A DNA stretch of 64,000 nt, taken from Blautia massiliensis (ex Durand et al. 2017). GTDB taxonomy: Bacteria > Bacillota > Clostridia > Lachnospirales > Lachnospiraceae. Within the stretch, counting starts at the first letter, position 1, and every line of letters begins with the position of its first letter. The position numbers and the translations under genes are program-made. Positions 1-64,000 of this stretch are shown here, piece by piece. The notes under the pieces were generated by a model. That model searched no databases and was not told the DNA's origin. It worked only from the letters and a program-made list of their open reading frames with translations. The DNA lies in assembly GCF_001487165.1 (NCBI RefSeq), contig NZ_LN913006.1, forward strand, positions 1-64,000, written 5' to 3'.

Positions 1-103
1 TGAAGTAAACCCCCTTGAAGACGACGAGGTAGATAGGGCAGAGGTGGAAGTGTGGTAACACATGGAGCTGACTGTTACTAATCGGGTGAGGGCTTGACCA
101 AGA
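1..103 (+). rRNA. 23S rRNA, 3' end (partial)
   Basis: The opening bases match the conserved 3' end of bacterial 23S rRNA: CCTTGAAGACGACGAGGT, then GGAGGTGGAAGTG, then GAGCTGAC...ACTAAT and the closing GAGGGCTTGACC near 87-99. The gene enters from the left edge, so only the last ~100 nt are present. No 5S gene fits between here and the tRNA at 193. The perfect hairpin TTTAAGGT/ACCTTAAA at 166-185 may be a processing stem. Confidence 0.93.
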
Positions 104-192
104 AACGCAGGTTAAGAATTGATTCAAAGAGTTTGATTAACGATCAACAAGCATGTATGTAGTTTTTAAGGTACAAACCTTAAATTAAATAT

Positions 193-265
193 TCCTCCTT
201 AGCTCAGTCGGTAGAGCATGCGGCTGTTAACCGCAGTGTCGTTGGTTCGAGTCCAACAGGGGGAG
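193..265 (+). tRNA. tRNA-Asn (GTT), copy 1
   Basis: A 73-nt cloverleaf: acceptor TCCTCCT pairs with AGGGGGA (one T-G pair), D arm AGCTCAGTCGGTAGAGC, anticodon loop CTGTTAA with anticodon GTT, a fully paired anticodon stem TGCGG/CCGCA, and T arm GTTGGTTCGAGTCCAAC. CCA is not encoded. This is the better-paired of two near-identical tRNA-Asn copies. Confidence 0.95.
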
Positions 266-268
266 CAT

Positions 269-330
269 GGTGCCATAGCCAAGTGGTAAGGCAAAGGTCT
301 GCAACACCACAAACTAAGGAGTCAAATAAT
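269..330 (+). pseudogene. tRNA-Cys remnant (truncated)
   Basis: The 5' half reads as tRNA-Cys: acceptor strand GGTGCCA, D arm TAGCCAAGTGGTAAGGC, and anticodon loop CTGCAAC with GCA. After ACACCAC the sequence degenerates. There is no proper T arm and no 3' acceptor strand complementary to GGTGCCA. The D-arm to anticodon stretch is almost identical to the intact tRNA-Cys at 448-519. It is a decayed duplicate and should not give a functional tRNA. Confidence 0.75.
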
Positions 331-338
331 ATATCTAT

Positions 339-411
339 TCCTCCTTAGCTCAGTCGGTAGAGCATGAGGCTGTTAACCGCAGTGTCGTTGGTTCGAGTCC
401 AACAGGGGGAG
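339..411 (+). tRNA. tRNA-Asn (GTT), copy 2
   Basis: This copy is the same as the tRNA-Asn at 193-265 except for one base in the anticodon stem (TGAGG instead of TGCGG opposite CCGCA), giving an A-G mismatch at the middle pair (29-41). Acceptor, D and T arms are intact. It may be functional, or may be drifting because copy 1 is present. Confidence 0.9.
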
Positions 412-447
412 CTACAAACCCAATAATTGTGCAAAATAACTAAATAT

Positions 448-519
448 GGCGCAGTAGCCAAGTGGTAAGGCAATGGTCTGCAACACCAGTATTCACCGGT
501 TCAAATCCGGTCTGCGCCT
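448..519 (+). tRNA. tRNA-Cys (GCA)
   Basis: The cloverleaf has acceptor GGCGCAG/CTGCGCC, D arm AGCCAAGTGGTAAGGC, anticodon loop CTGCAAC (GCA) and T arm CCGGTTCAAATCCGG, with discriminator T519 and no encoded CCA. It is followed within a few bases by a terminator and then by an integrase gene. Its 3' end is therefore a plausible attachment site, but the matching far-end repeat is not in this window. Confidence 0.95.
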
Positions 520-521
520 CT

Positions 522-565
522 TAAAAAGCCCAGAAAATCAAGGTTTTCGAGGCTTTTTCTTTTTT
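522..565 (+). terminator. Terminator of the rRNA/tRNA operon
   Basis: AAAAAGCC and GGCTTTTT form the outer stem and GAAAATC/GTTTTC the inner stem, followed by a T-rich tract. It begins three bases after tRNA-Cys, so it should end the rRNA/tRNA transcript. Confidence 0.85.
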
Positions 566-864
566 CAAAATCCTATAATTCTGTCTAAAAAAATAAGGTG
601 GCAAAATTATAGGAAAGAAAAAGTTCACAATTTTTTCTACAAGTCCTTTTTTCCATAATCCAATTCCCTTTTTTAAAAAATTAATTCTAAAATATAAGTT
701 TTCATGCTTTAATATTTATAGATATGTCCGCCAAAAACCGTTAAAAACCTTATAAAATCAAGTAAAATCGTTTCGTAAGGTGGACGATAAGGTGGAAGAA
801 TTTTGCTTGTTACAGCCTGTGCCATCATACTGTAGACAACCATTACCTCTGTTAAGCGGAAGAT
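566..864. other. Candidate left attachment region of the integrated element
   Basis: No gene is seen. The stretch lies between tRNA-Cys and the end of the integrase gene. It has an inverted repeat CCTATAATT (572-580)/AATTATAGG (605-613) and three direct copies of TAAGGTGG at 594-601, 776-783 and 788-795, the last two 12 bp apart. Short repeats beside int are typical of integrase arm-binding sites. That role is inferred, and the att core cannot be fixed without the right-hand junction. Confidence 0.4.
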
Positions 865-2079
865 TTATGCAATCATAGCATCAATTAAACTTACCTTACG
901 TTCACTGTCTGTATGAACATAAGTACGCATGATCACCTCATAGTTATCGCCAATGATTTCAGCAGCTTCCTTTATTTCTCCCATATTGTGAGTCTGTCGG
1001 ATCAGATTTGTTGCAAAAGTGTGCCGTAGTGCATGAAGATTATATTCTGGAATCTCAGCACGCTTACAAATTTTCTTTAGCGTATTGGCTAAATTTTGGA
1101 TTGTAGGGCTGACACCATTTTGCGTAGATAATATCAAATCTGGAAAAACCCGATTTTTATCGTATAGCTCCATCATACATGATAGTGAAAATTCAGCTTC
1201 CTTGTTTAATGGAATAGTCCGTAAACTATTTGGGTATTTTGGAGGAGTCAAAATCATTTTAGTCTTTTTTTTGGAACCGGCCTCTCTGTTTTTAACCCTG
1301 CTAAGAGTATGTGTGATTTTAATGCCACGCCGTCCTAAAAAGGGCACGATAGAAGATTGACCTAATGCAAGCAATTCACCACCACGTAAACCTGTGTTTA
1401 AAAGGAATACAATGGCAGGACCATATCTATACAAATAGCGTTCATTTTTATTTGGACTGGGTTCCATTGCAATTTCTTTTATGATCTGCTCATGTTCTGG
1501 TGGGATGATTGAGATTTCCTTTGTTTCTACAGGAAGAACGGATTCTTCCGGCATTATCACCCGATTTAAAATATCAGAAAAGTTTTTTGGCAGTTCGCCG
1601 AGAGAAATTGCTGTTTTAATCATTGCAGACCAAAATAAGTAAATTTTCTTTAATGATGAATAACTCAGGATTTCCTTTTTAGCATTAATCGTTGCTGTAA
1701 TATCATCAGCAGTCAGATTAGAAAATGTTTTGCTAAAAGCATCCGTATCTTTTAAATGATTTTCGTATGTTTTTTCTAATCGATCCAGGCTGGTTTGTTT
1801 GAATTTGCCAGCTTCAACCATGAGACTTTTGCGGAATAAGTATTTGTTCGCATAGTCCTGTACTTTGATGTTTGAAGTAATTGCGTCTTGTATTGCGACT
1901 TTTATCTTCCAGTCATCTAATAATGCTTTCGCTTCTCCTTTGGTAGGAGCATTAAACTCCTTGTCCGGTAGCCCTTTTTTTCTATATCGGGCAGTCCAAC
2001 CTCCTCTCTTATTTGGAAATAGTGATCCATCCCCTTTGGATCTTCTTTTTTGTTGTGTACCTTTCGTTGTTCTCGCCAT
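865..2079 (-). CDS. int: Tyrosine recombinase / integrase
   Basis: This 404-residue site-specific recombinase should integrate and excise the element. An N-terminal AP2-like DNA-binding segment (GSLFPNKRGGWTARYRKKG, about residues 18-36) is followed by a SAM-like core-binding domain (about 60-165). The catalytic domain shows TGLRGGE (first Arg), HALRHTFATNL (His-x-x-Arg) and the Tyr in RTYVH near the C terminus. Domain order and length match Tn916-type integrases. The ATG follows AAAGGGA. It lies next to tRNA-Cys and points toward it, with a small excisionase-like gene upstream, the usual end-of-element layout. All catalytic residues look intact. Confidence 0.95.
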   Translation of the reverse strand: MARTTKGTQQKRRSKGDGSLFPNKRGGWTARYRKKGLPDKEFNAPTKGEAKALLDDWKIKVAIQDAITSNIKVQDYANKYLFRKSLMVEAGKFKQTSLDRLEKTYENHLKDTDAFSKTFSNLTADDITATINAKKEILSYSSLKKIYLFWSAMIKTAISLGELPKNFSDILNRVIMPEESVLPVETKEISIIPPEHEQIIKEIAMEPSPNKNERYLYRYGPAIVFLLNTGLRGGELLALGQSSIVPFLGRRGIKITHTLSRVKNREAGSKKKTKMILTPPKYPNSLRTIPLNKEAEFSLSCMMELYDKNRVFPDLILSTQNGVSPTIQNLANTLKKICKRAEIPEYNLHALRHTFATNLIRQTHNMGEIKEAAEIIGDNYEVIMRTYVHTDSERKVSLIDAMIA

Positions 2080-2177
2080 GAATAGTTCCCTTTCTTTAAT
2101 GAGATATTCATGCCAAATCAGGTATAAGGTCTATTTTAATATAGCCAAGCCTGATTGACAATAACTTTCTAAAGGGC

Positions 2178-2378
2178 CTAAAAGAATATTTGCTTTCCTA
2201 TGTTTTTCTTGAGAAACTCCTGAATAGAAGCTGGTGAAGTAAAATATTGCCGCCCAACTTTTGTAACTGGAAGAATTCCACTGTCAAGAAGTTCCCTGGT
2301 TTTTGTTTTTCCAATGCCGAGCATGGATGCTATCTCCTGAACGGAGTATGCTTTAAAGAGATTGTCTGTTTCACTCAA
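2178..2378 (-). CDS. Excisionase-like MerR-type HTH protein
   Basis: A 66-residue DNA-binding protein with the compact winged-helix pattern of excisionase-family proteins: YSVQEIASMLGIGKTKTRELL (as far as visible), then GILPVTKVGRQYF and IQEFLKK. TTG at 2378 is chosen because AGAGG lies 8 nt upstream; GTG at 2387 is too close to that site. Its position directly upstream of int on the same strand supports a role in directing excision. It could instead be a plain transcriptional regulator. Confidence 0.75.
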   Translation of the reverse strand: MSETDNLFKAYSVQEIASMLGIGKTKTRELLDSGILPVTKVGRQYFTSPASIQEFLKKNIGKQIFF

Positions 2379-2387
2379 TATAATCAC

Positions 2388-2751
2388 CTCTATAAATTAG
2401 ATTAATGAAAGAGTAGACATATCAGGAAACCGTTTCCTATGCCATGTTTCATGCACGTATGAGGTGTTACTATGTAATCATCAAGCTGCAGGCGTGCATT
2501 TATGCGACACTATCTGCAGCACCTATATACATTTCCTGATAAGGTATAAAATTATCAAGGTACAATAGCGTAAGACTTGGTTTTGTCTTAACAATTTCAT
2601 TAAGTAATTAACTGAGATTTTTTCAGATTGAACAGATTATGTACTTTTTATAAAAAATTTTTCTATAAACTTGAAAAAAGAGAGGTGGGATACGTGATAT
2701 TTCAATATTTTAATTGAAGTCATATATGTAAAGCAGAGTATTTAAGAACAT
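2388..2751. promoter_or_regulatory. Intergenic control region with inverted repeats
   Basis: No gene is supported here. A near-perfect palindrome AGGAAAC-C-GTTTCCT spans 2424-2438. ATCAGGAAA near 2421 recurs inverted as TTTCCTGAT near 2531, and GCTGCAG/CTGCAGC flank a 22-nt spacer around 2488-2523. These look like operator or recombination/processing sites for the xis-int unit. An origin of transfer cannot be excluded, but no relaxase gene is visible. Confidence 0.35.
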
Positions 2752-2815
2752 ACAATATATTGTGCATGAAGATTGACATATACTATATCATGTGCTACTA
2801 TACTGCTATAGTTAA
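2752..2815 (+). promoter_or_regulatory. Operator array upstream of core operon A
   Basis: ACAATATATTGT (2752-2763) is a perfect 12-bp palindrome. Related AT-rich sites follow at roughly 27-30 bp steps: TACTATATCATG near 2780 and ACTATACTGCTATAGT near 2798-2813. TGTGCATGAAGAT (2761-2773) directly abuts the palindrome and recurs at 13510-13521 beside the XRE repressor gene. Similar ACTATATATAGT arrays occur at 46680-46752 and 58424-58462. Repressor binding is inferred. Confidence 0.5.
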
Positions 2816-2968
2816 TTTTATGCGCACCCATAGGGGGAGTTTTGGATTTGTATAAATCCGAAGACTCAAGGAGAGCAGTAAGGCTGCTTATTCCGCATAA
2901 GTTGTTTATGATTGTATAAAGTGTCACTATCTGTCCTTATGGGGCAATAGCGGCACTTTTGTTTTTTC
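2816..2968 (+). ncRNA. Structured leader ending in an intrinsic terminator
   Basis: The 5' region of the operon starting at 3113. It contains hairpins GGATTT-gtat-AAATCC (2844-2859) and AGCAG/CTGCT (about 2874-2888), then a terminator-like element. In that element GTGTCACTAT (2921-2930) pairs with ATAGCGGCAC (2947-2956) and is followed by TTTTGTTTTTT. The same GTGTCA-led terminator and a related upstream box precede the ligA and ssb operons on the other strand. A conditional terminator (attenuator or antitermination target) is inferred. Confidence 0.5.
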
Positions 2969-3112
2969 GGTAATATTATCAGGGATATGAGAATGGATAG
3001 CGAAGGAATACTTCACTTTTCATTCTTTTTTTATGTCCTAATGAAAGGCAGGATTGCCACAATCAGCTTTGGCTGTTTATGGATAAATAAATTTAAGAAA
3101 GGTGGTACACAC

Positions 3113-4255
3113 ATGAAAGAAACAAAGATTTATGCAGATGAGTTTTGCACTACATTTGCAAGTACAACGGAGATGCTGGAATTTCTGGCTGAGAGGGCAA
3201 AGCAGTCCAAGTGGATTCGTAAGCCTACCAGGATGCTAAAACTGGTTCCATTGGAAAAGGAGGCAGAAACCATTGAAGAAGCCTGTGAAAAAGAACTGGA
3301 AGGAATAGTAGAGGATACAGAAAAGAATACCCAGTTGGTATTAAAAGTGAACAAGGATTTTTATCCGGTTCGTGACTGTGCTATCCATACAATTCTGAAA
3401 AGAGCCGGCATTAATGGAACAGGATTAAAGAAACTGGAGAAAGCTACTTATGCAAAGGTAGTAAACTACTGTCTTCAGGTAGCGAAAGGAGATGCCTTAA
3501 TCAAGGTGGCAGATGGAAAAGTATCTGCAGTACATGGCGGTGATGATCATGATTACTGTGTACTGGATATGCAGACAATCTTCAATATGACAAGTGATTA
3601 TCTGAAAGCACATTTTAAGGGAAGTACGTATCTGGAGGGATCTGGAAGTTTTGACCATTCCATTGTGTCTGCTATGTGGACTTTAGGAGGAAATCAGGAA
3701 CTTTTGGATACTTATCACCAGGCTTTGGAGGATCATGGAATTGAGGATAAGAGCCTTGCTCCTGCACTGCGCCTGACTACTTCTGATGTAGCAGTAAGTG
3801 GTGTGAATCTGTATCCCATGATGCTCTCACAAACCAGTAATCGTGTCATTAACCTGGGTAGTCCTATCAAACTGTCACATGATAGAGGGGCAACCTTACA
3901 GGATTTCCGGAATAATCTGGACAAAATTTTTTCCCGTTATCAGGAAGCGGTTAAAGGAATTGTTGGTTTGATGGATATAGATATCCAAAACCCTGTAAAC
4001 TGTCTGCATCTGATTATGAAGGAACTCAAAATCAATCAGAAAATCCGAAACGAAGTAGTAGAGCTTTTTGTGGGACAATATGGGGAAGAACCATGTACAG
4101 CTCATGATCTTTATTTTGCCATGCACGAAGCTGCTTTCTTTGCTGCTTGTGAAGGATTTTCTGCACCACGGATTTTAAAATTGGAAGAAGATATTGCAAA
4201 AACACTGGCCTTTGACTGGAAAGGGTTTGATGTATATGGAACGATTAAATTGTAA
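3113..4255 (+). CDS. Conserved-looking protein of unknown function, first gene of core operon A
   Basis: A soluble 380-residue protein that I do not recognise. The ATG at 3113 is preferred to the in-frame start at 2987, because GAAAGGTGG lies 7 nt before it and the upstream extension runs through leader DNA. There is no signal peptide or membrane segment. A charged N-terminal third (Glu/Lys-rich around residues 45-80) leads into a mixed region with GGDDHDYCV near 145. It starts an operon of DNA-processing genes (nuclease, helicase, annealing protein, primase), 12 bp before the YqaJ gene, so a role in element DNA metabolism is plausible but unproven. Confidence 0.8.
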   Translation: MKETKIYADEFCTTFASTTEMLEFLAERAKQSKWIRKPTRMLKLVPLEKEAETIEEACEKELEGIVEDTEKNTQLVLKVNKDFYPVRDCAIHTILKRAGINGTGLKKLEKATYAKVVNYCLQVAKGDALIKVADGKVSAVHGGDDHDYCVLDMQTIFNMTSDYLKAHFKGSTYLEGSGSFDHSIVSAMWTLGGNQELLDTYHQALEDHGIEDKSLAPALRLTTSDVAVSGVNLYPMMLSQTSNRVINLGSPIKLSHDRGATLQDFRNNLDKIFSRYQEAVKGIVGLMDIDIQNPVNCLHLIMKELKINQKIRNEVVELFVGQYGEEPCTAHDLYFAMHEAAFFAACEGFSAPRILKLEEDIAKTLAFDWKGFDVYGTIKL

Positions 4256-4267
4256 GGAGGAAATGAG

Positions 4268-5305
4268 ATGAATACAGCATTAAATTATCAGCCGGAAGTT
4301 CTTGTAGATACAGCAGATTTGAGCCGGGAAGATTGGTTGAATTACCGGCGTCTTGGTATTGGAGGAAGCGATGCAGCGGCAGTCATGGGCTTATCCCCAT
4401 TTGCGACAATCAGGGATTTGTATTTCGATAAAATTGGTGTTACGCCAGTAATCGAAGAAGAGGAAGAAAACTGGGTAGCGAAAGAAGTGGGACACCGCCT
4501 GGAAGATTTGGTTGCCATGATTTTTGCCAAGAAGACTGGACTTGAAGTTTTCCCTGTACGAAAAATGTTCCGGCATCCGCTATATCCGTTTATGTTAGCG
4601 GATGTGGATTACTTTATCCGTTTTCCAGATGGCAGCATTGGGATTTTGGAATGTAAAACCTGTAATTACAATGCAAAAGACAAATGGGCAGATGATGGGA
4701 TTCCTGAAAACTATGTTTTGCAGGTTCGTCATTATCTTGCAGTCATGAATATGAATAAGGCATATATTGCTTGCCTTTATGGAAACAATGAAAATGAATT
4801 TGTTTACCGGTGTCTGGAACGGGATAGAATGGAGGAAGAAGAACTCATTGACCAGGAGAAATACTTCTGGGAAGAATATGTGGAGAAGAAAATAGAACCA
4901 CCGTATTCCGGAAAGCCAGATCTCATTTTGGCTAGTATCCGGAAATATAATGGTTACGCAGACAAATCAATTCCTGAAATCAGCATATCTAGCTTGGAAT
5001 CACGCAGTCTTGAAAAATATCTCAAATTATCTGAAGAAAAATCCCAATTGGAAAAAAGAAAAAGGGAGATTGAAGCGGAACAACGTGCATTGAGTGTACC
5101 GTTTGTCGAGCTTCTTGGACAAGGGTGTAAGGCAGTGATCGAGGATGGGAGTTTCCGTTACCGGATTACTTATAATCCTACGATACGCACCCAGATTGGG
5201 AAAGAAAATATGGAGAAGCTGAAAAATCAGCATCCGGATATCTACGAAGAATACACAAGCACTACAGAAAGCAGGATTTTCCGAATTAAAAAGGAGGTTG
5301 CATAA
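4268..5305 (+). CDS. YqaJ-type viral/plasmid recombinase nuclease
   Basis: This 345-residue protein starts with the YqaJ signature: WLNYRRLGIGGSDAAAVMGL (about 24-43), then E-rich and GHRLEDLVAMIF. It continues with the nuclease core MLADVDYF...GILECKT (Asp and Glu-x-Lys, about 113-137) and VLQVRHYLAVM. These fit the lambda-exonuclease-like PD-(D/E)xK fold. The C-terminal ~100 residues are Glu/Lys-rich, probably coiled coil. Such nucleases usually pair with an ssDNA-annealing protein, and a candidate partner is at 8017. The ATG overlap with the next gene (stop and start share 5305) suggests translational coupling. Confidence 0.88.
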   Translation: MNTALNYQPEVLVDTADLSREDWLNYRRLGIGGSDAAAVMGLSPFATIRDLYFDKIGVTPVIEEEEENWVAKEVGHRLEDLVAMIFAKKTGLEVFPVRKMFRHPLYPFMLADVDYFIRFPDGSIGILECKTCNYNAKDKWADDGIPENYVLQVRHYLAVMNMNKAYIACLYGNNENEFVYRCLERDRMEEEELIDQEKYFWEEYVEKKIEPPYSGKPDLILASIRKYNGYADKSIPEISISSLESRSLEKYLKLSEEKSQLEKRKREIEAEQRALSVPFVELLGQGCKAVIEDGSFRYRITYNPTIRTQIGKENMEKLKNQHPDIYEEYTSTTESRIFRIKKEVA

Positions 5306-5706
5306 TGTTACAAGGAAAAAAGGCATATATCTGTTCTCCGCTGGCTGCCCCGAATCCAGAGGGAGTGCAGCATAATATGGAACTGGCAAAATACTATCTC
5401 ATGCAGATGAAAAGGCTGTATCATTGCCGTACTTTTGCTTCACATGCTCATCTTCCGTTAATGCTGGATGACCGTATCCCAGAAGAGCGTGAGACTGCAA
5501 TGCAGATTGGAGCTTTGATGCTGGATTTATGTGAAGTATTAATTATTTGTGGCTCCTGCATTAGCGAAGGAATGAGAAGAGAGATTCAGACAGCATTTGA
5601 GAAAGGAAAGGACGTTTATTGGTATGATTCCAAGATGAAACCAGGCGAATTGATGAAAGTAGAGAACTGGAGGAGTATAGACGATGAGGTGCAAATATAT
5701 ACGTAA
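5305..5706 (+). CDS. DUF4406-like nucleotide-binding protein
   Basis: A 133-residue protein resembling the nucleoside 2-deoxyribosyltransferase-like (DUF4406/DUF7768) group. It begins KKAYICSPLAAPN, then has HNMELAKYYLMQM, TFASHAHLPLML, and a central ALMLDLCEVLIICGSCISEG, where the glycine-rich end fits a phosphate-binding loop. Phage and plasmid members are common and poorly characterised. It overlaps the upstream nuclease by one base and the downstream helicase by 23 bp, so it belongs to the same operon. The substrate is unknown. Confidence 0.7.
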   Translation: MLQGKKAYICSPLAAPNPEGVQHNMELAKYYLMQMKRLYHCRTFASHAHLPLMLDDRIPEERETAMQIGALMLDLCEVLIICGSCISEGMRREIQTAFEKGKDVYWYDSKMKPGELMKVENWRSIDDEVQIYT

Positions 5707-7927
5707 GATTTTTCAAAATGAGGAAAACGGATATACGGTTGCATTATTTTCCACGCTGGATCATGAGGTTCCTCTTTCTGCCAGAGATAAATTTTGGGCA
5801 GACAAAAAAATCATTGCGTTTACTGCAAAAGGATATGACTTGCCTCTTACGGATGAAATCGAAATAGAGATGGAAGGCGAGTGGGAGACAAATTCACATG
5901 GAACACAATACAAGGTAGAAACTTTTTTGGAAGTTGTACCTAGAACAAGGGAAGGTATCTTAGGATACCTTTCTTGTGGTTCTTTAAAAGGAATTGGTCC
6001 CAAAACGGCAGAACGGATTGTCAATCGTTTTGGTCTGGATACCTTGGAGGTAATGGAAAAGTATCCACAGGAATTATTAAAGATTCAGGGGATATCTCAG
6101 AAAAAACTGGACCGTATTGTGGATTCTTTTGGAAAAAACAAAGTATTCCGGGAATTGATGACTTTTTTATCACCGTTTCATGTTACGCCTAAAAAAGCAA
6201 ATATGATTCTTCAGAAGTTTCGGGATCAATCCGTAGAAATCATTCGGAAGCAGCCTTATATACTCTGCTCAGTCAAAGGGTTTGGTTTTCTCACTGTGGA
6301 TGCCATTGCAAGGCAGTGCTGTGCTGCAACAAATGATCCTATGCGTATTTCCGGATGCGTCAGCTATGTGCTGCGGGAAGCCATGAAGCAGAACGGACAT
6401 TTATATCTGGAGCAGGAAATTCTGGTGAAAGATGCATTGAAGGTTCTGAATAAAGAACCGGATCTTCAGCCGGTGACGGAAACAGAGATTTTAAAAGTGC
6501 TATATCGTCTGGTCATGCAGGACAGTATCGTGGTAGAAGAGAATAGGGTTTACATTACCAAACAGCATCAGGAAGAAGAGGATACAGCCTCTATGATTGC
6601 AAGAAAATTGCACGAGCGAATTCCAGCTCTTACGATTGAAAAGGAACTGGAGGAAGCACAGGAGGATTTAAACATAACATTATCCGAACAGCAGAAAGAA
6701 GCAGTGCGTATGGTTTTTGCAAACCCGATCTGCATTATTACTGGAGGACCTGGAACCGGCAAAACAACGGTTTTGAAGGTCATTTTGTATATCTATCAGA
6801 AAAAATGCGGGAATGAAGTCAAACTGATGGCACCGACTGGACGTGCTGCAAGGAGAATGGCAGAGAGTACTGGAAATGGAGATGCAACTACTATGCACAT
6901 GGCACTGGGGCTTTTTGGTGACGGTGATTATGAAGCACTTACGGATAAACTATCCGCAGATTTTATTAATGCGGATGAGGTATCTATGGTAGATATGCAC
7001 CTTGCCTATGAATTTTTTTACAAGATAAAGGCAGGGGCAAGGGTGCTTTTGGTCGGGGATGTCCACCAGCTTCCTTCTGTAGGAGCAGGAGATGTGTTCC
7101 GGCAGCTTATTTTGTGCGGGAAAATACCGGTTACTGTTTTAAATCTGGTATATCGCCAGGGGAAGGACAGCAACATCCCCATAAATGCTCAACTTATCAA
7201 TGAAGGAAAGACAAACCTGCAATGGGGGGATGATTTCCAGATGGTTGAATGTTCAGGAGCAGATGCGGCGGCACAAATTGTTAAAAATATCTATCTCAAG
7301 GAAATTCAGATGTATGGTATGGAGCAAGTACAGATACTTTCTCCATATAAAGTGAGAAGTGCAGCCGGTGTCTTGGAACTGAACCGCAGTCTGCAGGACG
7401 AGGTAAATCCTCCTGTATCCGGAAAAAGGGAGCTTCATCTTGGCGGTGAGATGTTTCGGGAAGGTGACAGAATCCTTCAAAACAAGAATACAGAATTTGC
7501 CAGTAACGGAGATTTGGGTACATTGGTACAGATTGCTGAAGATGAGGACAATAACCCTCTGGTTCAAATCGTATTTACAGATGGCCGCAGGGTGAAGTAT
7601 GAGGCAGAGCAGGTGGAAATGATTGAACATGCAAACGCCATAACCATACACAAAAGCCAAGGAAGCGAGTGCCAGGTGGTCATCATTCCGTGGTTAAAAG
7701 CTTTTTATCCCATGCTGAAGCGGAACATCTTTTATACGGGAATCACCAGGGCAAAACAGCGTGTTTATATTGTTGGGGAATGGAAAGCCGTTTGTCAGGC
7801 AATCCACACAGATGATACGGGAACCAGAAAGACGATGCTGGCAGTAAAAATACAACAGTATTGTGAATGGTATCAGAGACAGGAAAACAGACGGATTCCT
7901 GCAACAATTTGCAACCGGGCTGTGTAA
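5684..7927 (+). CDS. recD2: RecD2-type 5'-3' DNA helicase
   Basis: A 747-residue SF1B helicase. The N-terminal OB-like part (1-90) and tandem helix-hairpin-helix motifs (GIGPKTAERIV, about 105) identify RecD2 rather than RecD. Walker A is GGPGTGKTTV (about 352-361), followed by APTGRAARRM, the DEVSMVD Walker B-like motif, GDVHQLPSVGAGDV, LNLVYRQ and the C-terminal AITIHKSQGSE and YTGITRAKQ motifs. All helicase motifs look intact. ATG 5684 lies inside the preceding gene. It probably supports replication or recombination of the element alongside the YqaJ nuclease. The host is expected to carry its own copy. Confidence 0.93.
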   Translation: MRCKYIRKIFQNEENGYTVALFSTLDHEVPLSARDKFWADKKIIAFTAKGYDLPLTDEIEIEMEGEWETNSHGTQYKVETFLEVVPRTREGILGYLSCGSLKGIGPKTAERIVNRFGLDTLEVMEKYPQELLKIQGISQKKLDRIVDSFGKNKVFRELMTFLSPFHVTPKKANMILQKFRDQSVEIIRKQPYILCSVKGFGFLTVDAIARQCCAATNDPMRISGCVSYVLREAMKQNGHLYLEQEILVKDALKVLNKEPDLQPVTETEILKVLYRLVMQDSIVVEENRVYITKQHQEEEDTASMIARKLHERIPALTIEKELEEAQEDLNITLSEQQKEAVRMVFANPICIITGGPGTGKTTVLKVILYIYQKKCGNEVKLMAPTGRAARRMAESTGNGDATTMHMALGLFGDGDYEALTDKLSADFINADEVSMVDMHLAYEFFYKIKAGARVLLVGDVHQLPSVGAGDVFRQLILCGKIPVTVLNLVYRQGKDSNIPINAQLINEGKTNLQWGDDFQMVECSGADAAAQIVKNIYLKEIQMYGMEQVQILSPYKVRSAAGVLELNRSLQDEVNPPVSGKRELHLGGEMFREGDRILQNKNTEFASNGDLGTLVQIAEDEDNNPLVQIVFTDGRRVKYEAEQVEMIEHANAITIHKSQGSECQVVIIPWLKAFYPMLKRNIFYTGITRAKQRVYIVGEWKAVCQAIHTDDTGTRKTMLAVKIQQYCEWYQRQENRRIPATICNRAV

Positions 7928-8016
7928 AAAAATAGCAAAATAGTTCAATGTTGAGAATTGGCAGGTTATTACTTTATGAAGGGATGTCCTGCCGGTTCCA
8001 AAGAAAGGAGCAGGCA

Positions 8017-8949
8017 ATGAGCGAATTATTATATAACAAGTCAAAAGCAGTAGAAGAACTGAATAAAGTGGAAGGATTTTATCCTCTGGAACTTGCCAGA
8101 GTTATTTCTAATGAAGGGCAGGAGGAACAACGGTATCTGGATGTGAAATATCGGAAGCTGTGGTTCCGTCTGGTAAATCCCACAGGCAAGATTATCAGCC
8201 GGATTGTTCACTTTACCGAAAATATGGCAGTCGTAGAAGCCAGAATTTATCTGGATAAGTGTGATCAGGAAGATAATTATATTGCCAATTCCTTTTCACA
8301 GAAGTTTCGTACAGCAGATACACAGTTTGGGGATAAATTTCTTGAAATGGCAGAAACAGCGGCAATTGGGCGAGCTTTGGCAGATGCGGGGTATGGTCTG
8401 CAATTTGCTGATGTAGGGGAAGGAAATGATCCAATGCAGGTAGATGCAGGAATTCCTGTAAATCAGGGAACACAGATGCAGACTGCGATGCCAGCACAAA
8501 CCCCTGCACCAGGAATGCAGCAGACTCCCAATCAGTCAGCAGGAACCATGCCATCATTTCCGCCTCAAGCAACTCCGGGGCAGCAGATGATGGAACAGTT
8601 TTATCAAGAAGCACAAGCCAATGGAAATACGATTGGCGGGGGAACGGGTACAGGACAGATGACAAATCCGGTAATGATTCCGGCAACTGGATCTGTACCA
8701 GTTATGCAGCAGATGCCTTCTAAGCCGCAATTTCTGGATCCCAATATGCCAGTGGAAGAACTGGTGAAAAGGATGAGTTATGAGCAGGCAATACAAGTAG
8801 CCGTAACAGGACAGGGAAAATTTAGTGGAAAAACCATGGGACAGGTTGCAATAGAAAGTCCTTCCAGCTTGCAATGGTTCGCAGAACAGTATCATGGACA
8901 GAACCATTTCATACCGGCGGCAGCCAGAGTAATTCTTGCAAAGGCATAG
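8017..8949 (+). CDS. Probable ssDNA-annealing protein with low-complexity tail
   Basis: The start at 8017 is set by AAAGAAAGGAG 8-9 nt upstream; the longer in-frame form lacks a site. The product is 310 residues. Residues 1-140 form a globular domain ending in ETAAIGRALADAGYGLQFAD, a motif typical of phage Rad52/ERF-like annealing proteins. Residues ~150-245 are rich in Gln, Pro, Met, Gly and Thr and look disordered, like an SSB linker. A short C-terminal helix region (MPVEELVKRMSYEQAI) follows. With the YqaJ nuclease in the same operon it would make a two-component recombination system. The family assignment is by motif and context. Confidence 0.6.
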   Translation: MSELLYNKSKAVEELNKVEGFYPLELARVISNEGQEEQRYLDVKYRKLWFRLVNPTGKIISRIVHFTENMAVVEARIYLDKCDQEDNYIANSFSQKFRTADTQFGDKFLEMAETAAIGRALADAGYGLQFADVGEGNDPMQVDAGIPVNQGTQMQTAMPAQTPAPGMQQTPNQSAGTMPSFPPQATPGQQMMEQFYQEAQANGNTIGGGTGTGQMTNPVMIPATGSVPVMQQMPSKPQFLDPNMPVEELVKRMSYEQAIQVAVTGQGKFSGKTMGQVAIESPSSLQWFAEQYHGQNHFIPAAARVILAKA

Positions 8950-8971
8950 CAAATAGCCGGCTTAACATTCT

Positions 8972-8997
8972 TTCCACAGCCAATAAAGGCTGTGGAA
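8972..8997 (+). other. Perfect hairpin before the primase gene
   Basis: TTCCACAGCC-aataaa-GGCTGTGGAA is a 10-bp perfect stem ending just before the AGGAGG of the primase gene. There is no U-tract, so it is more likely an RNA stability or translation-control element, or a protein site, than a terminator. Confidence 0.5.
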
Positions 8998-9015
8998 GAA
9001 AGGAGGAACCATAGA

Positions 9016-10206
9016 GTGTATGATATGTCAGGCTTTAGCTACGATATCACAGATGTCGTGCATTTACTGCAGCTTAGAGTACGGCATAAAAATTCTTCGT
9101 CAATGGATGTGAATTGTCCATTTTGTGGAGAAACAAAAGGGAAAATGAATGTTAATCTTCAGAAAAATGTGTTCCGGTGTAATCGGTGTGATGCTTCAGG
9201 TGGAATGCTAGAATTATACGGAAGACTGCATGGTGTTTCCAGTGCAGAGGCAAACCGACAGATCCGGGAAGCTCTGGGAAAGGGGGAATACCGGACGGAT
9301 TATCAGGTAGTTCATAAAGAAGAGCCTGTAGAAATTTTCAATGCCGAGTTAGCGGATGCAGATGTCATTGACCGAACATATCAAGAAATGTTGTCGTTAT
9401 TGACCTTAAATGATAAACATCAGGAAGATCTTAAAAAAAGAGGGCTGACGAAAGAACAGATCGAGATACAGAGGTATCGTAGTGTACCGTTGTTTGGAAT
9501 TAAAAATATGGTACAAAAACTGTTGGAATCCGGACAGACGGTAAAAGGTGTGCCAGGATTTTATGAAGATCAAGATGGGAAATGGACAATTAATTTTACT
9601 TCTAAAAATTCTGGGATTTTGATACCGATTCGATCCATGGAAGGAAAAATACAAGGATTTCAGATACGGTTGGATCAGGTAATGGAGGGACGGAAGTATA
9701 TCTGGCTTTCCAGTGTGAAATTCCAAAATGGAGTATCATCAGGGAGTCCGGTACATGTCATAGGAAGTCTGGACGCAGAACAGATTTATTTAACAGAAGG
9801 TGCATTAAAAGGTACGATAGCCCACTATTTATCTGGAGATACGTTCATTTGCGTTGCAGGTGTCAATCAGTACAGAAATTTAAAGCCAGTTTTGGAAACA
9901 CTGAAAAGCAGGCATCTGCAGCACCTATATGAAGCTTATGATATGGATAAAAAAATGAAGGTATATTGTGATGGGGATTCTGAGAAATGTGATGCCTGTC
10001 AACGTAAACCAGCCACTTTTTATTGTCCGCATAAGATGCAGAAACGGCAGATTCTACAGAACGCTTGTAGAAAGGTGTATGAAATCTGTAGTGGATTGTC
10101 TATTTCCATGAGCCGTATGGTTTGGGACATGGATTCTTATGGTGAATGGAATGGGCAGATCAAAGGAATTGATGATTATTACTATGTATTGAAAAATACG
10201 GGGTAA
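9016..10206 (+). CDS. DNA primase (CHC2 zinc finger plus Toprim)
   Basis: This 396-residue protein starts at GTG 9016, 9 nt after AGGAGG; ATG 9025 is an alternative. A DnaG-type zinc finger is clear near the N terminus: CPFC...VFRCNRC followed by GGMLELYGRLHG. The Toprim part shows YLTEGALKG (acidic residue, about 260) and AYDMDKK (Asp-x-Asp, about 308). A second Cys cluster, CDACQRKPATFYC, sits near residue 325. There is no C-terminal DnaB-binding or helicase domain, so it is shorter than chromosomal DnaG, as is usual for plasmid and phage primases. It supports autonomous replication of the element. Confidence 0.85.
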   Translation: MYDMSGFSYDITDVVHLLQLRVRHKNSSSMDVNCPFCGETKGKMNVNLQKNVFRCNRCDASGGMLELYGRLHGVSSAEANRQIREALGKGEYRTDYQVVHKEEPVEIFNAELADADVIDRTYQEMLSLLTLNDKHQEDLKKRGLTKEQIEIQRYRSVPLFGIKNMVQKLLESGQTVKGVPGFYEDQDGKWTINFTSKNSGILIPIRSMEGKIQGFQIRLDQVMEGRKYIWLSSVKFQNGVSSGSPVHVIGSLDAEQIYLTEGALKGTIAHYLSGDTFICVAGVNQYRNLKPVLETLKSRHLQHLYEAYDMDKKMKVYCDGDSEKCDACQRKPATFYCPHKMQKRQILQNACRKVYEICSGLSISMSRMVWDMDSYGEWNGQIKGIDDYYYVLKNTG

Positions 10207-10252
10207 ATATGGACCGGGCAAGTTGTCCGGTCTTATGGAAGAGGAGGATTCG

Positions 10253-11041
10253 ATGAAACGAAAGAAAATTTACGGTATATTTATGCTTGTAGCCATTGCT
10301 GTTTTTTTATTTGCAGGAGGAAGGATACTGCAAATTTATTTGAATTATCAGGAAAGTCAAAAAGTCTATGAGCAGATGGAAGGGTTTACACAAAAGATAG
10401 AGGATCAAAACCTGTCACCAGAAGCGGTTCCAGGGGAAACACCAGAGGAGGTCGCAGAGCAGGGATTCCTACAGGTGGATTTTAACAAGCTGGAAGAAAT
10501 CAATCCAGATGTCATTGCATGGATTGAGATTCCTGGTTTGGAAATTAGTTATCCGGTAGTCCAGGGGAGGGATAATGACTATTATCTGCATCACCTGATT
10601 ACGGGAGAAAATCATAAAAGTGGCAGTATTTTTATGGACTTTCACAACCAGGAGGATTTATCAGACAGAAATTCCATTATCTATGGGCATAATATGAAGG
10701 ATGGGAGCATGTTTGGAACCCTGGATCAGTATCAGTCACAGGCACTTTATCGAAACTATCCCTGTTTTTATATGTATGTGACAGGATATATTTATGAGTA
10801 TCAGATTTTTTCCTGTTATGCAGCACCGACGGATCATCCAGCATATACTTATGATTTTCCTACTTCTGAGGACTATGAAGTTTTTCTGGAAACACTACAA
10901 AGAAGTGCTGAGTATAACACAGGGATGACAGTTACCAAGGAGGATCAGGTAGTGACCTTATCAACTTGTGTAAATACCCGAAAGGATTATCGCTATTTAG
11001 TACATGGAAAACTGAAACAGAAAATAAAAATGGAGGAATAA
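10253..11041 (+). CDS. srtB: Class B sortase
   Basis: A 262-residue membrane-anchored transpeptidase. ATG 10253 follows GAGGAGG. The N terminus has MKRKK and a hydrophobic span (about 6-25), giving an extracytoplasmic catalytic domain. Class B hallmarks are visible: IPGLEISYPVVQG, the catalytic His in IIYGHNMKDGSMFG, the Cys in TLSTCVNT and the Arg in DYRYLVHGKL. Sortases cleave LPxTG-like motifs and attach surface proteins. On conjugative elements they often serve surface adhesins of the transfer apparatus, but no LPxTG substrate is seen in this window. Confidence 0.92.
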   Translation: MKRKKIYGIFMLVAIAVFLFAGGRILQIYLNYQESQKVYEQMEGFTQKIEDQNLSPEAVPGETPEEVAEQGFLQVDFNKLEEINPDVIAWIEIPGLEISYPVVQGRDNDYYLHHLITGENHKSGSIFMDFHNQEDLSDRNSIIYGHNMKDGSMFGTLDQYQSQALYRNYPCFYMYVTGYIYEYQIFSCYAAPTDHPAYTYDFPTSEDYEVFLETLQRSAEYNTGMTVTKEDQVVTLSTCVNTRKDYRYLVHGKLKQKIKMEE

Positions 11042-11044
11042 CAG

Positions 11045-11464
11045 ATGTTAGATTTTGAATATGCAAAGGCATTGGTAGAGGTTGTGCTGGATACAACTTG
11101 CAGCGAAAAAGAAAGAGAAGTACGGCTGGAGTGTTTAACCCAAATATTTGGCAGAGCAAATGCTTATTTAAAGAAAGGCTTCTTACCCGATGTGGTAGAG
11201 GCTTTTTTTGTGCGAAAAATGAAAGGTTTGCCACTGGTATCGACAAAGCAGGATATGCAGGATTTTTTGAAAGTCAGTACACCCCATTATTTTGGTGGGA
11301 AATTTACAGTTAGTAATATTCCGTATTATTCTGAGGAAGAAGAACTGCTACTTTGGTCAGAAACATCACTTCGTGGTCCATTGATTTCAGCCGGATATGA
11401 ACGCTATATGGAACTGTTTAAAAAGATTTTGCCTCAAAAGGCAGAACAGATTAATTTTTTATAA
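11045..11464 (+). CDS. Hypothetical protein downstream of sortase
   Basis: A 139-residue soluble protein starting 3 nt after the sortase stop (AGGAATAACAG before the ATG), so co-transcribed. It has no motif I recognise. The N-terminal half is predicted helical (ALVEVVLDTTCSEKEREVRL) and the C-terminal half contains HYFGGKFTVSNIPYYSEEEE. It is probably an accessory gene of the element. Confidence 0.7.
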   Translation: MLDFEYAKALVEVVLDTTCSEKEREVRLECLTQIFGRANAYLKKGFLPDVVEAFFVRKMKGLPLVSTKQDMQDFLKVSTPHYFGGKFTVSNIPYYSEEEELLLWSETSLRGPLISAGYERYMELFKKILPQKAEQINFL

Positions 11465-11545
11465 AGAGAAATAATTCGAATGAGGACTGGAAATGTATAG
11501 TAGGTAAAGATGAATGTTAAAAATCATTGTATAGGAAGAAAGCAC

Positions 11546-11581
11546 CTGTCTGTGGTAAAATGCCGCAGACAGAATTTTTTT
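11546..11581 (+). terminator. Terminator before the segregation genes
   Basis: CTGTCTGTGG (11546-11555) pairs with CCGCAGACAG (11563-11572) and is followed by AATTTTTTT. It closes core operon A, or acts as an attenuator for the parM-like gene at 11652. Confidence 0.8.
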
Positions 11582-11651
11582 GAAAAAAAGTTGCTTTGTA
11601 CGGAAGTTCTGCGTACAAGAGAAGTATAAAGAAAAAAGGAGAGATGATTTT

Positions 11652-12572
11652 ATGATAAAAAAAGTTCGGATTGCGGTAGACCATGGCAATAGAAATATGA
11701 AAACCTGTTCCCAGGTATTTACGACAGGGCTTACCATTCAGGATAAAAAGCCTGCCAGAGGGGAAAAGTTCCTGTTCTATGAGGGAAAGTATTATGTGCT
11801 GAGTGAAAATAGGATTCCTTATCAAAGAGATAAAACGCAGGATGATCGGTTTTTTATCCTGACTCTATTTGCAATCGTAAAAGAGCTGGAGGAAAACTCT
11901 CAAATTCAGCCAGAGGATGTCATTCAGGTGGATCTTCCGATTGGGCTGCCACCCAAGCATTATGCAGAACTTTGTGAACGGTATGAAGCATATTTTAAAA
12001 GACAAGGGAAAATTCATGATATCAATTACTGTGGTAGTACATATCATATCACCATTGGAGAGGTAATGGCATTTCCACAGGACTATGCGGCTATGATGAC
12101 TATGATTGAAAAGCTGCAGCAGATTCCCAAAGTAGTAGGAATTGATATAGGAGGATTTACTACAGACTATCTTCTGATGCGGAAAGGTAATCCGGATATG
12201 GAAGCCTGTGATTCCATGGAAAAAGGCGTGATTACCATGTATAACAAGATTATTTCCGGGATTAACAGTGAATATGATATTTTGTTAGAGGAAAGTGATA
12301 TTGACAGTATCCTTCAGGGAAACACAGAATTTTATGAAGAGGCTGTAGTCCGTATGACAGAAGGTATGGTGCAGGATTTTGTAAAGGATCTGCTGAACAG
12401 CATTCGAGAGAGAGGAATAGATACCAAAGCAGCATATACGGTATTTATTGGAGGTGGGGCAAAGCTATTGAGCCATTTTCTGGAACAATCGGACCGTCTG
12501 GGGAAATATACCTTTATTGAGGATATTTCTGCCAATGCCAAAGGATATGACAGATTGTTTCAGATTATGTAG
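11652..12572 (+). CDS. parM: ParM/StbA-like actin family segregation protein
   Basis: A 306-residue actin-like ATPase. ATG 11652 is set by AAAAGGAGA upstream. Actin-fold motifs are visible: VDHGNRNMKT at the N terminus (phosphate 1), VVGIDIGGFTTDYLL (about 160-174, phosphate 2) and FIGGGAKLLSHFL (about 267-279, adenosine loop). Plasmid ParM-like proteins polymerise to push sister plasmids apart. The small gene immediately downstream fits a ParR adaptor. This suggests that the element spends time as an extrachromosomal circle needing active partition. The centromere may lie in the 11465-11651 gap, but no iterons stand out. Confidence 0.85.
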   Translation: MIKKVRIAVDHGNRNMKTCSQVFTTGLTIQDKKPARGEKFLFYEGKYYVLSENRIPYQRDKTQDDRFFILTLFAIVKELEENSQIQPEDVIQVDLPIGLPPKHYAELCERYEAYFKRQGKIHDINYCGSTYHITIGEVMAFPQDYAAMMTMIEKLQQIPKVVGIDIGGFTTDYLLMRKGNPDMEACDSMEKGVITMYNKIISGINSEYDILLEESDIDSILQGNTEFYEEAVVRMTEGMVQDFVKDLLNSIRERGIDTKAAYTVFIGGGAKLLSHFLEQSDRLGKYTFIEDISANAKGYDRLFQIM

Positions 12573-12587
12573 AGGAGTGTGATTAAT

Positions 12588-12953
12588 GTGGAGAAAAAGA
12601 ATCCTTATAAATTCACACTTGGGTTTGATAAAACGAAACCAACTCATGTACGTGCAGTAGAGATTTTAAACGCCGTAAGGGATAAAGCCGACTTAATTGC
12701 ATCAGCAGTGGTAACGCATATAGATGGCGGCAGAACAGAAGAAGGGGCTGTATTGAACCAAGAAGCTTTGCAGATTATGATGTTGGAATTGGTAAAGCAA
12801 GAAGTGGAAAAAGCAATGCAGAACTATTCTTCAAAACAGGAGAATGTTCAAGTGGAAGAAGAAATAGAGAAACAGAAGGTATCTGAATTTGTCCTTGCAC
12901 CTGAAGTTGCCAAAAGCGTTAGAGATGCAATGAGTGCATTTAGAAATAGATAG
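12588..12953 (+). CDS. ParR-like adaptor protein
   Basis: A 121-residue protein starting at GTG 12588, 10 nt after AGAGGAG; GTG 12579 is an alternative. The N-terminal segment KFTLGFDKTKPTHVRAVEIL and DLIASAVVTHIDGG resembles the ribbon-helix-helix part of ParR-type proteins. The rest is Glu/Lys/Gln-rich and ends with a helix, EVAKSVRDAMSAFRNR, which may be the filament-binding tail. It is placed 15 bp after parM and followed by a terminator. The assignment rests on size, fold pattern and context. Confidence 0.6.
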   Translation: MEKKNPYKFTLGFDKTKPTHVRAVEILNAVRDKADLIASAVVTHIDGGRTEEGAVLNQEALQIMMLELVKQEVEKAMQNYSSKQENVQVEEEIEKQKVSEFVLAPEVAKSVRDAMSAFRNR

Positions 12954-12962
12954 AAAAGAAAA

Positions 12963-12994
12963 AAGAAGCATCGGATTTTGAGTGCTTCTTTTTT
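12963..12994 (+). terminator. Terminator of parM-parR
   Basis: AAGAAGCA (12963-12970) pairs with TGCTTCTT (12983-12990), followed by TTTT. It begins 10 bp after the parR stop codon. Confidence 0.85.
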
Positions 12995-13096
12995 GTTGCA
13001 CATTTATGCCAATTCACAGGAACCCCACAGATTTCGCACAGGTTTCTCACAGATTTCATCCGTATAATCAAAAGTCAGATATTGTCAGAAAAAGGC

Positions 13097-13447
13097 TTAA
13101 TTGAGGGGATCCTTTTCTTTCAATGCAGAAAGAAGCCCACGCAAGGTGCGTAGGGCAATTTGCCGCTCGTCTTCAGAGCAGTTTTGCAGTTCTTTCATAA
13201 TCTGATAAGTAGTAGTGTCCGGTTCCTTTCGTTCATCCTGAACAGCTGCATCAATTGAAATATTCAGAAATTGAGCGATTGGGATTAAAGTTGCAAGTTC
13301 CGGATTGCCATTACAGGTTTCAATATCAGAAATGGTCCGGGTGGACACACCGGCTTGTTCTGCAAGTCTTGATTGTGACAGACCACGCCTTTCTCTTTCA
13401 CTTCTTACCATATAGCCTAATTTTTTCTTGACGGTATCCATCAGCAT
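13097..13447 (-). CDS. XRE-family repressor
   Basis: A regulator of about 116 residues. A Cro/C1 helix-turn-helix lies at roughly residues 13-65: LGYMVRSERERRGLSQSRLA, then AGVSTRTISDIETCNGNPEL and IPIAQFLNISID. The C-terminal 50 residues are Glu/Arg-rich and may mediate dimerisation. Several in-frame starts lie close together (GTG 13456, ATG 13453, 13447, 13441); 13447 has GAGG at good spacing. It is divergent from the sigma-like gene cluster and faces an operator-like region at 13505-13534, as in ICE master control circuits. It is a good candidate for binding the operator arrays elsewhere on this element. Confidence 0.85.
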   Translation of the reverse strand: MLMDTVKKKLGYMVRSERERRGLSQSRLAEQAGVSTRTISDIETCNGNPELATLIPIAQFLNISIDAAVQDERKEPDTTTYQIMKELQNCSEDERQIALRTLRGLLSALKEKDPLN

Positions 13448-13504
13448 CCGCATCACCTCACTTATTGTTTTATTTTATCGTAGATTGATAGTAAGAGAAA
13501 CGCA

Positions 13505-13534
13505 TTATAGTGCATGAAGATACGCAATATAATG
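13505..13534. promoter_or_regulatory. Operator region between divergent XRE gene and small ORF
   Basis: TTATAGTGCATGAAGAT (13505-13521) is followed by CAATATAATG (13525-13534), two inverted AT-rich half-sites about 20 bp apart. The same TGTGCATGAAGAT-type core sits in the 2752-2773 operator. Autoregulation by the XRE protein is inferred. Confidence 0.5.
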
Positions 13535-13574
13535 TGAATTGCGGGGCAGGAGAACCTACAAAGGAGGAGCATCT

Positions 13575-13676
13575 ATGCTGCAAGGAAAGACAAGGCACTT
13601 GTGTAATGATTCGTCAAAAAAATCTTGCTTTTGCAGGGGTGCCAAAAGGGTTATTTATATGCAGTATATGCGTTAA
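13575..13676 (+). CDS. Small ORF with strong ribosome binding site
   Basis: This 33-codon frame begins MLQGKTRHLCND and continues with SSKKSCFCRG. It is preceded by AAAGGAGGAGC at ideal spacing, so translation is likely. It has three Cys and many basic residues, and I recognise no family. It is the first frame after the operator region and lies ahead of the sigma-like gene, so it may be a small regulatory or leader peptide. The DNA between 13677 and 13842 holds no convincing gene. Confidence 0.45.
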   Translation: MLQGKTRHLCNDSSKKSCFCRGAKRVIYMQYMR

Positions 13677-13842
13677 TATATGAAGTCACCGTGCAGGATG
13701 ATGCATGGGATAAGAAAGATGTCGAGCCAGAAGAAATGTGGTTCGGCGTTTTCTTTTACCAAAATAAAAATATCCTTCATAGATGCAGATCTCCACCTCT
13801 GAAGTTTGGAAACTTATTGATTTCAAATTTCGGAGGTAGAAA

Positions 13843-14289
13843 ATGAAAGAAGAACAAAAATATCACGGATCTAAGACAAGAAATTATTTTACTGCGTACT
13901 TGTTGGCATCTATAAGAGGAAAAAGACTTCGGTATCTGGAAAAGCAGCAGAAAATATTATTTGCAGAGGAAAATCTGGAAGATAAAGAATTTACAGATAC
14001 GGATATTTCGCCAGAGGAAAGGCTGGAATTGGAGCAGAAAGAGCGACTGCTCATGGAAGAAGCACAGGGGATTTATCCAGAATGGAATGAGATGACGGAC
14101 ATAAACCTTATGGAAGCCATGTTTTCTTTGCATGAGGAAGAACGAAAGCTTATCTATCAGCATGTATTTGAGGAACGTACATTTAAAGAAATGAGCATCT
14201 TGAATCAGATGCCGGAAGAACGGTGTAAAGGTGCATATTATTGGGCTATCCGGAAAATACGCAAGAGAATGGGAGGAAAGAAATCATGA
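13843..14289 (+). CDS. Sigma-70 region 4-like regulator (Tn916 ORF7-like)
   Basis: A 148-residue protein preceded by GGAGG. It has an acidic N-terminal half and a C-terminal segment, LHEEERKLIYQHVFEERTFK...MPEERCKGAYYWAIRKIRKR, which fits the sigma region 4 helix-turn-helix. Proteins of this kind are conserved in Tn916-like elements just ahead of a second HTH protein, as here. It probably activates element transfer or excision genes. Its stop overlaps the next start (ATGA). Confidence 0.75.
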   Translation: MKEEQKYHGSKTRNYFTAYLLASIRGKRLRYLEKQQKILFAEENLEDKEFTDTDISPEERLELEQKERLLMEEAQGIYPEWNEMTDINLMEAMFSLHEEERKLIYQHVFEERTFKEMSILNQMPEERCKGAYYWAIRKIRKRMGGKKS

Positions 14290-14474
14290 ATTTTAAAGAA
14301 TTGTTATACCGGGCAAGGCAAGGGAATCAAGAGGCCATACTGGAAATATTTGAAATGTACCGACCACTTTTAATTAAAAATGCTTTGGTAGAAGGGATTT
14401 TTGATGAAGATCTGTATCAGGAATTAACAGCAGAATTGCTGAAGTGCATACGGTATTTTAGAGATGTAGAATAG
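14286..14474 (+). CDS. Helix-turn-helix protein (Tn916 ORF8-like)
   Basis: A 62-residue protein beginning MNFKELLYRARQGNQEAILE, followed by IFEMYRPLLIKNALVEG and DLYQELTAELLKCIRYF. This matches the sigma region 2-like/HTH_16 proteins that accompany the sigma-like gene in Tn916-type elements. It starts inside the stop of the preceding gene, indicating translational coupling. The pair marks the right edge of core module A. Confidence 0.75.
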   Translation: MNFKELLYRARQGNQEAILEIFEMYRPLLIKNALVEGIFDEDLYQELTAELLKCIRYFRDVE

Positions 14475-14489
14475 TATTATAGTAGTATA

Positions 14490-14523
14490 GGAAGAGGCGT
14501 GACTGGTAAGGTACGCCTCTTCC
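14490..14523 (+). terminator. Perfect hairpin after the sigma/HTH pair
   Basis: GGAAGAGGCGT (14490-14500) pairs perfectly with ACGCCTCTTCC (14513-14523). The U-tract is poor, so termination may be partial. It marks the boundary to the AT-rich cargo region. Confidence 0.65.
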
Positions 14524-14660
14524 GTATATCATAGAGAGCTGAACGATAATAAAAGAATGTTGTGATTACCAAGTAGGCAATAAAAAAGGCAATCTATACA
14601 AGAAAACTAGACTAGTATCAATGAGGACATTTATTATAAAAAGATAAGGAGGATGTATTC

Positions 14661-14843
14661 ATGGGAAGGGAACAGAATAAAAAGGGTTTAGATGAAATAA
14701 ACAGAAATCATGATGAGAAACAAAATATAACGGAGAAAGAATGGGCATTATTAGAAAAATATAGAAATCTTTGTGAGGAAAATAAATTAACAATAGATAT
14801 TTTGATTCAACGATTATTGACACATCAGAAAGGCAGGGAATAG
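14661..14843 (+). CDS. Small hypothetical protein upstream of LytTR regulator
   Basis: A 60-residue, highly charged protein preceded by AAGGAGGATGTATTC. NITEKEWALLEKYRNLCEEN leads into KLTIDILIQRLL, a largely helical peptide with no membrane segment. One base separates its stop from the TTG start of the response regulator, so the two are translated together. Function is unknown; a small modulator of the adjacent regulator is possible. Confidence 0.65.
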   Translation: MGREQNKKGLDEINRNHDEKQNITEKEWALLEKYRNLCEENKLTIDILIQRLLTHQKGRE

Positions 14844-14844
14844 G

Positions 14845-15573
14845 TTGATTAAAGTAGGATTGTGTGATGACATTACAGACTATAACAAAAAAATGGAGAA
14901 CTATATAATACGTTATGGTAATGAAAACCATATAAAGGTTAAAATTACTGCATACGGAAGTGGTTCACAATTGTTATTAAACTTTCAAAAGAGAAAGTTT
15001 GACATAATTTTTTTGGATGTTTCTATGCCGGAATTAGATGGGTTTGAAACAGCAGAACGAATTAGAAGTATAGATGAAAATGTTGTAATAGTATTTTGTA
15101 CATCCTTTTACACAATATCAAATGCAGGGAAAGGTTTTGAAGTGGATGCAGAGGATTTCTTATCAAAGCCATTATTATATAAAAAGGTAGAACACCTTTT
15201 AAATAAAGTATATAAAAAGAAATTGTTGTGTGCAGAGGAAAAATTATTTTTGAAGTGCCAAGATGGATTGATTACGCTACAGCTTTCAGATATAATCTAC
15301 ATACAGGTAAGGAACAAACTATTGATTCTGCATACGAATAAGGGAGAAATACAAAGTAGCCAAAGGATGAGGGAACTGGAGGAAAGATTAAGCCGAAAAT
15401 TATTCTTCAGATGTCATAACAGCTACATAGTAAATTTTGATTATGTAGAAGGTTTAAAGAATGATAGTGTACTCGTTAAGGATAAGAATCAACAGTTAAA
15501 AGAGATTCCGGTGAGTAAATATAAAAAAGAAGAATTTATGAAAGAATTAGCTATTTATGTAGGAAATAGATAG
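14845..15573 (+). CDS. LytTR-family response regulator 1
   Basis: A 242-residue regulator. The receiver domain (1-120) has GLCDD, the phosphoacceptor Asp in IIFLDVSMPELDG (about 56) and the Lys in FLSKPLL. The LytTR DNA-binding domain (about 135-240) shows LSDIIYIQVRNKLLILHT, RELEERLSRKLFFRCHNSYIVNF and VEGL. Start is TTG 14845. It resembles AgrA/ComE-type activators that read peptide signals. It precedes the first precursor gene, and a second LytTR regulator with a kinase lies at 17407-19465. It has no adjacent kinase of its own. Confidence 0.92.
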   Translation: MIKVGLCDDITDYNKKMENYIIRYGNENHIKVKITAYGSGSQLLLNFQKRKFDIIFLDVSMPELDGFETAERIRSIDENVVIVFCTSFYTISNAGKGFEVDAEDFLSKPLLYKKVEHLLNKVYKKKLLCAEEKLFLKCQDGLITLQLSDIIYIQVRNKLLILHTNKGEIQSSQRMRELEERLSRKLFFRCHNSYIVNFDYVEGLKNDSVLVKDKNQQLKEIPVSKYKKEEFMKELAIYVGNR

Positions 15574-15600
15574 ATTGAATATTTTATGCAAAAAAAAAGT

Positions 15601-15655
15601 CGATTTAGACATGGAATGTTGATATATAGGAAAAAGCAGAGTATAGTTTGGACAT
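15601..15655 (+). promoter_or_regulatory. Promoter-region motif before precursor 1
   Basis: CGATTTAGACAT (15601-15612) fits a motif, C-R-A-W-W-T-A-G-W-C-A, also present before precursor 2 (26818), the phospholipase gene (19531) and metK (31996). In addition TTTAGACAT (15604) and TTTGGACAT (15647) form a direct repeat 43 bp apart, each followed by TGATAT. Binding by a LytTR regulator is inferred. Confidence 0.45.
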
Positions 15656-15685
15656 ACTTACTGATATTGAAAGGAGAGAAAGGAT

Positions 15686-15841
15686 ATGCAGGAAATTAAA
15701 ACAACAGAGGAATATCAAAAAGAAGTGGAGATAACAGAAGAAGAAATAGAAAGTTATTCCGGCTGTTCAGAAAGAACACAGAGATGTTTAACTGATTGTC
15801 CCTGGCCGTTCCCAGGATCTTATATTAATGCAGCAAGCTAA
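15686..15841 (+). CDS. RiPP precursor peptide 1 (CX6CLxDC family)
   Basis: A 51-residue peptide translated from ATG 15686 behind AAAGGAGAG. The leader is Glu-rich with ITEEEIESYS (residues 16-25). The core begins with Cys27 and has Cys34 and Cys38 in the pattern CX6CLTDC, ending PWPFPGSYINAAS. The gene at 26905 encodes the same leader motif and Cys spacing, which argues strongly that both are real. It lies directly upstream of a radical SAM/SPASM gene, with only a terminator-like hairpin between, so thioether (sactipeptide or ranthipeptide type) crosslinking of the Cys residues is inferred. No precursor family known to me matches. Confidence 0.82.
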   Translation: MQEIKTTEEYQKEVEITEEEIESYSGCSERTQRCLTDCPWPFPGSYINAAS

Positions 15842-15848
15842 ATTAGAG

Positions 15849-15896
15849 AACCGCATACCTATCTGAAAAATGGATAGGCTGTGCGGTTACTTTTTT
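15849..15896 (+). terminator. Terminator-like hairpin between precursor 1 and its maturase
   Basis: AACCGCA-x-ACCTATC pairs with GGATAGG-x-TGCGGTT around the loop TGAAAAAT, followed by ACTTTTTT (15889-15896). It sits between the precursor stop and the radical SAM ribosome site. Partial termination would give much more precursor than enzyme mRNA, a common RiPP arrangement. Confidence 0.8.
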
Positions 15897-15907
15897 GGAG
15901 GAAAGAG

Positions 15908-16966
15908 ATGTATACGATTACTTTAGAGGTAAATCAAATTTGTAATTTACGATGCGACTATTGCTATCTTGGAGAGAAAACAAATCAGATAATGCCCGAA
16001 GAAATTGCCTGTAAAGGGCTAGAAATAGCTTTTCTAAATGTAGAAAAGCATAAGGATAAAAGATTGTGGGTTGATTTTGTAGGAGGAGAAGCGTTAATTA
16101 GTTTTGCACTTTTACAGAAATTGGTCGAATATATTGAAGAGGAGGCTGCGAAACGAACAATTGCGGTTTCTTATTCTATTACCACGAATGGTACAATTAT
16201 GAATAATGAAGTTTTGGAATGGTTAGTAAATAATAGAGTTCATTTAAAATTGAGCATAGATGGAACAATGGAAACTCATGACAGAAATCGCAAAACAAAA
16301 CATGGTATAGGAAGTTATAGGAATATAATGCAGAACATAAGTTACTTTAGAGAGTACGAAGAGAGAACAAAACAATATATTCAGGTCGCTCATGTAGTTA
16401 CTCAGAATAATTACTGGGAAGCTTTTAAGTCTGTTAAACATCTAGTAGAAGATTTACATTTTAGTATCGTAGATTCTTCTATAGATGTTACACATAGGTG
16501 GACTGTTGAGCAATTAGATAAATTGGGGCAGGAATGGGAAAATATTTTATGTTATTATATAAAGAAAAAAGAGAACGGACAAGCATTTTTGTGGGCACCA
16601 ATATTGGATTTAAAAAAATATGGAGAAGAATACGTGAATTCCGGATTCTGTGGAGTGGGGTTAATCCAAATATATGTGAAAACAGATGGTGGGATTTATG
16701 GATGTGCAGCTAATTTAGAGTCTAGTGGGTGTTTAGGAGATGTGGAGAAAGGTTTCTCCGTAAGAAAAATAAAAGAATATCGGGAATTAGCAAACCAAAG
16801 TAATGCTTGTTTAAAGTGTAATATACATGCCAAATGTCAGAGCTGTAAATGTATTATGAACAATCTATCATACAGTAATCAGATAAATGGATATAATCCA
16901 GATATGTGCTATTTTGAAAAGAAAAAAATAACTTTATGGAATAAGTATGATAAAAAAATAGGATAA
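15908..16966 (+). CDS. Radical SAM/SPASM peptide maturase A
   Basis: A 352-residue enzyme starting at ATG 15908 behind TTTGGAGG. The SAM-binding cluster motif is CNLRCDYC (CX3CX2C, about 12-19), followed by VGGEAL (SAM-binding). The C-terminal SPASM region has FCGVG, GCAANLESSGCLGD, and a Cys-rich end ACLKCNIHAKCQSCKC plus a final MCYFE. SPASM enzymes of this size install crosslinks in peptides. No separate N-terminal PqqD-like recognition domain is visible. It is closely related to the enzyme at 24436 (both start MYT and share CYLGEK). Precursor 1 is the likely substrate. Confidence 0.9.
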   Translation: MYTITLEVNQICNLRCDYCYLGEKTNQIMPEEIACKGLEIAFLNVEKHKDKRLWVDFVGGEALISFALLQKLVEYIEEEAAKRTIAVSYSITTNGTIMNNEVLEWLVNNRVHLKLSIDGTMETHDRNRKTKHGIGSYRNIMQNISYFREYEERTKQYIQVAHVVTQNNYWEAFKSVKHLVEDLHFSIVDSSIDVTHRWTVEQLDKLGQEWENILCYYIKKKENGQAFLWAPILDLKKYGEEYVNSGFCGVGLIQIYVKTDGGIYGCAANLESSGCLGDVEKGFSVRKIKEYRELANQSNACLKCNIHAKCQSCKCIMNNLSYSNQINGYNPDMCYFEKKKITLWNKYDKKIG

Positions 16967-17072
16967 AATAAACTTGATAAATTAGTAAAAATGCGTTATT
17001 TTTATTATGAGACATCATAAATACTTGATATGTTGGTATTTGATTAAAATGATAGTAAAAGTGGTGATGAAA

Positions 17073-17435
17073 ATGAACATAATTAGGAAGAAACGTAAGG
17101 AATTAGGAATTTCTCAAAGCGAATTAAGCGAAAAATTGGGAACCAGTCAGCAAACAATCAGTAGGATTGAGAAGGCGGGGATTGAAAACATACCTTGTAA
17201 TCTTTTGATAAAATTGGCAGATATATTCCATGTTCCTATTGACATTCTTATTTATGAAGAACAGAATAATTTGTTTAGTTCACAGGGAGAAGAATTGTGG
17301 GAAATATATAAGCAACTCGATGAGGCAAATAAGACCACTTTGCTAACGCTTGGCAGAAGATTAAGTGAAGCACAAGTAGAAAATATGTTTAAAAGACAAA
17401 TGGGTGATGAAAGTGATAAAAATAGCGATATGTGA
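17073..17435 (+). CDS. XRE-family regulator with kinase operon
   Basis: A 120-residue protein. ATG 17073 (MNIIRKKRKELGISQSELSE) is chosen over longer in-frame starts because the HTH begins directly there. The HTH covers KLGTSQQTISRIEKAG. The C-terminal part has LWEIYKQLDEANKTTLLTLG, like the XRE protein at 31529, so the two are homologous. The 3' end overlaps the LytTR gene by 29 bp, so it is co-transcribed with the two-component genes and probably tunes this cluster. Confidence 0.85.
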   Translation: MNIIRKKRKELGISQSELSEKLGTSQQTISRIEKAGIENIPCNLLIKLADIFHVPIDILIYEEQNNLFSSQGEELWEIYKQLDEANKTTLLTLGRRLSEAQVENMFKRQMGDESDKNSDM

Positions 17436-18123
17436 TGACGAAAAATGTTTTATAGATACAATAGAAAAAATGTTAAAAGTTTATGAAAAGAAAAATGAGC
17501 AGGATTTTATAATAAAAAAATATACTAAGCCATTGCAGTTAATGGAATCTTTAAAAGAAGAATTCCAGATTTTCTTTTTAGATATAGAAATGCCAGCTAT
17601 GGATGGTATGGAATTAGTGGATATTATAAGAAAGCATGATGAAAAGTCAATTGTTCTTTTTGTGTCTTCGCATAATGAATTCCTGGGAGCTGGTTATAAG
17701 TATGACGTGCAAAATTTTATTACGAAGCCGATTACACAAGTCCAAATAAATTGTGAAATGAACCGGGCACTACGAAAACTGAATACATATGAACAGAGAT
17801 ATATTGCAGTAAAAAATGAAAAAGGTTATTTTAAACTATTTCTTTCAGATATCGAATATATTGAAACAATAAATCGGAAAGTACTGTTTCATTTAAGAAG
17901 TGGAAAGAAAGAAGCAGGATATTTTAAGATGAAAGATTTGGAAGAACGATTAGAACAGTTCTTCTTTGTTCGTTGCCATAACGGAATTATTGTCAATGTA
18001 GATTGCATAGAATCATTACATGATCTCACTGTAACACTTTATTCTGGAAACAAAATATATATTACACGTTCCAGAAAACAGAACCTTATGAAGAAAATGG
18101 CGGAACGGGGAGGAGCTGTTTAA
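17407..18123 (+). CDS. LytTR-family response regulator 2
   Basis: A 238-residue regulator. The receiver shows IAICDD, the Asp in IFFLDIEMPAMDG (about 58) and the Lys in FITKPI. The LytTR domain shows LSDIEYIETINRKVLFHL, EERLEQFFFVRCHNGIIVNV and IESL. ATG 17407 lies within the upstream XRE gene; GTG 17404 and 17413 are alternatives. It is directly followed by its histidine kinase, so this is a complete two-component pair. It is paralogous to the regulator at 14845. Confidence 0.92.
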   Translation: MKVIKIAICDDEKCFIDTIEKMLKVYEKKNEQDFIIKKYTKPLQLMESLKEEFQIFFLDIEMPAMDGMELVDIIRKHDEKSIVLFVSSHNEFLGAGYKYDVQNFITKPITQVQINCEMNRALRKLNTYEQRYIAVKNEKGYFKLFLSDIEYIETINRKVLFHLRSGKKEAGYFKMKDLEERLEQFFFVRCHNGIIVNVDCIESLHDLTVTLYSGNKIYITRSRKQNLMKKMAERGGAV

Positions 18124-18124
18124 G

Positions 18125-19465
18125 GTGCACGGACAAGTTATATTAAAAAACATATTTTCTGTACTCAATATTTTATTAATATTATATCTCATGCTCGGTG
18201 AAAGAAAAAGTAGAAGGTATAATGCTGTAAGGAGTAAGTATTCGTTAATTTTTTGCGTTGTGAGTTTAGTGCTTTTTAGAATGATGGCGAATGGAGCAGA
18301 ACTACATATTGTATATAATTATGTAAGCATTATCATTATAGTTATGATTATAGGACATTTTCTATTCCAGTATAGTATAAAATATTGTTTATTACTTGGG
18401 AGCGTTTTCTTATCAGTTATACTTTTAGGTCAACTGATTAGTTGCATTTTTTTCTATAGATATAGCAGTGATGGAATATTAGCAGATCTGTCTGAAAAAT
18501 ATCAAATCCATATGATTTTGATTGCTGAAATAGTAATTATTATTGGGAATTTAGTAATAAAAAAGATTGTAAATAAAATCCCATTATTACTTTCTGGACT
18601 GAACGTTGTTACAATTATTATTCCGTTGTTTATCAATATAGTAGTAATGGCAATATGTGCGGATCAGTTATATAACGACAAAAGGATGATTGTTGACAAT
18701 GTATGGTCAATAATAACTATTATAGCTGTGTGTATTGTGGTGTTTATGGGGACTGTTTGTAATATTGTTGTTCTTGAAAATTATTTGAATGTTAAAAAGA
18801 TTGAGAATGAAAAGAACTTGCAGATTAGCGAGATGAGCTTACAATACGATTATTATATGAAACAATCCAATGATATGGAAAACATTAGAAAGATTTCTCA
18901 TGATATTAAAAATCATTTGGAGGCATTAAGAGGGAATGTGGATTATCAACAGAAGCAAGAATACATAGATGGAATTGAAAGTAAGTTGGACATTTATCAA
19001 AGCTATTATAAAACAGGTAATGCATTTCTTGATAACCTATTACATGCAAAAAGACTGGAAGCTCTTGAAAAAAAGATTGAGTTTAAAGTATTTGCAGACT
19101 TTACACCATTTAAGCGAGTTAAAAATGAAGATCTATGTGTGATTGTCTCAAATACAATCGACAATGCACTACGAGAATGCCAACTCATGAAAGCGGATAA
19201 TCCGAAAATAGAATGTTTAGTACAGCTAAAGGCTAGAAAAATAAAAGGATTTCTATCTATTATATGTGAAAACAGTTTGAGAGAAAGCCAGGCAGAAGCT
19301 TTACGTGGAAATTTGGTAATGGAAACATCAAAGGAAGATAAAAAAAATCATGGATTTGGAGTGAAGAATATTAAGCGTGTTGTGAGAGAATATGGGGGAG
19401 AGGTATCATCTAATGTGGTGGATGATATGTTTTCAGTATCGATTCTTATTCCTATCGAAGTATAG
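18125..19465 (+). CDS. AgrC-like sensor histidine kinase
   Basis: A 446-residue membrane kinase starting at GTG 18125. About six hydrophobic spans fill residues 1-225, the topology of peptide-sensing AgrC/HPK10 kinases. The H box is ISHDIKNHLEALRG (His about 259), followed by NAFLDNLLHAK, the N box VIVSNTIDNALREC and the G box GFGVKNIKRVV of a GHKL ATPase. It is one base after the LytTR regulator. No agrB/agrD pair is seen nearby, so the signal may be a product of this island, a host peptide or a peptide supplied from elsewhere. Confidence 0.9.
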   Translation: MHGQVILKNIFSVLNILLILYLMLGERKSRRYNAVRSKYSLIFCVVSLVLFRMMANGAELHIVYNYVSIIIIVMIIGHFLFQYSIKYCLLLGSVFLSVILLGQLISCIFFYRYSSDGILADLSEKYQIHMILIAEIVIIIGNLVIKKIVNKIPLLLSGLNVVTIIIPLFINIVVMAICADQLYNDKRMIVDNVWSIITIIAVCIVVFMGTVCNIVVLENYLNVKKIENEKNLQISEMSLQYDYYMKQSNDMENIRKISHDIKNHLEALRGNVDYQQKQEYIDGIESKLDIYQSYYKTGNAFLDNLLHAKRLEALEKKIEFKVFADFTPFKRVKNEDLCVIVSNTIDNALRECQLMKADNPKIECLVQLKARKIKGFLSIICENSLRESQAEALRGNLVMETSKEDKKNHGFGVKNIKRVVREYGGEVSSNVVDDMFSVSILIPIEV

Positions 19466-19470
19466 AATAA

Positions 19471-19506
19471 TAAGTGGTATTTACGAAAGTAAGTATCACT
19501 TTTTTA
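19471..19506 (+). terminator. Terminator after kinase operon
   Basis: AGTGGTA and TATCACT form a stem around TTTACGAAAGTAAG, followed by TTTTTT. One G-T pair is present. It starts five bases after the kinase stop. Confidence 0.7.
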
Positions 19507-19530
19507 TATCCAAATACGGTAAAAAAAACG

Positions 19531-19564
19531 CAATTTAGTCAAATATTGTTTTCTTTTTTATATT
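19531..19564 (+). promoter_or_regulatory. Promoter of phospholipase-like gene with shared motif
   Basis: CAATTTAGTCAA (19531-19542) follows an A-run and matches the motif before both CX6CLxDC precursors and metK. If TAGTCA acts as the -35, TATATT (19559-19564) lies 17 bp downstream as a good -10. The gene begins 29-35 bp later. Confidence 0.5.
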
Positions 19565-19592
19565 AAGATGTAAGATAAAGAAAAAAGAAGGC

Positions 19593-20444
19593 ATGGGTAT
19601 GCGAAAAAAAATGAAACTATTTATTGCCATGGTATCAGTGGGGGCTTTATTGGGAACGATGCCAGTTATGGCAGCGGAACAGCCAGAACTTCCAACAAAA
19701 GTGCAGGATATTGCGAATGGTTCTGATGAACTTTACGGGGAAGGAGTTCCGATTGAGCATGGTACAAATCCAGATGAAAGATTTTCGTCTGGTGGTGTAG
19801 ATCATACACATCAGTATATTGTTGCAAACACACTTAAAATTCTGAGCAATGATAAGGGAAATAGTGCATTCAATGGTGAGCTTAACTCATCTATTCTTAT
19901 GGAGGCAACCGACTGGCCGGATAAACTTGGAAATGAAACAGATGCAGGAACTTTTGCAGGACACTTTTATGATCCTGATACTGGAAAAAACTGGCTTGGT
20001 CAAAAATCTCCGACAGCTAGGACAAGAGCAGAGTCATATTTTCAGGCAGCAGTCAATGCGTATCGTGCAGGGGATGTACAATTGGCTATGTCAAACTTAG
20101 GAAAAGGCACCCATTATGTATCGGACTTAAACGAACCGCATCATGCATCGAACTTGACAGCAGTAAACAGCAATCATTCCGCTTTTGAAAAATATGTTGA
20201 TAAAAACCGTAAATCTTACACAATAGCAGGAAATTCGTTTGGTTCCTCCGTATATACAACTGCATTAAATACATCAACAGGAGATTTGATGTATTCAGCA
20301 GCAAAATATGCGAAAGGGCTTGCGGCGGAGGCTCAAAAGGAAAGTTCCTATGATAGTGCAGGTAGAAAATCTGTACAGCATGCTATACAGACGGTAACTC
20401 AATATATGTATAAATTTGGTAAGGAAGTTGGAATTTATAAATAA
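19593..20444 (+). CDS. Secreted zinc-dependent phospholipase C-like protein
   Basis: A 283-residue protein. Its N terminus has MRKKMK, a hydrophobic stretch and the cleavage-like site PVMAAEQ (about 30), a clear signal peptide. The mature part shows the metal-ligand pattern of the bacterial PLC family: VDHTHQYIV, ATDWPD, GHFYDPDTG, GKGTHYVSDLNEPHHASN and NHSAFEKYV. The N-terminal Trp ligand typical of classic PLCs is not evident after the predicted cleavage site, so activity is uncertain. There is no C-terminal C2-like domain, unlike C. perfringens alpha toxin. It may be lytic or membrane-active. Its promoter motif links it to the peptide island. Confidence 0.78.
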   Translation: MGMRKKMKLFIAMVSVGALLGTMPVMAAEQPELPTKVQDIANGSDELYGEGVPIEHGTNPDERFSSGGVDHTHQYIVANTLKILSNDKGNSAFNGELNSSILMEATDWPDKLGNETDAGTFAGHFYDPDTGKNWLGQKSPTARTRAESYFQAAVNAYRAGDVQLAMSNLGKGTHYVSDLNEPHHASNLTAVNSNHSAFEKYVDKNRKSYTIAGNSFGSSVYTTALNTSTGDLMYSAAKYAKGLAAEAQKESSYDSAGRKSVQHAIQTVTQYMYKFGKEVGIYK

Positions 20445-20448
20445 TGTT

Positions 20449-20491
20449 AAAAAGATCTTGGTATTGAGAAATCAAATGCCAGGATCTTTTT
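20449..20491 (+). terminator. Terminator after phospholipase-like gene
   Basis: AAAAAGATCTTGG pairs with CCAGGATCTTTTT around a short loop, four bases past the stop codon. The symmetric A and T runs suggest it works in both directions. Confidence 0.85.
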
Positions 20492-20590
20492 AGAGTAAGC
20501 ACTGAAATATATAAAATAAGCAAATTATATGGATAAATGCGAAAAGTTGGTTACAATTATTTTTAAAATACAAGCAAAGGAGAAATATTA

Positions 20591-21754
20591 ATGTTTAGTT
20601 TTACGCTTTATATAACGACAGATTGTAACTTAAAATGCCAATATTGCTATGAGGACTATCATAACCACTATCAGTTGAATGAAAAAACACTTGTGGATTC
20701 TTTGGAGTTTATTATGAATTATGGGGATAGAGGGAAAGTTTTGATTGATTTTTTAGGCGGTGAGCCTTTGCTGAAGAAAAACTTAATTTACCAAGCAGTA
20801 TCCTATATCAAAAATAATTATCCGGAAAGGGAAGTAAAGTATTATATTACTACCAATTGTTCCCTAATGGATGATCAGTTCATTGCATTTATGAAAGAAT
20901 ATCATTTTACAGTACGCCTCAGCTTTGATGGGAATAAAGAAACCCATGATTTAAACAGAATTGCAAAAGATGGAGTTTCTTGCTATGGCAAAATTTTTGA
21001 GAATATCATGAAGGTAAAGGATAGTGGATTGAATTTTTCTGTAAGAATGACAGTCACAGAAAATACCATTCCGTTTATGTTCGAAAATATCCGTTACTTG
21101 CATGAGCATAATCTGGATAACATCTGTATGATTATGGATGTATATTTAAAAATATCTGATGAGCTGAAGGTAAAATTTGAAAAGCAGGTGGGACAAATTT
21201 TGCAGTACTATTTGAATGAGGCTGCAGCGGGCAGAGTTTTTACCATTGATCAATTTGATGGAAAAATGTTTAATATGCTGTGTGATTTTGGGAACTGCTT
21301 TGGCATGTGCGATGCTGGAATTGGAAACTTTAAGGTATTTCCGAATGGTCAGATATACCCATGCGGATTTCTTACAAGTAATGAAAAATATTGTATAGGA
21401 AATATCAAGGAAGGTATCGACATAAGAAGGGCAAAATTAATAGCAATATCTAATTTTGATAAAAACGATCCGAAATGTAAGGGATGCACAATCCGAGATT
21501 TTTGTCATGGTATGAAATGTGGGTATATGAATTTTGTCAATACAGGGAAGATTAATGTACCATCGGATGCAGAGTGCATCTTTGAACATATCTTTTATAA
21601 GGCAATGGTACAAATTCTTGAATATTATTTACAGCAGCCGATTGAAATAGTTAGAGAAAAATTAGGCATGTATATAGACTATATCCAGAAGGAAAATTTA
21701 AAATTCAGTGAGTTTGGTGAGAAGATTGCCCAGAGGTTAAGCAATGAAAAGTAA
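20591..21754 (+). CDS. Radical SAM/SPASM enzyme B
   Basis: A 387-residue enzyme behind AAAGGAG. The cluster motif is CNLKCQYC (about 12-19), followed by FLGGEPL. The C-terminal half has CFGMCDAGIG, PCGFLTSNEKYCIG, then CKGCTIRDFCHGMKCG and AECIFE, a SPASM-type auxiliary cluster region. The C terminus extends about 40 residues as a helix. It opens an operon with an ABC exporter, a subtilisin-like protease and two more radical SAM genes. No precursor lies immediately upstream, so its substrate may be one of the two CX6CLxDC peptides. Its 3' end overlaps the ABC gene by 11 bp. Confidence 0.9.
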   Translation: MFSFTLYITTDCNLKCQYCYEDYHNHYQLNEKTLVDSLEFIMNYGDRGKVLIDFLGGEPLLKKNLIYQAVSYIKNNYPEREVKYYITTNCSLMDDQFIAFMKEYHFTVRLSFDGNKETHDLNRIAKDGVSCYGKIFENIMKVKDSGLNFSVRMTVTENTIPFMFENIRYLHEHNLDNICMIMDVYLKISDELKVKFEKQVGQILQYYLNEAAAGRVFTIDQFDGKMFNMLCDFGNCFGMCDAGIGNFKVFPNGQIYPCGFLTSNEKYCIGNIKEGIDIRRAKLIAISNFDKNDPKCKGCTIRDFCHGMKCGYMNFVNTGKINVPSDAECIFEHIFYKAMVQILEYYLQQPIEIVREKLGMYIDYIQKENLKFSEFGEKIAQRLSNEK

Positions 21755-23426
21755 AAAAAAACGCCCATATCTTGGATTTTTAAAAGAGTATGCTTTTAAG
21801 AAAAAGCTACTACCTTATTACATTTTAACGATAGCGATAATTGTGTTAACAGCTGGGGTTTCTTTGGTGCGTCCAGAGCTGCAGGGAAAAGTGATAGATG
21901 ATTTGGGAAATCCGCATGGTACCAGTTTATCTGCATTTATGCTTCTTCTGGCGGTGTTCCTGGGAATGTTACTTCTAAACTACCTTATGAATTATGTACA
22001 GCGTTATGTTGTGGCTGTCATATCGGAAGAGATAGCAGCAGATATGCGACAAAAGGTAGAAGATAAATTATCAACAGTAAGCGTAAATTTTTTTGAGAAG
22101 ATAAAGCTAAGTGACATTTTGCTAAAAGTGGATAAAGATGTTTCAGCAGTGAAACAATGTGGAATCACAAGCATTATTACACTGATTTCTAACATTGTTA
22201 TCCTGGTAGTGGTTCCTCCGTATATGTTTTCTATCCATAAGGGAATTGCCGTATCTAATATTATCTTACTTGTCATCGTTCCTTTTATCAGCAGAATTCT
22301 AGGAAAATTGATACAGGAAACCAGTAGTCAAGTTCTGGAAGGATACAATAGTATCACCAGTGTGCTGACAAATACCTATGATAATTGGTTTATTACAAGA
22401 CTCTTTCAATGTGGGCAATATGTGCATGATAGGTACTTTGAGAAAAACCAGAAATATAAAAAAGAGACGAATCGCCAGAATTTATTGTACATATTGAATA
22501 CATCTACGATACTTGTAATTCAGTTTATTGGAACAGTCATAATTTGGGTAGTAGGTGCACAAGAAGTATTTAAAGGGAATATGACCATAGGTACCATTAT
22601 GGCATTGATGAATTACCAGACAATTATTATGAATCCTATTATTGGAATTGCACAATTTGCTAACGAGTACCATACAGCCGTAGTTTCCTTAAAGGATATC
22701 AATGGTCTGCTTCAGTATCCGGATCAGAAACAAGGAGACAGAAAGAAAATAACAACAGTTAACAACATTTCCTTAGAAGCGATGAGTTTTTCTTATCCAG
22801 AGTCAAATAAGAAGGTATTTGACCGCCTCAATTTGAATTTTGAAAAAGGCACTCTTTACGGTGTTCATGGGAAAAGTGGACAGGGTAAAAGCACTTTGTT
22901 CAAAATTATAACAGGTGTGTATCAGCCGACAGAGGGAAAAGTAGTTGTAAATAACACAGATTTACAGGAATTAGATATTAACAGCTATTGGGAAAATACA
23001 GGATATGTTATGCAGCGTACACAGTTCTTCAATGATACAGTAAGACGGAACATGGGATTACTACATACTGTTTCGGAGGAAGAAATGGATATGGTGGCAA
23101 AGTGCTTGGATTTGTATGATGAAATGCATACTTTAGAAATGGTATGGGATACCGAGATAAAGATAGATCCATGCAATTTCTCAGAGGGACAAATGCGACG
23201 TTTGGATATTATGAGGAATATTTTGAAAAATTCACAAATTCTGATTTTTGACGAAGCGACAGCAAATATTGATGAAAAGCGAAGAGGGCGTTTTTATCAA
23301 TTATTGCATGAATTATCAAGGGAGAAAATTATTATTTTTTCTACGCATAATCTGGAAGAATTGCGAGAAGCGGATATTATCGTGGATTTGGAAAAGATGC
23401 ATATAAGGCAGGTGAGTGAAAAGTGA
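21744..23426 (+). CDS. ABC exporter A (TM-ATPase fusion)
   Basis: A 560-residue half-transporter. About six membrane spans lie in residues 20-300. The ATPase has Walker A GKSGQGKSTL, a Q loop near YVMQRTQ, the variant signature FSEGQMRR in place of LSGGQ, Walker B ILIFDEATANID and the switch STHNLEEL. There is no N-terminal C39 peptidase domain, so the leader must be removed by another protease, probably the subtilisin-like protein that starts within this gene's stop codon (GTGA overlap). It is the likely export route for precursor 1 and 2 products. Confidence 0.9.
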   Translation: MKSKKKRPYLGFLKEYAFKKKLLPYYILTIAIIVLTAGVSLVRPELQGKVIDDLGNPHGTSLSAFMLLLAVFLGMLLLNYLMNYVQRYVVAVISEEIAADMRQKVEDKLSTVSVNFFEKIKLSDILLKVDKDVSAVKQCGITSIITLISNIVILVVVPPYMFSIHKGIAVSNIILLVIVPFISRILGKLIQETSSQVLEGYNSITSVLTNTYDNWFITRLFQCGQYVHDRYFEKNQKYKKETNRQNLLYILNTSTILVIQFIGTVIIWVVGAQEVFKGNMTIGTIMALMNYQTIIMNPIIGIAQFANEYHTAVVSLKDINGLLQYPDQKQGDRKKITTVNNISLEAMSFSYPESNKKVFDRLNLNFEKGTLYGVHGKSGQGKSTLFKIITGVYQPTEGKVVVNNTDLQELDINSYWENTGYVMQRTQFFNDTVRRNMGLLHTVSEEEMDMVAKCLDLYDEMHTLEMVWDTEIKIDPCNFSEGQMRRLDIMRNILKNSQILIFDEATANIDEKRRGRFYQLLHELSREKIIIFSTHNLEELREADIIVDLEKMHIRQVSEK

Positions 23427-24424
23427 GGATAGGTGTGTTGGATTCCAATGGATCTTTTGATAATCCTTTTTTTCTGGATAAGAAAATTGTAAAAATAGAC
23501 TGCAAGTGGAATGGTCAGGAATACAGTAAAGATACCTTTGGATTTACCCATGCGGAATATGTCTGTTCTTTTATTTTAAAGGAAAACCCGGAAGCGGAAA
23601 TTGTTCTGGTACCCATTGTGAGGAAGAACAAAAAGAGTACGGTTCTGGATATGATAGAAGGTATTGAATTACTGATAGAGGAACAGGTAGATATAATTAA
23701 TATGAGTATGGGAGATGAGTACAAGTATCACAAAGAAATCGAGGAAGTGTGTAGGGCAGCTATAGAAAAGGGGATTTTGATTGTGGCTGCATATTCCAAT
23801 CAGAAAGCAGAAGCAACCTATCCAGCTTCATTCCCCTTTGTAATGGGAGTAAGATGCCTGGATATGGAAAAACCGGTACAAGTGCTTCAATATGATGAAA
23901 AGAAAAATGATGTAATTTTTTCTTGTGGGCTTTTCTTTTTATATCACTTAGGAATACCGGTTCTACATCCAGGAAATAGCCTTGCCTGTGCTGTGGTAAC
24001 AGGCTATTTGAGTAACTATGAGAAACAGTATCAACAGGCAATTTTACAGTTTACTCTCAACACTTTGAATCACTATTATCCATATCAAACATTGAAGCAG
24101 AAACAATGTTATTTTCTAACGAACCGTATAGAAGAACCTTTAGAGCAGCGTTTCATACGGGAAGTTACGAGAACAGAGAGATGTGATACTTTTGAAAGTG
24201 GAATGGAAAAATTGAGAAATAAAAAAACAGCAGAGCAGTATCCGGTGCTATTTATTGATCACAACAATTATCAGGAAATATGTGAGTATAAAGAGAGAAT
24301 CAGGATATATGCCATGGAACATCCGAAGACAGAAATTGTTTTGCGATATCCCTTATTTAATATGGTGGAAAGATTGGATTTCCAGAAGAAAACAAATAGA
24401 AATTTGAACCAATTTACAGTTTAG
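23423..24424 (+). CDS. Cytosolic subtilisin-like (S8) peptidase
   Basis: A compact 333-residue protein without a signal peptide or propeptide. The S8 triad can be traced: Asp in IGVLDSNGS (about 6), His in FTHAEYVCSF (about 39), the oxyanion Asn in AAYSNQKA with the following YPASFPFVMGV, and Ser in HPGNSLACAVVTG, a variant of GTSMA. Residues beyond ~215 are unlike subtilisin and may bind the leader. Sitting between an exporter lacking a peptidase and a radical SAM gene, it is the best candidate for leader removal. Start is GTG 23423, coupled to the ABC gene. Confidence 0.78.
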   Translation: MRIGVLDSNGSFDNPFFLDKKIVKIDCKWNGQEYSKDTFGFTHAEYVCSFILKENPEAEIVLVPIVRKNKKSTVLDMIEGIELLIEEQVDIINMSMGDEYKYHKEIEEVCRAAIEKGILIVAAYSNQKAEATYPASFPFVMGVRCLDMEKPVQVLQYDEKKNDVIFSCGLFFLYHLGIPVLHPGNSLACAVVTGYLSNYEKQYQQAILQFTLNTLNHYYPYQTLKQKQCYFLTNRIEEPLEQRFIREVTRTERCDTFESGMEKLRNKKTAEQYPVLFIDHNNYQEICEYKERIRIYAMEHPKTEIVLRYPLFNMVERLDFQKKTNRNLNQFTV

Positions 24425-24435
24425 GAGGCAGGAAA

Positions 24436-25542
24436 ATGTATACATTGTCATTAGAGATTATAAATAAGTGCAATTTGAATTGTACTTACTGCTACCTGGG
24501 CGAGAAGAAAAATACATACATGAGTTTAGAAACGGCTCAAAAGGTAATCGATATTGCTGTGCATGAAGCAAATAAGCAGCATGATCGGACACTTATGGTT
24601 TACTTTATTGGAGGGGAACCTCTTATGGCATTTAATCTGATAAAAGATGCTGTAGATTATACGAAGAAAAAATGCCAGGAAACAAACTTAATATGCAAGT
24701 TCAGTACTACGATAAATGGAACGTTAGTTACAGATGAGATAATTGATTTTTTTGTGGAAAATACATTTGAGGTGAAGGTGAGTTTAGATGGTCCTGAGTA
24801 TGTTCAGAATTTGAACAGGAGAGACTATGCAGGAAATGGAAGTTTTGAAAAAATCATGAAGAATCTTCCGTTATTGAGAAAATATGAGCAGGAAACAGGA
24901 AATCAGATTTCGGTAGCCAGTGTTGTGACAAGTAATAACTATCAATATTATGCAGAAAGTTTCCAGTTTTTGCTTGATTTAGGAATTAAAAAATTAGAAT
25001 CAGGAATTGATTATTATTGCTCCTGGAGTGATGAGCAGATACAGGGATTACGAGAGCAGATAGAGAAAGTATTTGGCTTATATAAAGCATATATACAAAA
25101 AAATCAAGAAGTAATCTTCTGGAATCTCTGGGAACAATATCTGAAATCATTCCTGATTCCATGTCCATTTTATGCATGTAAGGCGGGTTTGACAACTTGC
25201 TATGTAACAACGGATGGTGGGATTTATACTTGTGCGGAACTTCCAGAATTTAAAATCGGTTCTGTAGAAGTCGGGTTGGATGTTCCGAGGATTCGAGAGA
25301 TTATTTACCTAGAGGATCAAGAGGATACAATGTGTAAAGAATGTCAATATATTAGACATTGTAAAACAAGAGGCTGTCAGGTGGCAAATTATGAAATTCA
25401 CCAAAATGTATATCAACCTATAAAAGTGAATTGTGAAATGACGAAGTGGATGTATCATCTGATTCAAACAAACTTAACTGAAAAACAGCTTGAAAAGCTG
25501 AAACAAGAATATGAAAGGAGATATTTACGTCATGGAAAGTAA
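24436..25542 (+). CDS. Radical SAM/SPASM peptide maturase C
   Basis: A 368-residue enzyme preceded by GGAGG. It has cluster motif CNLNCTYC (about 11-18), FIGGEPL and a SPASM region with CPFYACKAG, TCYVTTDGGIYTCAE, then MCKECQYIRHCKTRGC and VNCEMT. The N terminus (MYT..LE, then CYLGEK) closely resembles maturase A at 15908, so the pair likely arose by duplication, perhaps one for each of the two related precursors. Its 3' end overlaps the next radical SAM gene by 11 bp. Confidence 0.9.
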   Translation: MYTLSLEIINKCNLNCTYCYLGEKKNTYMSLETAQKVIDIAVHEANKQHDRTLMVYFIGGEPLMAFNLIKDAVDYTKKKCQETNLICKFSTTINGTLVTDEIIDFFVENTFEVKVSLDGPEYVQNLNRRDYAGNGSFEKIMKNLPLLRKYEQETGNQISVASVVTSNNYQYYAESFQFLLDLGIKKLESGIDYYCSWSDEQIQGLREQIEKVFGLYKAYIQKNQEVIFWNLWEQYLKSFLIPCPFYACKAGLTTCYVTTDGGIYTCAELPEFKIGSVEVGLDVPRIREIIYLEDQEDTMCKECQYIRHCKTRGCQVANYEIHQNVYQPIKVNCEMTKWMYHLIQTNLTEKQLEKLKQEYERRYLRHGK

Positions 25543-26791
25543 GATGAATGAGTTTATTAAGATAACTGAGGGAGAAAAAGTGGCTTTAATTGATCCGGTA
25601 GGAAAAGTCTGCCTGGGGGTAAGTAAAAGATTTGCAGACAATTTAGATAAACCAGAGTTTCAGGAAAAGTTATTCCCTGTATGGAAGCAGCAAACTGAAT
25701 TTATAAAGGAAATAGAAAATAATCATGAGAAAATCAATACGGTATATTTGATGGTAACCAGGAAATGTAATATGAATTGTGATTTTTGTGCGATCAGTGC
25801 AAACGACAAGCTTCGTCCAGAAAAAGAATTTAAGCTGGAGGATATACAGAATAAGGTGATTCCGTTCTTTCAGAAAAATAAACCACATAAAATGATTCTT
25901 ACAGGTGGAGAGCCACTGATTAAAGATCAAATTGTGGAAATTGCAAAAGCATTAAGAAATGGTTTGACTTGCCCCATAACACTGCAGAGCAATGGTCTTG
26001 CAATCACCAAAGAATTAACAGAACAACTCAAAGGATATATAGACGAAATTGATTTCAGTACCATGCACATGTTTGGAACGCCTGAAAAGGAGCAGCAGCT
26101 AATTAATCATATCGAGATGTGTCAGCAAGCTGGAATAAAGGTGGTTCTTAGCTTTATTTATGAGAAAACTAATGAAGTGGATTTGTATCGATTGATTGAT
26201 ATAGCTGCTAAATATGACATTAATGTTCTTTTTAATATTGTTTCATCCGTGGGTAGGGCGAAAGAAAACTCTAAAATTTTATCAGATATGGAACATCTTG
26301 ATATGAACCTGAAGATAGCAAAATATATATTGAAACAGGGATACGAGAATAAAAAAATAGGAGAAGCCTTTTACCAAAGGATTCAGGTAAGAAATTCTTG
26401 TGGGGGTTATGGAAAAGTTATGGCAATTTTCCCGGAAGGCGATATTTATATGTGTCAGTGTATGGAAAAGAATCAGGTTCGAATGGGCAATATACTTACA
26501 GATAGTTCTGAAAAGATTTTGAAAACTCAAGACTGTTTGCTGAAGGAAGATGAAATAAAGCAGTTATTTTGTGTGGACTATAAAGAAATATGTAAGGAAT
26601 GCGATTATCGTTATATATGTGGTGGGAAATGTATGGCTTCGGAAGGAGAATATGACCGTAAATGTATTTTTGCAAAAGCAATGTTTAAATATGTGCTATT
26701 TTATTACAAACAGCAGGATAAAAATAGAGAAAAACTTGAAAATTATGTTCAATATCTTGAAAAAATAAAGAAATGTATGGGAGAAAGATAG
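25532..26791 (+). CDS. Radical SAM/SPASM enzyme D with N-terminal recognition-like domain
   Basis: A 419-residue enzyme. ATG 25532 follows AAAGGAG. Residues 1-75 (EKVALIDPVGKVCLGVSKRF and onwards) precede the radical SAM core and are of a size to hold a PqqD-like peptide-recognition domain. Then come CNMNCDFC (about 83-90), LTGGEPL, and a C-terminal SPASM region: SCGGYGKV, YMCQCME, ICKECDYRYICGGKC and RKCIF. It differs from maturases A and C in ending the cluster motif CDFCA rather than CYC-Y. It is directly followed by precursor 2, its most likely substrate. Confidence 0.9.
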   Translation: MESKMNEFIKITEGEKVALIDPVGKVCLGVSKRFADNLDKPEFQEKLFPVWKQQTEFIKEIENNHEKINTVYLMVTRKCNMNCDFCAISANDKLRPEKEFKLEDIQNKVIPFFQKNKPHKMILTGGEPLIKDQIVEIAKALRNGLTCPITLQSNGLAITKELTEQLKGYIDEIDFSTMHMFGTPEKEQQLINHIEMCQQAGIKVVLSFIYEKTNEVDLYRLIDIAAKYDINVLFNIVSSVGRAKENSKILSDMEHLDMNLKIAKYILKQGYENKKIGEAFYQRIQVRNSCGGYGKVMAIFPEGDIYMCQCMEKNQVRMGNILTDSSEKILKTQDCLLKEDEIKQLFCVDYKEICKECDYRYICGGKCMASEGEYDRKCIFAKAMFKYVLFYYKQQDKNREKLENYVQYLEKIKKCMGER

Positions 26792-26817
26792 TGAATCCAT
26801 GTAGGAAGAAAAAAATG

Positions 26818-26829
26818 CAAAATAGACAT
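26818..26829 (+). promoter_or_regulatory. Shared motif before precursor 2
   Basis: CAAAATAGACAT after an A-run, 76 bp before the precursor start. It matches the motif at 15601, 19531 and 31996 (C-R-A-W-W-T-A-G-W-C-A). No confident -10 could be placed here. Confidence 0.4.
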
Positions 26830-26904
26830 AAGTTGTAGTCGTTAAATTAGAAAAGGGATATATTTAAAATTGTTTTACATACGGAAAATTAAGGAGGTAA
26901 TAGT

Positions 26905-27030
26905 ATGAATGAAAAGTTGGAACTGACAGAGGAAGAAGTTAATGTGTACAGTGATGATTGCGGAAAAATACAGGTAGATTGTTTAAATGATTGTATTGAT
27001 GGAAGTGCATGGCTAAGTATCGAATCTTAA
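26905..27030 (+). CDS. RiPP precursor peptide 2 (CX6CLxDC family)
   Basis: A 41-residue peptide behind a perfect AAGGAGG. The leader is ELTEEEVNVYS (residues 6-16), matching ITEEEIESYS of precursor 1. Core Cys19, Cys26 and Cys30 have exactly the precursor 1 spacing (CX6CLNDC), ending DGSAWLSIES. The parts outside these motifs have diverged, as expected for selection on the leader-recognition and crosslink sites. It lies between radical SAM enzyme D and a different class of radical SAM gene at 27139. No terminator-like hairpin follows. Confidence 0.82.
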   Translation: MNEKLELTEEEVNVYSDDCGKIQVDCLNDCIDGSAWLSIES

Positions 27031-27138
27031 TAGAGATTTACGATGACATGATGATTAAGGAGATACGGTTTAGGTAACAAGTAACTTTAAAGTTAAAAAA
27101 TACTATAATTTTATGTAGGCAACAAGGAGGAAGTGTAC

Positions 27139-28446
27139 ATGAAATTTTCTAAATTTAATCTGATAATCAAAGAAGGGAATAAAAGAGTTTTATTTAATAC
27201 GCTTTCAGGAGAGTGTTTTAAAATATCTACAGGTGTTGAAGAAATAATTGATAATAATCTACCAGATCAACTTAATAAAGAATTATATGATGATTTTTTG
27301 AAAAAAGGAATTATTGTGGATGATCAGGTTGAAGAAAATAGATATTTTAGCTACATTCAAAACCAAACAAGATTCAATAATAGTGTATTATCGGCAACAG
27401 TACTGCTAACTTGGGCATGTAATTTAGCTTGTATATATTGCTATGAGGGGGCAGGATGTAGAACAACAAGAATGAATAAAGCAACCGCAGATAGATTTAT
27501 AGGGTTTATGATAAACCAAGCAAAAGCAAGAAATTCAAAAAGTATGTATATTAATCTGTTTGGAGGAGAGCCATTACTTAATATAGAATGTGGATTTTAT
27601 ATTTTAGATGCATTAAAGAAATTCTGTGCAGAAAAAAATATAGAGTTTGCATCAGGGATAATAACGAATGGAACTTTATTAACAGCAGAGATAGTAAGCC
27701 AATTAATAAATTATAATTGTCAGCAGATACAAATAACTCTTGATGGTATGCCTGATACGCATAATGCAAGAAGAAAATATAAGGATGGAAAAGGTTCATT
27801 TGAACAGATTATTTCGGCTTTAGAATTGCTAAACAATAAATGTGCCGATATACATACGGTTATAAGAATCAATGTGGATAAGAATAATTTGGATGAAGTG
27901 AGTACACTTTTGGAATATCTTGGAATTAATGGAAAAGGTCTAACAAATTGCAATGTTGACTTTGGAATCGTTAGAGGTTCTACGCAAGCATGTTCTGCAT
28001 ATTCAGGGAATTGTTTAAGTGAAAGTATTGTAGGAGAGGTATTGAGTAAATTATGGAGTAAGGCTGAAATGGAAGGGTTTACTTTATATACAAAACCATT
28101 TCATAGATGGATTTATTGTGGATTATATGCTGATAGTCAGTTTACTGTCACTCCCAATGGTGAATTATATAAATGTTGGGAACATGCAGGGGATGAGCAA
28201 CATTTGATGGGGAATATTAATGAGAACGGTAATATTGATAACATAAAATATTCATTTTATGATTGGATGTCTCATAACCCATTAGAGAATGAAGAATGTA
28301 AAGAATGTGTATATTTACCAGCTTGTGGTGGTGGATGTGGGGTGGTTAGTTATAACGAAACTAATAGTTACCACTCGAAAGGGTGCTTTAAAGTAAAAGG
28401 CGTACTTGAAAAGCAGGTGTTACGGTATTTTAAGGGGAAAATATAA
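27139..28446 (+). CDS. Radical SAM/SPASM maturase E (Cys-rich peptide type)
   Basis: A 435-residue enzyme starting at ATG 27139, 8 nt after AAGGAGG. The N-terminal ~85 residues (KFSKFNLIIKEGNKRVLFNT, then SGECFKI) form a PqqD-like recognition region. The core has CNLACIYC (about 93-100) and LFGGEPL. SPASM Cys follow in YCGLYADSQF, LYKCWEHAG, ECKECVYLPACGGGCG and KGCF. This architecture is that of maturases for Cys-rich peptides in clostridia. It closely parallels the enzyme at 62141. The 11-Cys peptide at 30507, two genes downstream, is the likely substrate. Confidence 0.9.
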   Translation: MKFSKFNLIIKEGNKRVLFNTLSGECFKISTGVEEIIDNNLPDQLNKELYDDFLKKGIIVDDQVEENRYFSYIQNQTRFNNSVLSATVLLTWACNLACIYCYEGAGCRTTRMNKATADRFIGFMINQAKARNSKSMYINLFGGEPLLNIECGFYILDALKKFCAEKNIEFASGIITNGTLLTAEIVSQLINYNCQQIQITLDGMPDTHNARRKYKDGKGSFEQIISALELLNNKCADIHTVIRINVDKNNLDEVSTLLEYLGINGKGLTNCNVDFGIVRGSTQACSAYSGNCLSESIVGEVLSKLWSKAEMEGFTLYTKPFHRWIYCGLYADSQFTVTPNGELYKCWEHAGDEQHLMGNINENGNIDNIKYSFYDWMSHNPLENEECKECVYLPACGGGCGVVSYNETNSYHSKGCFKVKGVLEKQVLRYFKGKI

Positions 28447-28463
28447 AACTGGGGGTAATATAT

Positions 28464-28721
28464 ATGGAAGCTTGCACTAAAGGAACAGTAATTTCAACTA
28501 ATAGATTATGGTGGTTGAAAATTAATAAAAAACCTATTCGAACACATTTATTAGATGGAGCTGATTTTCCAACGGTTATTACTGTGCAATATAGTGTTTC
28601 TGGTGTTAATTATAAAAAAAGAAAATTTATTGGAGTAGGTACTAGTTGCCCAAAAGAGGGGGAAGAACTATCAGTATTCTATCTTATGGATAATCCTAAA
28701 AAAGCAAGAATAAAATTGTGA
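28464..28721 (+). CDS. Small hypothetical protein of RiPP cluster 2
   Basis: An 85-residue protein between the maturase and the exporter. It is mostly beta-like with no membrane span: VITVQYSVSGVNYKKRKFIG, then CPKEGEELSVFYLMDNPKKAR. The ending resembles the conserved extracytoplasmic part of DUF3592-like proteins, but the membrane helices are absent, so the link is weak. A GGGGTAATA ribosome site precedes it. It could be an immunity or binding protein. Confidence 0.65.
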   Translation: MEACTKGTVISTNRLWWLKINKKPIRTHLLDGADFPTVITVQYSVSGVNYKKRKFIGVGTSCPKEGEELSVFYLMDNPKKARIKL

Positions 28722-28743
28722 TTAGTAATCTGAGGGAGAAGTT

Positions 28744-30390
28744 ATGGCAAGCATTTTTAAAATGTGTGGAAAGTATCTGATAAAAAATAAGTATAGCGTG
28801 ATTTGTTATGGGGTGCTGTGTCTTACAAGTAGTATGTTTTCTATGATTTCTCCCTATATAAGCGGCAATTTTATTGATTATCTGATAGTAGCGGATAATA
28901 TCAGTAAAATTTATAGATATTGCTTTGCCTTTTTCGGGCTTTTTGTTTTTAATCAGTTGATAGGGTATATTGTTAATAGAGTGTATATAAAGATGCAAAC
29001 TCAAATGGGCTATGACTTGAACAGTGATGTGATACGCCACATACAACATTTGCCAGTTTCATTTTTAAAAAAGCAGAATATGGCTTATTTAAACCAAAGA
29101 GTCAACAATGATTCTAATCAGGTTATTACATTTTGCATCAATATTGTACAAGGGATATTAATAAATAGTTTAAAACTTTTACTGTCCATTTTTGTATTGG
29201 TTCAATTTAGTTGCAATATTACATTGCTATTTATAGCCATAATATGTGCTTATGCATTATCGTATAAGATATTAAAGAAAATCCTTTTTAAAGCACAATT
29301 TATTTTGACAGAAGCACAAGCAAATTATTTTTCAAAATTATTCGAGCAATTTGATAATATTCTCTTTGTAAAAATGCAGGCTATATATGAAGCTTTTTTA
29401 AGTCGGTTAAAGAAAGAGTTTCAAAATATTTTGAAAGTAAGTCTTCAATATCAAAAGATTTCGTATCTATTTTCAAGTTTAGATTCTTTGATAATGTCTT
29501 TAGCTCAAATAGGAATTTTTATAATGGGTGGGGCATTAGTTATTAGGGGTAAACTTAGTGTAGGTCAATTAACAATTATGCTGAGTTACTTTGGTATAAT
29601 GATGGAAGCTTCGAGATATTTTTTTTCATTAACAAAGACAATACAGGACAATAAAGTGGCATATACAAGATTAAAGCAGATATTAGATTTAGAAAGTGAT
29701 GAAAACGCTGGGGTAGAGTTAAAGGATATTAGCCAAATAAGATTAAAGAATATAATGTTCTGTTATGATAAGAAATGTATATTCCGTGATATTAGTTTAG
29801 AATTTAAAAAAGGGAAAATATATTCCATCATCGGAAAAAATGGAATAGGGAAAAGCACTTTGGTAGATTTGATTATAGGGTTCTATAATAGAGAATATGC
29901 AGGTGAGATATGTTATGATGCTTTATCTTTAGATCAAATTGATATTTATAAAACAAGAAAAATGTGTTTTGGAATATGTGAACAGGAACCGGTGTTATTA
30001 GCGGATACGGTAAGATATAATGTATCAATGGATAGTGAAGACAGCATAGATTTAAAGCGATTGTTTTATATAGCAAAAAAGATAAATTTGTATTCATTCA
30101 TAGAAAGTCTGCCAAAGAAATTAGAGACCATTATTGGAGAAAAAAATTCAAATTTGTCTGGAGGAGAAAAACAAAAACTTTCTATATTAAGGGTATTATA
30201 TAAAAATCCACCGGTAATTATTTTAGATGAGCCGACATCTGCATTAGATGAAGAGAGCATAAGATGTTTACAAGTCTACTTAAATCAAATAAAAAGAGAT
30301 AAAATAATTATTTTAATATCGCATAATTCAGAATTTATATCTATATCAGACGAAATCGTAGATTTGGATAAATTAGATATGGACGTATAG
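28744..30390 (+). CDS. ABC exporter B (TM-ATPase fusion)
   Basis: A 548-residue half-transporter. Membrane spans occupy about 15-300. The ATPase has Walker A GKNGIGKSTL, the signature LSGGEKQKL, Walker B VIILDEPTSALD and the H loop ISHNSEF. There is no C39 peptidase domain. Residues 100-120 (AYLNQRVNNDSNQV) closely match the partial exporter at 63411 (SYLSQRINNDANDV), so the two systems are related. It is predicted to export the 11-Cys peptide encoded next. Confidence 0.9.
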   Translation: MASIFKMCGKYLIKNKYSVICYGVLCLTSSMFSMISPYISGNFIDYLIVADNISKIYRYCFAFFGLFVFNQLIGYIVNRVYIKMQTQMGYDLNSDVIRHIQHLPVSFLKKQNMAYLNQRVNNDSNQVITFCINIVQGILINSLKLLLSIFVLVQFSCNITLLFIAIICAYALSYKILKKILFKAQFILTEAQANYFSKLFEQFDNILFVKMQAIYEAFLSRLKKEFQNILKVSLQYQKISYLFSSLDSLIMSLAQIGIFIMGGALVIRGKLSVGQLTIMLSYFGIMMEASRYFFSLTKTIQDNKVAYTRLKQILDLESDENAGVELKDISQIRLKNIMFCYDKKCIFRDISLEFKKGKIYSIIGKNGIGKSTLVDLIIGFYNREYAGEICYDALSLDQIDIYKTRKMCFGICEQEPVLLADTVRYNVSMDSEDSIDLKRLFYIAKKINLYSFIESLPKKLETIIGEKNSNLSGGEKQKLSILRVLYKNPPVIILDEPTSALDEESIRCLQVYLNQIKRDKIIILISHNSEFISISDEIVDLDKLDMDV

Positions 30391-30506
30391 TATAAGTTAT
30401 GAAAGTTAAAACGGTATATTAAAGGTTGGCATATGTTATTACATATTGTGACTAATATATTATTTACATAACGAAGAGCATACTTATTCAAGAAAGGAGA
30501 AATGCT

Positions 30507-30767
30507 ATGGGTAGCGAATACATAGGAAATGGATATGGTCAGTCTAGAGCTGGCGGATGTGTTGGAGGCGTTGGATGTTTAGCTGATGTAGGGTGTGGTG
30601 GAAATGCCTGCGGGGCAGCAGTATGTGGAGCTAATGTTTGTGGAGTAGATGGTTGCGGAGCAGCAGCATGTGGAATTAATGCTTGCCCACTTAATGGATG
30701 CGTGGGCGATGCATGTGCAGCAAACCTTACTCCGTTGCCAGGACCGTTTTCAAATAATGATAACTAA
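30507..30767 (+). CDS. Gly/Ala/Cys-rich repeat RiPP precursor
   Basis: An 86-residue peptide behind AGAAAGGAG. The first ~16 residues (MGSEYIGNGYGQSRAG) form a short leader without a classic double-Gly site. The core then has 11 Cys. Two CX5 intervals are followed by eight consecutive CX4 intervals such as CGGNA, CGAAV, CGANV, CGVDG, CGAAA and CGINA, ending in a Cys-free tail, NLTPLPGPFSNNDN. Regular Cys spacing with Gly/Ala fill is typical of substrates for SPASM thioether-forming enzymes. Clustering with a maturase and an exporter supports this. A strong terminator follows at 30817. Confidence 0.85.
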   Translation: MGSEYIGNGYGQSRAGGCVGGVGCLADVGCGGNACGAAVCGANVCGVDGCGAAACGINACPLNGCVGDACAANLTPLPGPFSNNDN

Positions 30768-30816
30768 TAAATAGAAAATAATGATATATTAGTAAAAAAG
30801 TATGCGATTCGTACTG

Positions 30817-30865
30817 AGCCTTGAAAGGGTGCAATTCTACAGCAACCTTTCAAGGCTTAATTTTT
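30817..30865 (+). terminator. Terminator of RiPP cluster 2
   Basis: GAGCCTTGAAAGG (30817-30829) pairs with CCTTTCAAGGCTT (30846-30858), followed by AATTTTTTT. It is a strong intrinsic terminator about 50 bp past the Cys-rich precursor. Confidence 0.9.
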
Positions 30866-30869
30866 TTAT

Positions 30870-31440
30870 CACTGCAAAAAGATTTTAGAAACCTCGATGT
30901 TGAAATGAGAGCACGCAGGAAAAACTACAACATTATTTAGAAGAGTCAAAAATCCTATACTGTAATTGAATAATCTAGTATCGAAGTTCATACTGTCCAG
31001 TGATCAGGAAAACGATTGGCATTATGCAGGATACAAGAATTTTCAACAATATAGAGTCAGCTTACGCTTCGCAAAGCGGCTTTGGGTTTGACATCTGTTC
31101 GATTTCTTCTGAATTGTAATTAAGCCAATCAATGGCGGGTTCCACTGCGGAATACCGGTTTACATATTACCAGAATCATGATTTAAAGCAAGAATATTCA
31201 GTAATGATATAGTTTTGAATGTTCTAGTAATAATCTATTTCCACTGAAAAATGAATATTTCGCTTGTTCATAGTGCTTCTGTATTTCTACGTTTGGGATT
31301 GAATACGAATGCCAGAACCAAAGATGGATATTGGATTTTTGTATTTTAAGTTTTATAAAATACGGAATTTTATGGAAGAACACAGGGAAAAGAATATTCA
31401 AAAATCTGTTAACGATTACTGAATTATAGTAATACCATAG
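30870..31440. other. Gene-poor stretch with a possible coding remnant
   Basis: No intact gene is supported. On the - strand about 31062-31165 there is a coding-like scrap of about 34 codons (RYSAVEPAIDWLNYNSEE and on to a stop) with no start or ribosome site; it looks like the tail of a lost gene. The remainder is AT-rich with no clear structure. It may be a former insertion junction at the edge of the peptide island. Confidence 0.35.
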
Positions 31441-31446
31441 TATACC

Positions 31447-31458
31447 ACTATATATAGT
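31447..31458. promoter_or_regulatory. ACTATATATAGT palindrome before XRE gene
   Basis: A perfect 12-bp palindrome 70 bp before the XRE gene at 31529. The same word occurs at 46680-46691, with variants at 46710 and 46741. It is probably an operator for an XRE protein. Confidence 0.45.
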
Positions 31459-31528
31459 AGTAAAACAACTAATAAGAGTAAAACGAGGCGTATTAAAGTG
31501 TAAAATGGATGCATGGAGGTGTATACTT

Positions 31529-31867
31529 GTGAATCGAATTGCTGAATTAAGGAAAAAATTAGGTTTGACACAGACAAGGCTTGGTGAAGAAATAGGAGTT
31601 AGTCAGCAGACAATTAGTAAATATGAAAATGGAGATGAGAATATTCCGGGAGATATGCTACTTGCATTATCTAAATTTTTTAGAGTTCCAATTGATTATA
31701 TATTGAGAAAAGAGGAAGAACAACAGCAGCGGGAGCAAAATGATAGAAAAGAAATTATGGAATTGTATAGGGATATGGATCAATATAACAGAGACACCTG
31801 GATTATTATTGGGAAAAGATTATTGGGCGGTCAATTACATAAGTATAATGAGAACCATATTGTTTAA
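31529..31867 (+). CDS. XRE-family regulator before metK
   Basis: A 112-residue regulator. GTG 31529 is chosen because GGAGG ends 9 nt upstream; the in-frame ATG at 31505 has no site. The HTH is LRKKLGLTQTRLGEEIGVSQ followed by QTISKYENGDENIPGDML. The C-terminal helix EIMELYRDMDQYNRDTWIII parallels that of the XRE protein at 17073, so the pair is homologous. A palindrome at 31447 lies in its promoter. It probably regulates itself and perhaps the flanking peptide genes. Confidence 0.87.
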   Translation: MNRIAELRKKLGLTQTRLGEEIGVSQQTISKYENGDENIPGDMLLALSKFFRVPIDYILRKEEEQQQREQNDRKEIMELYRDMDQYNRDTWIIIGKRLLGGQLHKYNENHIV

Positions 31868-31921
31868 ACGTATAGGGGTATTAATTTGATGAATAGCAGT
31901 GAATTGAAGGTTGATTTAAAG

Positions 31922-31952
31922 AAGCAGTGTACTTATGGCACTGCTTTTTTAC
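31922..31952 (+). terminator. Terminator after XRE gene
   Basis: AAGCAGTG (31922-31929) pairs with CACTGCTT (31939-31946), followed by TTTTT. Confidence 0.85.
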
Positions 31953-31995
31953 TTTTTATTATAAATTGGAAGTGCCAATCAGGCAAAGAAAATGT

Positions 31996-32007
31996 CAATA
32001 TAGACAA
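31996..32007 (+). promoter_or_regulatory. Shared motif before metK
   Basis: CAATATAGACAA preceded by an A-rich run, 76 bp before the metK start. It matches C-R-A-W-W-T-A-G-W-C-A seen before precursors 1 and 2 and the phospholipase gene. It lies downstream of the terminator at 31922, so metK should have its own promoter here. Confidence 0.45.
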
Positions 32008-32082
32008 AAAGTATAGTAATCATGGCAAAGATATTTTATGTTATTGATAAATATGAAATATTGATACAAAGGAGAATTCACT

Positions 32083-33273
32083 ATGGAGAAAAGATTATTT
32101 ACCTCGGAATCGGTAACAGAAGGGCATCCAGACAAAATGTGTGATGCCATATCAGATGCCATATTAGATGCTCTTATGGAGAAGGATCCGATGAGCAGAG
32201 TAGCCTGTGAGACTGCGATTACAACGGGTATGGTATTGGTGATGGGAGAAATCACGACCAATGCATATATAGATATGCAGCAGGTGGTCAGAGAAACAAT
32301 CAAAGAAATTGGTTATGACAATGGAGATTATGGATTTGATGCACATACCTGTGCCGTCTTAACGGCAATTGATGAGCAGTCAGCAGATATTGCTTTGGGC
32401 GTGAATAAGGCATTGGAAGCAAAAGAACACAAAATGTCAGAAGAAGAGCTTGATGCAATTGGTGCTGGGGATCAGGGTATGATGTTTGGTTACGCATGTG
32501 ACGAAACGAATGAATTTATGCCATATCCAATTTCACTGGCACACAAATTGACTCGGCAGCTTACCAAAATTCGCAAAGATGGTGTATTGCCATATTTAAG
32601 ACCGGACGGTAAGAGTCAGGTTACTATAGAATATGACGAAGCAGGTATTCCGCACCGGCTTGATGCAGTGGTTCTGTCAACACAGCATGATCCAGATGTG
32701 ACACAGGAGCAGATCCATGATGATATAAAAAAATATGTATTGGAACCGATTATTCCAACAGAACTGGTAGATGAGAATACAAAATTTTTCATCAATCCAA
32801 CAGGGCGTTTTGTCATCGGTGGTCCTCACGGAGATAGTGGTGTAACAGGACGCAAGATTATTGTAGATACATACGGTGGTATGGCACGGCATGGCGGCGG
32901 AGCTTTTTCTGGAAAAGACTGTACGAAAGTAGATCGTTCTGCATCTTATGCTGCTCGTTATGTTGCGAAGAATATTGTGGCCGCAGGTCTGGCAAAAAAA
33001 TGTGAAATTCAGTTGTCTTACGCAATTGGGGTAGCACATCCGACCTCTATTATGGTAGACACTTTTGGAACCGGAAAAATTTCAGATGAGAGTCTGGTAG
33101 AGATCATAAGAAGAGAATTCGATCTGCGACCAGCAGGAATCATTCAGATGTTGGATCTTCGCCGTCCAATTTATAAACAGACGGCAGCCTATGGACATTT
33201 TGGGAGAGACGATATTAACCTTCCATGGGAAAGATTAGATAGGGTAGAAGAACTGAAAAAATATTTGGAATAA
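32083..33273 (+). CDS. metK: S-adenosylmethionine synthetase
   Basis: A full-length 396-residue MetK that makes SAM from methionine and ATP. Signatures visible are the N-terminal [17 protein letters not shown] (ATP-binding His and Asp), [32 protein letters not shown] and [17 protein letters not shown], plus the closing [11 protein letters not shown]. All key motifs are intact. AAAGGAGAATTCACT precedes the ATG. A housekeeping-type gene on an element is unusual. Six radical SAM enzymes lie in the window, each consuming SAM, and a shared promoter motif suggests it was recruited to boost SAM supply. Whether the host also has its own copy cannot be seen. Confidence 0.96.
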
Positions 33274-33292
33274 TTTACTTAGGGGGAAGCGT

Positions 33293-34312
33293 ATGAGAAG
33301 ATACAAAAAGAGAATCTCAAGAATTGTGGCGGTTGCGATGCTGTTTGTATTTCTGATAGGAAATTCTAATATGGTACATGCTATGGAAAAGACACAAGTT
33401 GGGTATGCGAGTAAATATATCACAGTGAAAGGTAATAATATGCATCTTGCTTTGTATGGAAAATTGGATGCAAGTGGTGAAAAATTTGCAGATGAAGGAA
33501 AAACCACATTGGTGATGATGCCGGCACTGGGAGTTCCATCACCGCATATCTACTTCAAACCTCTGGCACAATCTTTAGATGAGAGTTTTAACATAGTGAT
33601 TGTAGAGCCGTTTGGATATGGACTTAGTGATGGTGCATCGACTAACCGAACTGTAGATAATATCAATAGTGAATTGAATGCTGCACTGGACACCATGGGA
33701 ATTAAGCAGTGTGTATTGCTGGTACATTCGATTTCTGGAGTATATGGACTCAACTTTGTACAGAATTATCCGGAAAAAGTAAAAGGTTTCATTGCTGTTG
33801 ATAATACGGTATATGATGAAGAACTGGCAGAGGCTATGGAAATGGAAAAGAAATATATGCTGCAGGGAATTGATGAATTTCAGAAAATCAAGAATTCCTT
33901 TTCTTCTTTGGAAGAATTCCAGACGGCACTGAAAACAGATCCAGATAAATATGGGGCAGCATTACCACAGGTTTCCGGGTACACTTATACGGAGAGTGAT
34001 GGGGAGGAATACATTCAGGCATATTCTTTAAGCAGCAACGATACGATTAGAAATGAAGTGAACGGGATGGATCAGTCATTACTCTCTATAAAAAATAAAA
34101 AATTCCCATCGGCACTTCCTGTATTAACTATGATTTCTTCAGAGAATGTACAAAATGTTCCGGCATGGGAGACTGCTCATAGAAATCAATTGGATTTAGA
34201 ATCTGGTAATCACCAGTTATATATTGTAAATGGAGGACATTATATCTGGTATACCAATTTGACTCAGGTTGTGCAGCTTATTAATGAATGGAGAATGGAG
34301 AATCATTTTTAA
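33293..34312 (+). CDS. Secreted alpha/beta hydrolase
   Basis: A 339-residue protein starting 19 bp after metK with a GGGGG site, so probably in one operon. The N terminus (RRYKKRISRIVAVAMLFVFL, then SNMVHAMEK) is a signal peptide or anchor. The fold shows MMPALGVPSPHIYF (oxyanion region), the nucleophile elbow LVHSISGVYG (Ser about 144) and the catalytic His in VNGGHYIWY near the end. It belongs to the broad hydrolase/epoxide-hydrolase-like group; the substrate is unknown. Its co-transcription with metK is odd and could mean a role in resistance or peptide handling. Confidence 0.85.
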   Translation: MRRYKKRISRIVAVAMLFVFLIGNSNMVHAMEKTQVGYASKYITVKGNNMHLALYGKLDASGEKFADEGKTTLVMMPALGVPSPHIYFKPLAQSLDESFNIVIVEPFGYGLSDGASTNRTVDNINSELNAALDTMGIKQCVLLVHSISGVYGLNFVQNYPEKVKGFIAVDNTVYDEELAEAMEMEKKYMLQGIDEFQKIKNSFSSLEEFQTALKTDPDKYGAALPQVSGYTYTESDGEEYIQAYSLSSNDTIRNEVNGMDQSLLSIKNKKFPSALPVLTMISSENVQNVPAWETAHRNQLDLESGNHQLYIVNGGHYIWYTNLTQVVQLINEWRMENHF

Positions 34313-34367
34313 AAGGAATTTGTGTGATGAGATTTCCAAATAAGAGAAAACAGAAGGGAAGTGTAGC

Positions 34368-34769
34368 TTGGGGAAAGTAACTATTTCAACTGTATTGGGA
34401 TACAAAGAATATGTGGCGGAAAATATAAAAAGCATTCTGGGAGAGGATGAAGAAAATTCCGATTTTAGGATTTATCCGGATTATCATAAGATTTATAGAG
34501 GGCAGACGGAGATCGTCTTAACGAAAGCAGAATATGAATTGTTTATGCTTTTGTCAGGGAGACCAGGTGTGATATTTACTAAAGAAAAAATTTTTGAGAT
34601 TCTTTATAACGAGGAGTTGCCGGAAAGCATTGATAATATTGTGTACTGTCTGATATCCAGTATGAGAAAGAAAATCGAACCGGAGCTAAAGCGATGCCGC
34701 TATATTAAAACAGTGAGAGGTGTAGGATATAAATTTGAAGGAAAAAAGATGGACATCTTTCCAGAATAG
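34368..34769 (+). CDS. OmpR-type winged-helix DNA-binding protein without receiver
   Basis: A 133-residue protein starting at TTG 34368 behind GGGAAG. After about 40 residues comes a winged-helix domain: YRGQTEIVLTKAEYELFMLL, GVIFTKEKIFEILY, SIDNIVYCLISSMRKKI and IKTVRGVGYKF. The N-terminal receiver domain of normal response regulators is missing, and upstream frames are closed by stops. It is either a stand-alone regulator, as occurs in some clostridia, or a truncated one. Confidence 0.75.
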   Translation: MGKVTISTVLGYKEYVAENIKSILGEDEENSDFRIYPDYHKIYRGQTEIVLTKAEYELFMLLSGRPGVIFTKEKIFEILYNEELPESIDNIVYCLISSMRKKIEPELKRCRYIKTVRGVGYKFEGKKMDIFPE

Positions 34770-34778
34770 TTGATCTGA

Positions 34779-34815
34779 AGACAGAGGGAATTTTTTAAAA
34801 CCTCTGTCTTTTTTT
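34779..34815 (+). terminator. Terminator after winged-helix gene
   Basis: GACAGAGG (34780-34787) pairs with CCTCTGTC (34801-34808), followed by TTTTTTT. Confidence 0.88.
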
Positions 34816-34862
34816 GTTGCTTTTTTATGCCATCTTGCGTACAGAAGTAGTGAAAGTCACCT

Positions 34863-34969
34863 CCCAAAAAGTATGCTTTTTGATGGGAGATGTAATAGGC
34901 TATTTTTTTATTTCCAAAAAGTATATAAGAAGGTTTTGAGATATGCCAAAATATTTTAAGACTTTTTGG
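34863..34969. repeat. CCAAAAAGT repeats upstream of the resolvase
   Basis: CCCAAAAAGTATG near 34863, CCAAAAAGTATAT near 34914 and the inverted ACTTTTTGGG near 34961. The first forms a hairpin with CTTTTTGATGGG. Repeated dyads directly before a serine resolvase gene resemble res subsites or an autoregulatory operator. Crossover function is inferred. Confidence 0.45.
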
Positions 34970-34991
34970 GAATGTATAAAGGGGGATACGT

Positions 34992-35648
34992 ATGGCATAT
35001 TATGGGTATCACAGAATCAGTACTAAGGAACAACACTTGGACCGAGGTATTATAGAAATAAAGAGGTTCTGTGAAAATCAGAAAATTAAACTGGAAAGTA
35101 TTTTTACAGATAAGATAACCGGTAAAAATTTTGACAGACCACGTTATACCGTTCTTGTGGAAGATGTTTTACGGGTAGGGGATACCCTGATTATTACAGA
35201 GCTGGACAGACTTGGCAGGAACAAGCAGGAGATTTTAAAGCAGCTACGTTTTTTAGAAGAAAAAGGGGTTCGGGTAATGGTATTGGAACTTCCTACCACG
35301 TTGTTTGACCTGTCTCAGATGGAAAATAATCTGGCAAAGATGATGATAGAAACAATCAATAATATGATGATTGAACTCTATGCATCCATGGCACAGGCAG
35401 AGATGGAGAAAAAGGAGAAGCGACAAAAGGAAGGTATGGAGGCAAAAAGGCTTCGGGGTGAATGGGATGAAGTAGGAAGACCACGGGCTATAGAACAGGA
35501 AAAGTTTAACCAGGAATTTATGAGGGTGGTACAAAAGAAGGTAACACCAACACAACTGCAGCGGGAGTTGGGGTTAACTTCTTCTACCTATTATCGGTAT
35601 CGGAAAAACTTTTATGAAAATTTTCCGGAATTTCTTCAATCTGTATAG
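34992..35648 (+). CDS. Serine recombinase (resolvase/invertase family)
   Basis: A 218-residue enzyme. Catalytic Ser is in YHRISTKEQ (Ser10), followed by DKITGKNFDRPRY, LIITELDRLGRNKQEI (catalytic Arg), a long E helix at about 115-145 and a C-terminal HTH (VTPTQLQRELGLTSSTYYRY). Size and layout match small resolvases/invertases, not the large serine integrases. CCAAAAAGT dyads lie just upstream. It may resolve multimers of the circular form or invert a segment. Confidence 0.92.
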   Translation: MAYYGYHRISTKEQHLDRGIIEIKRFCENQKIKLESIFTDKITGKNFDRPRYTVLVEDVLRVGDTLIITELDRLGRNKQEILKQLRFLEEKGVRVMVLELPTTLFDLSQMENNLAKMMIETINNMMIELYASMAQAEMEKKEKRQKEGMEAKRLRGEWDEVGRPRAIEQEKFNQEFMRVVQKKVTPTQLQRELGLTSSTYYRYRKNFYENFPEFLQSV

Positions 35649-35696
35649 GTATGAGGTAATTACTAAGTAAAAGAAAAATTTAAGGAGGCAGATGTT

Positions 35697-35918
35697 ATGA
35701 GTGAACACAGAGAAGGAACATTGTTTTATGATACTGAAACAGGGAGGTATGATATACGTTTTGATTTGGAATCTTTTTATGGAGGACTACATTGCGGGGA
35801 ATGTTTCGATGTAAAGGTGAAAGATGTTTGGGTTCCGGTCCGAATTGAAATGGGAGATGACTGGTATCTGGTTGGACTGAACGTGTCGAGATTAGATGGA
35901 CTGAGAGTACGTATGTAA
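35697..35918 (+). CDS. DUF5348-like small protein
   Basis: A 73-residue protein preceded by AAGGAGG. REGTLFYDTETGRYDIRFD and HCGECFDVKVKDVWVPVRIE fit the DUF5348 group, small proteins common on clostridial mobile elements and of unknown function. It is mostly beta strand. It begins a short run of element genes ending with a recombinase-like fragment. Confidence 0.65.
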   Translation: MSEHREGTLFYDTETGRYDIRFDLESFYGGLHCGECFDVKVKDVWVPVRIEMGDDWYLVGLNVSRLDGLRVRM

Positions 35919-35935
35919 ATAGGAGGATAAGCCTG

Positions 35936-36229
35936 ATGAGGGGAAGCGCAATGAGAGAAAGTGTTACGGATGTTCGCATTATACTGGAATGCTTACAGGA
36001 AGCATATCAAATGGAAGGAGATATGGTACGGTCCGGGAAAAATATTCATGCGACTATGATATATCCATTTGTCCGTATGCTGCAAGAAAAGTGTAGGGAT
36101 TTAACAGAGGAACAGATACATAAGACACTTTGGAAAGAATATGAGATTTCAGGGGCAGACAGGATGTTTGTGGAGAGGGCTTCAAAGATTTTAGAGCCAT
36201 ACGAAGGAGAATCTGAAGATGAGAAATAG
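35936..36229 (+). CDS. Hypothetical protein
   Basis: A 97-residue helical protein (MRESVTDVRIILECLQEAYQ and LTEEQIHKTLWKEYEISGAD) with no recognised motif. AGGAGGATAAGCCTG precedes ATG 35936; ATG 35951 is an alternative. It overlaps the following gene by 11 bp, so the two are co-translated. It might assist the recombinase-like product. Confidence 0.65.
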   Translation: MRGSAMRESVTDVRIILECLQEAYQMEGDMVRSGKNIHATMIYPFVRMLQEKCRDLTEEQIHKTLWKEYEISGADRMFVERASKILEPYEGESEDEK

Positions 36230-36914
36230 TACAATGGAATATAAAGTAAATCAAGCCTATGAAGAACTAAAGCGTTTAATACAGTGGAATCCGAATAGTG
36301 AAGAAAAATTTTTACAGAAAATGGTATGTTTATTGTTACCTGGACAAAGAAAATGTTGGTCAGAGGCTATCCGTGATTTGAGGCAATCTTTTGAAGCTGA
36401 GCAGGGGATGATATTTGTTGAAAAATACAGAGGAAAACTGGAATGGCTGAATAGCATATCTTTGGCAGAACTACAAAGAAAGATAGGAGAAATTTATTTT
36501 GTTGATCATTACAAGATGATAGCAGATCAATTCCTATATAAAAAGGATTTTGAAACTTCCTTATTTTTGAGAATTGCAATGGAAACAGGGATAAGAAGTG
36601 CAGATATTCCATGTATAGAATGGTCCTGTATGCATGGAAAAACTATTATTTTGGAAGAAACCAAAAGAGGAGATTTGTATAAAAAAGTTAATGGAACGTT
36701 TCCTAAGATTTCAACTCAGTCGTTACGGATTATGAAGTTATTGCACAGGAAGCAAGGGAAAATATTCACAAAATCAAACGAGTACTATGTTCGCAAAATT
36801 TCTTGTGCTTGGGGAATGCCTGGGTTTCGTATCCATAGTTTTCGGGATTATAGGAGAAAGATAGAAATGGGAATTACAGCAGGAGTACAAGTTCCAAGGA
36901 TCATTCCATTATAA
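36219..36914 (+). CDS. Tyrosine recombinase-like protein lacking the C-terminal Tyr
   Basis: A 231-residue protein. A SAM-like N-terminal part (residues 1-100) is followed by LFLRIAMETGIRSADIPCIE (first catalytic Arg) and FRIHSFRDYRRK (His-x-x-Arg box). The protein ends about 20 residues later at QVPRIIPL, without the usual second His/Trp and the nucleophilic Tyr, so recombinase activity as read is unlikely. It is either a truncated integrase or a DNA-binding derivative. No frame continuing the family past 36914 was recognised. Confidence 0.65.
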   Translation: MRNSTMEYKVNQAYEELKRLIQWNPNSEEKFLQKMVCLLLPGQRKCWSEAIRDLRQSFEAEQGMIFVEKYRGKLEWLNSISLAELQRKIGEIYFVDHYKMIADQFLYKKDFETSLFLRIAMETGIRSADIPCIEWSCMHGKTIILEETKRGDLYKKVNGTFPKISTQSLRIMKLLHRKQGKIFTKSNEYYVRKISCAWGMPGFRIHSFRDYRRKIEMGITAGVQVPRIIPL

Positions 36915-36978
36915 AGAATAGGCTGGATTGGAAAACGTTATAGGATGCTATATGAGCTGCTGTTGCAGTTCTAGTGAG

Positions 36979-37110
36979 TTTCAATAAAAATACGCAAATA
37001 TAGTATTTGCGTATTTTTTATTGAAATTACAAATATATTTGCAAATAGATTGAATTATGAATAAAAACAATAAAACAAACGCAAATATAAACTTTGCGTT
37101 TGTTTTATTG
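36979..37110. promoter_or_regulatory. Two large inverted repeats before the AbiE-like pair
   Basis: IR1 (36979-37026) pairs TTTCAATAAAAATACGCAAA with TTTGCGTATTTTTTATTGAAA around a tiny loop. IR2 (37068-37110) is an 18-bp perfect repeat, CAATAAAACAAACGCAAA, with loop TATAAAC. Both share CAATAAAA and ACGCAAA. AbiEi antitoxins are known to repress their operon through two inverted repeats, so these are likely its operators. IR1 may also terminate upstream transcripts. Confidence 0.65.
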
Positions 37111-37158
37111 AATTTATAGGTGCTATGTGATATACTACGAAAAGAAAGTAGGTGTAGT

Positions 37159-37929
37159 ATGAATAGCAAAACAGCATTAGAAAAAAAATACGAGATAATC
37201 AAACAAAATCTTGGGAATCAAACTACCTTTTATACAGATGAAGTAATTCCCCTTTTCCCGGAGTTAAAAAAGTCTACTTTATATTGGAATCTTTCTAAAT
37301 TAGTAGAGGCGGGTTACATTAAGAGAGTGCGAAACGGTGTATTTTCCTTCAATGATTTGAAAGGCAGACAGGGAATTATTTTATGTGAAACAGCCCAAAA
37401 ATTGAAAAATTACATGGATGAGCTGGGATTTTATTATTATATATCCGGTTTGGATATTTTGGCAAAATATATGTTACACATACCAGAACAATATCCTGTC
37501 ATTGCATTTATTGAAAAAGCAGCAAAAGAGGAAATATATAACAATTTATTAGCAGAAGGATTTGAGGTGATAGAACCACAATACACGAAAAAAATGTATG
37601 AAGATGCTATGCTTTCAGGTAGCCATAATATGCAGGTGATTTTATACACAACGGAGGATTTTCAGTACAGTAGTGAAGGTCTGGCAAGTATAGAGAAGGC
37701 TTTTGTAGATCTTTATTTTGCAATAACGAGAAATGGATATCCACTATCATTGCAAGAATTGGTAAGAATTTATCAGAATCTCAGCAGATTGGGAAATATA
37801 GATAAAAAGAAGCTGATAACAGTAGCATCAAGAAGGAATATACAATATGATATTCGCTTTATCGTTGAAAATCGGTTTATTACAGATTCGGCAATAGAGT
37901 TTGGAAAAATACTTAGAAGGGAAGAATAA
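37159..37929 (+). CDS. AbiEi-like antitoxin / transcriptional repressor
   Basis: A 256-residue protein; ATG 37159 has GTAGGTG upstream. A winged-helix N-terminal domain (VIPLFPELKKSTLYWNLSKL, VEAGYIKRVRNGVFSF) is followed by a larger C-terminal domain, the layout of AbiEi-family antitoxins, and it lies 3 bp ahead of an AbiEii-like nucleotidyltransferase. Two inverted repeats in the promoter fit its expected autorepression. AbiE is a type IV toxin-antitoxin and phage-abortive system; the match is by architecture and context. Confidence 0.72.
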   Translation: MNSKTALEKKYEIIKQNLGNQTTFYTDEVIPLFPELKKSTLYWNLSKLVEAGYIKRVRNGVFSFNDLKGRQGIILCETAQKLKNYMDELGFYYYISGLDILAKYMLHIPEQYPVIAFIEKAAKEEIYNNLLAEGFEVIEPQYTKKMYEDAMLSGSHNMQVILYTTEDFQYSSEGLASIEKAFVDLYFAITRNGYPLSLQELVRIYQNLSRLGNIDKKKLITVASRRNIQYDIRFIVENRFITDSAIEFGKILRREE

Positions 37930-37932
37930 AAT

Positions 37933-39153
37933 TTGGATTACAAAAAGTTATTTCATAAAGAGGAAGCATTTCAGAGAGAAACCTTTCAGAAGAGAATGGA
38001 AGAATTTGGGTTTAAAAATATGGCAAGAATGGAACTGTTTTTATGGGATCTTGAATTATTCTTGCATATTCAGAAAATACTAGGAGATAAAATAATATTG
38101 AAAGGTGGTGCAGCCACGCAGTTTTATCTGCCAAGGGATGCTCAAAGAACAAGTGTAGACATTGATATGTTATTTTTTGGAACAGAAGAGGAAATAAAGG
38201 AAACATTGAGGAAAATCGAAGAATATTTGGGGACAGAAGACGAATTGTTTTACTTTCATAAACATAGCCCTAAGAATCCGAAAACAAATCTTCCATTACA
38301 TACATATTACATGAAAGTTCCTTCTGTACTATCCAATGCAGAACGTAATATGGATAGAGAGAGTATTCCCTATCAGGAATTAAAAATAGAATTTATTCTC
38401 CAGCCAGAAAAATGGGAATATGAAAGAAGAACGGGAGAAAACATATTTGCAGTAAACAGTTCATGGAACTATCAGATCCTTCCATTGAATTATTTATTTG
38501 CGGATAAGCTCACCACATTAGGTTGTAATACGATTGGCGTACAAAATGAAAGGCTGGATGAACAGGTGAAGCAGTTCTATGATATTATGATGTTGTCCAG
38601 AAACTGTATATCCGAGATGCAATGCTCTGTTGTGAAAGAAAAGTATTTAAAACGGGCAGAACAAGAATGGAATACAAGGAAGATTACACTGGGGAGCACG
38701 CTGGAGAGAAGAGATTATGAACCTAAATATATCGTAGAAGATGTTGAGAAACAGCTTTTGCGTTATCAACAAGCCGATAGCGGTGAAGATGCAGAATTGA
38801 AAAAGTTTATTAATGATTTTCATTCGTTATATTTAAACAGGAAAGTGCAGTATGATCCCAAAACGGTTGCCTGCGGAGCATCACTGGTTCGCTTGATGTA
38901 TGAACTGATGATTTCAGGCATGGGTTGGGATAAAGTAAAACAGGCATTAGAGATTGAAAAAAAATTAGGTATGGAGCATTTATCGGGACCAGAAAAAGGA
39001 CAAAAAATTCGTGAACTCAGAAATCAGTTTATTCAGGAATTTGGTAAAGATTCGGTAATCCCGGCATCAACTTTGAAAGGGAAAGATTTAAAAAGAGTGT
39101 TCTGGGCAATTGTAAATATTGATAATTTAAACAAGATTGAGGGAATGATATAA
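37933..39153 (+). CDS. AbiEii-type nucleotidyltransferase toxin
   Basis: A 406-residue protein with start TTG 37933 (weak site; later ATGs are possible). The nucleotidyltransferase motif is IILKGGAATQFYL followed by TSVDIDMLFFG (Asp-x-Asp, about 73-77). The later LNYLFADKLTTLG and FYDIMMLSRN match the AbiEii/AbiGii family. The C-terminal ~150 residues are helical. AbiEii toxins inhibit growth by modifying tRNA with nucleotides. The gene directly follows the antitoxin and is followed one base later by a metallophosphoesterase. Confidence 0.82.
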   Translation: MDYKKLFHKEEAFQRETFQKRMEEFGFKNMARMELFLWDLELFLHIQKILGDKIILKGGAATQFYLPRDAQRTSVDIDMLFFGTEEEIKETLRKIEEYLGTEDELFYFHKHSPKNPKTNLPLHTYYMKVPSVLSNAERNMDRESIPYQELKIEFILQPEKWEYERRTGENIFAVNSSWNYQILPLNYLFADKLTTLGCNTIGVQNERLDEQVKQFYDIMMLSRNCISEMQCSVVKEKYLKRAEQEWNTRKITLGSTLERRDYEPKYIVEDVEKQLLRYQQADSGEDAELKKFINDFHSLYLNRKVQYDPKTVACGASLVRLMYELMISGMGWDKVKQALEIEKKLGMEHLSGPEKGQKIRELRNQFIQEFGKDSVIPASTLKGKDLKRVFWAIVNIDNLNKIEGMI

Positions 39154-39154
39154 A

Positions 39155-39787
39155 ATGAGATATTATATTGCAGATTTACATTTCTTTCATGAAAATTTGA
39201 ATACAAAAATGGATAAACGTGGATTTGCAAATGTAAATGCAATGAATGATTATATGCTGAAACAGTGGAATAGTAAAGTGCGTAATAGGGATGAAGTTGT
39301 TATCTTAGGGGATTTATCATGGGGGAAATCTGAAGAAACAAACCAGTTGCTTCAGAAATTGAACGGACGTCTATATCTGATACAGGGAAACCATGACCAC
39401 TATGTCAAGGATCCAAACTTCGACAGTTCACGCTTTGAGTGGATTAAAATGTATGAGGAACTTAGCGATAATAAGAGAAAAGTGATACTTTGTCATTATC
39501 CTATTATGTGTTATAACGGACAGTATAAATTGAATGCAGAAGGAAACCCAAAAACCTATATGTTGTATGGACATGTACACGATACGCAGGATCAGAGATT
39601 GCTGGAAAGATTTCAAGGAATCACATCTGAAACAACATTTCTGAATACACAGGGGGAAACACAGCATATTCCATGTAATATGATTAACTGTTTTTGTATG
39701 TATTCAAATTATCAGCCGCTTACTTTGGATGAATGGATTGCGTGTGACAAGAACAGGAAACAAAAGAGCTGCCAGAATGTAAAGTGA
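39155..39787 (+). CDS. Calcineurin-like metallophosphoesterase
   Basis: A 210-residue enzyme with the full metal-binding series: YYIADLHFFH (Asp, His), VVILGDLSWG (Gly-Asp), IQGNHDHY (Asn-His-Asp), LCHYPI (His) and MLYGHVHDT (Gly-His-x-His). It begins one base after the AbiEii gene and may be part of the same operon. The C-terminal tail is basic. The substrate is unknown; phosphodiester or nucleotide cleavage, possibly in defence, is inferred. Confidence 0.88.
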   Translation: MRYYIADLHFFHENLNTKMDKRGFANVNAMNDYMLKQWNSKVRNRDEVVILGDLSWGKSEETNQLLQKLNGRLYLIQGNHDHYVKDPNFDSSRFEWIKMYEELSDNKRKVILCHYPIMCYNGQYKLNAEGNPKTYMLYGHVHDTQDQRLLERFQGITSETTFLNTQGETQHIPCNMINCFCMYSNYQPLTLDEWIACDKNRKQKSCQNVK

Positions 39788-39796
39788 TATGAAAAA

Positions 39797-39820
39797 GAGC
39801 CGTCCAAAACTGGTCGGCTC
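39797..39820. terminator. Bidirectional terminator
   Basis: GAGCCGTCC pairs with GGTCGGCTC around AAAACT, flanked by A and T tracts. It separates the convergent metallophosphoesterase (+) and YkgJ-like (-) genes. Confidence 0.75.
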
Positions 39821-39837
39821 AAAGTATTTATAGTTGT

Positions 39838-40563
39838 TTATGATTTCTTAGGAATGTCAACAGTTCCTAGTGTTTCAATTAAGGATAGGATTGCATCTGA
39901 ATTTTGCTGAAATTGCGTTTGAAAATCTTCTGTAATATCATAGTTCAGATACAGAGTTATCAAAGTAGCATTCCATATTGAAATCATGGTCTTTTCTGAT
40001 ATGTGTTCTTCCAGAAATTGTAGATGTTTGCAGAGTGTTGCCTGTGTTCTTGTCCATGTAAAGAAATAGTCATCTTTTAGTGGAATGTTAAAACTACGAA
40101 ACCATTCTCGGACGGTATGTGTTTCGATTCCGTCTCCGCACTCAGGATTATTAAAGATATATCCAACAGACAGTTCTTCTGGATTTTTCGGAAAACTATC
40201 ATCCGCAGAAAGGGTAAGATACCGACCAATCGGAAACATGGCACAGACAGTCGGTTTTACATCATGAACCAAACATTTCTGATCCTTTAATAAAGGGCAG
40301 CGTTTGACACTTCCTTGTGGTCTCAGGCGGACTATCGGGAAACGGGAGTTACATCCAATATAAGTTTCACAATATTGTTCCAAGGCTTCCGCTGGTGTAA
40401 TTTGAAATTTTTTTGCTATGTTAAACAGATCTTTCGGGGATAAGAGAATATCCTCCCGGTGGATGCAGCACTTTCCGCATTGGGTACAGTGAAATGTAAA
40501 TGTATCATCGAGACCGATTTCTTCATATCCTAATTGTTCTTTTAGTTCTTTTATTGAATTCAT
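39838..40563 (-). CDS. YkgJ-family cysteine cluster protein
   Basis: A 241-residue protein; ATG 40563 lies 7 nt after AAGGAG, better than the ATG at 40569. The metal-binding Cys set is visible: FHCTQCGKCCIHREDILLS, a GCNSRFPIVRL segment, then RCPLLKDQKCLVHDVKPTVC followed by MFPIGRY. YkgJ-type proteins bind zinc or iron clusters and some act on flagellin or protein methylation; the role here is unknown. It is the last gene of the leftward core operon that also holds ligA and the NADAR gene. Confidence 0.85.
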   Translation of the reverse strand: MNSIKELKEQLGYEEIGLDDTFTFHCTQCGKCCIHREDILLSPKDLFNIAKKFQITPAEALEQYCETYIGCNSRFPIVRLRPQGSVKRCPLLKDQKCLVHDVKPTVCAMFPIGRYLTLSADDSFPKNPEELSVGYIFNNPECGDGIETHTVREWFRSFNIPLKDDYFFTWTRTQATLCKHLQFLEEHISEKTMISIWNATLITLYLNYDITEDFQTQFQQNSDAILSLIETLGTVDIPKKS

Positions 40564-40603
40564 AATCATTCTCCTTAAAAAAAATATTTTTATGGCGGTT
40601 CTA

Positions 40604-41350
40604 TTATTTTGTGTCTGAACACATTGCTTTTTCGTATTCTAGGATTTGTTTCCATGTCAACCATTCTGGTTTCCCATCATCCGGAAATTCATTCCAGAGT
40701 TTTTTCATGGCGGCAATTTGTTTGCTTTCATTGTGATAGTACAGATGTCCAGTACAACGGTTTCCGTAATTCAAGTAATACTCACAGTCGCTTTGTAAAC
40801 GACTAAGCATCATGTACTGAAATTCATAAGGATTTTTCGGTTTATCTGTTAAAATTCTAAATGGTTTCCGGATAGGCATATCCGGTTCTCCATCAAATTC
40901 ATTTCCGACTGCAGAGTGCAGATGAGGAATTTCAAAGTCACCAAGTTCTACATCTTTCCACAACTTCCCATATTGATCCTGGTATACCGGGCGAGCCCAT
41001 TCGTCTGTACCAATATAATGAAGAAGACGAGAGGGTTCTTCTGGAATAGAAATCAGTTCATCCGGGGACATAATCACTTCATCCAAAGCAAGATCATCCA
41101 GTTTTTTTGGCATATTGTAAAGAGAAGAAAAGCGTTCCTCTAGTTTCCGAATGTCTGCTTCAGACTCAGGAAAATCAAAGCAACAGTGAATATCAGGAGT
41201 CAGATTGTCGGTTTCTTTATCTTCGCCGGTATGAATTTCCAAAATAACACCATCCAATCCTGCATAATCGCTGGCATCGGTTGTCCGCACACGTTGTCCA
41301 GGTTTGAAGATGACATCTCCCCATTGTAATTCAGTTGTTGTATTGTTCAT
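40604..41350 (-). CDS. Hypothetical protein
   Basis: A 248-residue protein with a good AAGAAAGGAAG site. The first 40 residues (ELQWGDVIFKPGQRVRTTDA, then GLDGVILEIHTG) read like a KOW/SH3-type beta barrel. The middle contains SPDELISIPEEPSRLLHY, and the C-terminal part has HLYYHNESKQIAAMKKLWNE followed by FPDDGKPEWLTW, a pattern seen in polyvalent plasmid proteins. I do not recognise a named family. Confidence 0.7.
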   Translation of the reverse strand: MNNTTTELQWGDVIFKPGQRVRTTDASDYAGLDGVILEIHTGEDKETDNLTPDIHCCFDFPESEADIRKLEERFSSLYNMPKKLDDLALDEVIMSPDELISIPEEPSRLLHYIGTDEWARPVYQDQYGKLWKDVELGDFEIPHLHSAVGNEFDGEPDMPIRKPFRILTDKPKNPYEFQYMMLSRLQSDCEYYLNYGNRCTGHLYYHNESKQIAAMKKLWNEFPDDGKPEWLTWKQILEYEKAMCSDTK

Positions 41351-41505
41351 GTAATTCTTCCTTTCTTGATGGGAATTGGCATTGACAAAAGAGGGAATAG
41401 AATAAATCCATACCCCTTTTCCGTAACATCACATCTATGCCAATTCTCATAAATTCATAAATTTTCACTAATTCAGTGCTGTGTTTTTCGTGATCCTTCT
41501 AAATA

Positions 41506-41537
41506 AAAAGAGACCACTCGCAAGTAGTCTCTTCGTA
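41506..41537 (-). terminator. Terminator after AAA/DUF4143 gene
   Basis: On the - strand AAGAGACTACT pairs with AGTGGTCTCTT around TGCG, followed by TTTATTTA. It starts about 10 bp past the stop of the gene at 41547. Confidence 0.85.
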
Positions 41538-41546
41538 AACATAAAT

Positions 41547-42905
41547 TTAATTAAACTTGTATTGTTCCAATAAATAAATAGGCAGTGTTTCTGTTTTTCC
41601 GTCTATCCCTCCTTTGGTTGCCCCTTTTAAATAAAGAAGCTTATCTGCTTTTCCCTGAGCCAGAGCTTTCTGGGCAGTGGAAGCAGTCCCTTTTCCGGCT
41701 TTTACTTCTATTAAATATCGGGTGGAAGAAGATAGGCTTTGTGCCAAAAAATCAATTTCTCCGCCTCGGTAAGTAGCAAAAGCTGGGGTTTCAAAGGAAA
41801 TTTCCGGTGGAAAATCCTGGCGTTTCTTCAGGTTGATATAGACATAATTTTCATTTAATGTGCCTGCAAGTACACGGGAATCGGTACCGGTACGTGTCAG
41901 ATAATAATTTGCCAGCCCCATATCCATGAAGTAGCAGCGGCTTGCAGACTTAAAATCCAGAATGTCCATTTCTGTTATTTTTGCACAGAATCCAATGATT
42001 CCAGAAAAGTACAGCCAGCTAATGGCACGGTTGCAGGTAGCCTTTGAAATATTGCTGGAGTAGTCTTTGGTTACCAGTTTTTGCAATTCTTCACTGATGC
42101 TGTCTTCTGAAAATCCTTTCTTTTCACGATTTAAAATACGGCAGATGGAAAAGAAAATATGGGTAAACACTTTGGTATACAAAATATCCGTAAAATAGCG
42201 AATGGATTCATTGGTAAAGGTATCAATGATTTTTACGAGTTCGCCTTGAGCTTTTACGATGTTCCGGTTTTCCAGATAGTTTTCGACCACTTTGGGATAG
42301 CCACCAATCTGGCAGTACAGCTCATAGGTTTCCTTTAAGCGATTATAGACTTCTGCTTCAGAGGAAACAAGAGATATTTTTTTGTAATCGCCATACAGAT
42401 TCTGATCATAGGCCATCAAAAACTCCTCAAAAGAAAGCGTATAGATGGTGAGTTTGGTGACATCGCCGCTGGAATAGCGAAACTCCGGATCATAAATTCT
42501 TCCAAGATAACTACCTGTAACGATGAAATGGGCTTTAAACTGTCGGGTGAACTCCCGGATGCGGTTATAAATTTCCGATGATTCCTGAATTTCATCAATA
42601 ATGATGACGGTATCATCGGAATCAATAAAGTCCGGCTCATATAACTGGAAGGCATCATGGAGAGGATGCTCCCGCCGTTTTGTTCTAGGTGTCCAGTCGG
42701 TTGCCTGTTTATAACATTCCATAAACTGTTTGCCGCTTAATTCAAACAGGTTAATATAAATTTTGTGTTTGTAGTTTTCGTCAGCGAATTTCTGTATCAG
42801 GTAGGTTTTTCCAACCTGACGAGCTCCACCGACTTCCAGGGTACTATGACCTCCTTCATTTTTCCAATCCAGAAGACGGTCATAGACAAAACGCTTCAGA
42901 TACAT
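41547..42905 (-). CDS. AAA ATPase with DUF4143 domain
   Basis: A 452-residue protein; ATG 42905 is set by AAGGA. Walker A is VGGARQVGKTYLI (about 22-34), Walker B TVIIIDEIQESSEIY (about 101), sensor region HFIVTGSYLG. The C-terminal DUF4143 domain (about 200-400) includes CYFMDMGLANYYL and a nuclease-like end EIDFLAQ...YLIEVKAGKG (Asp, Glu-x-Lys). Such ATPases are abundant and mostly uncharacterised, and some are suspected of roles in defence or toxin systems. It has its own terminator, so it looks like a separate insertion in the operon. Confidence 0.87.
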   Translation of the reverse strand: MYLKRFVYDRLLDWKNEGGHSTLEVGGARQVGKTYLIQKFADENYKHKIYINLFELSGKQFMECYKQATDWTPRTKRREHPLHDAFQLYEPDFIDSDDTVIIIDEIQESSEIYNRIREFTRQFKAHFIVTGSYLGRIYDPEFRYSSGDVTKLTIYTLSFEEFLMAYDQNLYGDYKKISLVSSEAEVYNRLKETYELYCQIGGYPKVVENYLENRNIVKAQGELVKIIDTFTNESIRYFTDILYTKVFTHIFFSICRILNREKKGFSEDSISEELQKLVTKDYSSNISKATCNRAISWLYFSGIIGFCAKITEMDILDFKSASRCYFMDMGLANYYLTRTGTDSRVLAGTLNENYVYINLKKRQDFPPEISFETPAFATYRGGEIDFLAQSLSSSTRYLIEVKAGKGTASTAQKALAQGKADKLLYLKGATKGGIDGKTETLPIYLLEQYKFN

Positions 42906-42991
42906 AAGCACAAATCCTTTCTTTAAAATCTATCTTTCATTATAGCAAAATATTTGCAGTTCATACAGTGCAAAATTGGATAAATTATGTT

Positions 42992-43453
42992 TTAACATTC
43001 AAATTGAAGCTTTGCACGTATATCCATAAGAATTTTGCCCAGATGATTTTCGCCATGACCATTTACAGAACCCCAAAAGTAATCTCCCCAGTTGTTTCCT
43101 TCAACAAGGTGACAATTCCCAGTAGCAAGTAATGCTTTACATAGGGTAGGATTCTGCATGAATTTGCACATACAAATTTCATACATGTACATAAGCTTTA
43201 CTCTTTCCCAGTCTGAACGGAGCTGCACTTCTCTTCCCAGTTTTTTTGCATCTTTTGGATTCCTTAATTTGGTAAATTGAAGCTGTTCTTTAGGGGAAAG
43301 TGTCTTTTGTGCCTGGAAAGCAGCCTCATTATTTGCATACCAGTAGCCCCGGTAATATATCCGGGAAGGATAGAAGTTACTAAGAAAAGCGTATGCTCCA
43401 TGAAAGTGGTCAATTGTTTGCTGGTAATGATTCGAATAGGTATTAATAAACAT
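42992..43453 (-). CDS. NADAR family protein (YbiA-like)
   Basis: A 153-residue protein. The NADAR signature is clear: HGAYAFLSNFYPSRIYYRGY, then NNEAAFQAQKT, LRNPKDAKKLGREV, and near the end NWGDYFWGSVNGHGENHLGK. NADAR enzymes act on ADP-ribose conjugates or riboflavin-pathway intermediates. Plasmid and phage copies can reverse ADP-ribosylation of nucleic acids or counter NAD-based defence. AGAAGGGATTAC precedes the ATG. Confidence 0.92.
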   Translation of the reverse strand: MFINTYSNHYQQTIDHFHGAYAFLSNFYPSRIYYRGYWYANNEAAFQAQKTLSPKEQLQFTKLRNPKDAKKLGREVQLRSDWERVKLMYMYEICMCKFMQNPTLCKALLATGNCHLVEGNNWGDYFWGSVNGHGENHLGKILMDIRAKLQFEC

Positions 43454-43474
43454 GTAATCCCTTCTTTCTTATAC

Positions 43475-43507
43475 AAAAAAGGAACCGCTTATGGCAAGCA
43501 GTTCCTT
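43475..43507 (-). terminator. Terminator between DUF3791-like and NADAR genes
   Basis: On the - strand GGAACTGCTT pairs with AAGCGGTTCC around GCCAT, followed by TTTTTT. Confidence 0.8.
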
Positions 43508-43528
43508 CTTAAACATATTTTTCGTTTG

Positions 43529-43774
43529 TTATTTGCTTATTTGTGCTTCTTCTTGTTCTTCGTAATAGCGGTCTGCAATATAGCCAGCAGATTCCGCCCA
43601 AAGAGTATTTTCTGTATTTTGCAGGGCTTTGTAAGTTTTTGAGTGATAAAATTTGCCCATGGCATCCGGAAAGGAAAGATGGCTCTTTTCCATAATAATA
43701 TCGACAACATCCCGGATCTGAATATACAGATTCATTGAAATATCTTTCCCGTTAAAAAAATATTTACCTTCCAT
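43529..43774 (-). CDS. DUF3791-like small protein
   Basis: An 81-residue protein; AAAGGATATGTAAAAC precedes the ATG. MNLYIQIRDVVDIIMEKSHL, then FPDAMGKFYHSKTYKALQNT and TLWAESAGYIADRYYEE are typical of DUF3791, small proteins often encoded beside DUF3990 in toxin-antitoxin-like pairs. No DUF3990 partner is seen here. The gene follows a 26-codon frame by 3 bp. Confidence 0.65.
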   Translation of the reverse strand: MEGKYFFNGKDISMNLYIQIRDVVDIIMEKSHLSFPDAMGKFYHSKTYKALQNTENTLWAESAGYIADRYYEEQEEAQISK

Positions 43775-43777
43775 GTT

Positions 43778-43858
43778 TTACATATCCTTTCGAGATTCAA
43801 ATACCAGATGTTCCAGTGCTTCAATTGATAGCATCTCTATATCTGATTGAATACTCAT
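43778..43858 (-). CDS. Very small ORF before DUF3791-like gene
   Basis: A 26-codon frame (MSIQSDIEMLSIEALEHL and VFESRKDM) behind GGAGGGATAACGT, an excellent ribosome site. It ends 3 bp before the DUF3791-like start. It may be a real micropeptide, the remnant of a partner gene, or a translational leader. Confidence 0.4.
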   Translation of the reverse strand: MSIQSDIEMLSIEALEHLVFESRKDM

Positions 43859-43952
43859 ATACGTTATCCCTCCATTTGCTTTCATTATATCAAAAAAGAA
43901 GGTGCTTTCCAACGGTAAAATAATTATAAATGTAAAGTTGCAAAAGATGTTT

Positions 43953-43975
43953 GAAATGGGGCGTCACCCCATTTC
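43953..43975. terminator. Hairpin after the 43977 gene
   Basis: GAAATGGGG pairs perfectly with CCCCATTTC around GTCAC. It lies directly past the stop of the leftward gene at 43977. There is no clear U-tract, so termination strength is uncertain. Confidence 0.5.
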
Positions 43976-43976
43976 A

Positions 43977-44393
43977 CTATCCCCAGACTTCGCCCATGAT
44001 TTCCACAAGAAAATCATCTAATGGAAAATCGGGAGGAAGTAATTCACCAAACGTTTCTTGAATTTCTTGGATAACTTCCGTATAAGAAGAATACGCCTGT
44101 GAAAATAAGTGGGAAGAATTTTTAAGTTCAATGATATAAAATTCTTCTCCTGGATTTAAGTCCAGTTCTTCCTGATCTTTGATCCTCCATACCGTCATAG
44201 ACTCGGCAGTGCCATAACGACAGCCATCAAGTTTCTCACAAAGATATTCCTGAAAGGTTAAGAGTGATTCTGGATCAGAGAACTCTTTGTATAAATCAGG
44301 AAAAACTTCCTCTGTATATCGAAGGATAAGATTAGCAGCCTCTTCTGTAATAAGAAATCCATAGATATGAAAAACGGATGTAATGATACTCAT
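43977..44393 (-). CDS. Hypothetical protein downstream of ligA
   Basis: A 138-residue acidic protein. ATG 44393 is chosen because GGAGAAATCT (from AAGGAGAAATCT) lies just upstream; an in-frame start at 44411 would overlap ligA. The sequence is helix-rich (IYGFLITEEAANLILRYTEE, VFPDLYKEFSDPESLLTFQE), with no known motif. It is part of the ligA operon; function is unknown. Confidence 0.7.
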   Translation of the reverse strand: MSIITSVFHIYGFLITEEAANLILRYTEEVFPDLYKEFSDPESLLTFQEYLCEKLDGCRYGTAESMTVWRIKDQEELDLNPGEEFYIIELKNSSHLFSQAYSSYTEVIQEIQETFGELLPPDFPLDDFLVEIMGEVWG

Positions 44394-44403
44394 AGATTTC
44401 TCC

Positions 44404-46458
<2,055 letters not shown>

Positions 46459-46499
46459 TTATTTGTTCCGGCTTTCATTCCTCCTTTCTTTGCGTTCAG

Positions 46500-46679
46500 G
46501 CATAAAAAAAGAGAATGACATGGATGTTCATTCTTTAATGCGTGCAGTTTCCTGCAAAATAAAAAAAGCCAGAAGTCCCTGCTGGTAGCGTGGTATACTT
46601 CTGACACTTTTACAAACCTAAACTGCGTGCGTATATCCTTTCCGGATGACACAAATAATAATTACATAGTAAGTGTAAC
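46500..46679 (-). ncRNA. Structured leader with tandem terminators before ligA
   Basis: Read on the - strand, after the operator array comes TTTGTGTCATCC...AGGAT, then CACGCAGTTTAGGTTTG and AAAAGTGTCAGAAG. Two terminator-like hairpins follow: CAGAAGT/ACTTCTG with GGCTTTTTTT (about 46563-46609) and AGAATGA/TCATTCT with CTTTTTTT (about 46504-46537). The box and the GTGTCA element recur in the ssb leader (58283-58420) and, less exactly, before the gene at 3113. Confidence 0.55.
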
Positions 46680-46752
46680 ACTATATATAGTATGTGTCAA
46701 TATAAAACCACTATATATTGTTTAATCTGAGAAGAAAATTACTATATATAGA
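46680..46752. promoter_or_regulatory. Triple ACTATATATAGT operator array
   Basis: ACTATATATAGT (46680-46691), ACTATATATTGT (46710-46721) and ACTATATATAGA (46741-46752) start 30 and 31 bp apart, about three helical turns each, so bound proteins would lie on one face. It is upstream of the ligA leader (leftward) and of the disrupted gene at 46831 (rightward). Confidence 0.6.
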
Positions 46753-46848
46753 GAAAGCATGGATATGGAAAATATTATCTCTTGATTTCAGAACGTATGT
46801 TCTATATAATGGGATATAAAGGAGGGGAACGTGAGTTTGGAAAAAGTG

Positions 46849-48569
46849 AACTTAAATGAAAAACTAAATTCCGGTTTTGGACCAAATGCAAGAGTAAATT
46901 CCATATAGGTCGAAGTTACTTTTGCACACATATTTGCCATATTGTCTTTGATAATCATTACTCCGTATAATGTACTTGCAGCTGATTGCCTGCCTGTGCA
47001 GATTGGAGATAATTATGAAAAATAAAGGCAATCAGAAACATTTAACATTTGAACAGCGTGTTGATATCGAGAAAGGTCTTACTGAGAATAAAAGCTTCAC
47101 TGAAATTGGACGGATTATTGGTAAAAATCCATCTACCATATCAAAGGAAGTACGTCTCCACGCACATACAAAAGAACGTCCGGATTCAGGTTACACTCAC
47201 CCGCCATGTATTCATCGCAAGAACTGTAAGGTGACATGCTTGTGTGATAAGATGTGTGGCATTCATTGTAAGCTTTGCAGAAAACCATCCTTTCGCTGCA
47301 CTGATATATGTCCCGCATATGAGACAGCTGAATGTGAGAAACTGAATAAACCTCCCTACGTATGTAATGGCTGTGGTAAAAAGACCCATTGTCTTATGCC
47401 CAGAAAGTTTTATTCATCCAAATATGCCCATGATGAGTACCGTAGCGTGCTGGTCGATTGCAGAGTCGGCATTAACCAGACTCCGGAAAGCATTCAATCC
47501 ATGAATGATTTATTGGTTCCATTGATCAAGGAGAAGCATCAGTCCATCGGTCATATTTATGCTACTCATGCAGAAGAATTGGGTTGCTCCAGAAGAACAC
47601 TTTACTCCTACATCAATGATTGTGTATTCGATGTCCGCAATGGTGACTTAAGACGTTCTGTACGTTATAAGAAACGCAAGAAACCTACACAGACCAGTGC
47701 AAAAGATCGTTCTTATCGTCAAGGTCATAACTACGAAAATTTCCAGAATTATATGAAAGATCATCCAGATATAAATGTTGTGGAAATGGACTGCGTGGAA
47801 GGAATGAAAGGCGAAAGCTGCGCCCTCTTGACCTTTACATTCCGCAACTGCAATCTTATGCTTATGTTCCTGTTGGAATATCAAGACCAGGAATGCGTGT
47901 TAGAGGTCTTTGTATGGCTTGAAACAGTGTTAGGACAGGATGCATTCAAAAAGCTTTTTCCGGTGATCCTCACGGATGGAGGTTCAGAATTCTCAGCTCG
48001 TGAAGAGATGGAGAAATTCTGTGACGGAAGTAAAAGCACGACGGTCTTTTACTGTGATCCATACAGCTTTTGGCAAAAAGGTGCCTGCGAAAAGAACCAC
48101 GAGTATATCCGCTACATCCGTCCGAAAGGGAGTTCATTCGCTGATTTAAATGACGAGAAAGTCAGACTTATGATGAATCACATAAACAACGAAAAAAGAG
48201 ACAGTCTTAATGGACATAGCCCATATGAACTCTCTCTTTTACTCTTGGACAACAAACTGCACAAAGCATTAGGATTAAAGGCAATCGCACCTGATGATGT
48301 TATGCTTAGTCCAAAACTTATAAAATAAAATAGTAAAGCACAGGCAGATTTCACTGCACCAGAATTTAGTCTTGCACATAAGGCATGTGGAATTTAGTCT
48401 CGCACACTATTTTCAGATGCCCGGTTAGTATGCATAAAAACATAAATCATGAGTGCTTACAGGTTTATTATAAGACAAAAAAATAGAATTGTTAAGGTGC
48501 ATTACAGAATTTAATCCCGCATAGTTACTGAGATAATCCACAGCTGGAATTTAGTTTTTCATTTAAGTT
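46849..48569 (+). mobile_element. IS30-family insertion sequence
   Basis: The element is 1721 bp. The 24-bp terminal repeats, starting AACTTAAATGAAAAACTAAA, are perfect (46849-46872 and 48546-48569). The 11-bp direct repeat TGGAAAAAGTG flanks it (46838-46848 and 48570-48580), longer than the usual few bases for IS30. It contains one transposase gene and, inside both ends, repeats of GAATTTAGTCTYGCACA-type. It appears complete and recently inserted, as the repeats are identical. Confidence 0.93.
47015..48328 (+). CDS. IS30-family transposase
   Basis: A 437-residue DDE transposase; ATG 47015 follows TTGGAGATAATT. The N-terminal HTH_38 domain (KHLTFEQRVDIEKGLTENKS, FTEIGRIIGKNPSTISKEVR) is followed by a Cys-rich zinc-binding segment with CLCDKMCGIHCKLC and CNGCGKKTHC. 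The catalytic core has VVEMDCVEG (first Asp), VILTDGGSEF (second Asp) and a Glu in GACEKNHEYIR. The catalytic residues are intact, so it may be active. Confidence 0.95.
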   Translation: MKNKGNQKHLTFEQRVDIEKGLTENKSFTEIGRIIGKNPSTISKEVRLHAHTKERPDSGYTHPPCIHRKNCKVTCLCDKMCGIHCKLCRKPSFRCTDICPAYETAECEKLNKPPYVCNGCGKKTHCLMPRKFYSSKYAHDEYRSVLVDCRVGINQTPESIQSMNDLLVPLIKEKHQSIGHIYATHAEELGCSRRTLYSYINDCVFDVRNGDLRRSVRYKKRKKPTQTSAKDRSYRQGHNYENFQNYMKDHPDINVVEMDCVEGMKGESCALLTFTFRNCNLMLMFLLEYQDQECVLEVFVWLETVLGQDAFKKLFPVILTDGGSEFSAREEMEKFCDGSKSTTVFYCDPYSFWQKGACEKNHEYIRYIRPKGSSFADLNDEKVRLMMNHINNEKRDSLNGHSPYELSLLLLDNKLHKALGLKAIAPDDVMLSPKLIK

Positions 48570-48650
48570 TGGAAAAAGTGATTTTTCATATAGATGTAAA
48601 TTCTGCCTTCTTGTCCTGGGAAGCGGTATATCGGCTGCATCATAGAGCAT

Positions 48651-49148
48651 GGGCAGGACATCCATCCGTCTGAATCTGCAATTGTACTTACAAAGGAGTG
48701 TAGGGAAGTGGCTGCAAGGCAGATGCAGTGGGGATTTCCGAGGTTCCAGGGAAAGGGATTGCTTATCAATGCAAGGGTAGAGGCTATACTGGACAAGAAG
48801 ACCTTTCGGGACAGTGTGCTGCATCGAAGATGTGTGATTCCTGCCCATCACTTTTACGAATGGTGTAAAAACAAAGAAAAATATACTTTTCAAAGTCCAA
48901 AGCAGGATGCCACATTATTTATGGCAGGGTGTTATCAAATCTATAATGGTCAAAATCGTTTTGTAATTCTGACTACGCAGGCAAATGCTTCTGTAGCACC
49001 GGTGCATGAACGGATGCCATTGCTTTTGGAACGACAAGAACTGGAAGATTGGATTATGGAGGATGCAGCGGTAGAATTTATTCTTGCTAAGAAGCCCATA
49101 CTGTTGAATCGGACAGCAGAATATGAACAACTGAAATTATTTTCATAA
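48651..49148 (+). pseudogene. SRAP (YedK/HMCES-like) protein lacking its N terminus
   Basis: The frame reads DIHPSESAIVL, MQWGFPRFQGKGLLINARVE, RDSVLHRRCVIPAHHFYEW, FVILTTQANASVAPVHERMP and ends LKLFS. This is the SRAP family, which crosslinks abasic sites in ssDNA. The first ~60 residues, including the catalytic Cys2 of MCGR, are missing, having been replaced by the fused polymerase remnant. GTG 48708 could start a shorter protein, but without Cys2 activity is unlikely. Confidence 0.78.
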
Positions 49149-49177
49149 GAAGGGAAACCCATAAAAGTTTCCCTTCT
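49149..49177. terminator. Bidirectional terminator
   Basis: AGAAGGGAAAC pairs with GTTTCCCTTCT around CCATAAAA, between the convergent SRAP remnant and the leftward gene at 49199. Confidence 0.85.
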
Positions 49178-49198
49178 TGACATAAAAAATTCTTGAAT

Positions 49199-49765
49199 TT
49201 AGAATCCATTGTTTATTTGTTCTGTTGCTGCAGGCATAGGAGGACTGGATTTTACATAGATTAATAGTTTCCCATGCAGATCCAAATCCTGTTTACTCCA
49301 TTGCCCATTCTCATAAACCTTTTGGGTAATTGTATTGTAGATAATTGGCGTATCCTCTATACGTTCCATATCAACTACAAGGCAATCCTGAAGGGCAATA
49401 TATGGATATAGAGCATCCTCAATATATGTCCTTAATTTTAATGCCTGCCTGTGCAGTAGTTCCACATCATACAGTTTTGATAAGGTATAGCCCATTTCTT
49501 TGAGTATCCCGGATGTTGTAATGGTTTGTTGGATAACAGAAATCTGCTCTTCCAGAGACACATCTGGATTTATCATAAGCTTTGATAATGTAATTTCTTT
49601 TACAAAAGCTGTCGCTGTATCACCAATTTGCTTTTTTAGGGTTTCATAAGGAACCCGATACTGTGTCTGTAAAATTTCAAGTGGAACGTATTCCCGGTTT
49701 TTCTTTAAAGTTGAAAGTAATTCACAAAGCTTGCTTCCCAATTCATATATGTTATTCAAGCACAC
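49199..49765 (-). CDS. Hypothetical protein
   Basis: A 188-residue soluble protein at the end of the leftward ssb operon. It is helix-rich (GSKLCELLSTLKKNREYVPL, LQTQYRVPYETLKKQIGDTA), with a C-terminal beta-like part. No family is recognised. The start overlaps the end of the upstream gene (GTG 49765, or TTG 49759). Confidence 0.65.
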   Translation of the reverse strand: MCLNNIYELGSKLCELLSTLKKNREYVPLEILQTQYRVPYETLKKQIGDTATAFVKEITLSKLMINPDVSLEEQISVIQQTITTSGILKEMGYTLSKLYDVELLHRQALKLRTYIEDALYPYIALQDCLVVDMERIEDTPIIYNTITQKVYENGQWSKQDLDLHGKLLIYVKSSPPMPAATEQINNGF

Positions 49766-49998
49766 ATCACTTCCGATACGGTCTCTGGTGTATGAACCAA
49801 ATGGTAAATGGTATTTTCTGTTTCGAAAACGATACTGTCATTTGATACTTCCAAAATCGTTAGGATAGGAGATGTCAGAATAGAGAAACCATTGACCCCA
49901 GAAATAATAGCACGTTCCCCAACCCGTAGCGGAGAATGAAACCATCCTGAGAGTGTCGTTATTTGTTTATCTTTCACATGGTGCTTTCGATTTGTCAT
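49756..49998 (-). CDS. Small hypothetical protein
   Basis: An 80-residue protein; ATG 49998 has AAGGAG at 10 nt, whereas GTG 50007 is too close. GERAIISGVNGFSILTSPIL followed by TILEVSNDSIVFETENTIYH suggests a small beta barrel. Function unknown. It lies between the methyltransferase-like gene and 49199. Confidence 0.6.
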   Translation of the reverse strand: MTNRKHHVKDKQITTLSGWFHSPLRVGERAIISGVNGFSILTSPILTILEVSNDSIVFETENTIYHLVHTPETVSEVMCA

Positions 49999-50053
49999 AG
50001 TGTTCACACTCCTTTTGTAGCGTCATAGAAAATCTGTTTTTCATGGCTCGTTT

Positions 50054-51109
50054 TTATGTAACCGAGTAACTCAAACGAAAATATCCTTTCGATACAGGTA
50101 TATATTCGTCTGGGTGTTCATATAAGGTGGCACGGATACGTTCCTGATAATGCGGATTCTTTTTCGCTTTTGGGTGTTCTTTTAATAAAGCGTACAGGTC
50201 TTTTAAAGCCCCTCTTCCTCCAATACTCTCCATTGTCATCCGGATTAGATGATGCCAAGTCAGTGCAAGAATATCTGTATTTTGTACAGAAAACACACCT
50301 TCTTGCCGGATGCTGAAGGGGATAATGAAAGAATCCGTTTTTTTCAGCAACAGAGCATATTCTGTCACAATGGGAATGAAAGGCTTTTTGTACGTCCGAT
50401 TGTCGGAAACACAATTAAACTGGCCCTTTACCAGAAAAGATTCAAAATCACCCATCCGCATTAAATCATGCTGCATACTATAGAACTTACCATGGAGCCG
50501 CATGTCGCCTACCAGTATGGCAAGCCTGCCACCTTTCCGAAGTGCCAGGAAAAATTTCCGGATACAGTGATTTAGTTTTTCTAAAAAATCCGAATAGTTT
50601 TCACAGCGGGATAGGTCGTCCGGGTGAGGGTTTCCCCAGATATTTCCGGAATACTGGATCATATTATGGTAAGGTGGATGGAAAAAGATGAGATCAGCGG
50701 AATCCTCCACTTCATCTTTTAGGGCATTCCAGTTACCTTTTCCATAAGCAGGTGCCGGATTTAGATCATAGAGCAGGGAACGTACCTGATAACGGTCAGC
50801 CGCCGCCTTTGAAGTCCCAGAGCCACTCATAGGATCTAAGAGGGTAAAGGTGCTGGTATCTTTTCCGTAATATCGCTTATCGTCCAGGCAATAGCGTAGA
50901 AGTGCTGCAATCACTTCGGGAGAGCAGTTACCACGCCACTGGCTGTTACCGCCTTCGCCCCGTTCTGGGTATGCCATGAAAGAAGTCAGTTCCTTTCCCA
51001 CACGTTTTCGCAATCCTTCCGTTCCAAGCATGTCAGCGACAGTACGCCATTGGGGACCAAATTCAGCTTCTAATAATTGTGCTGCCCGATGCAGCATTAA
51101 GTCATTCAT
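50054..51109 (-). CDS. DNA methyltransferase-like protein (HPPY variant)
   Basis: A 351-residue Rossmann-fold methyltransferase. The SAM-binding motif is FTLLDPMSGSGTSKAAAD (about 88-105). The catalytic motif reads LIFFHPPYHNMI (about 139-150), His replacing the usual Asp or Asn of (D/N)PPY. GGRLAILVGDMR follows. The target-recognition part is C-terminal, and no restriction partner is adjacent. It may be an orphan adenine or N4-cytosine enzyme with altered activity. It starts 1 bp after the stop of the SpoVT-like gene. Confidence 0.8.
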   Translation of the reverse strand: MNDLMLHRAAQLLEAEFGPQWRTVADMLGTEGLRKRVGKELTSFMAYPERGEGGNSQWRGNCSPEVIAALLRYCLDDKRYYGKDTSTFTLLDPMSGSGTSKAAADRYQVRSLLYDLNPAPAYGKGNWNALKDEVEDSADLIFFHPPYHNMIQYSGNIWGNPHPDDLSRCENYSDFLEKLNHCIRKFFLALRKGGRLAILVGDMRLHGKFYSMQHDLMRMGDFESFLVKGQFNCVSDNRTYKKPFIPIVTEYALLLKKTDSFIIPFSIRQEGVFSVQNTDILALTWHHLIRMTMESIGGRGALKDLYALLKEHPKAKKNPHYQERIRATLYEHPDEYIPVSKGYFRLSYSVT

Positions 51110-51110
51110 T

Positions 51111-51659
51111 TTATATCACCGTCCTTTCATAATTTTGTTGAATGTAGCGGGAAATCGCCGCCGCAGTCATTTTGGCACAGCCTAAATCCATTTCGCTGAA
51201 AGGCTGTTGATTTTTTGTACACAGTAAAAGTCCCAACGTTTCACCCAATTCGTTTTTTTTAGAAATAGGGAAAAAGGCTGATATGGGATATTTTCCTGTC
51301 ATAGTAGGGTATATGCGTTCCTTTTCAGAGAATAATTTCATCTTTCCCTGTTGCAGAAGCCTTTGAATACTTTCTGTTACAGGCATATTAAGTGCTGTAT
51401 GATAATTCTTGGAAGCAATGATTTTGGAATGATTACATAACAGGATCCGGCAAGGGACATTACTATGTAAAATATCCAGAAAACTGTCTAACCGGATATC
51501 CATAGGGATATGGGAGTCGCATTTACGAAGACAGATGTTGCGTGTGTCAGCTTCCAGCATCAATACATCGCCTGTATGAAGTTGTAGGGCTTTTCTTACT
51601 TTGGCAGGAATAATGATCCGCCCTTGTTGGTCAATATTTAGTGTTGTAGCATAATCCAT
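51111..51659 (-). CDS. SpoVT/AbrB-like transcriptional regulator
   Basis: A 182-residue protein; AAAGGAGATCTCT precedes the ATG. The N-terminal swapped-hairpin AbrB domain is clear (TLNIDQQGRIIIPAKVRKAL followed by GDVLMLEAD). Residues ~60-180 form a GAF-like sensory domain, the layout of sporulation regulator SpoVT. It sits in an operon with DNA-processing genes and may act on element promoters. Confidence 0.85.
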   Translation of the reverse strand: MDYATTLNIDQQGRIIIPAKVRKALQLHTGDVLMLEADTRNICLRKCDSHIPMDIRLDSFLDILHSNVPCRILLCNHSKIIASKNYHTALNMPVTESIQRLLQQGKMKLFSEKERIYPTMTGKYPISAFFPISKKNELGETLGLLLCTKNQQPFSEMDLGCAKMTAAAISRYIQQNYERTVI

Positions 51660-51680
51660 AGAGATCTCCTTTCCTTTATA

Positions 51681-51710
51681 AAAAGAAGCAGTCTTTTCGG
51701 CTGCTTCTTT
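51681..51710 (-). terminator. Hairpin between the 51722 and SpoVT-like genes
   Basis: AAAGAAGCAG pairs with CTGCTTCTTT; on the - strand it is followed by a weak T-tract. It may attenuate expression of the downstream genes. Confidence 0.65.
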
Positions 51711-51721
51711 GTTGAAATTCT

Positions 51722-52465
51722 TTAAGCGACATACATACCATTCAGATATTGCTCTTGTGGCTGTCCCTGCATATAGGAAGTCATTTCATCTGGCTGTGGC
51801 TGTATATTTTGTGCCATTCTTGCTTCCTGTTGCTTTTTAAGCTGTTGTTTGCCGTTTTGAATCAGGAAGGATGCAACATAGGCTTCCCAATTTACGATAT
51901 AGGAATCAGCACGTTTTAACAGCATATAAAAATCCATATCTGTCAATTGTATAAAAGCACTTTTTTCAGAGATAAAACTTTGAGCCTGCATATAAGTGCC
52001 GCCGTTATGATTCTTTTTCTTGATACCTTTTCCGTTATTAATTTGAATTCTCCATGGACTGGTCAGTATTTCCTGCTGGTTGTTATATACGTGGCGGGAA
52101 ATAAAAAACTGTTGTGCAGTAGAATAGCCATTGCCATCCGGCACACCAAATATTTTACTTTGTGACCATTCAAATTCAGGAAAGCCAGCGGTAACTCTGG
52201 ACAGCAGAAATTGAATTTGTTCGGGTGCCAGATGAAAACGGGTGATAATATTTTTATCACCGGTACCACTAGAGTAATCCTGTATGGAGATTCCAATAAG
52301 GGAGTGAACTTTATGACCATTTTCTTCAAATTCTCCTTTTGCATGAAGCTGTGCATAGCTGTTATAACTTGTGTAGCGGAGGCGGTCATACAGTGCAATT
52401 AATTTTTTACTGGTCTGGACTTTGCATATCTGATCTGTAATTGAGTTTTGATAATTTTCACTCAT
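51722..52465 (-). CDS. Hypothetical protein (phage/plasmid DNA-metabolism context)
   Basis: A 247-residue soluble protein with a strong GAAGGAAAACAT site. It contains KLIALYDRLRYTSYNSYAQL, FHLAPEQIQFLLSRVTAGFP and a C-terminal Gln-rich low-complexity tail (QNIQPQPDEMTSYMQGQPQE). Similar Gln/Pro/Met-rich tails are found on the SSB and the annealing-like protein of this element. No named family is recognised. Confidence 0.65.
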   Translation of the reverse strand: MSENYQNSITDQICKVQTSKKLIALYDRLRYTSYNSYAQLHAKGEFEENGHKVHSLIGISIQDYSSGTGDKNIITRFHLAPEQIQFLLSRVTAGFPEFEWSQSKIFGVPDGNGYSTAQQFFISRHVYNNQQEILTSPWRIQINNGKGIKKKNHNGGTYMQAQSFISEKSAFIQLTDMDFYMLLKRADSYIVNWEAYVASFLIQNGKQQLKKQQEARMAQNIQPQPDEMTSYMQGQPQEQYLNGMYVA

Positions 52466-52482
52466 GTATGTTTTCCTTCTTT

Positions 52483-54612
52483 CTATTTCAAATATTGTTT
52501 TACAAGCTGTGTCATATTTTTGGGTAAATCTTCTAATTTGGTAATATCTAAAAAACCATCCTGATAGATTCTGCGGATGTTTTCTTTGTCATCACCAATT
52601 GCTGCAGCAAAGATCACAATGCCACGTTTACGATATTCATTCTTGATACCACGAAGATCTGCTTCTGCTTCCGTACCACTGTACCCACAATCTGCGGGCT
52701 GTCCGTCAGAGATTATGATGAGGAGTTTTTGTGATTCCGGACGCTTTGCCAGGTGTTCCGCAACATAACGAAGTGCAGCTCCATCCCGGTTGCCATTACG
52801 GGCAGACATATCCATCAGCCGGTAACGGTCAGAGGCATCCAGAGAATCAAATTCAGCATAGGAATACAAAGCAACACCCTTGGAATCTGTAGAATGCCCA
52901 TAAATGGTAATAGGAATTCCCAGGCTCGTACAGAAATCATACAGCACGATTGCAGTTTTCCGGGCATGGGTAATACGATCTCCCCAGCCCATAGAACCAC
53001 TTTCATCAACCAAAAGTCCCACGGAAAGTTTTTGTTCTTCATCCGGTAGCCTGGTTCTGGTAAAGATACCGCCGTCCTTTCGGTGTAAAGCCCGCATATC
53101 CAGCCTTTTACCAAATAACAGGTTTTTTTGTTTCCCGCCTTCTGCCTCTTCTTTTAATAAAGGAAGAATGGAACTTTGCAGCCTTTTGGAGGTCCGCAAA
53201 AGAGGGGGAGCAACTGTTTGATAAGATTTGATAAAAAAGTCGGAAACGGGATTGATGCGGTGGATTGTTACATGGATGCCTGCATGGGCATTTCCGTAAT
53301 GTATTTCATCCGCCGATTTTTGCAAGTCTTCTGTTAATTCCTGTTCATAATCATTTTGGGCTTTTTCCGTAGCAACATCATTTAGGATGCGTGCAAGATC
53401 ATTCGCTGCATTTTCATAACCGGAACCGGCATACTGTGATGCGTATGTGATTCCTGGATTATTTCCATCTAATATTGCTGTAGTTTTAGCAAGTTCAATT
53501 CTGCCCCCTTCTTCTTGCAGTACTTTTTCTGCCTGGTTAATCGCATCTTGCCTGTAATTTGGATCAAGGTTAGATAAGTCACAGGTTATAGGAGTTTTTG
53601 ATTTTTCTGTAGAACCTGGAATGTTTTTGGGGATTCCTCCGTTTTTACCAGTTGGAAGAGGAGATCCGCTACCTGATTCTTTCCGCAGCAGATCCTCCAG
53701 AGCATCGCCAACTTGGGTACTATCCTGCTTTTTTAAAGATTCTCTGGTTTGCTCTACCATAGGCTGAATGTAGTTCCAGCAAAGTACTAAAAGATAGTTG
53801 GAAGCAAGGAAGCGTTCTTTCCCCTGTGTGGCAATTAAGGCATCGTCAATATAATCCATGCAGTCTGAGAGTGTGTCCGTGTATTCTCCGGAATAATTCG
53901 TGCGGTTATTTATATTACCAGTCCGGCAATAAGACAAAATCAAATTACTCATGATGGAAAACGGCTGATAGCCACAGTCAATTTGTTCCTGTATAGAAGG
54001 AATCAATTCAGACATCCGCAGATTATTGATCTGTATTCCCTGCTTAAAAGTTCCGGGATATTCTTCACACATCCGGGCTTCAATGTAGATGTCCTCCAGT
54101 ATATTATTAAACTGTGCAGCACAGCGGGATAGCGTCAGACACGTTGCGTTATCTTTTTCTTCCATGGCATCTAAGATGTCCTGCAGATTTGCCTTGTATC
54201 CAGAAGGAAGATTGTCTGGTGCTTCTGGATAGAAGGAACCATTTTCCATATTGGTCAGATAAAGCTGTAGTGATGCAAAATCAGAGTAACGCAGATGTCC
54301 GATTTCATGTCCGGTCAATCCTGTCAGGCTTTGTGAACGTAGAAATCGGGAAGGAAAGCTTTGGGTTATCGAGTTTGCGGCGTTACAGTGAATTTTATAA
54401 TTATCTGTATAAGCGATGTCTGCATTTTCAGAACTGTCCCATTCCATAAGTACCTGAAGTCCATAGCGAGAACGGCCAGTAGCCGCTTTCGCCAGAGATG
54501 TTTGGTATTTTTGGAAAGCCGATGAAAGAAAGAGTTCTTCATCAGTGATTTTTGACTCCGTATCCCGGATCATTCTTTTTAAAGCTTTTTGAGTGTTATT
54601 CAATTTCTTCAC
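52483..54612 (-). CDS. VWA-domain protein, CobT-like, with HEIGH motif
   Basis: A 709-residue protein. The motif LTGHEIGHLRYSDF (about 100-113) resembles a zinc-peptidase HExxH and is typical of VWA proteins that pair with MoxR ATPases. The C-terminal VWA domain has the MIDAS LLVDESGSMGWG (about 539-550) and IIISDGQPAD. The middle is charged and probably unstructured. It starts with a GTGA overlap to the XRE gene, and the partner ATPase is at 54874. MoxR-VWA pairs act as chaperones or chelatases that remodel proteins. The target here is unknown. Confidence 0.83.
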   Translation of the reverse strand: MKKLNNTQKALKRMIRDTESKITDEELFLSSAFQKYQTSLAKAATGRSRYGLQVLMEWDSSENADIAYTDNYKIHCNAANSITQSFPSRFLRSQSLTGLTGHEIGHLRYSDFASLQLYLTNMENGSFYPEAPDNLPSGYKANLQDILDAMEEKDNATCLTLSRCAAQFNNILEDIYIEARMCEEYPGTFKQGIQINNLRMSELIPSIQEQIDCGYQPFSIMSNLILSYCRTGNINNRTNYSGEYTDTLSDCMDYIDDALIATQGKERFLASNYLLVLCWNYIQPMVEQTRESLKKQDSTQVGDALEDLLRKESGSGSPLPTGKNGGIPKNIPGSTEKSKTPITCDLSNLDPNYRQDAINQAEKVLQEEGGRIELAKTTAILDGNNPGITYASQYAGSGYENAANDLARILNDVATEKAQNDYEQELTEDLQKSADEIHYGNAHAGIHVTIHRINPVSDFFIKSYQTVAPPLLRTSKRLQSSILPLLKEEAEGGKQKNLLFGKRLDMRALHRKDGGIFTRTRLPDEEQKLSVGLLVDESGSMGWGDRITHARKTAIVLYDFCTSLGIPITIYGHSTDSKGVALYSYAEFDSLDASDRYRLMDMSARNGNRDGAALRYVAEHLAKRPESQKLLIIISDGQPADCGYSGTEAEADLRGIKNEYRKRGIVIFAAAIGDDKENIRRIYQDGFLDITKLEDLPKNMTQLVKQYLK

Positions 54613-54866
54613 CTTTCTTTCTTTTTCATATTTTGGGTTAGGAGATCTTCCATTGTACAGCCGTAATACTGGGCTAACCGAAAGACGGCGTAAGCAGATG
54701 GAAGCGTATGCCCATTTTCATAGTTCATAATTGTTTTTTCCGGTAGATGCAGAAGTCTTGCTACGGCTTTCTGAGAGAGTTTCGTCTGCTTGGATTTTCT
54801 TAAATAAACGAGATTTTCTGCCAGAGTTTTGCGTAGTTCGGCTTCGGTATAAAAGGTGTTCCTCAA
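54609..54866 (-). CDS. Small XRE-type HTH protein
   Basis: A protein of about 85 residues; TTG 54866 is the first usable start after the ATPase stop. The HTH is TKLSQKAVARLLHLPEKTIM then NYENGHTLPSAYAVFRLAQY. It is wedged between the ATPase and the VWA gene, overlapping the latter by 4 bp. It may regulate this operon. Confidence 0.7.
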   Translation of the reverse strand: MRNTFYTEAELRKTLAENLVYLRKSKQTKLSQKAVARLLHLPEKTIMNYENGHTLPSAYAVFRLAQYYGCTMEDLLTQNMKKKER

Positions 54867-54873
54867 TAGTGTG

Positions 54874-56691
54874 TTATGATGCAAGAACTGTATCCAAGCA
54901 AGAACCTTCAATTTCGATACGGCTTTCAGAATCGGCAGTGACGGAAGATAAAATGGTATAATGAGCAGCTTCCTGTATATCGCCACATACCATAAAAGAC
55001 TGAACCCAGGCAATTAATTCCCGGACTCCACAGCAGCCATCTGTTATCAGGTTATCCTGACAATACTGTGCGATGGAACGTACAATCTGTGTCATGGTAC
55101 GTACTGATTTTTTATCGGAACATCCGGTAATAGCAAGAACACGCTCTACCATGGTCTCTTCATCCGGTTCATCCATATCTATGACCATATTCATCCTTGA
55201 AATGACAGACTGGTTCATGGGACGACAGCCGGCATAGTCATGATTAGTTGTGACTACAATGGTAGTATCCGGATGCCGATGGATGACTTCCCCGTTTGGC
55301 AGAAATACACTGTTACAACGGTCCAACAGGGAATTAAGCCCTACCAGTACACCAGGATTGGCAATCACCGTAGGCTCCTGTATTTCTACCAGATAGCCGT
55401 TTCGGATGGCTTCAACCAGTGGTGTATCCACATAGCGGAACTGTTGGCTGCTGGAGGTAGCAGCTTGTTTCTGCTTCATTTCCTCAGATATATGATGGAT
55501 CAATTCTTCATAAACTGTATTTTCTGATACCTTTTCATCATAAGTACCCGTTAATTTTTCATAGGCAGTAGCCGGATCGAGGGTAATGTCTTGAAAAGAG
55601 GGCAGTTCCCCTACCAAAGAAAGCTGTTTTTCATCTACATCAGGTAAAATCTGTCCAAGAAGGTCAAAAATTTCTGTATTTGCCGAGCAGGTGATGCATC
55701 GGTAAGGCAGGTGAAGTCCTGCAGCAATGGCTTTGGCACCTTCGGTCTTTCCTGTTCCAGCAGGCCCACGGAGCATAAAATTCCGCATAGGCTGCTTGCT
55801 GTCAGTTGTTAATTTGGCATGTTCGCATATTCTTTGGATTTCTTTTGGGATTACATACCAATCTTCGAGAATAGGAACGGTTGATTCTTCTTGGGGAGTT
55901 AATGTCCGAGAATTGGACAGGATGTATTTATCGACAAAATCTTCTTTGGGAATTGAAACGGCGGAAGCAGTATAGTGATGTCCACCTTTTAATACCTGAA
56001 AGGCACCCTGGATAATTTCCGTTGGTGCATAAACACCTTTTTGGATATTCAGTGGTGTAAGTCTTTGGAGTACGCCATTTGCAGGAGTGTCAACTTTGAT
56101 GTTCCCGATAGGAAGGGAATCACCATAACGGATCCTGCGGTACACATTATCACAAAGAACCGCAGCCGTTTCTGCAGCTTTGGGCAGGTCAGGAAAACCG
56201 TCATCACGGTGTTGCTTTAATTCCTGATATTTTTCATTGAATTCGTCATCAGAAAGAAACGTAGGCATTAAAGCAAAATAAAGAGCACTTCCGGAATCTT
56301 CATCTTTTTTAAACTGATATGGCTCTGGTTTACTGTCCAGATCCAAAGGTTTTTCATACTTTCCGGCTATAAATTTCCCAGTCATACGGTTGTAGACCAC
56401 TACATGCAGCAACCCGGTACGGCTTGGATATTCTGCGATTGTAAAATTGTTTGCTTGGCTTCCAATGGCTCCGAGTTCTTCCTCTGCTTTTCCAGCAGGT
56501 GGATTTTCCAAATCCATATAAGAAAAAACTGCCTGCAAAGTAGCAGAATGGAGAGTAGCCCGTTTTTTAGGCTGATTACAATATTTGGAAGCGATGTCTT
56601 TCATCACTGCACTTTTCCCGGAATAGCTGTCAAATGGAGATGGTAGCGTTCTTTCAAAAGTCCAGTTAGGGACAAAGTTTGTATTTGGCAT
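54874..56691 (-). CDS. MoxR/CobS-like AAA+ ATPase
   Basis: A 605-residue protein behind AAAGGAGG. The first ~280 residues are element-specific. The AAA+ module has FMLRGPAGTGKTEGAKAIAA (Walker A, about 305-315), a long insertion, TTIVVTTNHDYAGCRPMNQS and the arginine-finger region VISRMNMVIDM. It resembles CobS/MoxR ATPases that work with VWA proteins, and the VWA partner lies two genes downstream in the same operon. Confidence 0.87.
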   Translation of the reverse strand: MPNTNFVPNWTFERTLPSPFDSYSGKSAVMKDIASKYCNQPKKRATLHSATLQAVFSYMDLENPPAGKAEEELGAIGSQANNFTIAEYPSRTGLLHVVVYNRMTGKFIAGKYEKPLDLDSKPEPYQFKKDEDSGSALYFALMPTFLSDDEFNEKYQELKQHRDDGFPDLPKAAETAAVLCDNVYRRIRYGDSLPIGNIKVDTPANGVLQRLTPLNIQKGVYAPTEIIQGAFQVLKGGHHYTASAVSIPKEDFVDKYILSNSRTLTPQEESTVPILEDWYVIPKEIQRICEHAKLTTDSKQPMRNFMLRGPAGTGKTEGAKAIAAGLHLPYRCITCSANTEIFDLLGQILPDVDEKQLSLVGELPSFQDITLDPATAYEKLTGTYDEKVSENTVYEELIHHISEEMKQKQAATSSSQQFRYVDTPLVEAIRNGYLVEIQEPTVIANPGVLVGLNSLLDRCNSVFLPNGEVIHRHPDTTIVVTTNHDYAGCRPMNQSVISRMNMVIDMDEPDEETMVERVLAITGCSDKKSVRTMTQIVRSIAQYCQDNLITDGCCGVRELIAWVQSFMVCGDIQEAAHYTILSSVTADSESRIEIEGSCLDTVLAS

Positions 56692-56704
56692 AGTATTTCC
56701 TCCT

Positions 56705-57490
56705 TTATTCTTTTATCCAGGATAATTCTAGTGCCTGGTCCTTTTCTTTTGCGGTCAATTCATCTTTTTGGAAGATGGAAATGAGAATATCCCAATAGTT
56801 TCGTGGCGGGAAATAATCAAAACAATCCTTGATTTCCGCTGTATCACCATTTTGGATGTAAATTTGCCCGTTTTCATTAATATAGAGTTTATGGTGTCCT
56901 TTCGCATGGAGCTGTCCGATAAGGTTCTCCAGTTTTTTCTTGCCAATTAAGGAATACCAGGATTCCGGATCAGCAAAAGGAACATCGTCCTCATCGGTAA
57001 CTGTGACAGTCTTTTTGAGGCTGGCAATGGTCAGCATTTGAAGTTCCAGATATCCGTATTGGTTCATACGTGCTTCCGCAAAGTTGTAGTCCTCCGTATG
57101 AAAGGTTCTCAGACGTATGGGATTTCCGCAAAGAAGCTGCTTCATGGATGGCTGCTTTTGGAATTCCCATGTTGCATTTGGAAATGCAGCCTGTAGTTTG
57201 TCGGTAATCTGATAGCTGATTTGTCTCCAAAGCAATTCTTCTGTTTCGGAAACTGGCTCAGATGATTTCAAAGAAGACCAAGGGCTTGTTTTGCCCTGGT
57301 TTTTGAGTAGGTTTAGAGTCAGTTTATGGATTTTGGGAAGAAGTGTGGAAAGAAATAGCAGCAGGATGCCAAGGATTCCGATACTTGCGACTGCATTACG
57401 ATTTCCATTTCCTGGTATGAATATAGTTGCAATTAACAAAATTATTGTGAGCATACTTAGAACTTTAAGAAATTTCTTTTGTGTATTCAC
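56705..57490 (-). CDS. Membrane protein of unknown function
   Basis: A 261-residue protein starting at GTG 57490 behind GGAGG. Two membrane spans lie near residues 11-26 and 33-52 (VLSMLTIILLIATIFI and SIGILGILLLFLSTLL), followed by a soluble domain of about 190 residues that should face the cytoplasm. The domain shows no known motif. It is co-transcribed between ssb and the MoxR-type ATPase and may tether that complex to the membrane. Confidence 0.7.
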   Translation of the reverse strand: MNTQKKFLKVLSMLTIILLIATIFIPGNGNRNAVASIGILGILLLFLSTLLPKIHKLTLNLLKNQGKTSPWSSLKSSEPVSETEELLWRQISYQITDKLQAAFPNATWEFQKQPSMKQLLCGNPIRLRTFHTEDYNFAEARMNQYGYLELQMLTIASLKKTVTVTDEDDVPFADPESWYSLIGKKKLENLIGQLHAKGHHKLYINENGQIYIQNGDTAEIKDCFDYFPPRNYWDILISIFQKDELTAKEKDQALELSWIKE

Positions 57491-57516
57491 TTCATTTCCT
57501 CCATGTTTGTTTCAAT

Positions 57517-57568
57517 AGAAAAAGGAATTGCAGCAGACCAGTAGATACTGGAAAGTCGCAATTCCTTC
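57517..57568 (-). terminator. Terminator-like hairpin after ssb
   Basis: AAGGAATTGC pairs with GCAATTCCTT across a 26-nt loop that itself contains CCAGTAGATACTGG; a T-run follows on the - strand. Partial termination would favour SSB over downstream genes. Confidence 0.75.
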
Positions 57569-57589
57569 ATTTTAGGGATCTTTGATAAT

Positions 57590-58234
57590 TTACGGGAATG
57601 GAAGCTGCTGTGGTGGTGTATTTTCCGGAATATTGGTAAATCCATCACCAGATACATTGCCAGCCGTAAATCCCTGTGGTGCATAAGCCGATCCCCCTGC
57701 CGGAGCATAAGACATCTGTTGTGCGGCCTGTGGCATCATATTGTTATTGACTGGCATTGCGCCAGTAGGCACGGTACCGGAAGGATTCATTCCCATTGCC
57801 GGGTTTCCATTATAAGTAGCACCGTTTGCTGGTACTGGTGGAACATTCGGATTTCCGACCATTGGATTCCCCGGTACAGGTGTTGCTGCATTGGTATCAT
57901 TACGATTCGCAGGTAAGAACTGCCAGTCCTTTACCATAATTTGCGGCGTGATAGCTGCTTGACCTGCATTATTGCCTTTCTGGTGAATATACGGATGGAG
58001 TTCTAAATCTCCGTAGACCATAAGACACGTTGATTTTTTGACACCGGCTTTTATCAGTCGATCTGCAAGAAACTTGTTGCAGTAACACTGATAGAAGATG
58101 GGTTCTTCCTTTCCGTTTTGACCTCTCTGGTTGGTAGCAAGCCCCAGACTGATGTATTCAGTTCCGGAGTTCTTTGCTTGTTGCATAACCGGATCGGCAG
58201 TTACCCTTCCTGTTGCAATGATAATAGATGACAT
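57590..58234 (-). CDS. ssb: Single-stranded DNA-binding protein
   Basis: A 214-residue SSB. The OB fold spans about 1-110: IIATGRVTADPVMQQAKN, ISLGLATNQRGQNGKEEP, FYQCYCNKFLADRLI and CLMVYGDLELHPYI. Residues 115-205 are Pro/Asn/Gly/Met-rich and disordered. The end is QQLPFP, with none of the acidic residues of the usual DDDIPF tip, so its protein partners may differ from host ones. It is first in a long leftward operon, behind a conserved leader and operator array. Confidence 0.85.
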   Translation of the reverse strand: MSSIIIATGRVTADPVMQQAKNSGTEYISLGLATNQRGQNGKEEPIFYQCYCNKFLADRLIKAGVKKSTCLMVYGDLELHPYIHQKGNNAGQAAITPQIMVKDWQFLPANRNDTNAATPVPGNPMVGNPNVPPVPANGATYNGNPAMGMNPSGTVPTGAMPVNNNMMPQAAQQMSYAPAGGSAYAPQGFTAGNVSGDGFTNIPENTPPQQLPFP

Positions 58235-58282
58235 AAAAATTCTCCTTTCTGCCCTTTGGGCGATAAAATAGTGATAAATAAA

Positions 58283-58420
58283 AAAAGTGCCATTATAGCA
58301 CCGTATAAAACGGCATTATAATGACACGATTTTCCAACTTAAACTGCATGTGTACTGGAGATAGTATCCAGACACCCTATAAAGGGATAACACAAAACTT
58401 AAATACAATATCATAGTAAC
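58283..58420 (-). ncRNA. Structured leader with terminator before ssb
   Basis: On the - strand: TTTTGTGTTATCC with a CCC/GGG hairpin, then CTGGA/TCCAG, then the box CATGCAGTTTAAGTTGG, then the terminator. In the terminator GTGTCATTATA pairs with TATAATGGCAC, followed by TTTTTTTAT. Box and GTGTCA element match the ligA leader, and the terminator stem matches that at 2921-2956. Confidence 0.55.
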
Positions 58421-58423
58421 ACA

Positions 58424-58462
58424 AGATATAGCGAAGGTCAATGATAAAATGCCATATATAGT
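58424..58462. promoter_or_regulatory. Operator-like pair before ssb leader
   Basis: AAGATATAGCG (near 58424) and CCATATATAGTAT (near 58452) are AT-rich half-palindromes about 29 bp apart, resembling the arrays at 2752 and 46680. Confidence 0.4.
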
Positions 58463-58624
58463 ATTTTGCGATTCGAAATAATAATTTTTGTGTCAAAATG
58501 CTTGGAAGTGTAGTATTTTATGAGGATAATCCCAAATAGATATAAAATTTTCATAAAACACTACTACCTTTTCAGAGTAGATAAAATGTGGTAGAATGAG
58601 GAAAAATTATTAGGAGGATGCATT

Positions 58625-58864
58625 ATGGCAAGACGAAAAAAACTGGAAAACACATCTTTGGAAGAGCAACTGGAGTATGTGGAACAGGAGATTCGTACAA
58701 AAGAGTCCGATTTAAAGGAACTGCGTCATAAAGCAAAAGAGATTCAAAAAGAGATAGAAGAGAAGCAGAAAGATGAGCTGTTTAAGGCTTTGGTAGCATC
58801 TGGGAAAACCATTGATGAGGTTATGAGATTTATAAAGGCAACAGGAGAAGATAAAATCGAATAA
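58625..58864 (+). CDS. Small coiled-coil protein
   Basis: A 79-residue protein behind TAGGAGGATGCATT. The first 60 residues (LEEQLEYVEQEIRTKESDLK, ELRHKAKEIQKEIEEKQKDE) form a coiled coil. The C-terminal end (IDEVMRFIKATGE) may be a short binding helix. It has its own promoter region and terminator. Function unknown. Confidence 0.75.
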   Translation: MARRKKLENTSLEEQLEYVEQEIRTKESDLKELRHKAKEIQKEIEEKQKDELFKALVASGKTIDEVMRFIKATGEDKIE

Positions 58865-58876
58865 AAAAAATGAAAG

Positions 58877-58914
58877 ATGCCGTTGTGGGGGAGTGAATCT
58901 GCAACGGTGTTTTT
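58877..58914 (+). terminator. Terminator after coiled-coil gene
   Basis: ATGCCGTTG pairs with CAACGGTGT (two G-T pairs), followed by TTTTT. Confidence 0.8.
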
Positions 58915-58919
58915 TATGG

Positions 58920-59186
58920 TCAGCTGAAATACAAATGATTTTCATAGACCACAATCACCGTTACCTTGGAAAGGAATATGTAGTGGTTCGAAGTTGTGTC
59001 TTTGCATTTGTAATTCGTAGATTTAATATATACTGCGTGGAAGTTAAGCCATTGTAGTGTCTAAAACTACGGATAACTCAGATGGTGCTTGGACGTATGT
59101 GATAGTTAATGAAGTGTTTGTGCCTGAAAAAATTGTTGAGGGTATACCTAGTTGTTTGAAAGTATGAAAAAAGTGAATAGGGTAAA
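58920..59186. other. Intergenic region with a coding remnant
   Basis: No intact gene. Around 59057-59167 (+) a frame reads SKTTDNSDGAWTYVIVNE and on to a stop, with normal-looking codon use but no start or ribosome site. It looks like the tail of a lost gene at the junction between core module B and the last peptide locus. Confidence 0.35.
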
Positions 59187-59225
59187 AAATACCGTTACAG
59201 ATTAATCTTTGTAATGGTATTTTTT
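59187..59225. terminator. Bidirectional terminator
   Basis: AAAATACCGTTACA pairs with TGTAATGGTATTTT, flanked by A and T runs. It lies just past the end of the leftward response regulator gene. Confidence 0.85.
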
Positions 59226-59238
59226 GCGTGAATTTATT

Positions 59239-59913
59239 CTAACGGTGTAATTTATAACCTATTCCCCATACAGTATCGATATAAGGGGCTTGGTTTCCTA
59301 TATGCTCTAGTTTTTTTCTTAGTTTGCTTATATGGACATTGAGAGTATTATCATCTGAAATATAATCTTTTCCCCAAATAAGTTGATATAAAGATTCCTT
59401 TGTAAAAGTCTGTTTTGGATGTTTGATTAGTAGCTGTAAGAGGTTATATTCGGTAGTAGTCAGAGTAAGCTCTGTGTTATTTACAAGTACTTTGTGATCA
59501 TCCACATTTATGCGAATATCTTTAAAGGAATATTCCGTTTGGGGACTTTCGCTGCAACGGCGCAAAACACTTTCTATTCGTGCGAGAACTTCTTCATGAT
59601 AAAAAGGTTTAGTTATATAATCATCTGCACCGGATCGGAGAAGGTTTATACGAATCTCAGGCTGATTTTTGGCAGATATAACAATAACTGGAATAGAATT
59701 GTTGTGTTTTTTTAGGTGAAATAGTATTTTTTCACCAGGCAAATCGGGAAGCATCAAATCTAATAACATTAAATCATATTTTTTAGAGGAAAGAGCTTCA
59801 ATTGCTTCTATCCCATTGTGATATGCTGAAACATTGTAATGGTTTCTTTTTAATAATTCTGTAAAAATAAAGCAAATTTCTTTATCATCTTCTACTAATA
59901 ATATATCAATCAT
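59239..59913 (-). CDS. OmpR-family response regulator
   Basis: A 224-residue regulator; ATG 59913 follows AAAGGAG. The receiver has ILLVEDD, the Asp in LMLLDLMLPDLPG (about 51) and the Lys in YITKPF. The winged-helix domain has LTLTTTEYNLLQLLIKHPKQ, FTKESLYQLIWG and IDTVWGIGYKLHR. It is divergent from the ABC transporter genes, the layout of bacitracin or lantibiotic-type immunity regulators. No histidine kinase lies next to it in this window. Confidence 0.92.
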   Translation of the reverse strand: MIDILLVEDDKEICFIFTELLKRNHYNVSAYHNGIEAIEALSSKKYDLMLLDLMLPDLPGEKILFHLKKHNNSIPVIVISAKNQPEIRINLLRSGADDYITKPFYHEEVLARIESVLRRCSESPQTEYSFKDIRINVDDHKVLVNNTELTLTTTEYNLLQLLIKHPKQTFTKESLYQLIWGKDYISDDNTLNVHISKLRKKLEHIGNQAPYIDTVWGIGYKLHR

Positions 59914-60134
59914 AATAAACTCCTTTGGTAATAGGTATGGTAAAAATACTAACATGATTTGTAATTTCATACAAGTTACTGTTTTAAATAATTTGAAGGT
60001 TTCATAGGCGAGTGGGAAAATATAAAGATAAATTTATAATTTTATGGAAATTTAAGAACTGATTTAAGAGAAATGTTAGAATTAGACATTATCATTATCA
60101 TTATAGGATTTAAGAAACGAGGGAAGTGATTAGA

Positions 60135-61064
60135 ATGAAAGAACCCGAAAAAATATTGGAAGCAAAAGATATTTGTAAAGCATACGGAAAAAATATGGTA
60201 CTTAATCAGGTAAATCTTACGATAAAAGCGGGCGAGATATATGGACTGGTTGGAGAAAATGGTGCAGGAAAAAGTAGCCTGATGAAAGTTATTACAGGAC
60301 TAACAAAGCCGACTTCAGGTGAGATAAGTTTATTTGGTAAAAAAAATCTTGAAGATGAAAGAAATAAGATAGGATGTTTAATTGAAAATCCAGCTTTGTA
60401 TATGGACATGACAGCACGCCAAAATTTGGAAATCCAGCGTACTCAACGAGGAATTCCAGGAAAAAGTAGTATTGATGAAGTTCTGGAAATAATGGATTTA
60501 AAGGACGCTGGAAATAAAAGAGTGAAGGCTTTTTCTTTAGGGATGAAACAGCGATTAGGAATTGCAATTGCATTGCTTGGTCGCCCACAGTTGCTAATTT
60601 TAGATGAACCAATAAATGGCTTAGATCCAACCAAAATTAAATATGTGCGAGAAGTCTTAAAGAATATGAATGAAGAAGATGGTACAACGATACTTATATC
60701 CAGTCATATTTTGCCAGAGTTACATCAACTTGCAACTGTATATGGATTTATACATCATGGAAAAATGTTACAACAGATTACAGATAAAGAATTAGATGAG
60801 AAATGTCGTCGTCATGTTCATATCGAAGTAGACAATGTGGAAAAGGCTAGTTGTATTTTAGATGAGAGGTATCCAGAAAGTCAAATAAAAGTTTATTTAA
60901 GAAATGTGATTAAGGTATTTGGTTATAATAAAAATATTTCTGATATAACAAAAGAATTAGTATATGGAGGAGTTGGTGTAGAAAAAATAGGATATGAAGG
61001 AGAAGACTTAGAAGAGTATTACACAAATCTATTATCGGAGGTGAAATCGAATGAGACAGCTTAA
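60135..61064 (+). CDS. ABC transporter ATPase (immunity/resistance type)
   Basis: A 309-residue ATPase. ATG 60135 lies 8 nt after GAGGGAAG. Walker A is GENGAGKSSL, the signature FSLGMKQRLG, Walker B LLILDEPINGLDP and the H loop ISSHILPELHQ. The C-terminal ~90 residues match BcrA/LanF-type ATPases. It overlaps the permease gene by 14 bp. With the divergent regulator it probably protects the producer from the peptide encoded at 61924. Confidence 0.9.
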   Translation: MKEPEKILEAKDICKAYGKNMVLNQVNLTIKAGEIYGLVGENGAGKSSLMKVITGLTKPTSGEISLFGKKNLEDERNKIGCLIENPALYMDMTARQNLEIQRTQRGIPGKSSIDEVLEIMDLKDAGNKRVKAFSLGMKQRLGIAIALLGRPQLLILDEPINGLDPTKIKYVREVLKNMNEEDGTTILISSHILPELHQLATVYGFIHHGKMLQQITDKELDEKCRRHVHIEVDNVEKASCILDERYPESQIKVYLRNVIKVFGYNKNISDITKELVYGGVGVEKIGYEGEDLEEYYTNLLSEVKSNETA

Positions 61065-61860
61065 AGCAGAGTACTATAAAATGAAATATTCGCGAGCCTC
61101 GAAGTGGGTTTTAGTATTTATGGCATTTATTTTTTTTATACCGTTCGTTGTGGGAAATGATACATTGTTTATGACTTTTGGTGATTATAGAAATATAGAT
61201 AGCATTGGTTGGATTTGCTACATAGACGACATGAATAATGTAAAAGCTGCAGAAATCGCAAGATTTGCATTATCAATTAATTTTTTTTCTTGGATTGGAT
61301 TAATTGTCTATATTACGACAATGGTATCTGCAGAATTTCATCAAGGAACAATAAGAGCTTCTGTCGTATATGGGATAAATCGAACCAAATTATTTTTAAG
61401 TAAATTACTGGTGATAAATGTTCACTTTTTTATTCTCTATTATATTGTGGAAACTGCATTAGGCTTAGGATTAGCATGGAAGTATGGTTTTCATTATAAA
61501 GGTGAGGAATTTTTGATTTTTATCGGAATGGTTACCTTAAATATGATAGCTATGATTGGAATGGAAGCTGTGGCGGTTTTGATTACGGTTTTAGTAAAGA
61601 ATACAGGAATTGTGGCAGCTTTATCATGTGTATATTTCTTTGCAGGTGCGATTACTTATCCTATGGTATATGAGGATTTTCAAAATCAATCAGTGCTTCT
61701 TAAAGCATTTTGTGTTATGAACCCGACCACTTATATGTATAATATTTGTGGATATCGGATGACAAATGGGATTGTTGTTGGAACTATTATGTATGGTATG
61801 GGTGCGTGCCTGGTGGGGATAGTTTTAATGCATTTTGCATTGAAACGTCAAGAACTTTAA
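61051..61860 (+). CDS. ABC-2 type permease (immunity partner)
   Basis: A 269-residue membrane protein with about six hydrophobic spans, beginning MRQLKAEYYKMKYSRASKWV, the usual N-terminal helix of ABC-2/BcrB-LanE-type permeases. VSAEFHQGTIRASVVYGINR is the conserved cytoplasmic segment. GGAGGTGAAATCG precedes the start. It works with the upstream ATPase. Confidence 0.88.
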   Translation: MRQLKAEYYKMKYSRASKWVLVFMAFIFFIPFVVGNDTLFMTFGDYRNIDSIGWICYIDDMNNVKAAEIARFALSINFFSWIGLIVYITTMVSAEFHQGTIRASVVYGINRTKLFLSKLLVINVHFFILYYIVETALGLGLAWKYGFHYKGEEFLIFIGMVTLNMIAMIGMEAVAVLITVLVKNTGIVAALSCVYFFAGAITYPMVYEDFQNQSVLLKAFCVMNPTTYMYNICGYRMTNGIVVGTIMYGMGACLVGIVLMHFALKRQEL

Positions 61861-61923
61861 TTTGTGTTTCAAGTAGCTCTTACTACTTTGAAATAAATAA
61901 ATATTTTACAGGAGGATATTGCA

Positions 61924-62031
61924 ATGAAGTGGATTAACAAAGCATCAGAGGACAAAAGTACAAGAATCTGCTGGGTTTACAATGATAAAGGTTGTGGATC
62001 TAAAAAGGCTACATGTGTAATTCGTTACTAA
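61924..62031 (+). CDS. Small Cys-containing RiPP precursor (Clo7bot-like)
   Basis: A 35-residue peptide behind ACAGGAGGATATTGCA. It starts MKWINKASEDKSTRIC and has Cys16, Cys24 and Cys31, ending VIRY. From memory, small clostridial Cys peptides named Clo7bot start MK and are paired with a radical SAM maturase like the one that follows. A terminator-like hairpin separates it from that maturase, the same layout as precursor 1. The peptide is encoded between an immunity-type ABC transporter and a maturase-exporter pair, which supports a secreted bioactive product. Confidence 0.75.
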   Translation: MKWINKASEDKSTRICWVYNDKGCGSKKATCVIRY

Positions 62032-62052
62032 AGATATTTGTAGTCAGTAAAG

Positions 62053-62087
62053 GAAAATGTGCTCAGCAATATGCTGGGCACATTTTC
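62053..62087 (+). terminator. Terminator-like hairpin between precursor and maturase
   Basis: GAAAATGTGC-tc-AGCA pairs with TGCT-gg-GCACATTTTC around ATA. It would end most transcripts after the precursor gene and let some continue into the radical SAM gene. Confidence 0.75.
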
Positions 62088-62140
62088 ATTATTGCAAAGA
62101 ACACTGTGAAAACAAGAGATTAAGAAAAGAGGATATAATA

Positions 62141-63391
62141 ATGAAATTATCAAGATACAATATAGAGAAAAAAGAAGATAAAAGTTGTTTGATTTACAAT
62201 ACGGTCACATCTGCAATACTGGAATTAGATACTGATTATGAAAAATCATATTATGAAATGAAAGAAGGGAAAAAATGTTCAAAGCCTGATTTAGAGTCAG
62301 CATTATTAGAGGGTGGTATGCTAGTTGAAGATGATAAAGATGAATTTGCAGAATTGCTTATAAGAAATAAAATAGAAAGGTTTGCGGATTCAAATCTTAC
62401 ATTAACTATTGCCCCAACTATGGCATGTAATTTTTGTTGTCCCTATTGCTATGAAAAAGGGAGAGAATATATTACTATGTCTGAGACTGTTCAGGATCAA
62501 TTAACATCGCAGCTCAAAGAAAAATATCAGCATATACATGAATTAACGGTATCTTGGTATGGAGGGGAGCCATTATTGGCAATTGAAACTATTGAAAAAT
62601 TAACCAAAAAGATAAAGTCTGTTTTGCCACTTGGTTGCAAATATAATGCGGATATGGTCACAAATGGTTATAAATTGACTAGAAGAGTAGCTGAAAAATT
62701 AAAAGACATGGACATCCACTATATTCAAGTTACTTTAGATGGTTCAAAACAAGCCCATGATAGTAGAAGGATTCTCCATAATCATCAGCCTACCTTCGAA
62801 CATATATTGGACAATATAAGAGAATGTGCGGATATTTTGAATATTTCGATAAGAATTAATGTTGACAAGACAAATATAAACGAAGCAACAGAAATATTTG
62901 ATTGGCTAGAAAGATATGGTTTAAAAGGTAGAGTTGGTTATTATTTAGCACCAGTAGATGATATTAATGGAGTATGTAATAATCATATATGTATGGAACG
63001 ACCACAGTACGCAAAAGAAGAGATTGCGTTTTATAAAGAAGGGATTAAGAGAGGCTTTATGTACCAAGGTGTTAAGCCGAGCAATTATGGTGTATGTGGA
63101 GCAATTAGCTTAAATTCATTTGTGATAGGTCCAGATGGAGCGTTGTATAAATGTTGGAATGATATTGGATATAGTGAACGAAGTATCGGTAATTTGGAAA
63201 AAGGAATCAAACTTACAAATAAATTTGTAGAATGGCTTTCCTATGATGTCGTAAAGGATCAAGAATGTAAAGATTGTTCATTTTTTCCAGTATGTTATGG
63301 TGGGTGTGCTGCTTATAAAAATAAGATTTGTTCTTCAGTAAAATGGAATGCAGAAGAGATGTTGGAGCTGATGAAAGAAATGGCTCAATGA
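62141..63391 (+). CDS. Radical SAM/SPASM maturase F (Cys-rich peptide type)
   Basis: A 416-residue enzyme; ATG 62141 follows AAGAGGA. The N-terminal ~85 residues (KLSRYNIEKKEDKSCLIYNT, SAILELD) form the recognition region. The core has CNFCCPYC (about 93-100) and WYGGEPL. SPASM motifs follow: VCGAISLNSF, LYKCWNDIG and ECKDCSFFPVCYGGCAAYK. It parallels maturase E at 27139 throughout, so the two loci share ancestry. The expected substrate is the 35-residue peptide upstream. Confidence 0.9.
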   Translation: MKLSRYNIEKKEDKSCLIYNTVTSAILELDTDYEKSYYEMKEGKKCSKPDLESALLEGGMLVEDDKDEFAELLIRNKIERFADSNLTLTIAPTMACNFCCPYCYEKGREYITMSETVQDQLTSQLKEKYQHIHELTVSWYGGEPLLAIETIEKLTKKIKSVLPLGCKYNADMVTNGYKLTRRVAEKLKDMDIHYIQVTLDGSKQAHDSRRILHNHQPTFEHILDNIRECADILNISIRINVDKTNINEATEIFDWLERYGLKGRVGYYLAPVDDINGVCNNHICMERPQYAKEEIAFYKEGIKRGFMYQGVKPSNYGVCGAISLNSFVIGPDGALYKCWNDIGYSERSIGNLEKGIKLTNKFVEWLSYDVVKDQECKDCSFFPVCYGGCAAYKNKICSSVKWNAEEMLELMKEMAQ

Positions 63392-63410
63392 AATAGCAGG
63401 GAGAATTGGA

Positions 63411-64000
63411 ATGATAAAATTTTGCAGTAAATATGTTTTTCAATATAAAATAGAATATGGGATATATTTTTTGTTGGGTATTATACTGTGCGGGTTAAAT
63501 ACATTTATACCGGCTGCTATGGGACAATTTATTAATATGTTTAATGTGGAAACAACATATTCAGCAATGTTAAAATTCATATTTTTATTACTGTTATTGT
63601 ATGTTGGTAAGGAAATTGTCTGCTATGTCAATAAAATACTTTATATAAGGATACAGACTAATGCAGCATTTTCATTAAATTTCGAAATTGTAAATCATTT
63701 AAAAAAAGTTTCGCCACTCGTAATTGGCAGAACTGATTTATCGTACTTATCTCAAAGGATAAACAATGATGCGAATGATGTACTTATTTTTTTCATCAGC
63801 TCCTTGACTGAATTGATATTTTCAGTTTTTTCAGCGGGTATAATCTTATTTATGATTTGGAAAATGGATTCGATTGCTTTTATAGTTACAATGTTTTTAT
63901 TAGCACTTTATTTTTTTATATATATTGGCTTCAAAAAGCGTATTTATAATTGCAGTTATGGAATGAAAGAGGAGAAATCCAATTTCTTCTCCAGACTGCA
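63411..64000 (+). CDS. ABC exporter C, N-terminal part (runs off window)
   Basis: From ATG 63411 the frame stays open to the window end (196 codons). It begins MIKFCSKYVFQYKIEYGIYF and shows several membrane spans, with LSYLSQRINNDANDVLIFF matching the same region of exporter B at 28744. No C39 peptidase domain precedes the membrane part. The ATPase half lies beyond 64000. It should export the peptide of this locus. Confidence 0.85.
   Translation, partial: MIKFCSKYVFQYKIEYGIYFLLGIILCGLNTFIPAAMGQFINMFNVETTYSAMLKFIFLLLLLYVGKEIVCYVNKILYIRIQTNAAFSLNFEIVNHLKKVSPLVIGRTDLSYLSQRINNDANDVLIFFISSLTELIFSVFSAGIILFMIWKMDSIAFIVTMFLLALYFFIYIGFKKRIYNCSYGMKEEKSNFFSRL

What the first reader, a model, noticed from the sequence alone, without database searches (positions are those of the whole stretch)
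15686..27030. Two related tiny precursors share CX6CLxDC and define a possibly undescribed RiPP system
Seen directly: the genes at 15686 (51 aa) and 26905 (41 aa), 11 kb apart, encode the same leader motif (I/L-TEEE-I/V-x-x-YS) and identical Cys spacing (C-X6-C-L-x-D-C), while other positions differ. Each has a strong ribosome site and lies beside radical SAM/SPASM genes. Between them are four such enzymes, an ABC exporter without a C39 domain, a cytosolic S8-type protease and a two-component system. Known families: SPASM enzymes make thioether or C-C crosslinks in Cys-containing peptides. Inferred: a two-peptide product, perhaps an antimicrobial pair, with two enzyme pairs duplicated along with the precursors. 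I know of no named class with this Cys pattern.
Basis: partly seen in the sequence, partly recalled or inferred. Interest (0 to 1): 0.92.

Follow-up and report, generated by a model that had tools for sequence, protein, structure and literature searches.

The report
New crosslinked peptide system in Blautia
Gut bacteria of the genus Blautia and relatives carry a so far unnamed family of tiny peptide genes that travel with radical enzymes likely to stitch the peptides into rings, and the peptides appear to be switched on together with the enzyme that makes those radical enzymes' fuel.

Summary
The genes at 15686 (p1) and 26905 (p2) belong to a family of 28 distinct precursors in 11 loci, nearly all Lachnospiraceae. 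No Pfam or NCBIfam model matches p1 or p2. The recurring unit is an S8 protease resembling QhpE with intact triad, a PapB-like radical SAM enzyme (rs3), a distinct one (rs4) and one to six p2 genes, mostly with rs2, an ABC exporter without C39 domain and, in relatives, an FtsX-type ABC pair. New here: a LytTR-type direct-repeat operator lies before RR1, p1, p2 and a second metK (SAM synthetase); similar sites precede two further radical SAM loci of this genome. The neighbouring CefB/CefA is a separate, known system. An obligate two-peptide product is unlikely: three loci have p2 without p1. Best reading: a LytTR-controlled RiPP system working like PapB or QhpD/E/F, with variable p2 effectors and a conserved p1 that may be the inducer. 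Crosslinks, cleavage, activity and signalling are untested.

The parts
14571..14600 (+). LytTR-type direct-repeat operator before the 60-aa ORF and RR1
   Evidence: 28.3 bits with a matrix built from relatives only, none of them an RR1 site
14661..14843 (+). 60-aa ORF between operator and RR1, function unknown
   Evidence: 53% over 34 aa in G359
14845..15573 (+). RR1, LytTR response regulator
   Evidence: Response_reg + LytTR; orthologue directly before p1 in B. schinkii (78%); LytTR regulator directly before p1 in G359; LytTR-like fragment before p1 in G305, by inspection
15582..15611 (+). operator of p1
   Evidence: 30.1 bits; 21-bp repeat period also before p1 in L051 and L135, degenerate in L052, where the register was set by hand
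15686..15841 (+). p1 precursor peptide, 51 aa
   Evidence: p1-type homologues in L052, L051, L135 and L174
15908..16966 (+). rs1, PapB-like radical SAM enzyme without N-terminal extension
   Evidence: NF047865 190.9 bits, below cut-off 340; sister to rs3
17070..17435 (+). small HTH regulator
   Evidence: RstR model 40.5 bits, below cut-off 80; conserved in place
17404..18123 (+). RR2, LytTR response regulator
   Evidence: Response_reg + LytTR; AgrA model 47.3 bits, cut-off 400
18125..19465 (+). sensor kinase: 7 hydrophobic segments, then GHKL domain (AgrC-like build, recalled)
   Evidence: PF14501; hydropathy scan
19512..19541 (+). weak candidate operator before the phospholipase-family gene
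   Evidence: 10.8 bits, within the noise; top 1.5% of windows; B. schinkii counterpart 12.8 bits
19593..20444 (+). secreted zinc-dependent phospholipase C family protein
   Evidence: PF00882 52.7 bits; N-terminal hydrophobic segment; homologues in 6 other loci
20591..21754 (+). rs2, PapB-like radical SAM/SPASM enzyme
   Evidence: NF047865 205.9 bits, below cut-off 340
21744..23426 (+). ABC exporter, no C39 peptidase domain found
23423..24424 (+). cytosolic S8 protease resembling QhpE
   Evidence: NF049966 98.2 bits, below cut-off 165; D7, H43, S186 invariant in 7 aligned sequences
24436..25542 (+). rs3, PapB-like radical SAM enzyme
   Evidence: NF047865 198.8 bits, below cut-off 340; residues 4-337 align to 99-439 of PDB 5wgg (name CteB recalled)
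25532..26791 (+). rs4, radical SAM/SPASM enzyme of another lineage with an N-terminal extension of about 65 aa
26799..26828 (+). operator of p2
   Evidence: 22.2 bits
26905..27030 (+). p2 precursor peptide, 41 aa
   Evidence: p2-type homologues in 8 further loci
31977..32006 (+). operator of the second metK
   Evidence: 24.5 bits; corresponding site before metK in L058 and G359, identical to each other and one of the 14 training sites
32083..33273 (+). second metK (S-adenosylmethionine synthetase)
   Evidence: the genome has another metK, 79% identical, at G000:C4:2691246-2692430; 97% relative in G359, 96% in G301

Best explanation
p1 and p2 are leader-core precursors of a radical-SAM-modified RiPP family. 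Inferred maturation: rs2, rs3 and rs4 (rs1 added for p1) put crosslinks into the C-x6-C-x-x-D-C core, most likely thioethers from cysteines to carbon atoms of the invariant Asp or neighbouring residues, as PapB and QhpD do. The cytosolic S8 protease then cuts near the E-[VI]-x-x-Y leader block and the ABC protein exports the product, the same order of steps as QhpD, QhpE, QhpF. RR1 and/or RR2 with the membrane kinase activate RR1, p1, p2 and a second SAM synthetase through one direct-repeat operator, so precursors and radical-SAM fuel rise together. The variable, amplified p2 peptides are probably the competitive (antimicrobial) products, with the FtsX-type ABC pair of relatives as self-protection or export. 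The near-invariant p1 core is more likely an inducer or stand-alone peptide than one half of a strict pair. Shown: genes, family, gene order, operator sequence. Inferred: chemistry, cleavage, activity, who binds the operator, p1's role.
For: Family of 28 precursors, its core pattern absent from background ORFs, under purifying selection. The S8-rs3-rs4-p2 unit recurs in the same order in 9 loci: window, B. schinkii (across contigs L174 and L053), L054, L055, L057, L058, G359 twice, G407. rs1-3 score best with PapB (191-206 bits) and also with the QHNDH maturase model (118-148 bits); S8 scores best with QhpE. PapB links Cys to the Asp beta-carbon in CX3D and accepts n = 0-6 (PMC9413430, passages). 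QhpD, QhpE and QhpF do crosslinking, cytosolic leader cleavage and export (PMC7876137, passages). Operator: a matrix from 14 sites of relatives gives four window sites of 22-30 bits, before p1, RR1, metK and p2; the next is 14.8 and the best of 20 Markov simulations 16.1. The 21-bp period equals 9-bp repeats plus a 12-bp spacer, as reported for LytTR regulators (PMC6193735, PMC2766830, passages). metK is a second copy.
Against: No mass, expression or activity data. rs1-3 miss the PapB cut-off (340) and S8 the QhpE cut-off (165) by wide margins, so the chemistry is by analogy. Here the Asp is at C-x2-D and next to the third Cys, not C-x3-D. The window has no FtsX-type ABC pair next to p2. No evidence links p1 to the kinase. 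The 14 matrix sites were collected with a first matrix that held the window's p1 site, and relatives share ancestry, so only the RR1 site is a clean independent test. In one search only 15 of 34 upstream regions reach the top 5% of windows; sites are weak or missing before L053 p2a (12.8 bits), and before the p2 genes of L057 and G407. G301 has the cluster-type metK although no precursor was found in it (its metK starts 177 bases from a contig end).
Confidence: 0.6

Rival explanations
1. p1 and p2 are the two obligate halves of a two-peptide antimicrobial, like thuricin CD.
For: Two related precursors in one cluster with paralogous enzymes rs1/rs3 and the same operator.
Against: L057, G407 and the second G359 locus L046 show p2-type precursors and no p1. 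p2 copy number varies from one to six per locus while p1 is single and nearly invariant.
Confidence: 0.15
2. p1 is a radical-SAM-modified pheromone: exported, sensed by the kinase at 18125, and feeding back on RR1, p1, p2 and metK.
For: p1 sits next to RR1 and RR2/kinase in the window, B. schinkii and G359, and next to RR2/kinase in L052, which is cut just before p1. The three p2-only loci show no RR2/kinase. RR1 carries the operator itself. The kinase's sensor half is less conserved than its catalytic half, 58 against 76% to B. hansenii, 41 against 55-56% to G359 and L058. The build resembles the gallocin circuit of secreted peptide, kinase and two LytTR proteins on a 30-bp operator (PMC8545106, passages).
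Against: Few loci. The p2-only loci are not all intact: L057's 5' side is bounded by a transposase-like gene and L046 has one between rs4 and p2 (by inspection), so loss of a p1 module cannot be excluded. p1's core hardly varies while the sensor does, unlike classical pherotypes (recalled).
Confidence: 0.3
3. The peptides are not secreted antimicrobials but structural or redox parts of a protein, as the gamma subunit of quinohemoprotein amine dehydrogenase is.
For: Genes resembling QhpD and QhpE and an ABC exporter together.
Against: No dehydrogenase subunit or monooxygenase gene was recognised in the cluster, by inspection only. The peptides are 39-54 aa, amplified and variable, and adjoin an ABC pair with kinase and regulator in some relatives.
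Confidence: 0.08
4. The invariant E-x3-Y is the reaction site, joined by rs4 as PqqE joins Glu and Tyr of PqqA, and the cysteines serve something else.
For: E-[VI]-x-x-Y in 27 of 27 precursors, the same spacing as in PqqA (recalled).
Against: The block also fits a double-glycine-type leader, L-x3-E-[LIV]-x2-hydrophobic (recalled), and a leader signal explains its invariance more simply. PqqE is not among the 25 of 65 NCBIfam matches shown for rs4.
Confidence: 0.05
5. The two small ORFs are spurious.
For: None found.
Against: Conserved family, ribosome sites, purifying selection, operators.
Confidence: 0.01

Closest known systems
PapA/PapB ranthipeptide system (freyrasin)
   Same: Best family of rs1, rs2 and rs3; short peptide with Cys and Asp; Cys-to-Asp chemistry plausible.
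   Different: 191-206 bits against a cut-off of 340; C-x6-C-x-x-D-C with mostly three Cys instead of six CX3D motifs; several radical SAM enzymes, a protease and an operator-linked metK.
QhpD/QhpE/QhpF of quinohemoprotein amine dehydrogenase
   Same: Radical SAM maturase, cytosolic subtilisin-like leader protease and ABC exporter; the S8 protein scores best with QhpE.
   Different: QhpE 98 of 165 bits, QHNDH maturase model 118-148 of 453 bits for rs1-3; substrates are 39-54 aa instead of an enzyme subunit; no subunit or monooxygenase gene recognised here; the S8 protein has about 120 aa more at its C-terminus than the QhpE match covers.
CefA/CefB (Cys-every-fifth RiPP)
   Same: A set lies immediately downstream in the window, 27139-30767.
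   Different: p1 and p2 do not match CefA, rs1-3 score 81-95 of 600 bits with CefB, no operator site before cefA and a borderline one before cefB.
Thuricin CD, a two-component sactibiotic
   Same: Two precursors and two radical SAM enzymes (title and start of abstract of PMC12093266, listing).
   Different: p2-only loci exist and p2 copy number varies.
Gallocin, Sil and plantaricin type LytTR quorum-sensing bacteriocin regulons
   Same: Membrane kinase, LytTR regulators, conserved operator upstream of precursor and regulator genes (PMC8545106, PMC2766830, passages).
   Different: The products there are bacteriocins made without radical SAM enzymes (recalled; plantaricin wholly recalled); here the regulon also takes in a SAM synthetase.

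Membership tests
PapB-type ranthipeptide | Maturase reaches the PapB model cut-off | tested here: not met
   rs1 190.9, rs2 205.9, rs3 198.8 against 340 bits
PapB-type ranthipeptide | Cys-to-non-alpha-carbon thioether | not testable with these tools
   needs mass spectrometry or NMR
SCIFF | Six Cys in about forty-five residues and matching maturase model | tested here: not met
   23 of 27 precursors have three Cys, one has four, three have five; SCIFF maturase model 114-137 of 425 bits for rs1-3
CefA/CefB | Precursor and maturase reach the models' cut-offs | tested here: not met
   p1, p2: no match at E <= 1; rs1-3: 81-95 of 600 bits; rs4: CefB not among the 25 of 65 matches shown. Met by 27139 and 30507, a separate system
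QHNDH maturation (QhpDE) | Protease reaches the QhpE cut-off | tested here: not met
   98.2 of 165 bits
QHNDH maturation (QhpDE) | Dehydrogenase subunit genes beside it | tested here: inconclusive
   none recognised among the ORFs, by inspection, without a model search of every ORF
Subtilase S8 | Family model and Asp/His/Ser triad | tested here: met
   PF00082 40.1 bits, gathering 21.8; D7, H43, S186 invariant in 7; assignment of these residues as the triad by inspection
Radical SAM/SPASM | Radical SAM domain and SPASM domain | tested here: met
   PF04055 above gathering for all four; Pfam SPASM above gathering for rs2 and rs4 only; rs1 and rs3 through full-length PapB-model alignments
RiPP in general | Short ribosomal precursor with conserved leader, modifying enzyme, protease and exporter in one cluster | tested here: met
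   the modification itself was not tested
LytTR-controlled regulon | 9-bp direct repeats about 12 bp apart upstream of target promoters | tested here: met
   sites with 21-bp period; the repeat letters differ from the reported LytTR consensus, and protein binding is not testable here
Two-peptide bacteriocin | Both peptides always present | tested here: not met
   p2 without p1 seen in L057, L046, G407
RRE-dependent maturase | PqqD-like domain in the cluster | tested here: inconclusive
   no Pfam match in the rs4 N-terminus of the window and four relatives, one irrelevant weak match in G407; hhalign to three other maturase N-termini 2%

The most novel reading that the evidence does not exclude
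p1 is itself a radical-SAM-crosslinked quorum-sensing pheromone, made by the machinery it induces. Through an AgrC-like kinase and two LytTR regulators it switches on RR1, the p2 effectors, a dedicated SAM synthetase and further radical SAM peptide clusters elsewhere in the genome, so that one RiPP signal sets a whole radical-SAM peptide programme, carried in exchangeable cargo slots of conjugative elements.
Probability: 0.25. Interest if true: 0.85.

Novelty: new variant of a known kind. Interest (0 to 1): 0.63.

Why it matters
It gives a searchable signature (E-[VI]-x-x-Y ... C-x6-C-x-x-D-C beside S8, rs3 and rs4) for a gut-bacterial RiPP family that the two curated libraries used here do not name, with several enzymes and up to six natural substrates per cluster for studying how radical SAM maturases divide their work. 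The shared operator makes the expression question testable at once, and a SAM synthetase under a RiPP operator is a concrete, checkable case of cofactor supply being wired to peptide production.

Tried and rejected
Obligate two-peptide antimicrobial: weakened by p2-only loci. CefB as maturase of p2: rejected, it scores as CefB and has its own precursor CefA. S8 as anchor for relatives: the first search returned mostly other subtilases (57 of 299 genomes at E <= 0.001, the best outside the own genome 5.9e-15); rs4 and the precursor profile were more specific. rs4 in the genus matched 52 of 64 genomes at E <= 0.001, but only G312 and G359 at E below 1e-50; the rest were taken as other radical SAM proteins. 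The G113 and G139 loci, with 30% and 27% rs4 matches, gave no family precursor in the Cys-pattern listing or the HMM scan and were set aside. Schaedlerella L056 has ABC, S8 and rs4 but no rs2, rs3 or precursor was found; it is not among the 9 core loci. One search found 136 relatives and kept 80: 7 match at 52-88% over at least 405 residues; the other 73, at 20-38%, were taken as other radical SAM proteins, and the HMM scan of their small ORFs gave no hit at E <= 1; the 56 not kept were not seen. Weak precursor matches (three genomes, three, E 0.001 to 0.008) were not followed up. RRE in rs4: inconclusive. A first operator pattern had one letter too many and hit one place only, C4:83035, with a 22-bp period. 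The corrected pattern, drawn from the window's own sites and so partly circular, hit 9 places at up to 3 mismatches, 4 of them in the cluster, and 5 at up to 2, 4 in the cluster, against 4 hits for the backward control. The hit at C4:130949 lies inside an ABC gene and was taken as chance; three far hits were not looked at. The matrix itself was run on the window and on chosen loci only, not on the whole genome. Upstream scan: 15 of 34 regions reach the top 5% of windows, 19 do not, among them L053 p2a and p2d, L054 p2a and p2d, L058 p2c and metK, L046 p2, L057 p2a and both G407 p2 genes. Searches for PlnC/PlnD papers found none; the plantaricin comparison is recalled. Not searched: viral contigs, the plasmid, phage and E. 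coli collections, PHROGs, PADLOC, Rfam. No whole paper was read: PMC9413430, PMC7876137, PMC10885120, PMC8326336, PMC8545106, PMC6193735 and PMC2766830 were seen as passages, PMC12093266 only as a listing entry.


Full report
Observation. The pattern C-x6-C-[LMVF]-x-D-C is in 2 of 571 window ORFs of at least 30 aa and in 0 of 10,875 ORFs from 1.29 Mb of fetched loci outside the family. Neither peptide matches a Pfam or NCBIfam model at E <= 1.

Surroundings. Order on the + strand: operator, 60-aa ORF, RR1, operator, p1, rs1, small HTH gene, RR2, kinase, phospholipase-family gene, rs2, ABC exporter, S8 protease, rs3, rs4, operator, p2; then CefB (27139), a second ABC protein (28744) and CefA (30507); then an HTH-like gene (31505), operator, metK (32083). 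rs1, rs2 and rs3 match the PapB model best (190.9, 205.9, 198.8 bits; cut-off 340); rs4 has no strong family (best 67.1 of 625); S8 matches QhpE best (98.2; cut-off 165); 27139 and 30507 exceed the CefB and CefA cut-offs. The exporter shows ABC membrane and ATPase domains and no C39 domain.

Family. Searching rs4 in 64 genomes of the genus gave two genomes with strong relatives, G312 (77%) and G359 (50% and 32% in two places). The window's genus is therefore taken to be Blautia, by inference. A precursor HMM then found peptides in six of these seven loci and in G359 and G305, in G407 and on a second B. schinkii contig: 28 distinct ones with the two of the window. They lie in 11 loci: window (2), L052 (1), B. 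schinkii (5), L054 (6), L055 (2), L057 (2), L058 (3), G359 first locus (3), G359 second locus (1), G407 (2), G305 (1). Several of these are cut by contig or locus ends (L052 after rs4, L054 before rs2, L055 on both sides, L058 before rs1), so copy numbers are lower bounds. Counts on 27 of the 28 (the B. schinkii p1 came later): C-x-x-D-C 27, E-[VI]-x-x-Y 27, C-x6-C-x-x-D-C 26, C-x6-C-L-x-D-C 14, TEEE 3, exactly three Cys 23. Distribution is narrow: 4 of 64 genus genomes at E <= 0.01; 5 of 397 family genomes, of which only the own genome and G407 are strong; 4 of 391 class genomes, only the own strong.

Two kinds of precursor. p1 (window, L052, B. schinkii, G359, G305) has a near-constant core, CSxRTQxCLTDCPWPF. 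In G305 the p1 gene follows a LytTR-like fragment and is followed by a transposase-like gene (by inspection). p2 occurs one to six times per locus and varies. The genes keep one order wherever they are present. Six of the nine core loci (B. schinkii, G359 first, L054, L057, L058, G407) carry an ATPase of about 220 aa and an FtsX-type permease of about 800 aa next to p2; G359's second locus shows the permease; L055 ends before that place and the window has the Cef genes there. Models were run for the proteins of L044 and L046 only: ATPase best LolD, 228.8 of 307.75 bits; permeases LolCE, 53.5 and 47.7 of 362 bits, FtsX domain in both, MacB_PCD in L046. The comparison with Bce-type peptide resistance systems is recalled. 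The tree puts rs1 with rs3 (100/99) and G359's extra p1-side enzyme with rs2 (98/95, long branch).

Selection and mosaicism. In 7 of 7 precursor pairs pN is below pS. Window against B. hansenii gives dS about 0.1 for the phospholipase-family and rs3 genes, about 0.3 for rs2, ABC, S8 and rs4, 1.5 for RR2, 3.6 for rs1 and saturation for the kinase: the cluster is a mosaic.

Operator. Alignment of four p1 upstream regions showed a conserved stretch. It is a direct repeat of period 21 bp, WTTTAWRCA twice with 12 bp between, in three of the four; in L052 the best pair had another period and the register was set by hand. With a matrix of the four p1 sites, 15 of 34 upstream regions tested reach the top 5% of windows. 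With a matrix of 14 sites from relatives and none from the window, the window's top four on both strands are p1 30.1, RR1 28.3, metK 24.5 and p2 22.2 bits, 60-76 bp before the start of the next ORF; the fifth is 14.8, the best of 20 first-order Markov simulations 16.1, and the reversed matrix reaches 13.1 in the window and 14.5 in the loci tried. The 14 sites were collected with the first matrix, which held the window p1 site, and p1, p2 and metK regions have homologues among them; RR1 has none, so it is the cleanest test. In B. schinkii L174 the top four sites are before RR1 (19.4), p1 (19.4, equal to a training site), rs2 (15.1) and the phospholipase-family gene (12.8); reversed control 10.6. 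The IUPAC pattern, drawn from the window sites, hits 5 places in the 3.7-Mb genome at up to 2 mismatches, 4 of them these. Two further radical SAM loci of the genome carry sites of 25.5 and 28.0 bits: before a radical SAM gene at C4:83177 and before an ABC-radical SAM set at C4:113636. [quoted passage not shown] passages). RR1 and/or RR2 are thus the likely binders; which one is unknown.

metK. The gene at 32083 is a second copy; the other copy of this genome is 79% identical. Relatives of 97% and 96% occur in G359 and G301; L058 ends inside a metK gene with a site 76 bp upstream. Operator and SAM demand suggest dedicated supply. Against this: second metK copies also occur in genomes without the family, and G301 has the cluster-type copy without a precursor found.

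Mechanism. PapB joins Cys sulphur to the beta-carbon of Asp in CX3D and accepts n = 0-6 (PMC9413430, passages). QhpD makes three Cys-to-Asp/Glu thioethers; QhpE, a single-turnover subtilisin-like protease, removes the leader in the cytoplasm; QhpF exports (PMC7876137, passages). The cluster has corresponding parts. I therefore think thioethers to the invariant Asp most likely (about one in two), leader removal by the S8 protein likely and export by the ABC protein likely. The ABC pair with kinase and regulator in relatives points to an antimicrobial p2 (about 0.55). p1 as inducer is open (0.3).

Known or new. None of seven searches of the paper library listed a paper that looks to describe this family, judged by titles and abstract starts; one search listed 25 of 112. 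Subscription papers, such as the 2022 radical SAM RiPP atlas cited in PMC10885120, were not seen, so the cluster could be listed there. I rate it a new variant of a known kind: a new precursor family and gene set within radical SAM RiPPs, with an unusual regulon.

Noticed in passing
window 27139-30767: A CefB/ABC/CefA set (Cys-every-fifth RiPP), both models above cut-off, between p2 and metK; no operator site before cefA, borderline before cefB.
   Followed up: partly
L170 19033-19809 and L171 1-7602 (G000:C4:83033-91602): A radical SAM gene preceded by a 25.5-bit operator site and split by three tyrosine-recombinase-like genes; a Cys-rich 78-aa ORF, an M16-like peptidase gene and an ABC gene follow (by inspection). 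Pieces were only described.
   Followed up: partly
L172 2014-5720 (G000:C4:113513-117219): ABC protein, 289-aa protein and radical SAM gene behind a 28.0-bit operator site.
   Followed up: partly
L046 5933-18381 against L170 14829-18707 and L171 8280-8561: The second G359 cluster and the split radical SAM locus of the window's genome lie between what look like the same conjugation genes and the same short flanking ORF, as if one cargo slot held different radical SAM peptide clusters.
   Followed up: no
window 19593-20444: Secreted zinc-dependent phospholipase C family protein, present in 7 loci with the window, G407 included; role in the system unknown.
   Followed up: partly
window 62057-63391: Another radical SAM/SPASM-like gene with an ABC pair upstream; no operator site before it among the top 16 and no precursor looked for.
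   Followed up: no
L056 5935-11266: Schaedlerella copy looks degraded: reverse-transcriptase-like gene beside ABC, S8 and rs4; rs2, rs3 and precursors not found.
   Followed up: partly
window 14661-14843: 60-aa ORF between the operator and RR1 with a relative in G359; no family search was made.
   Followed up: partly
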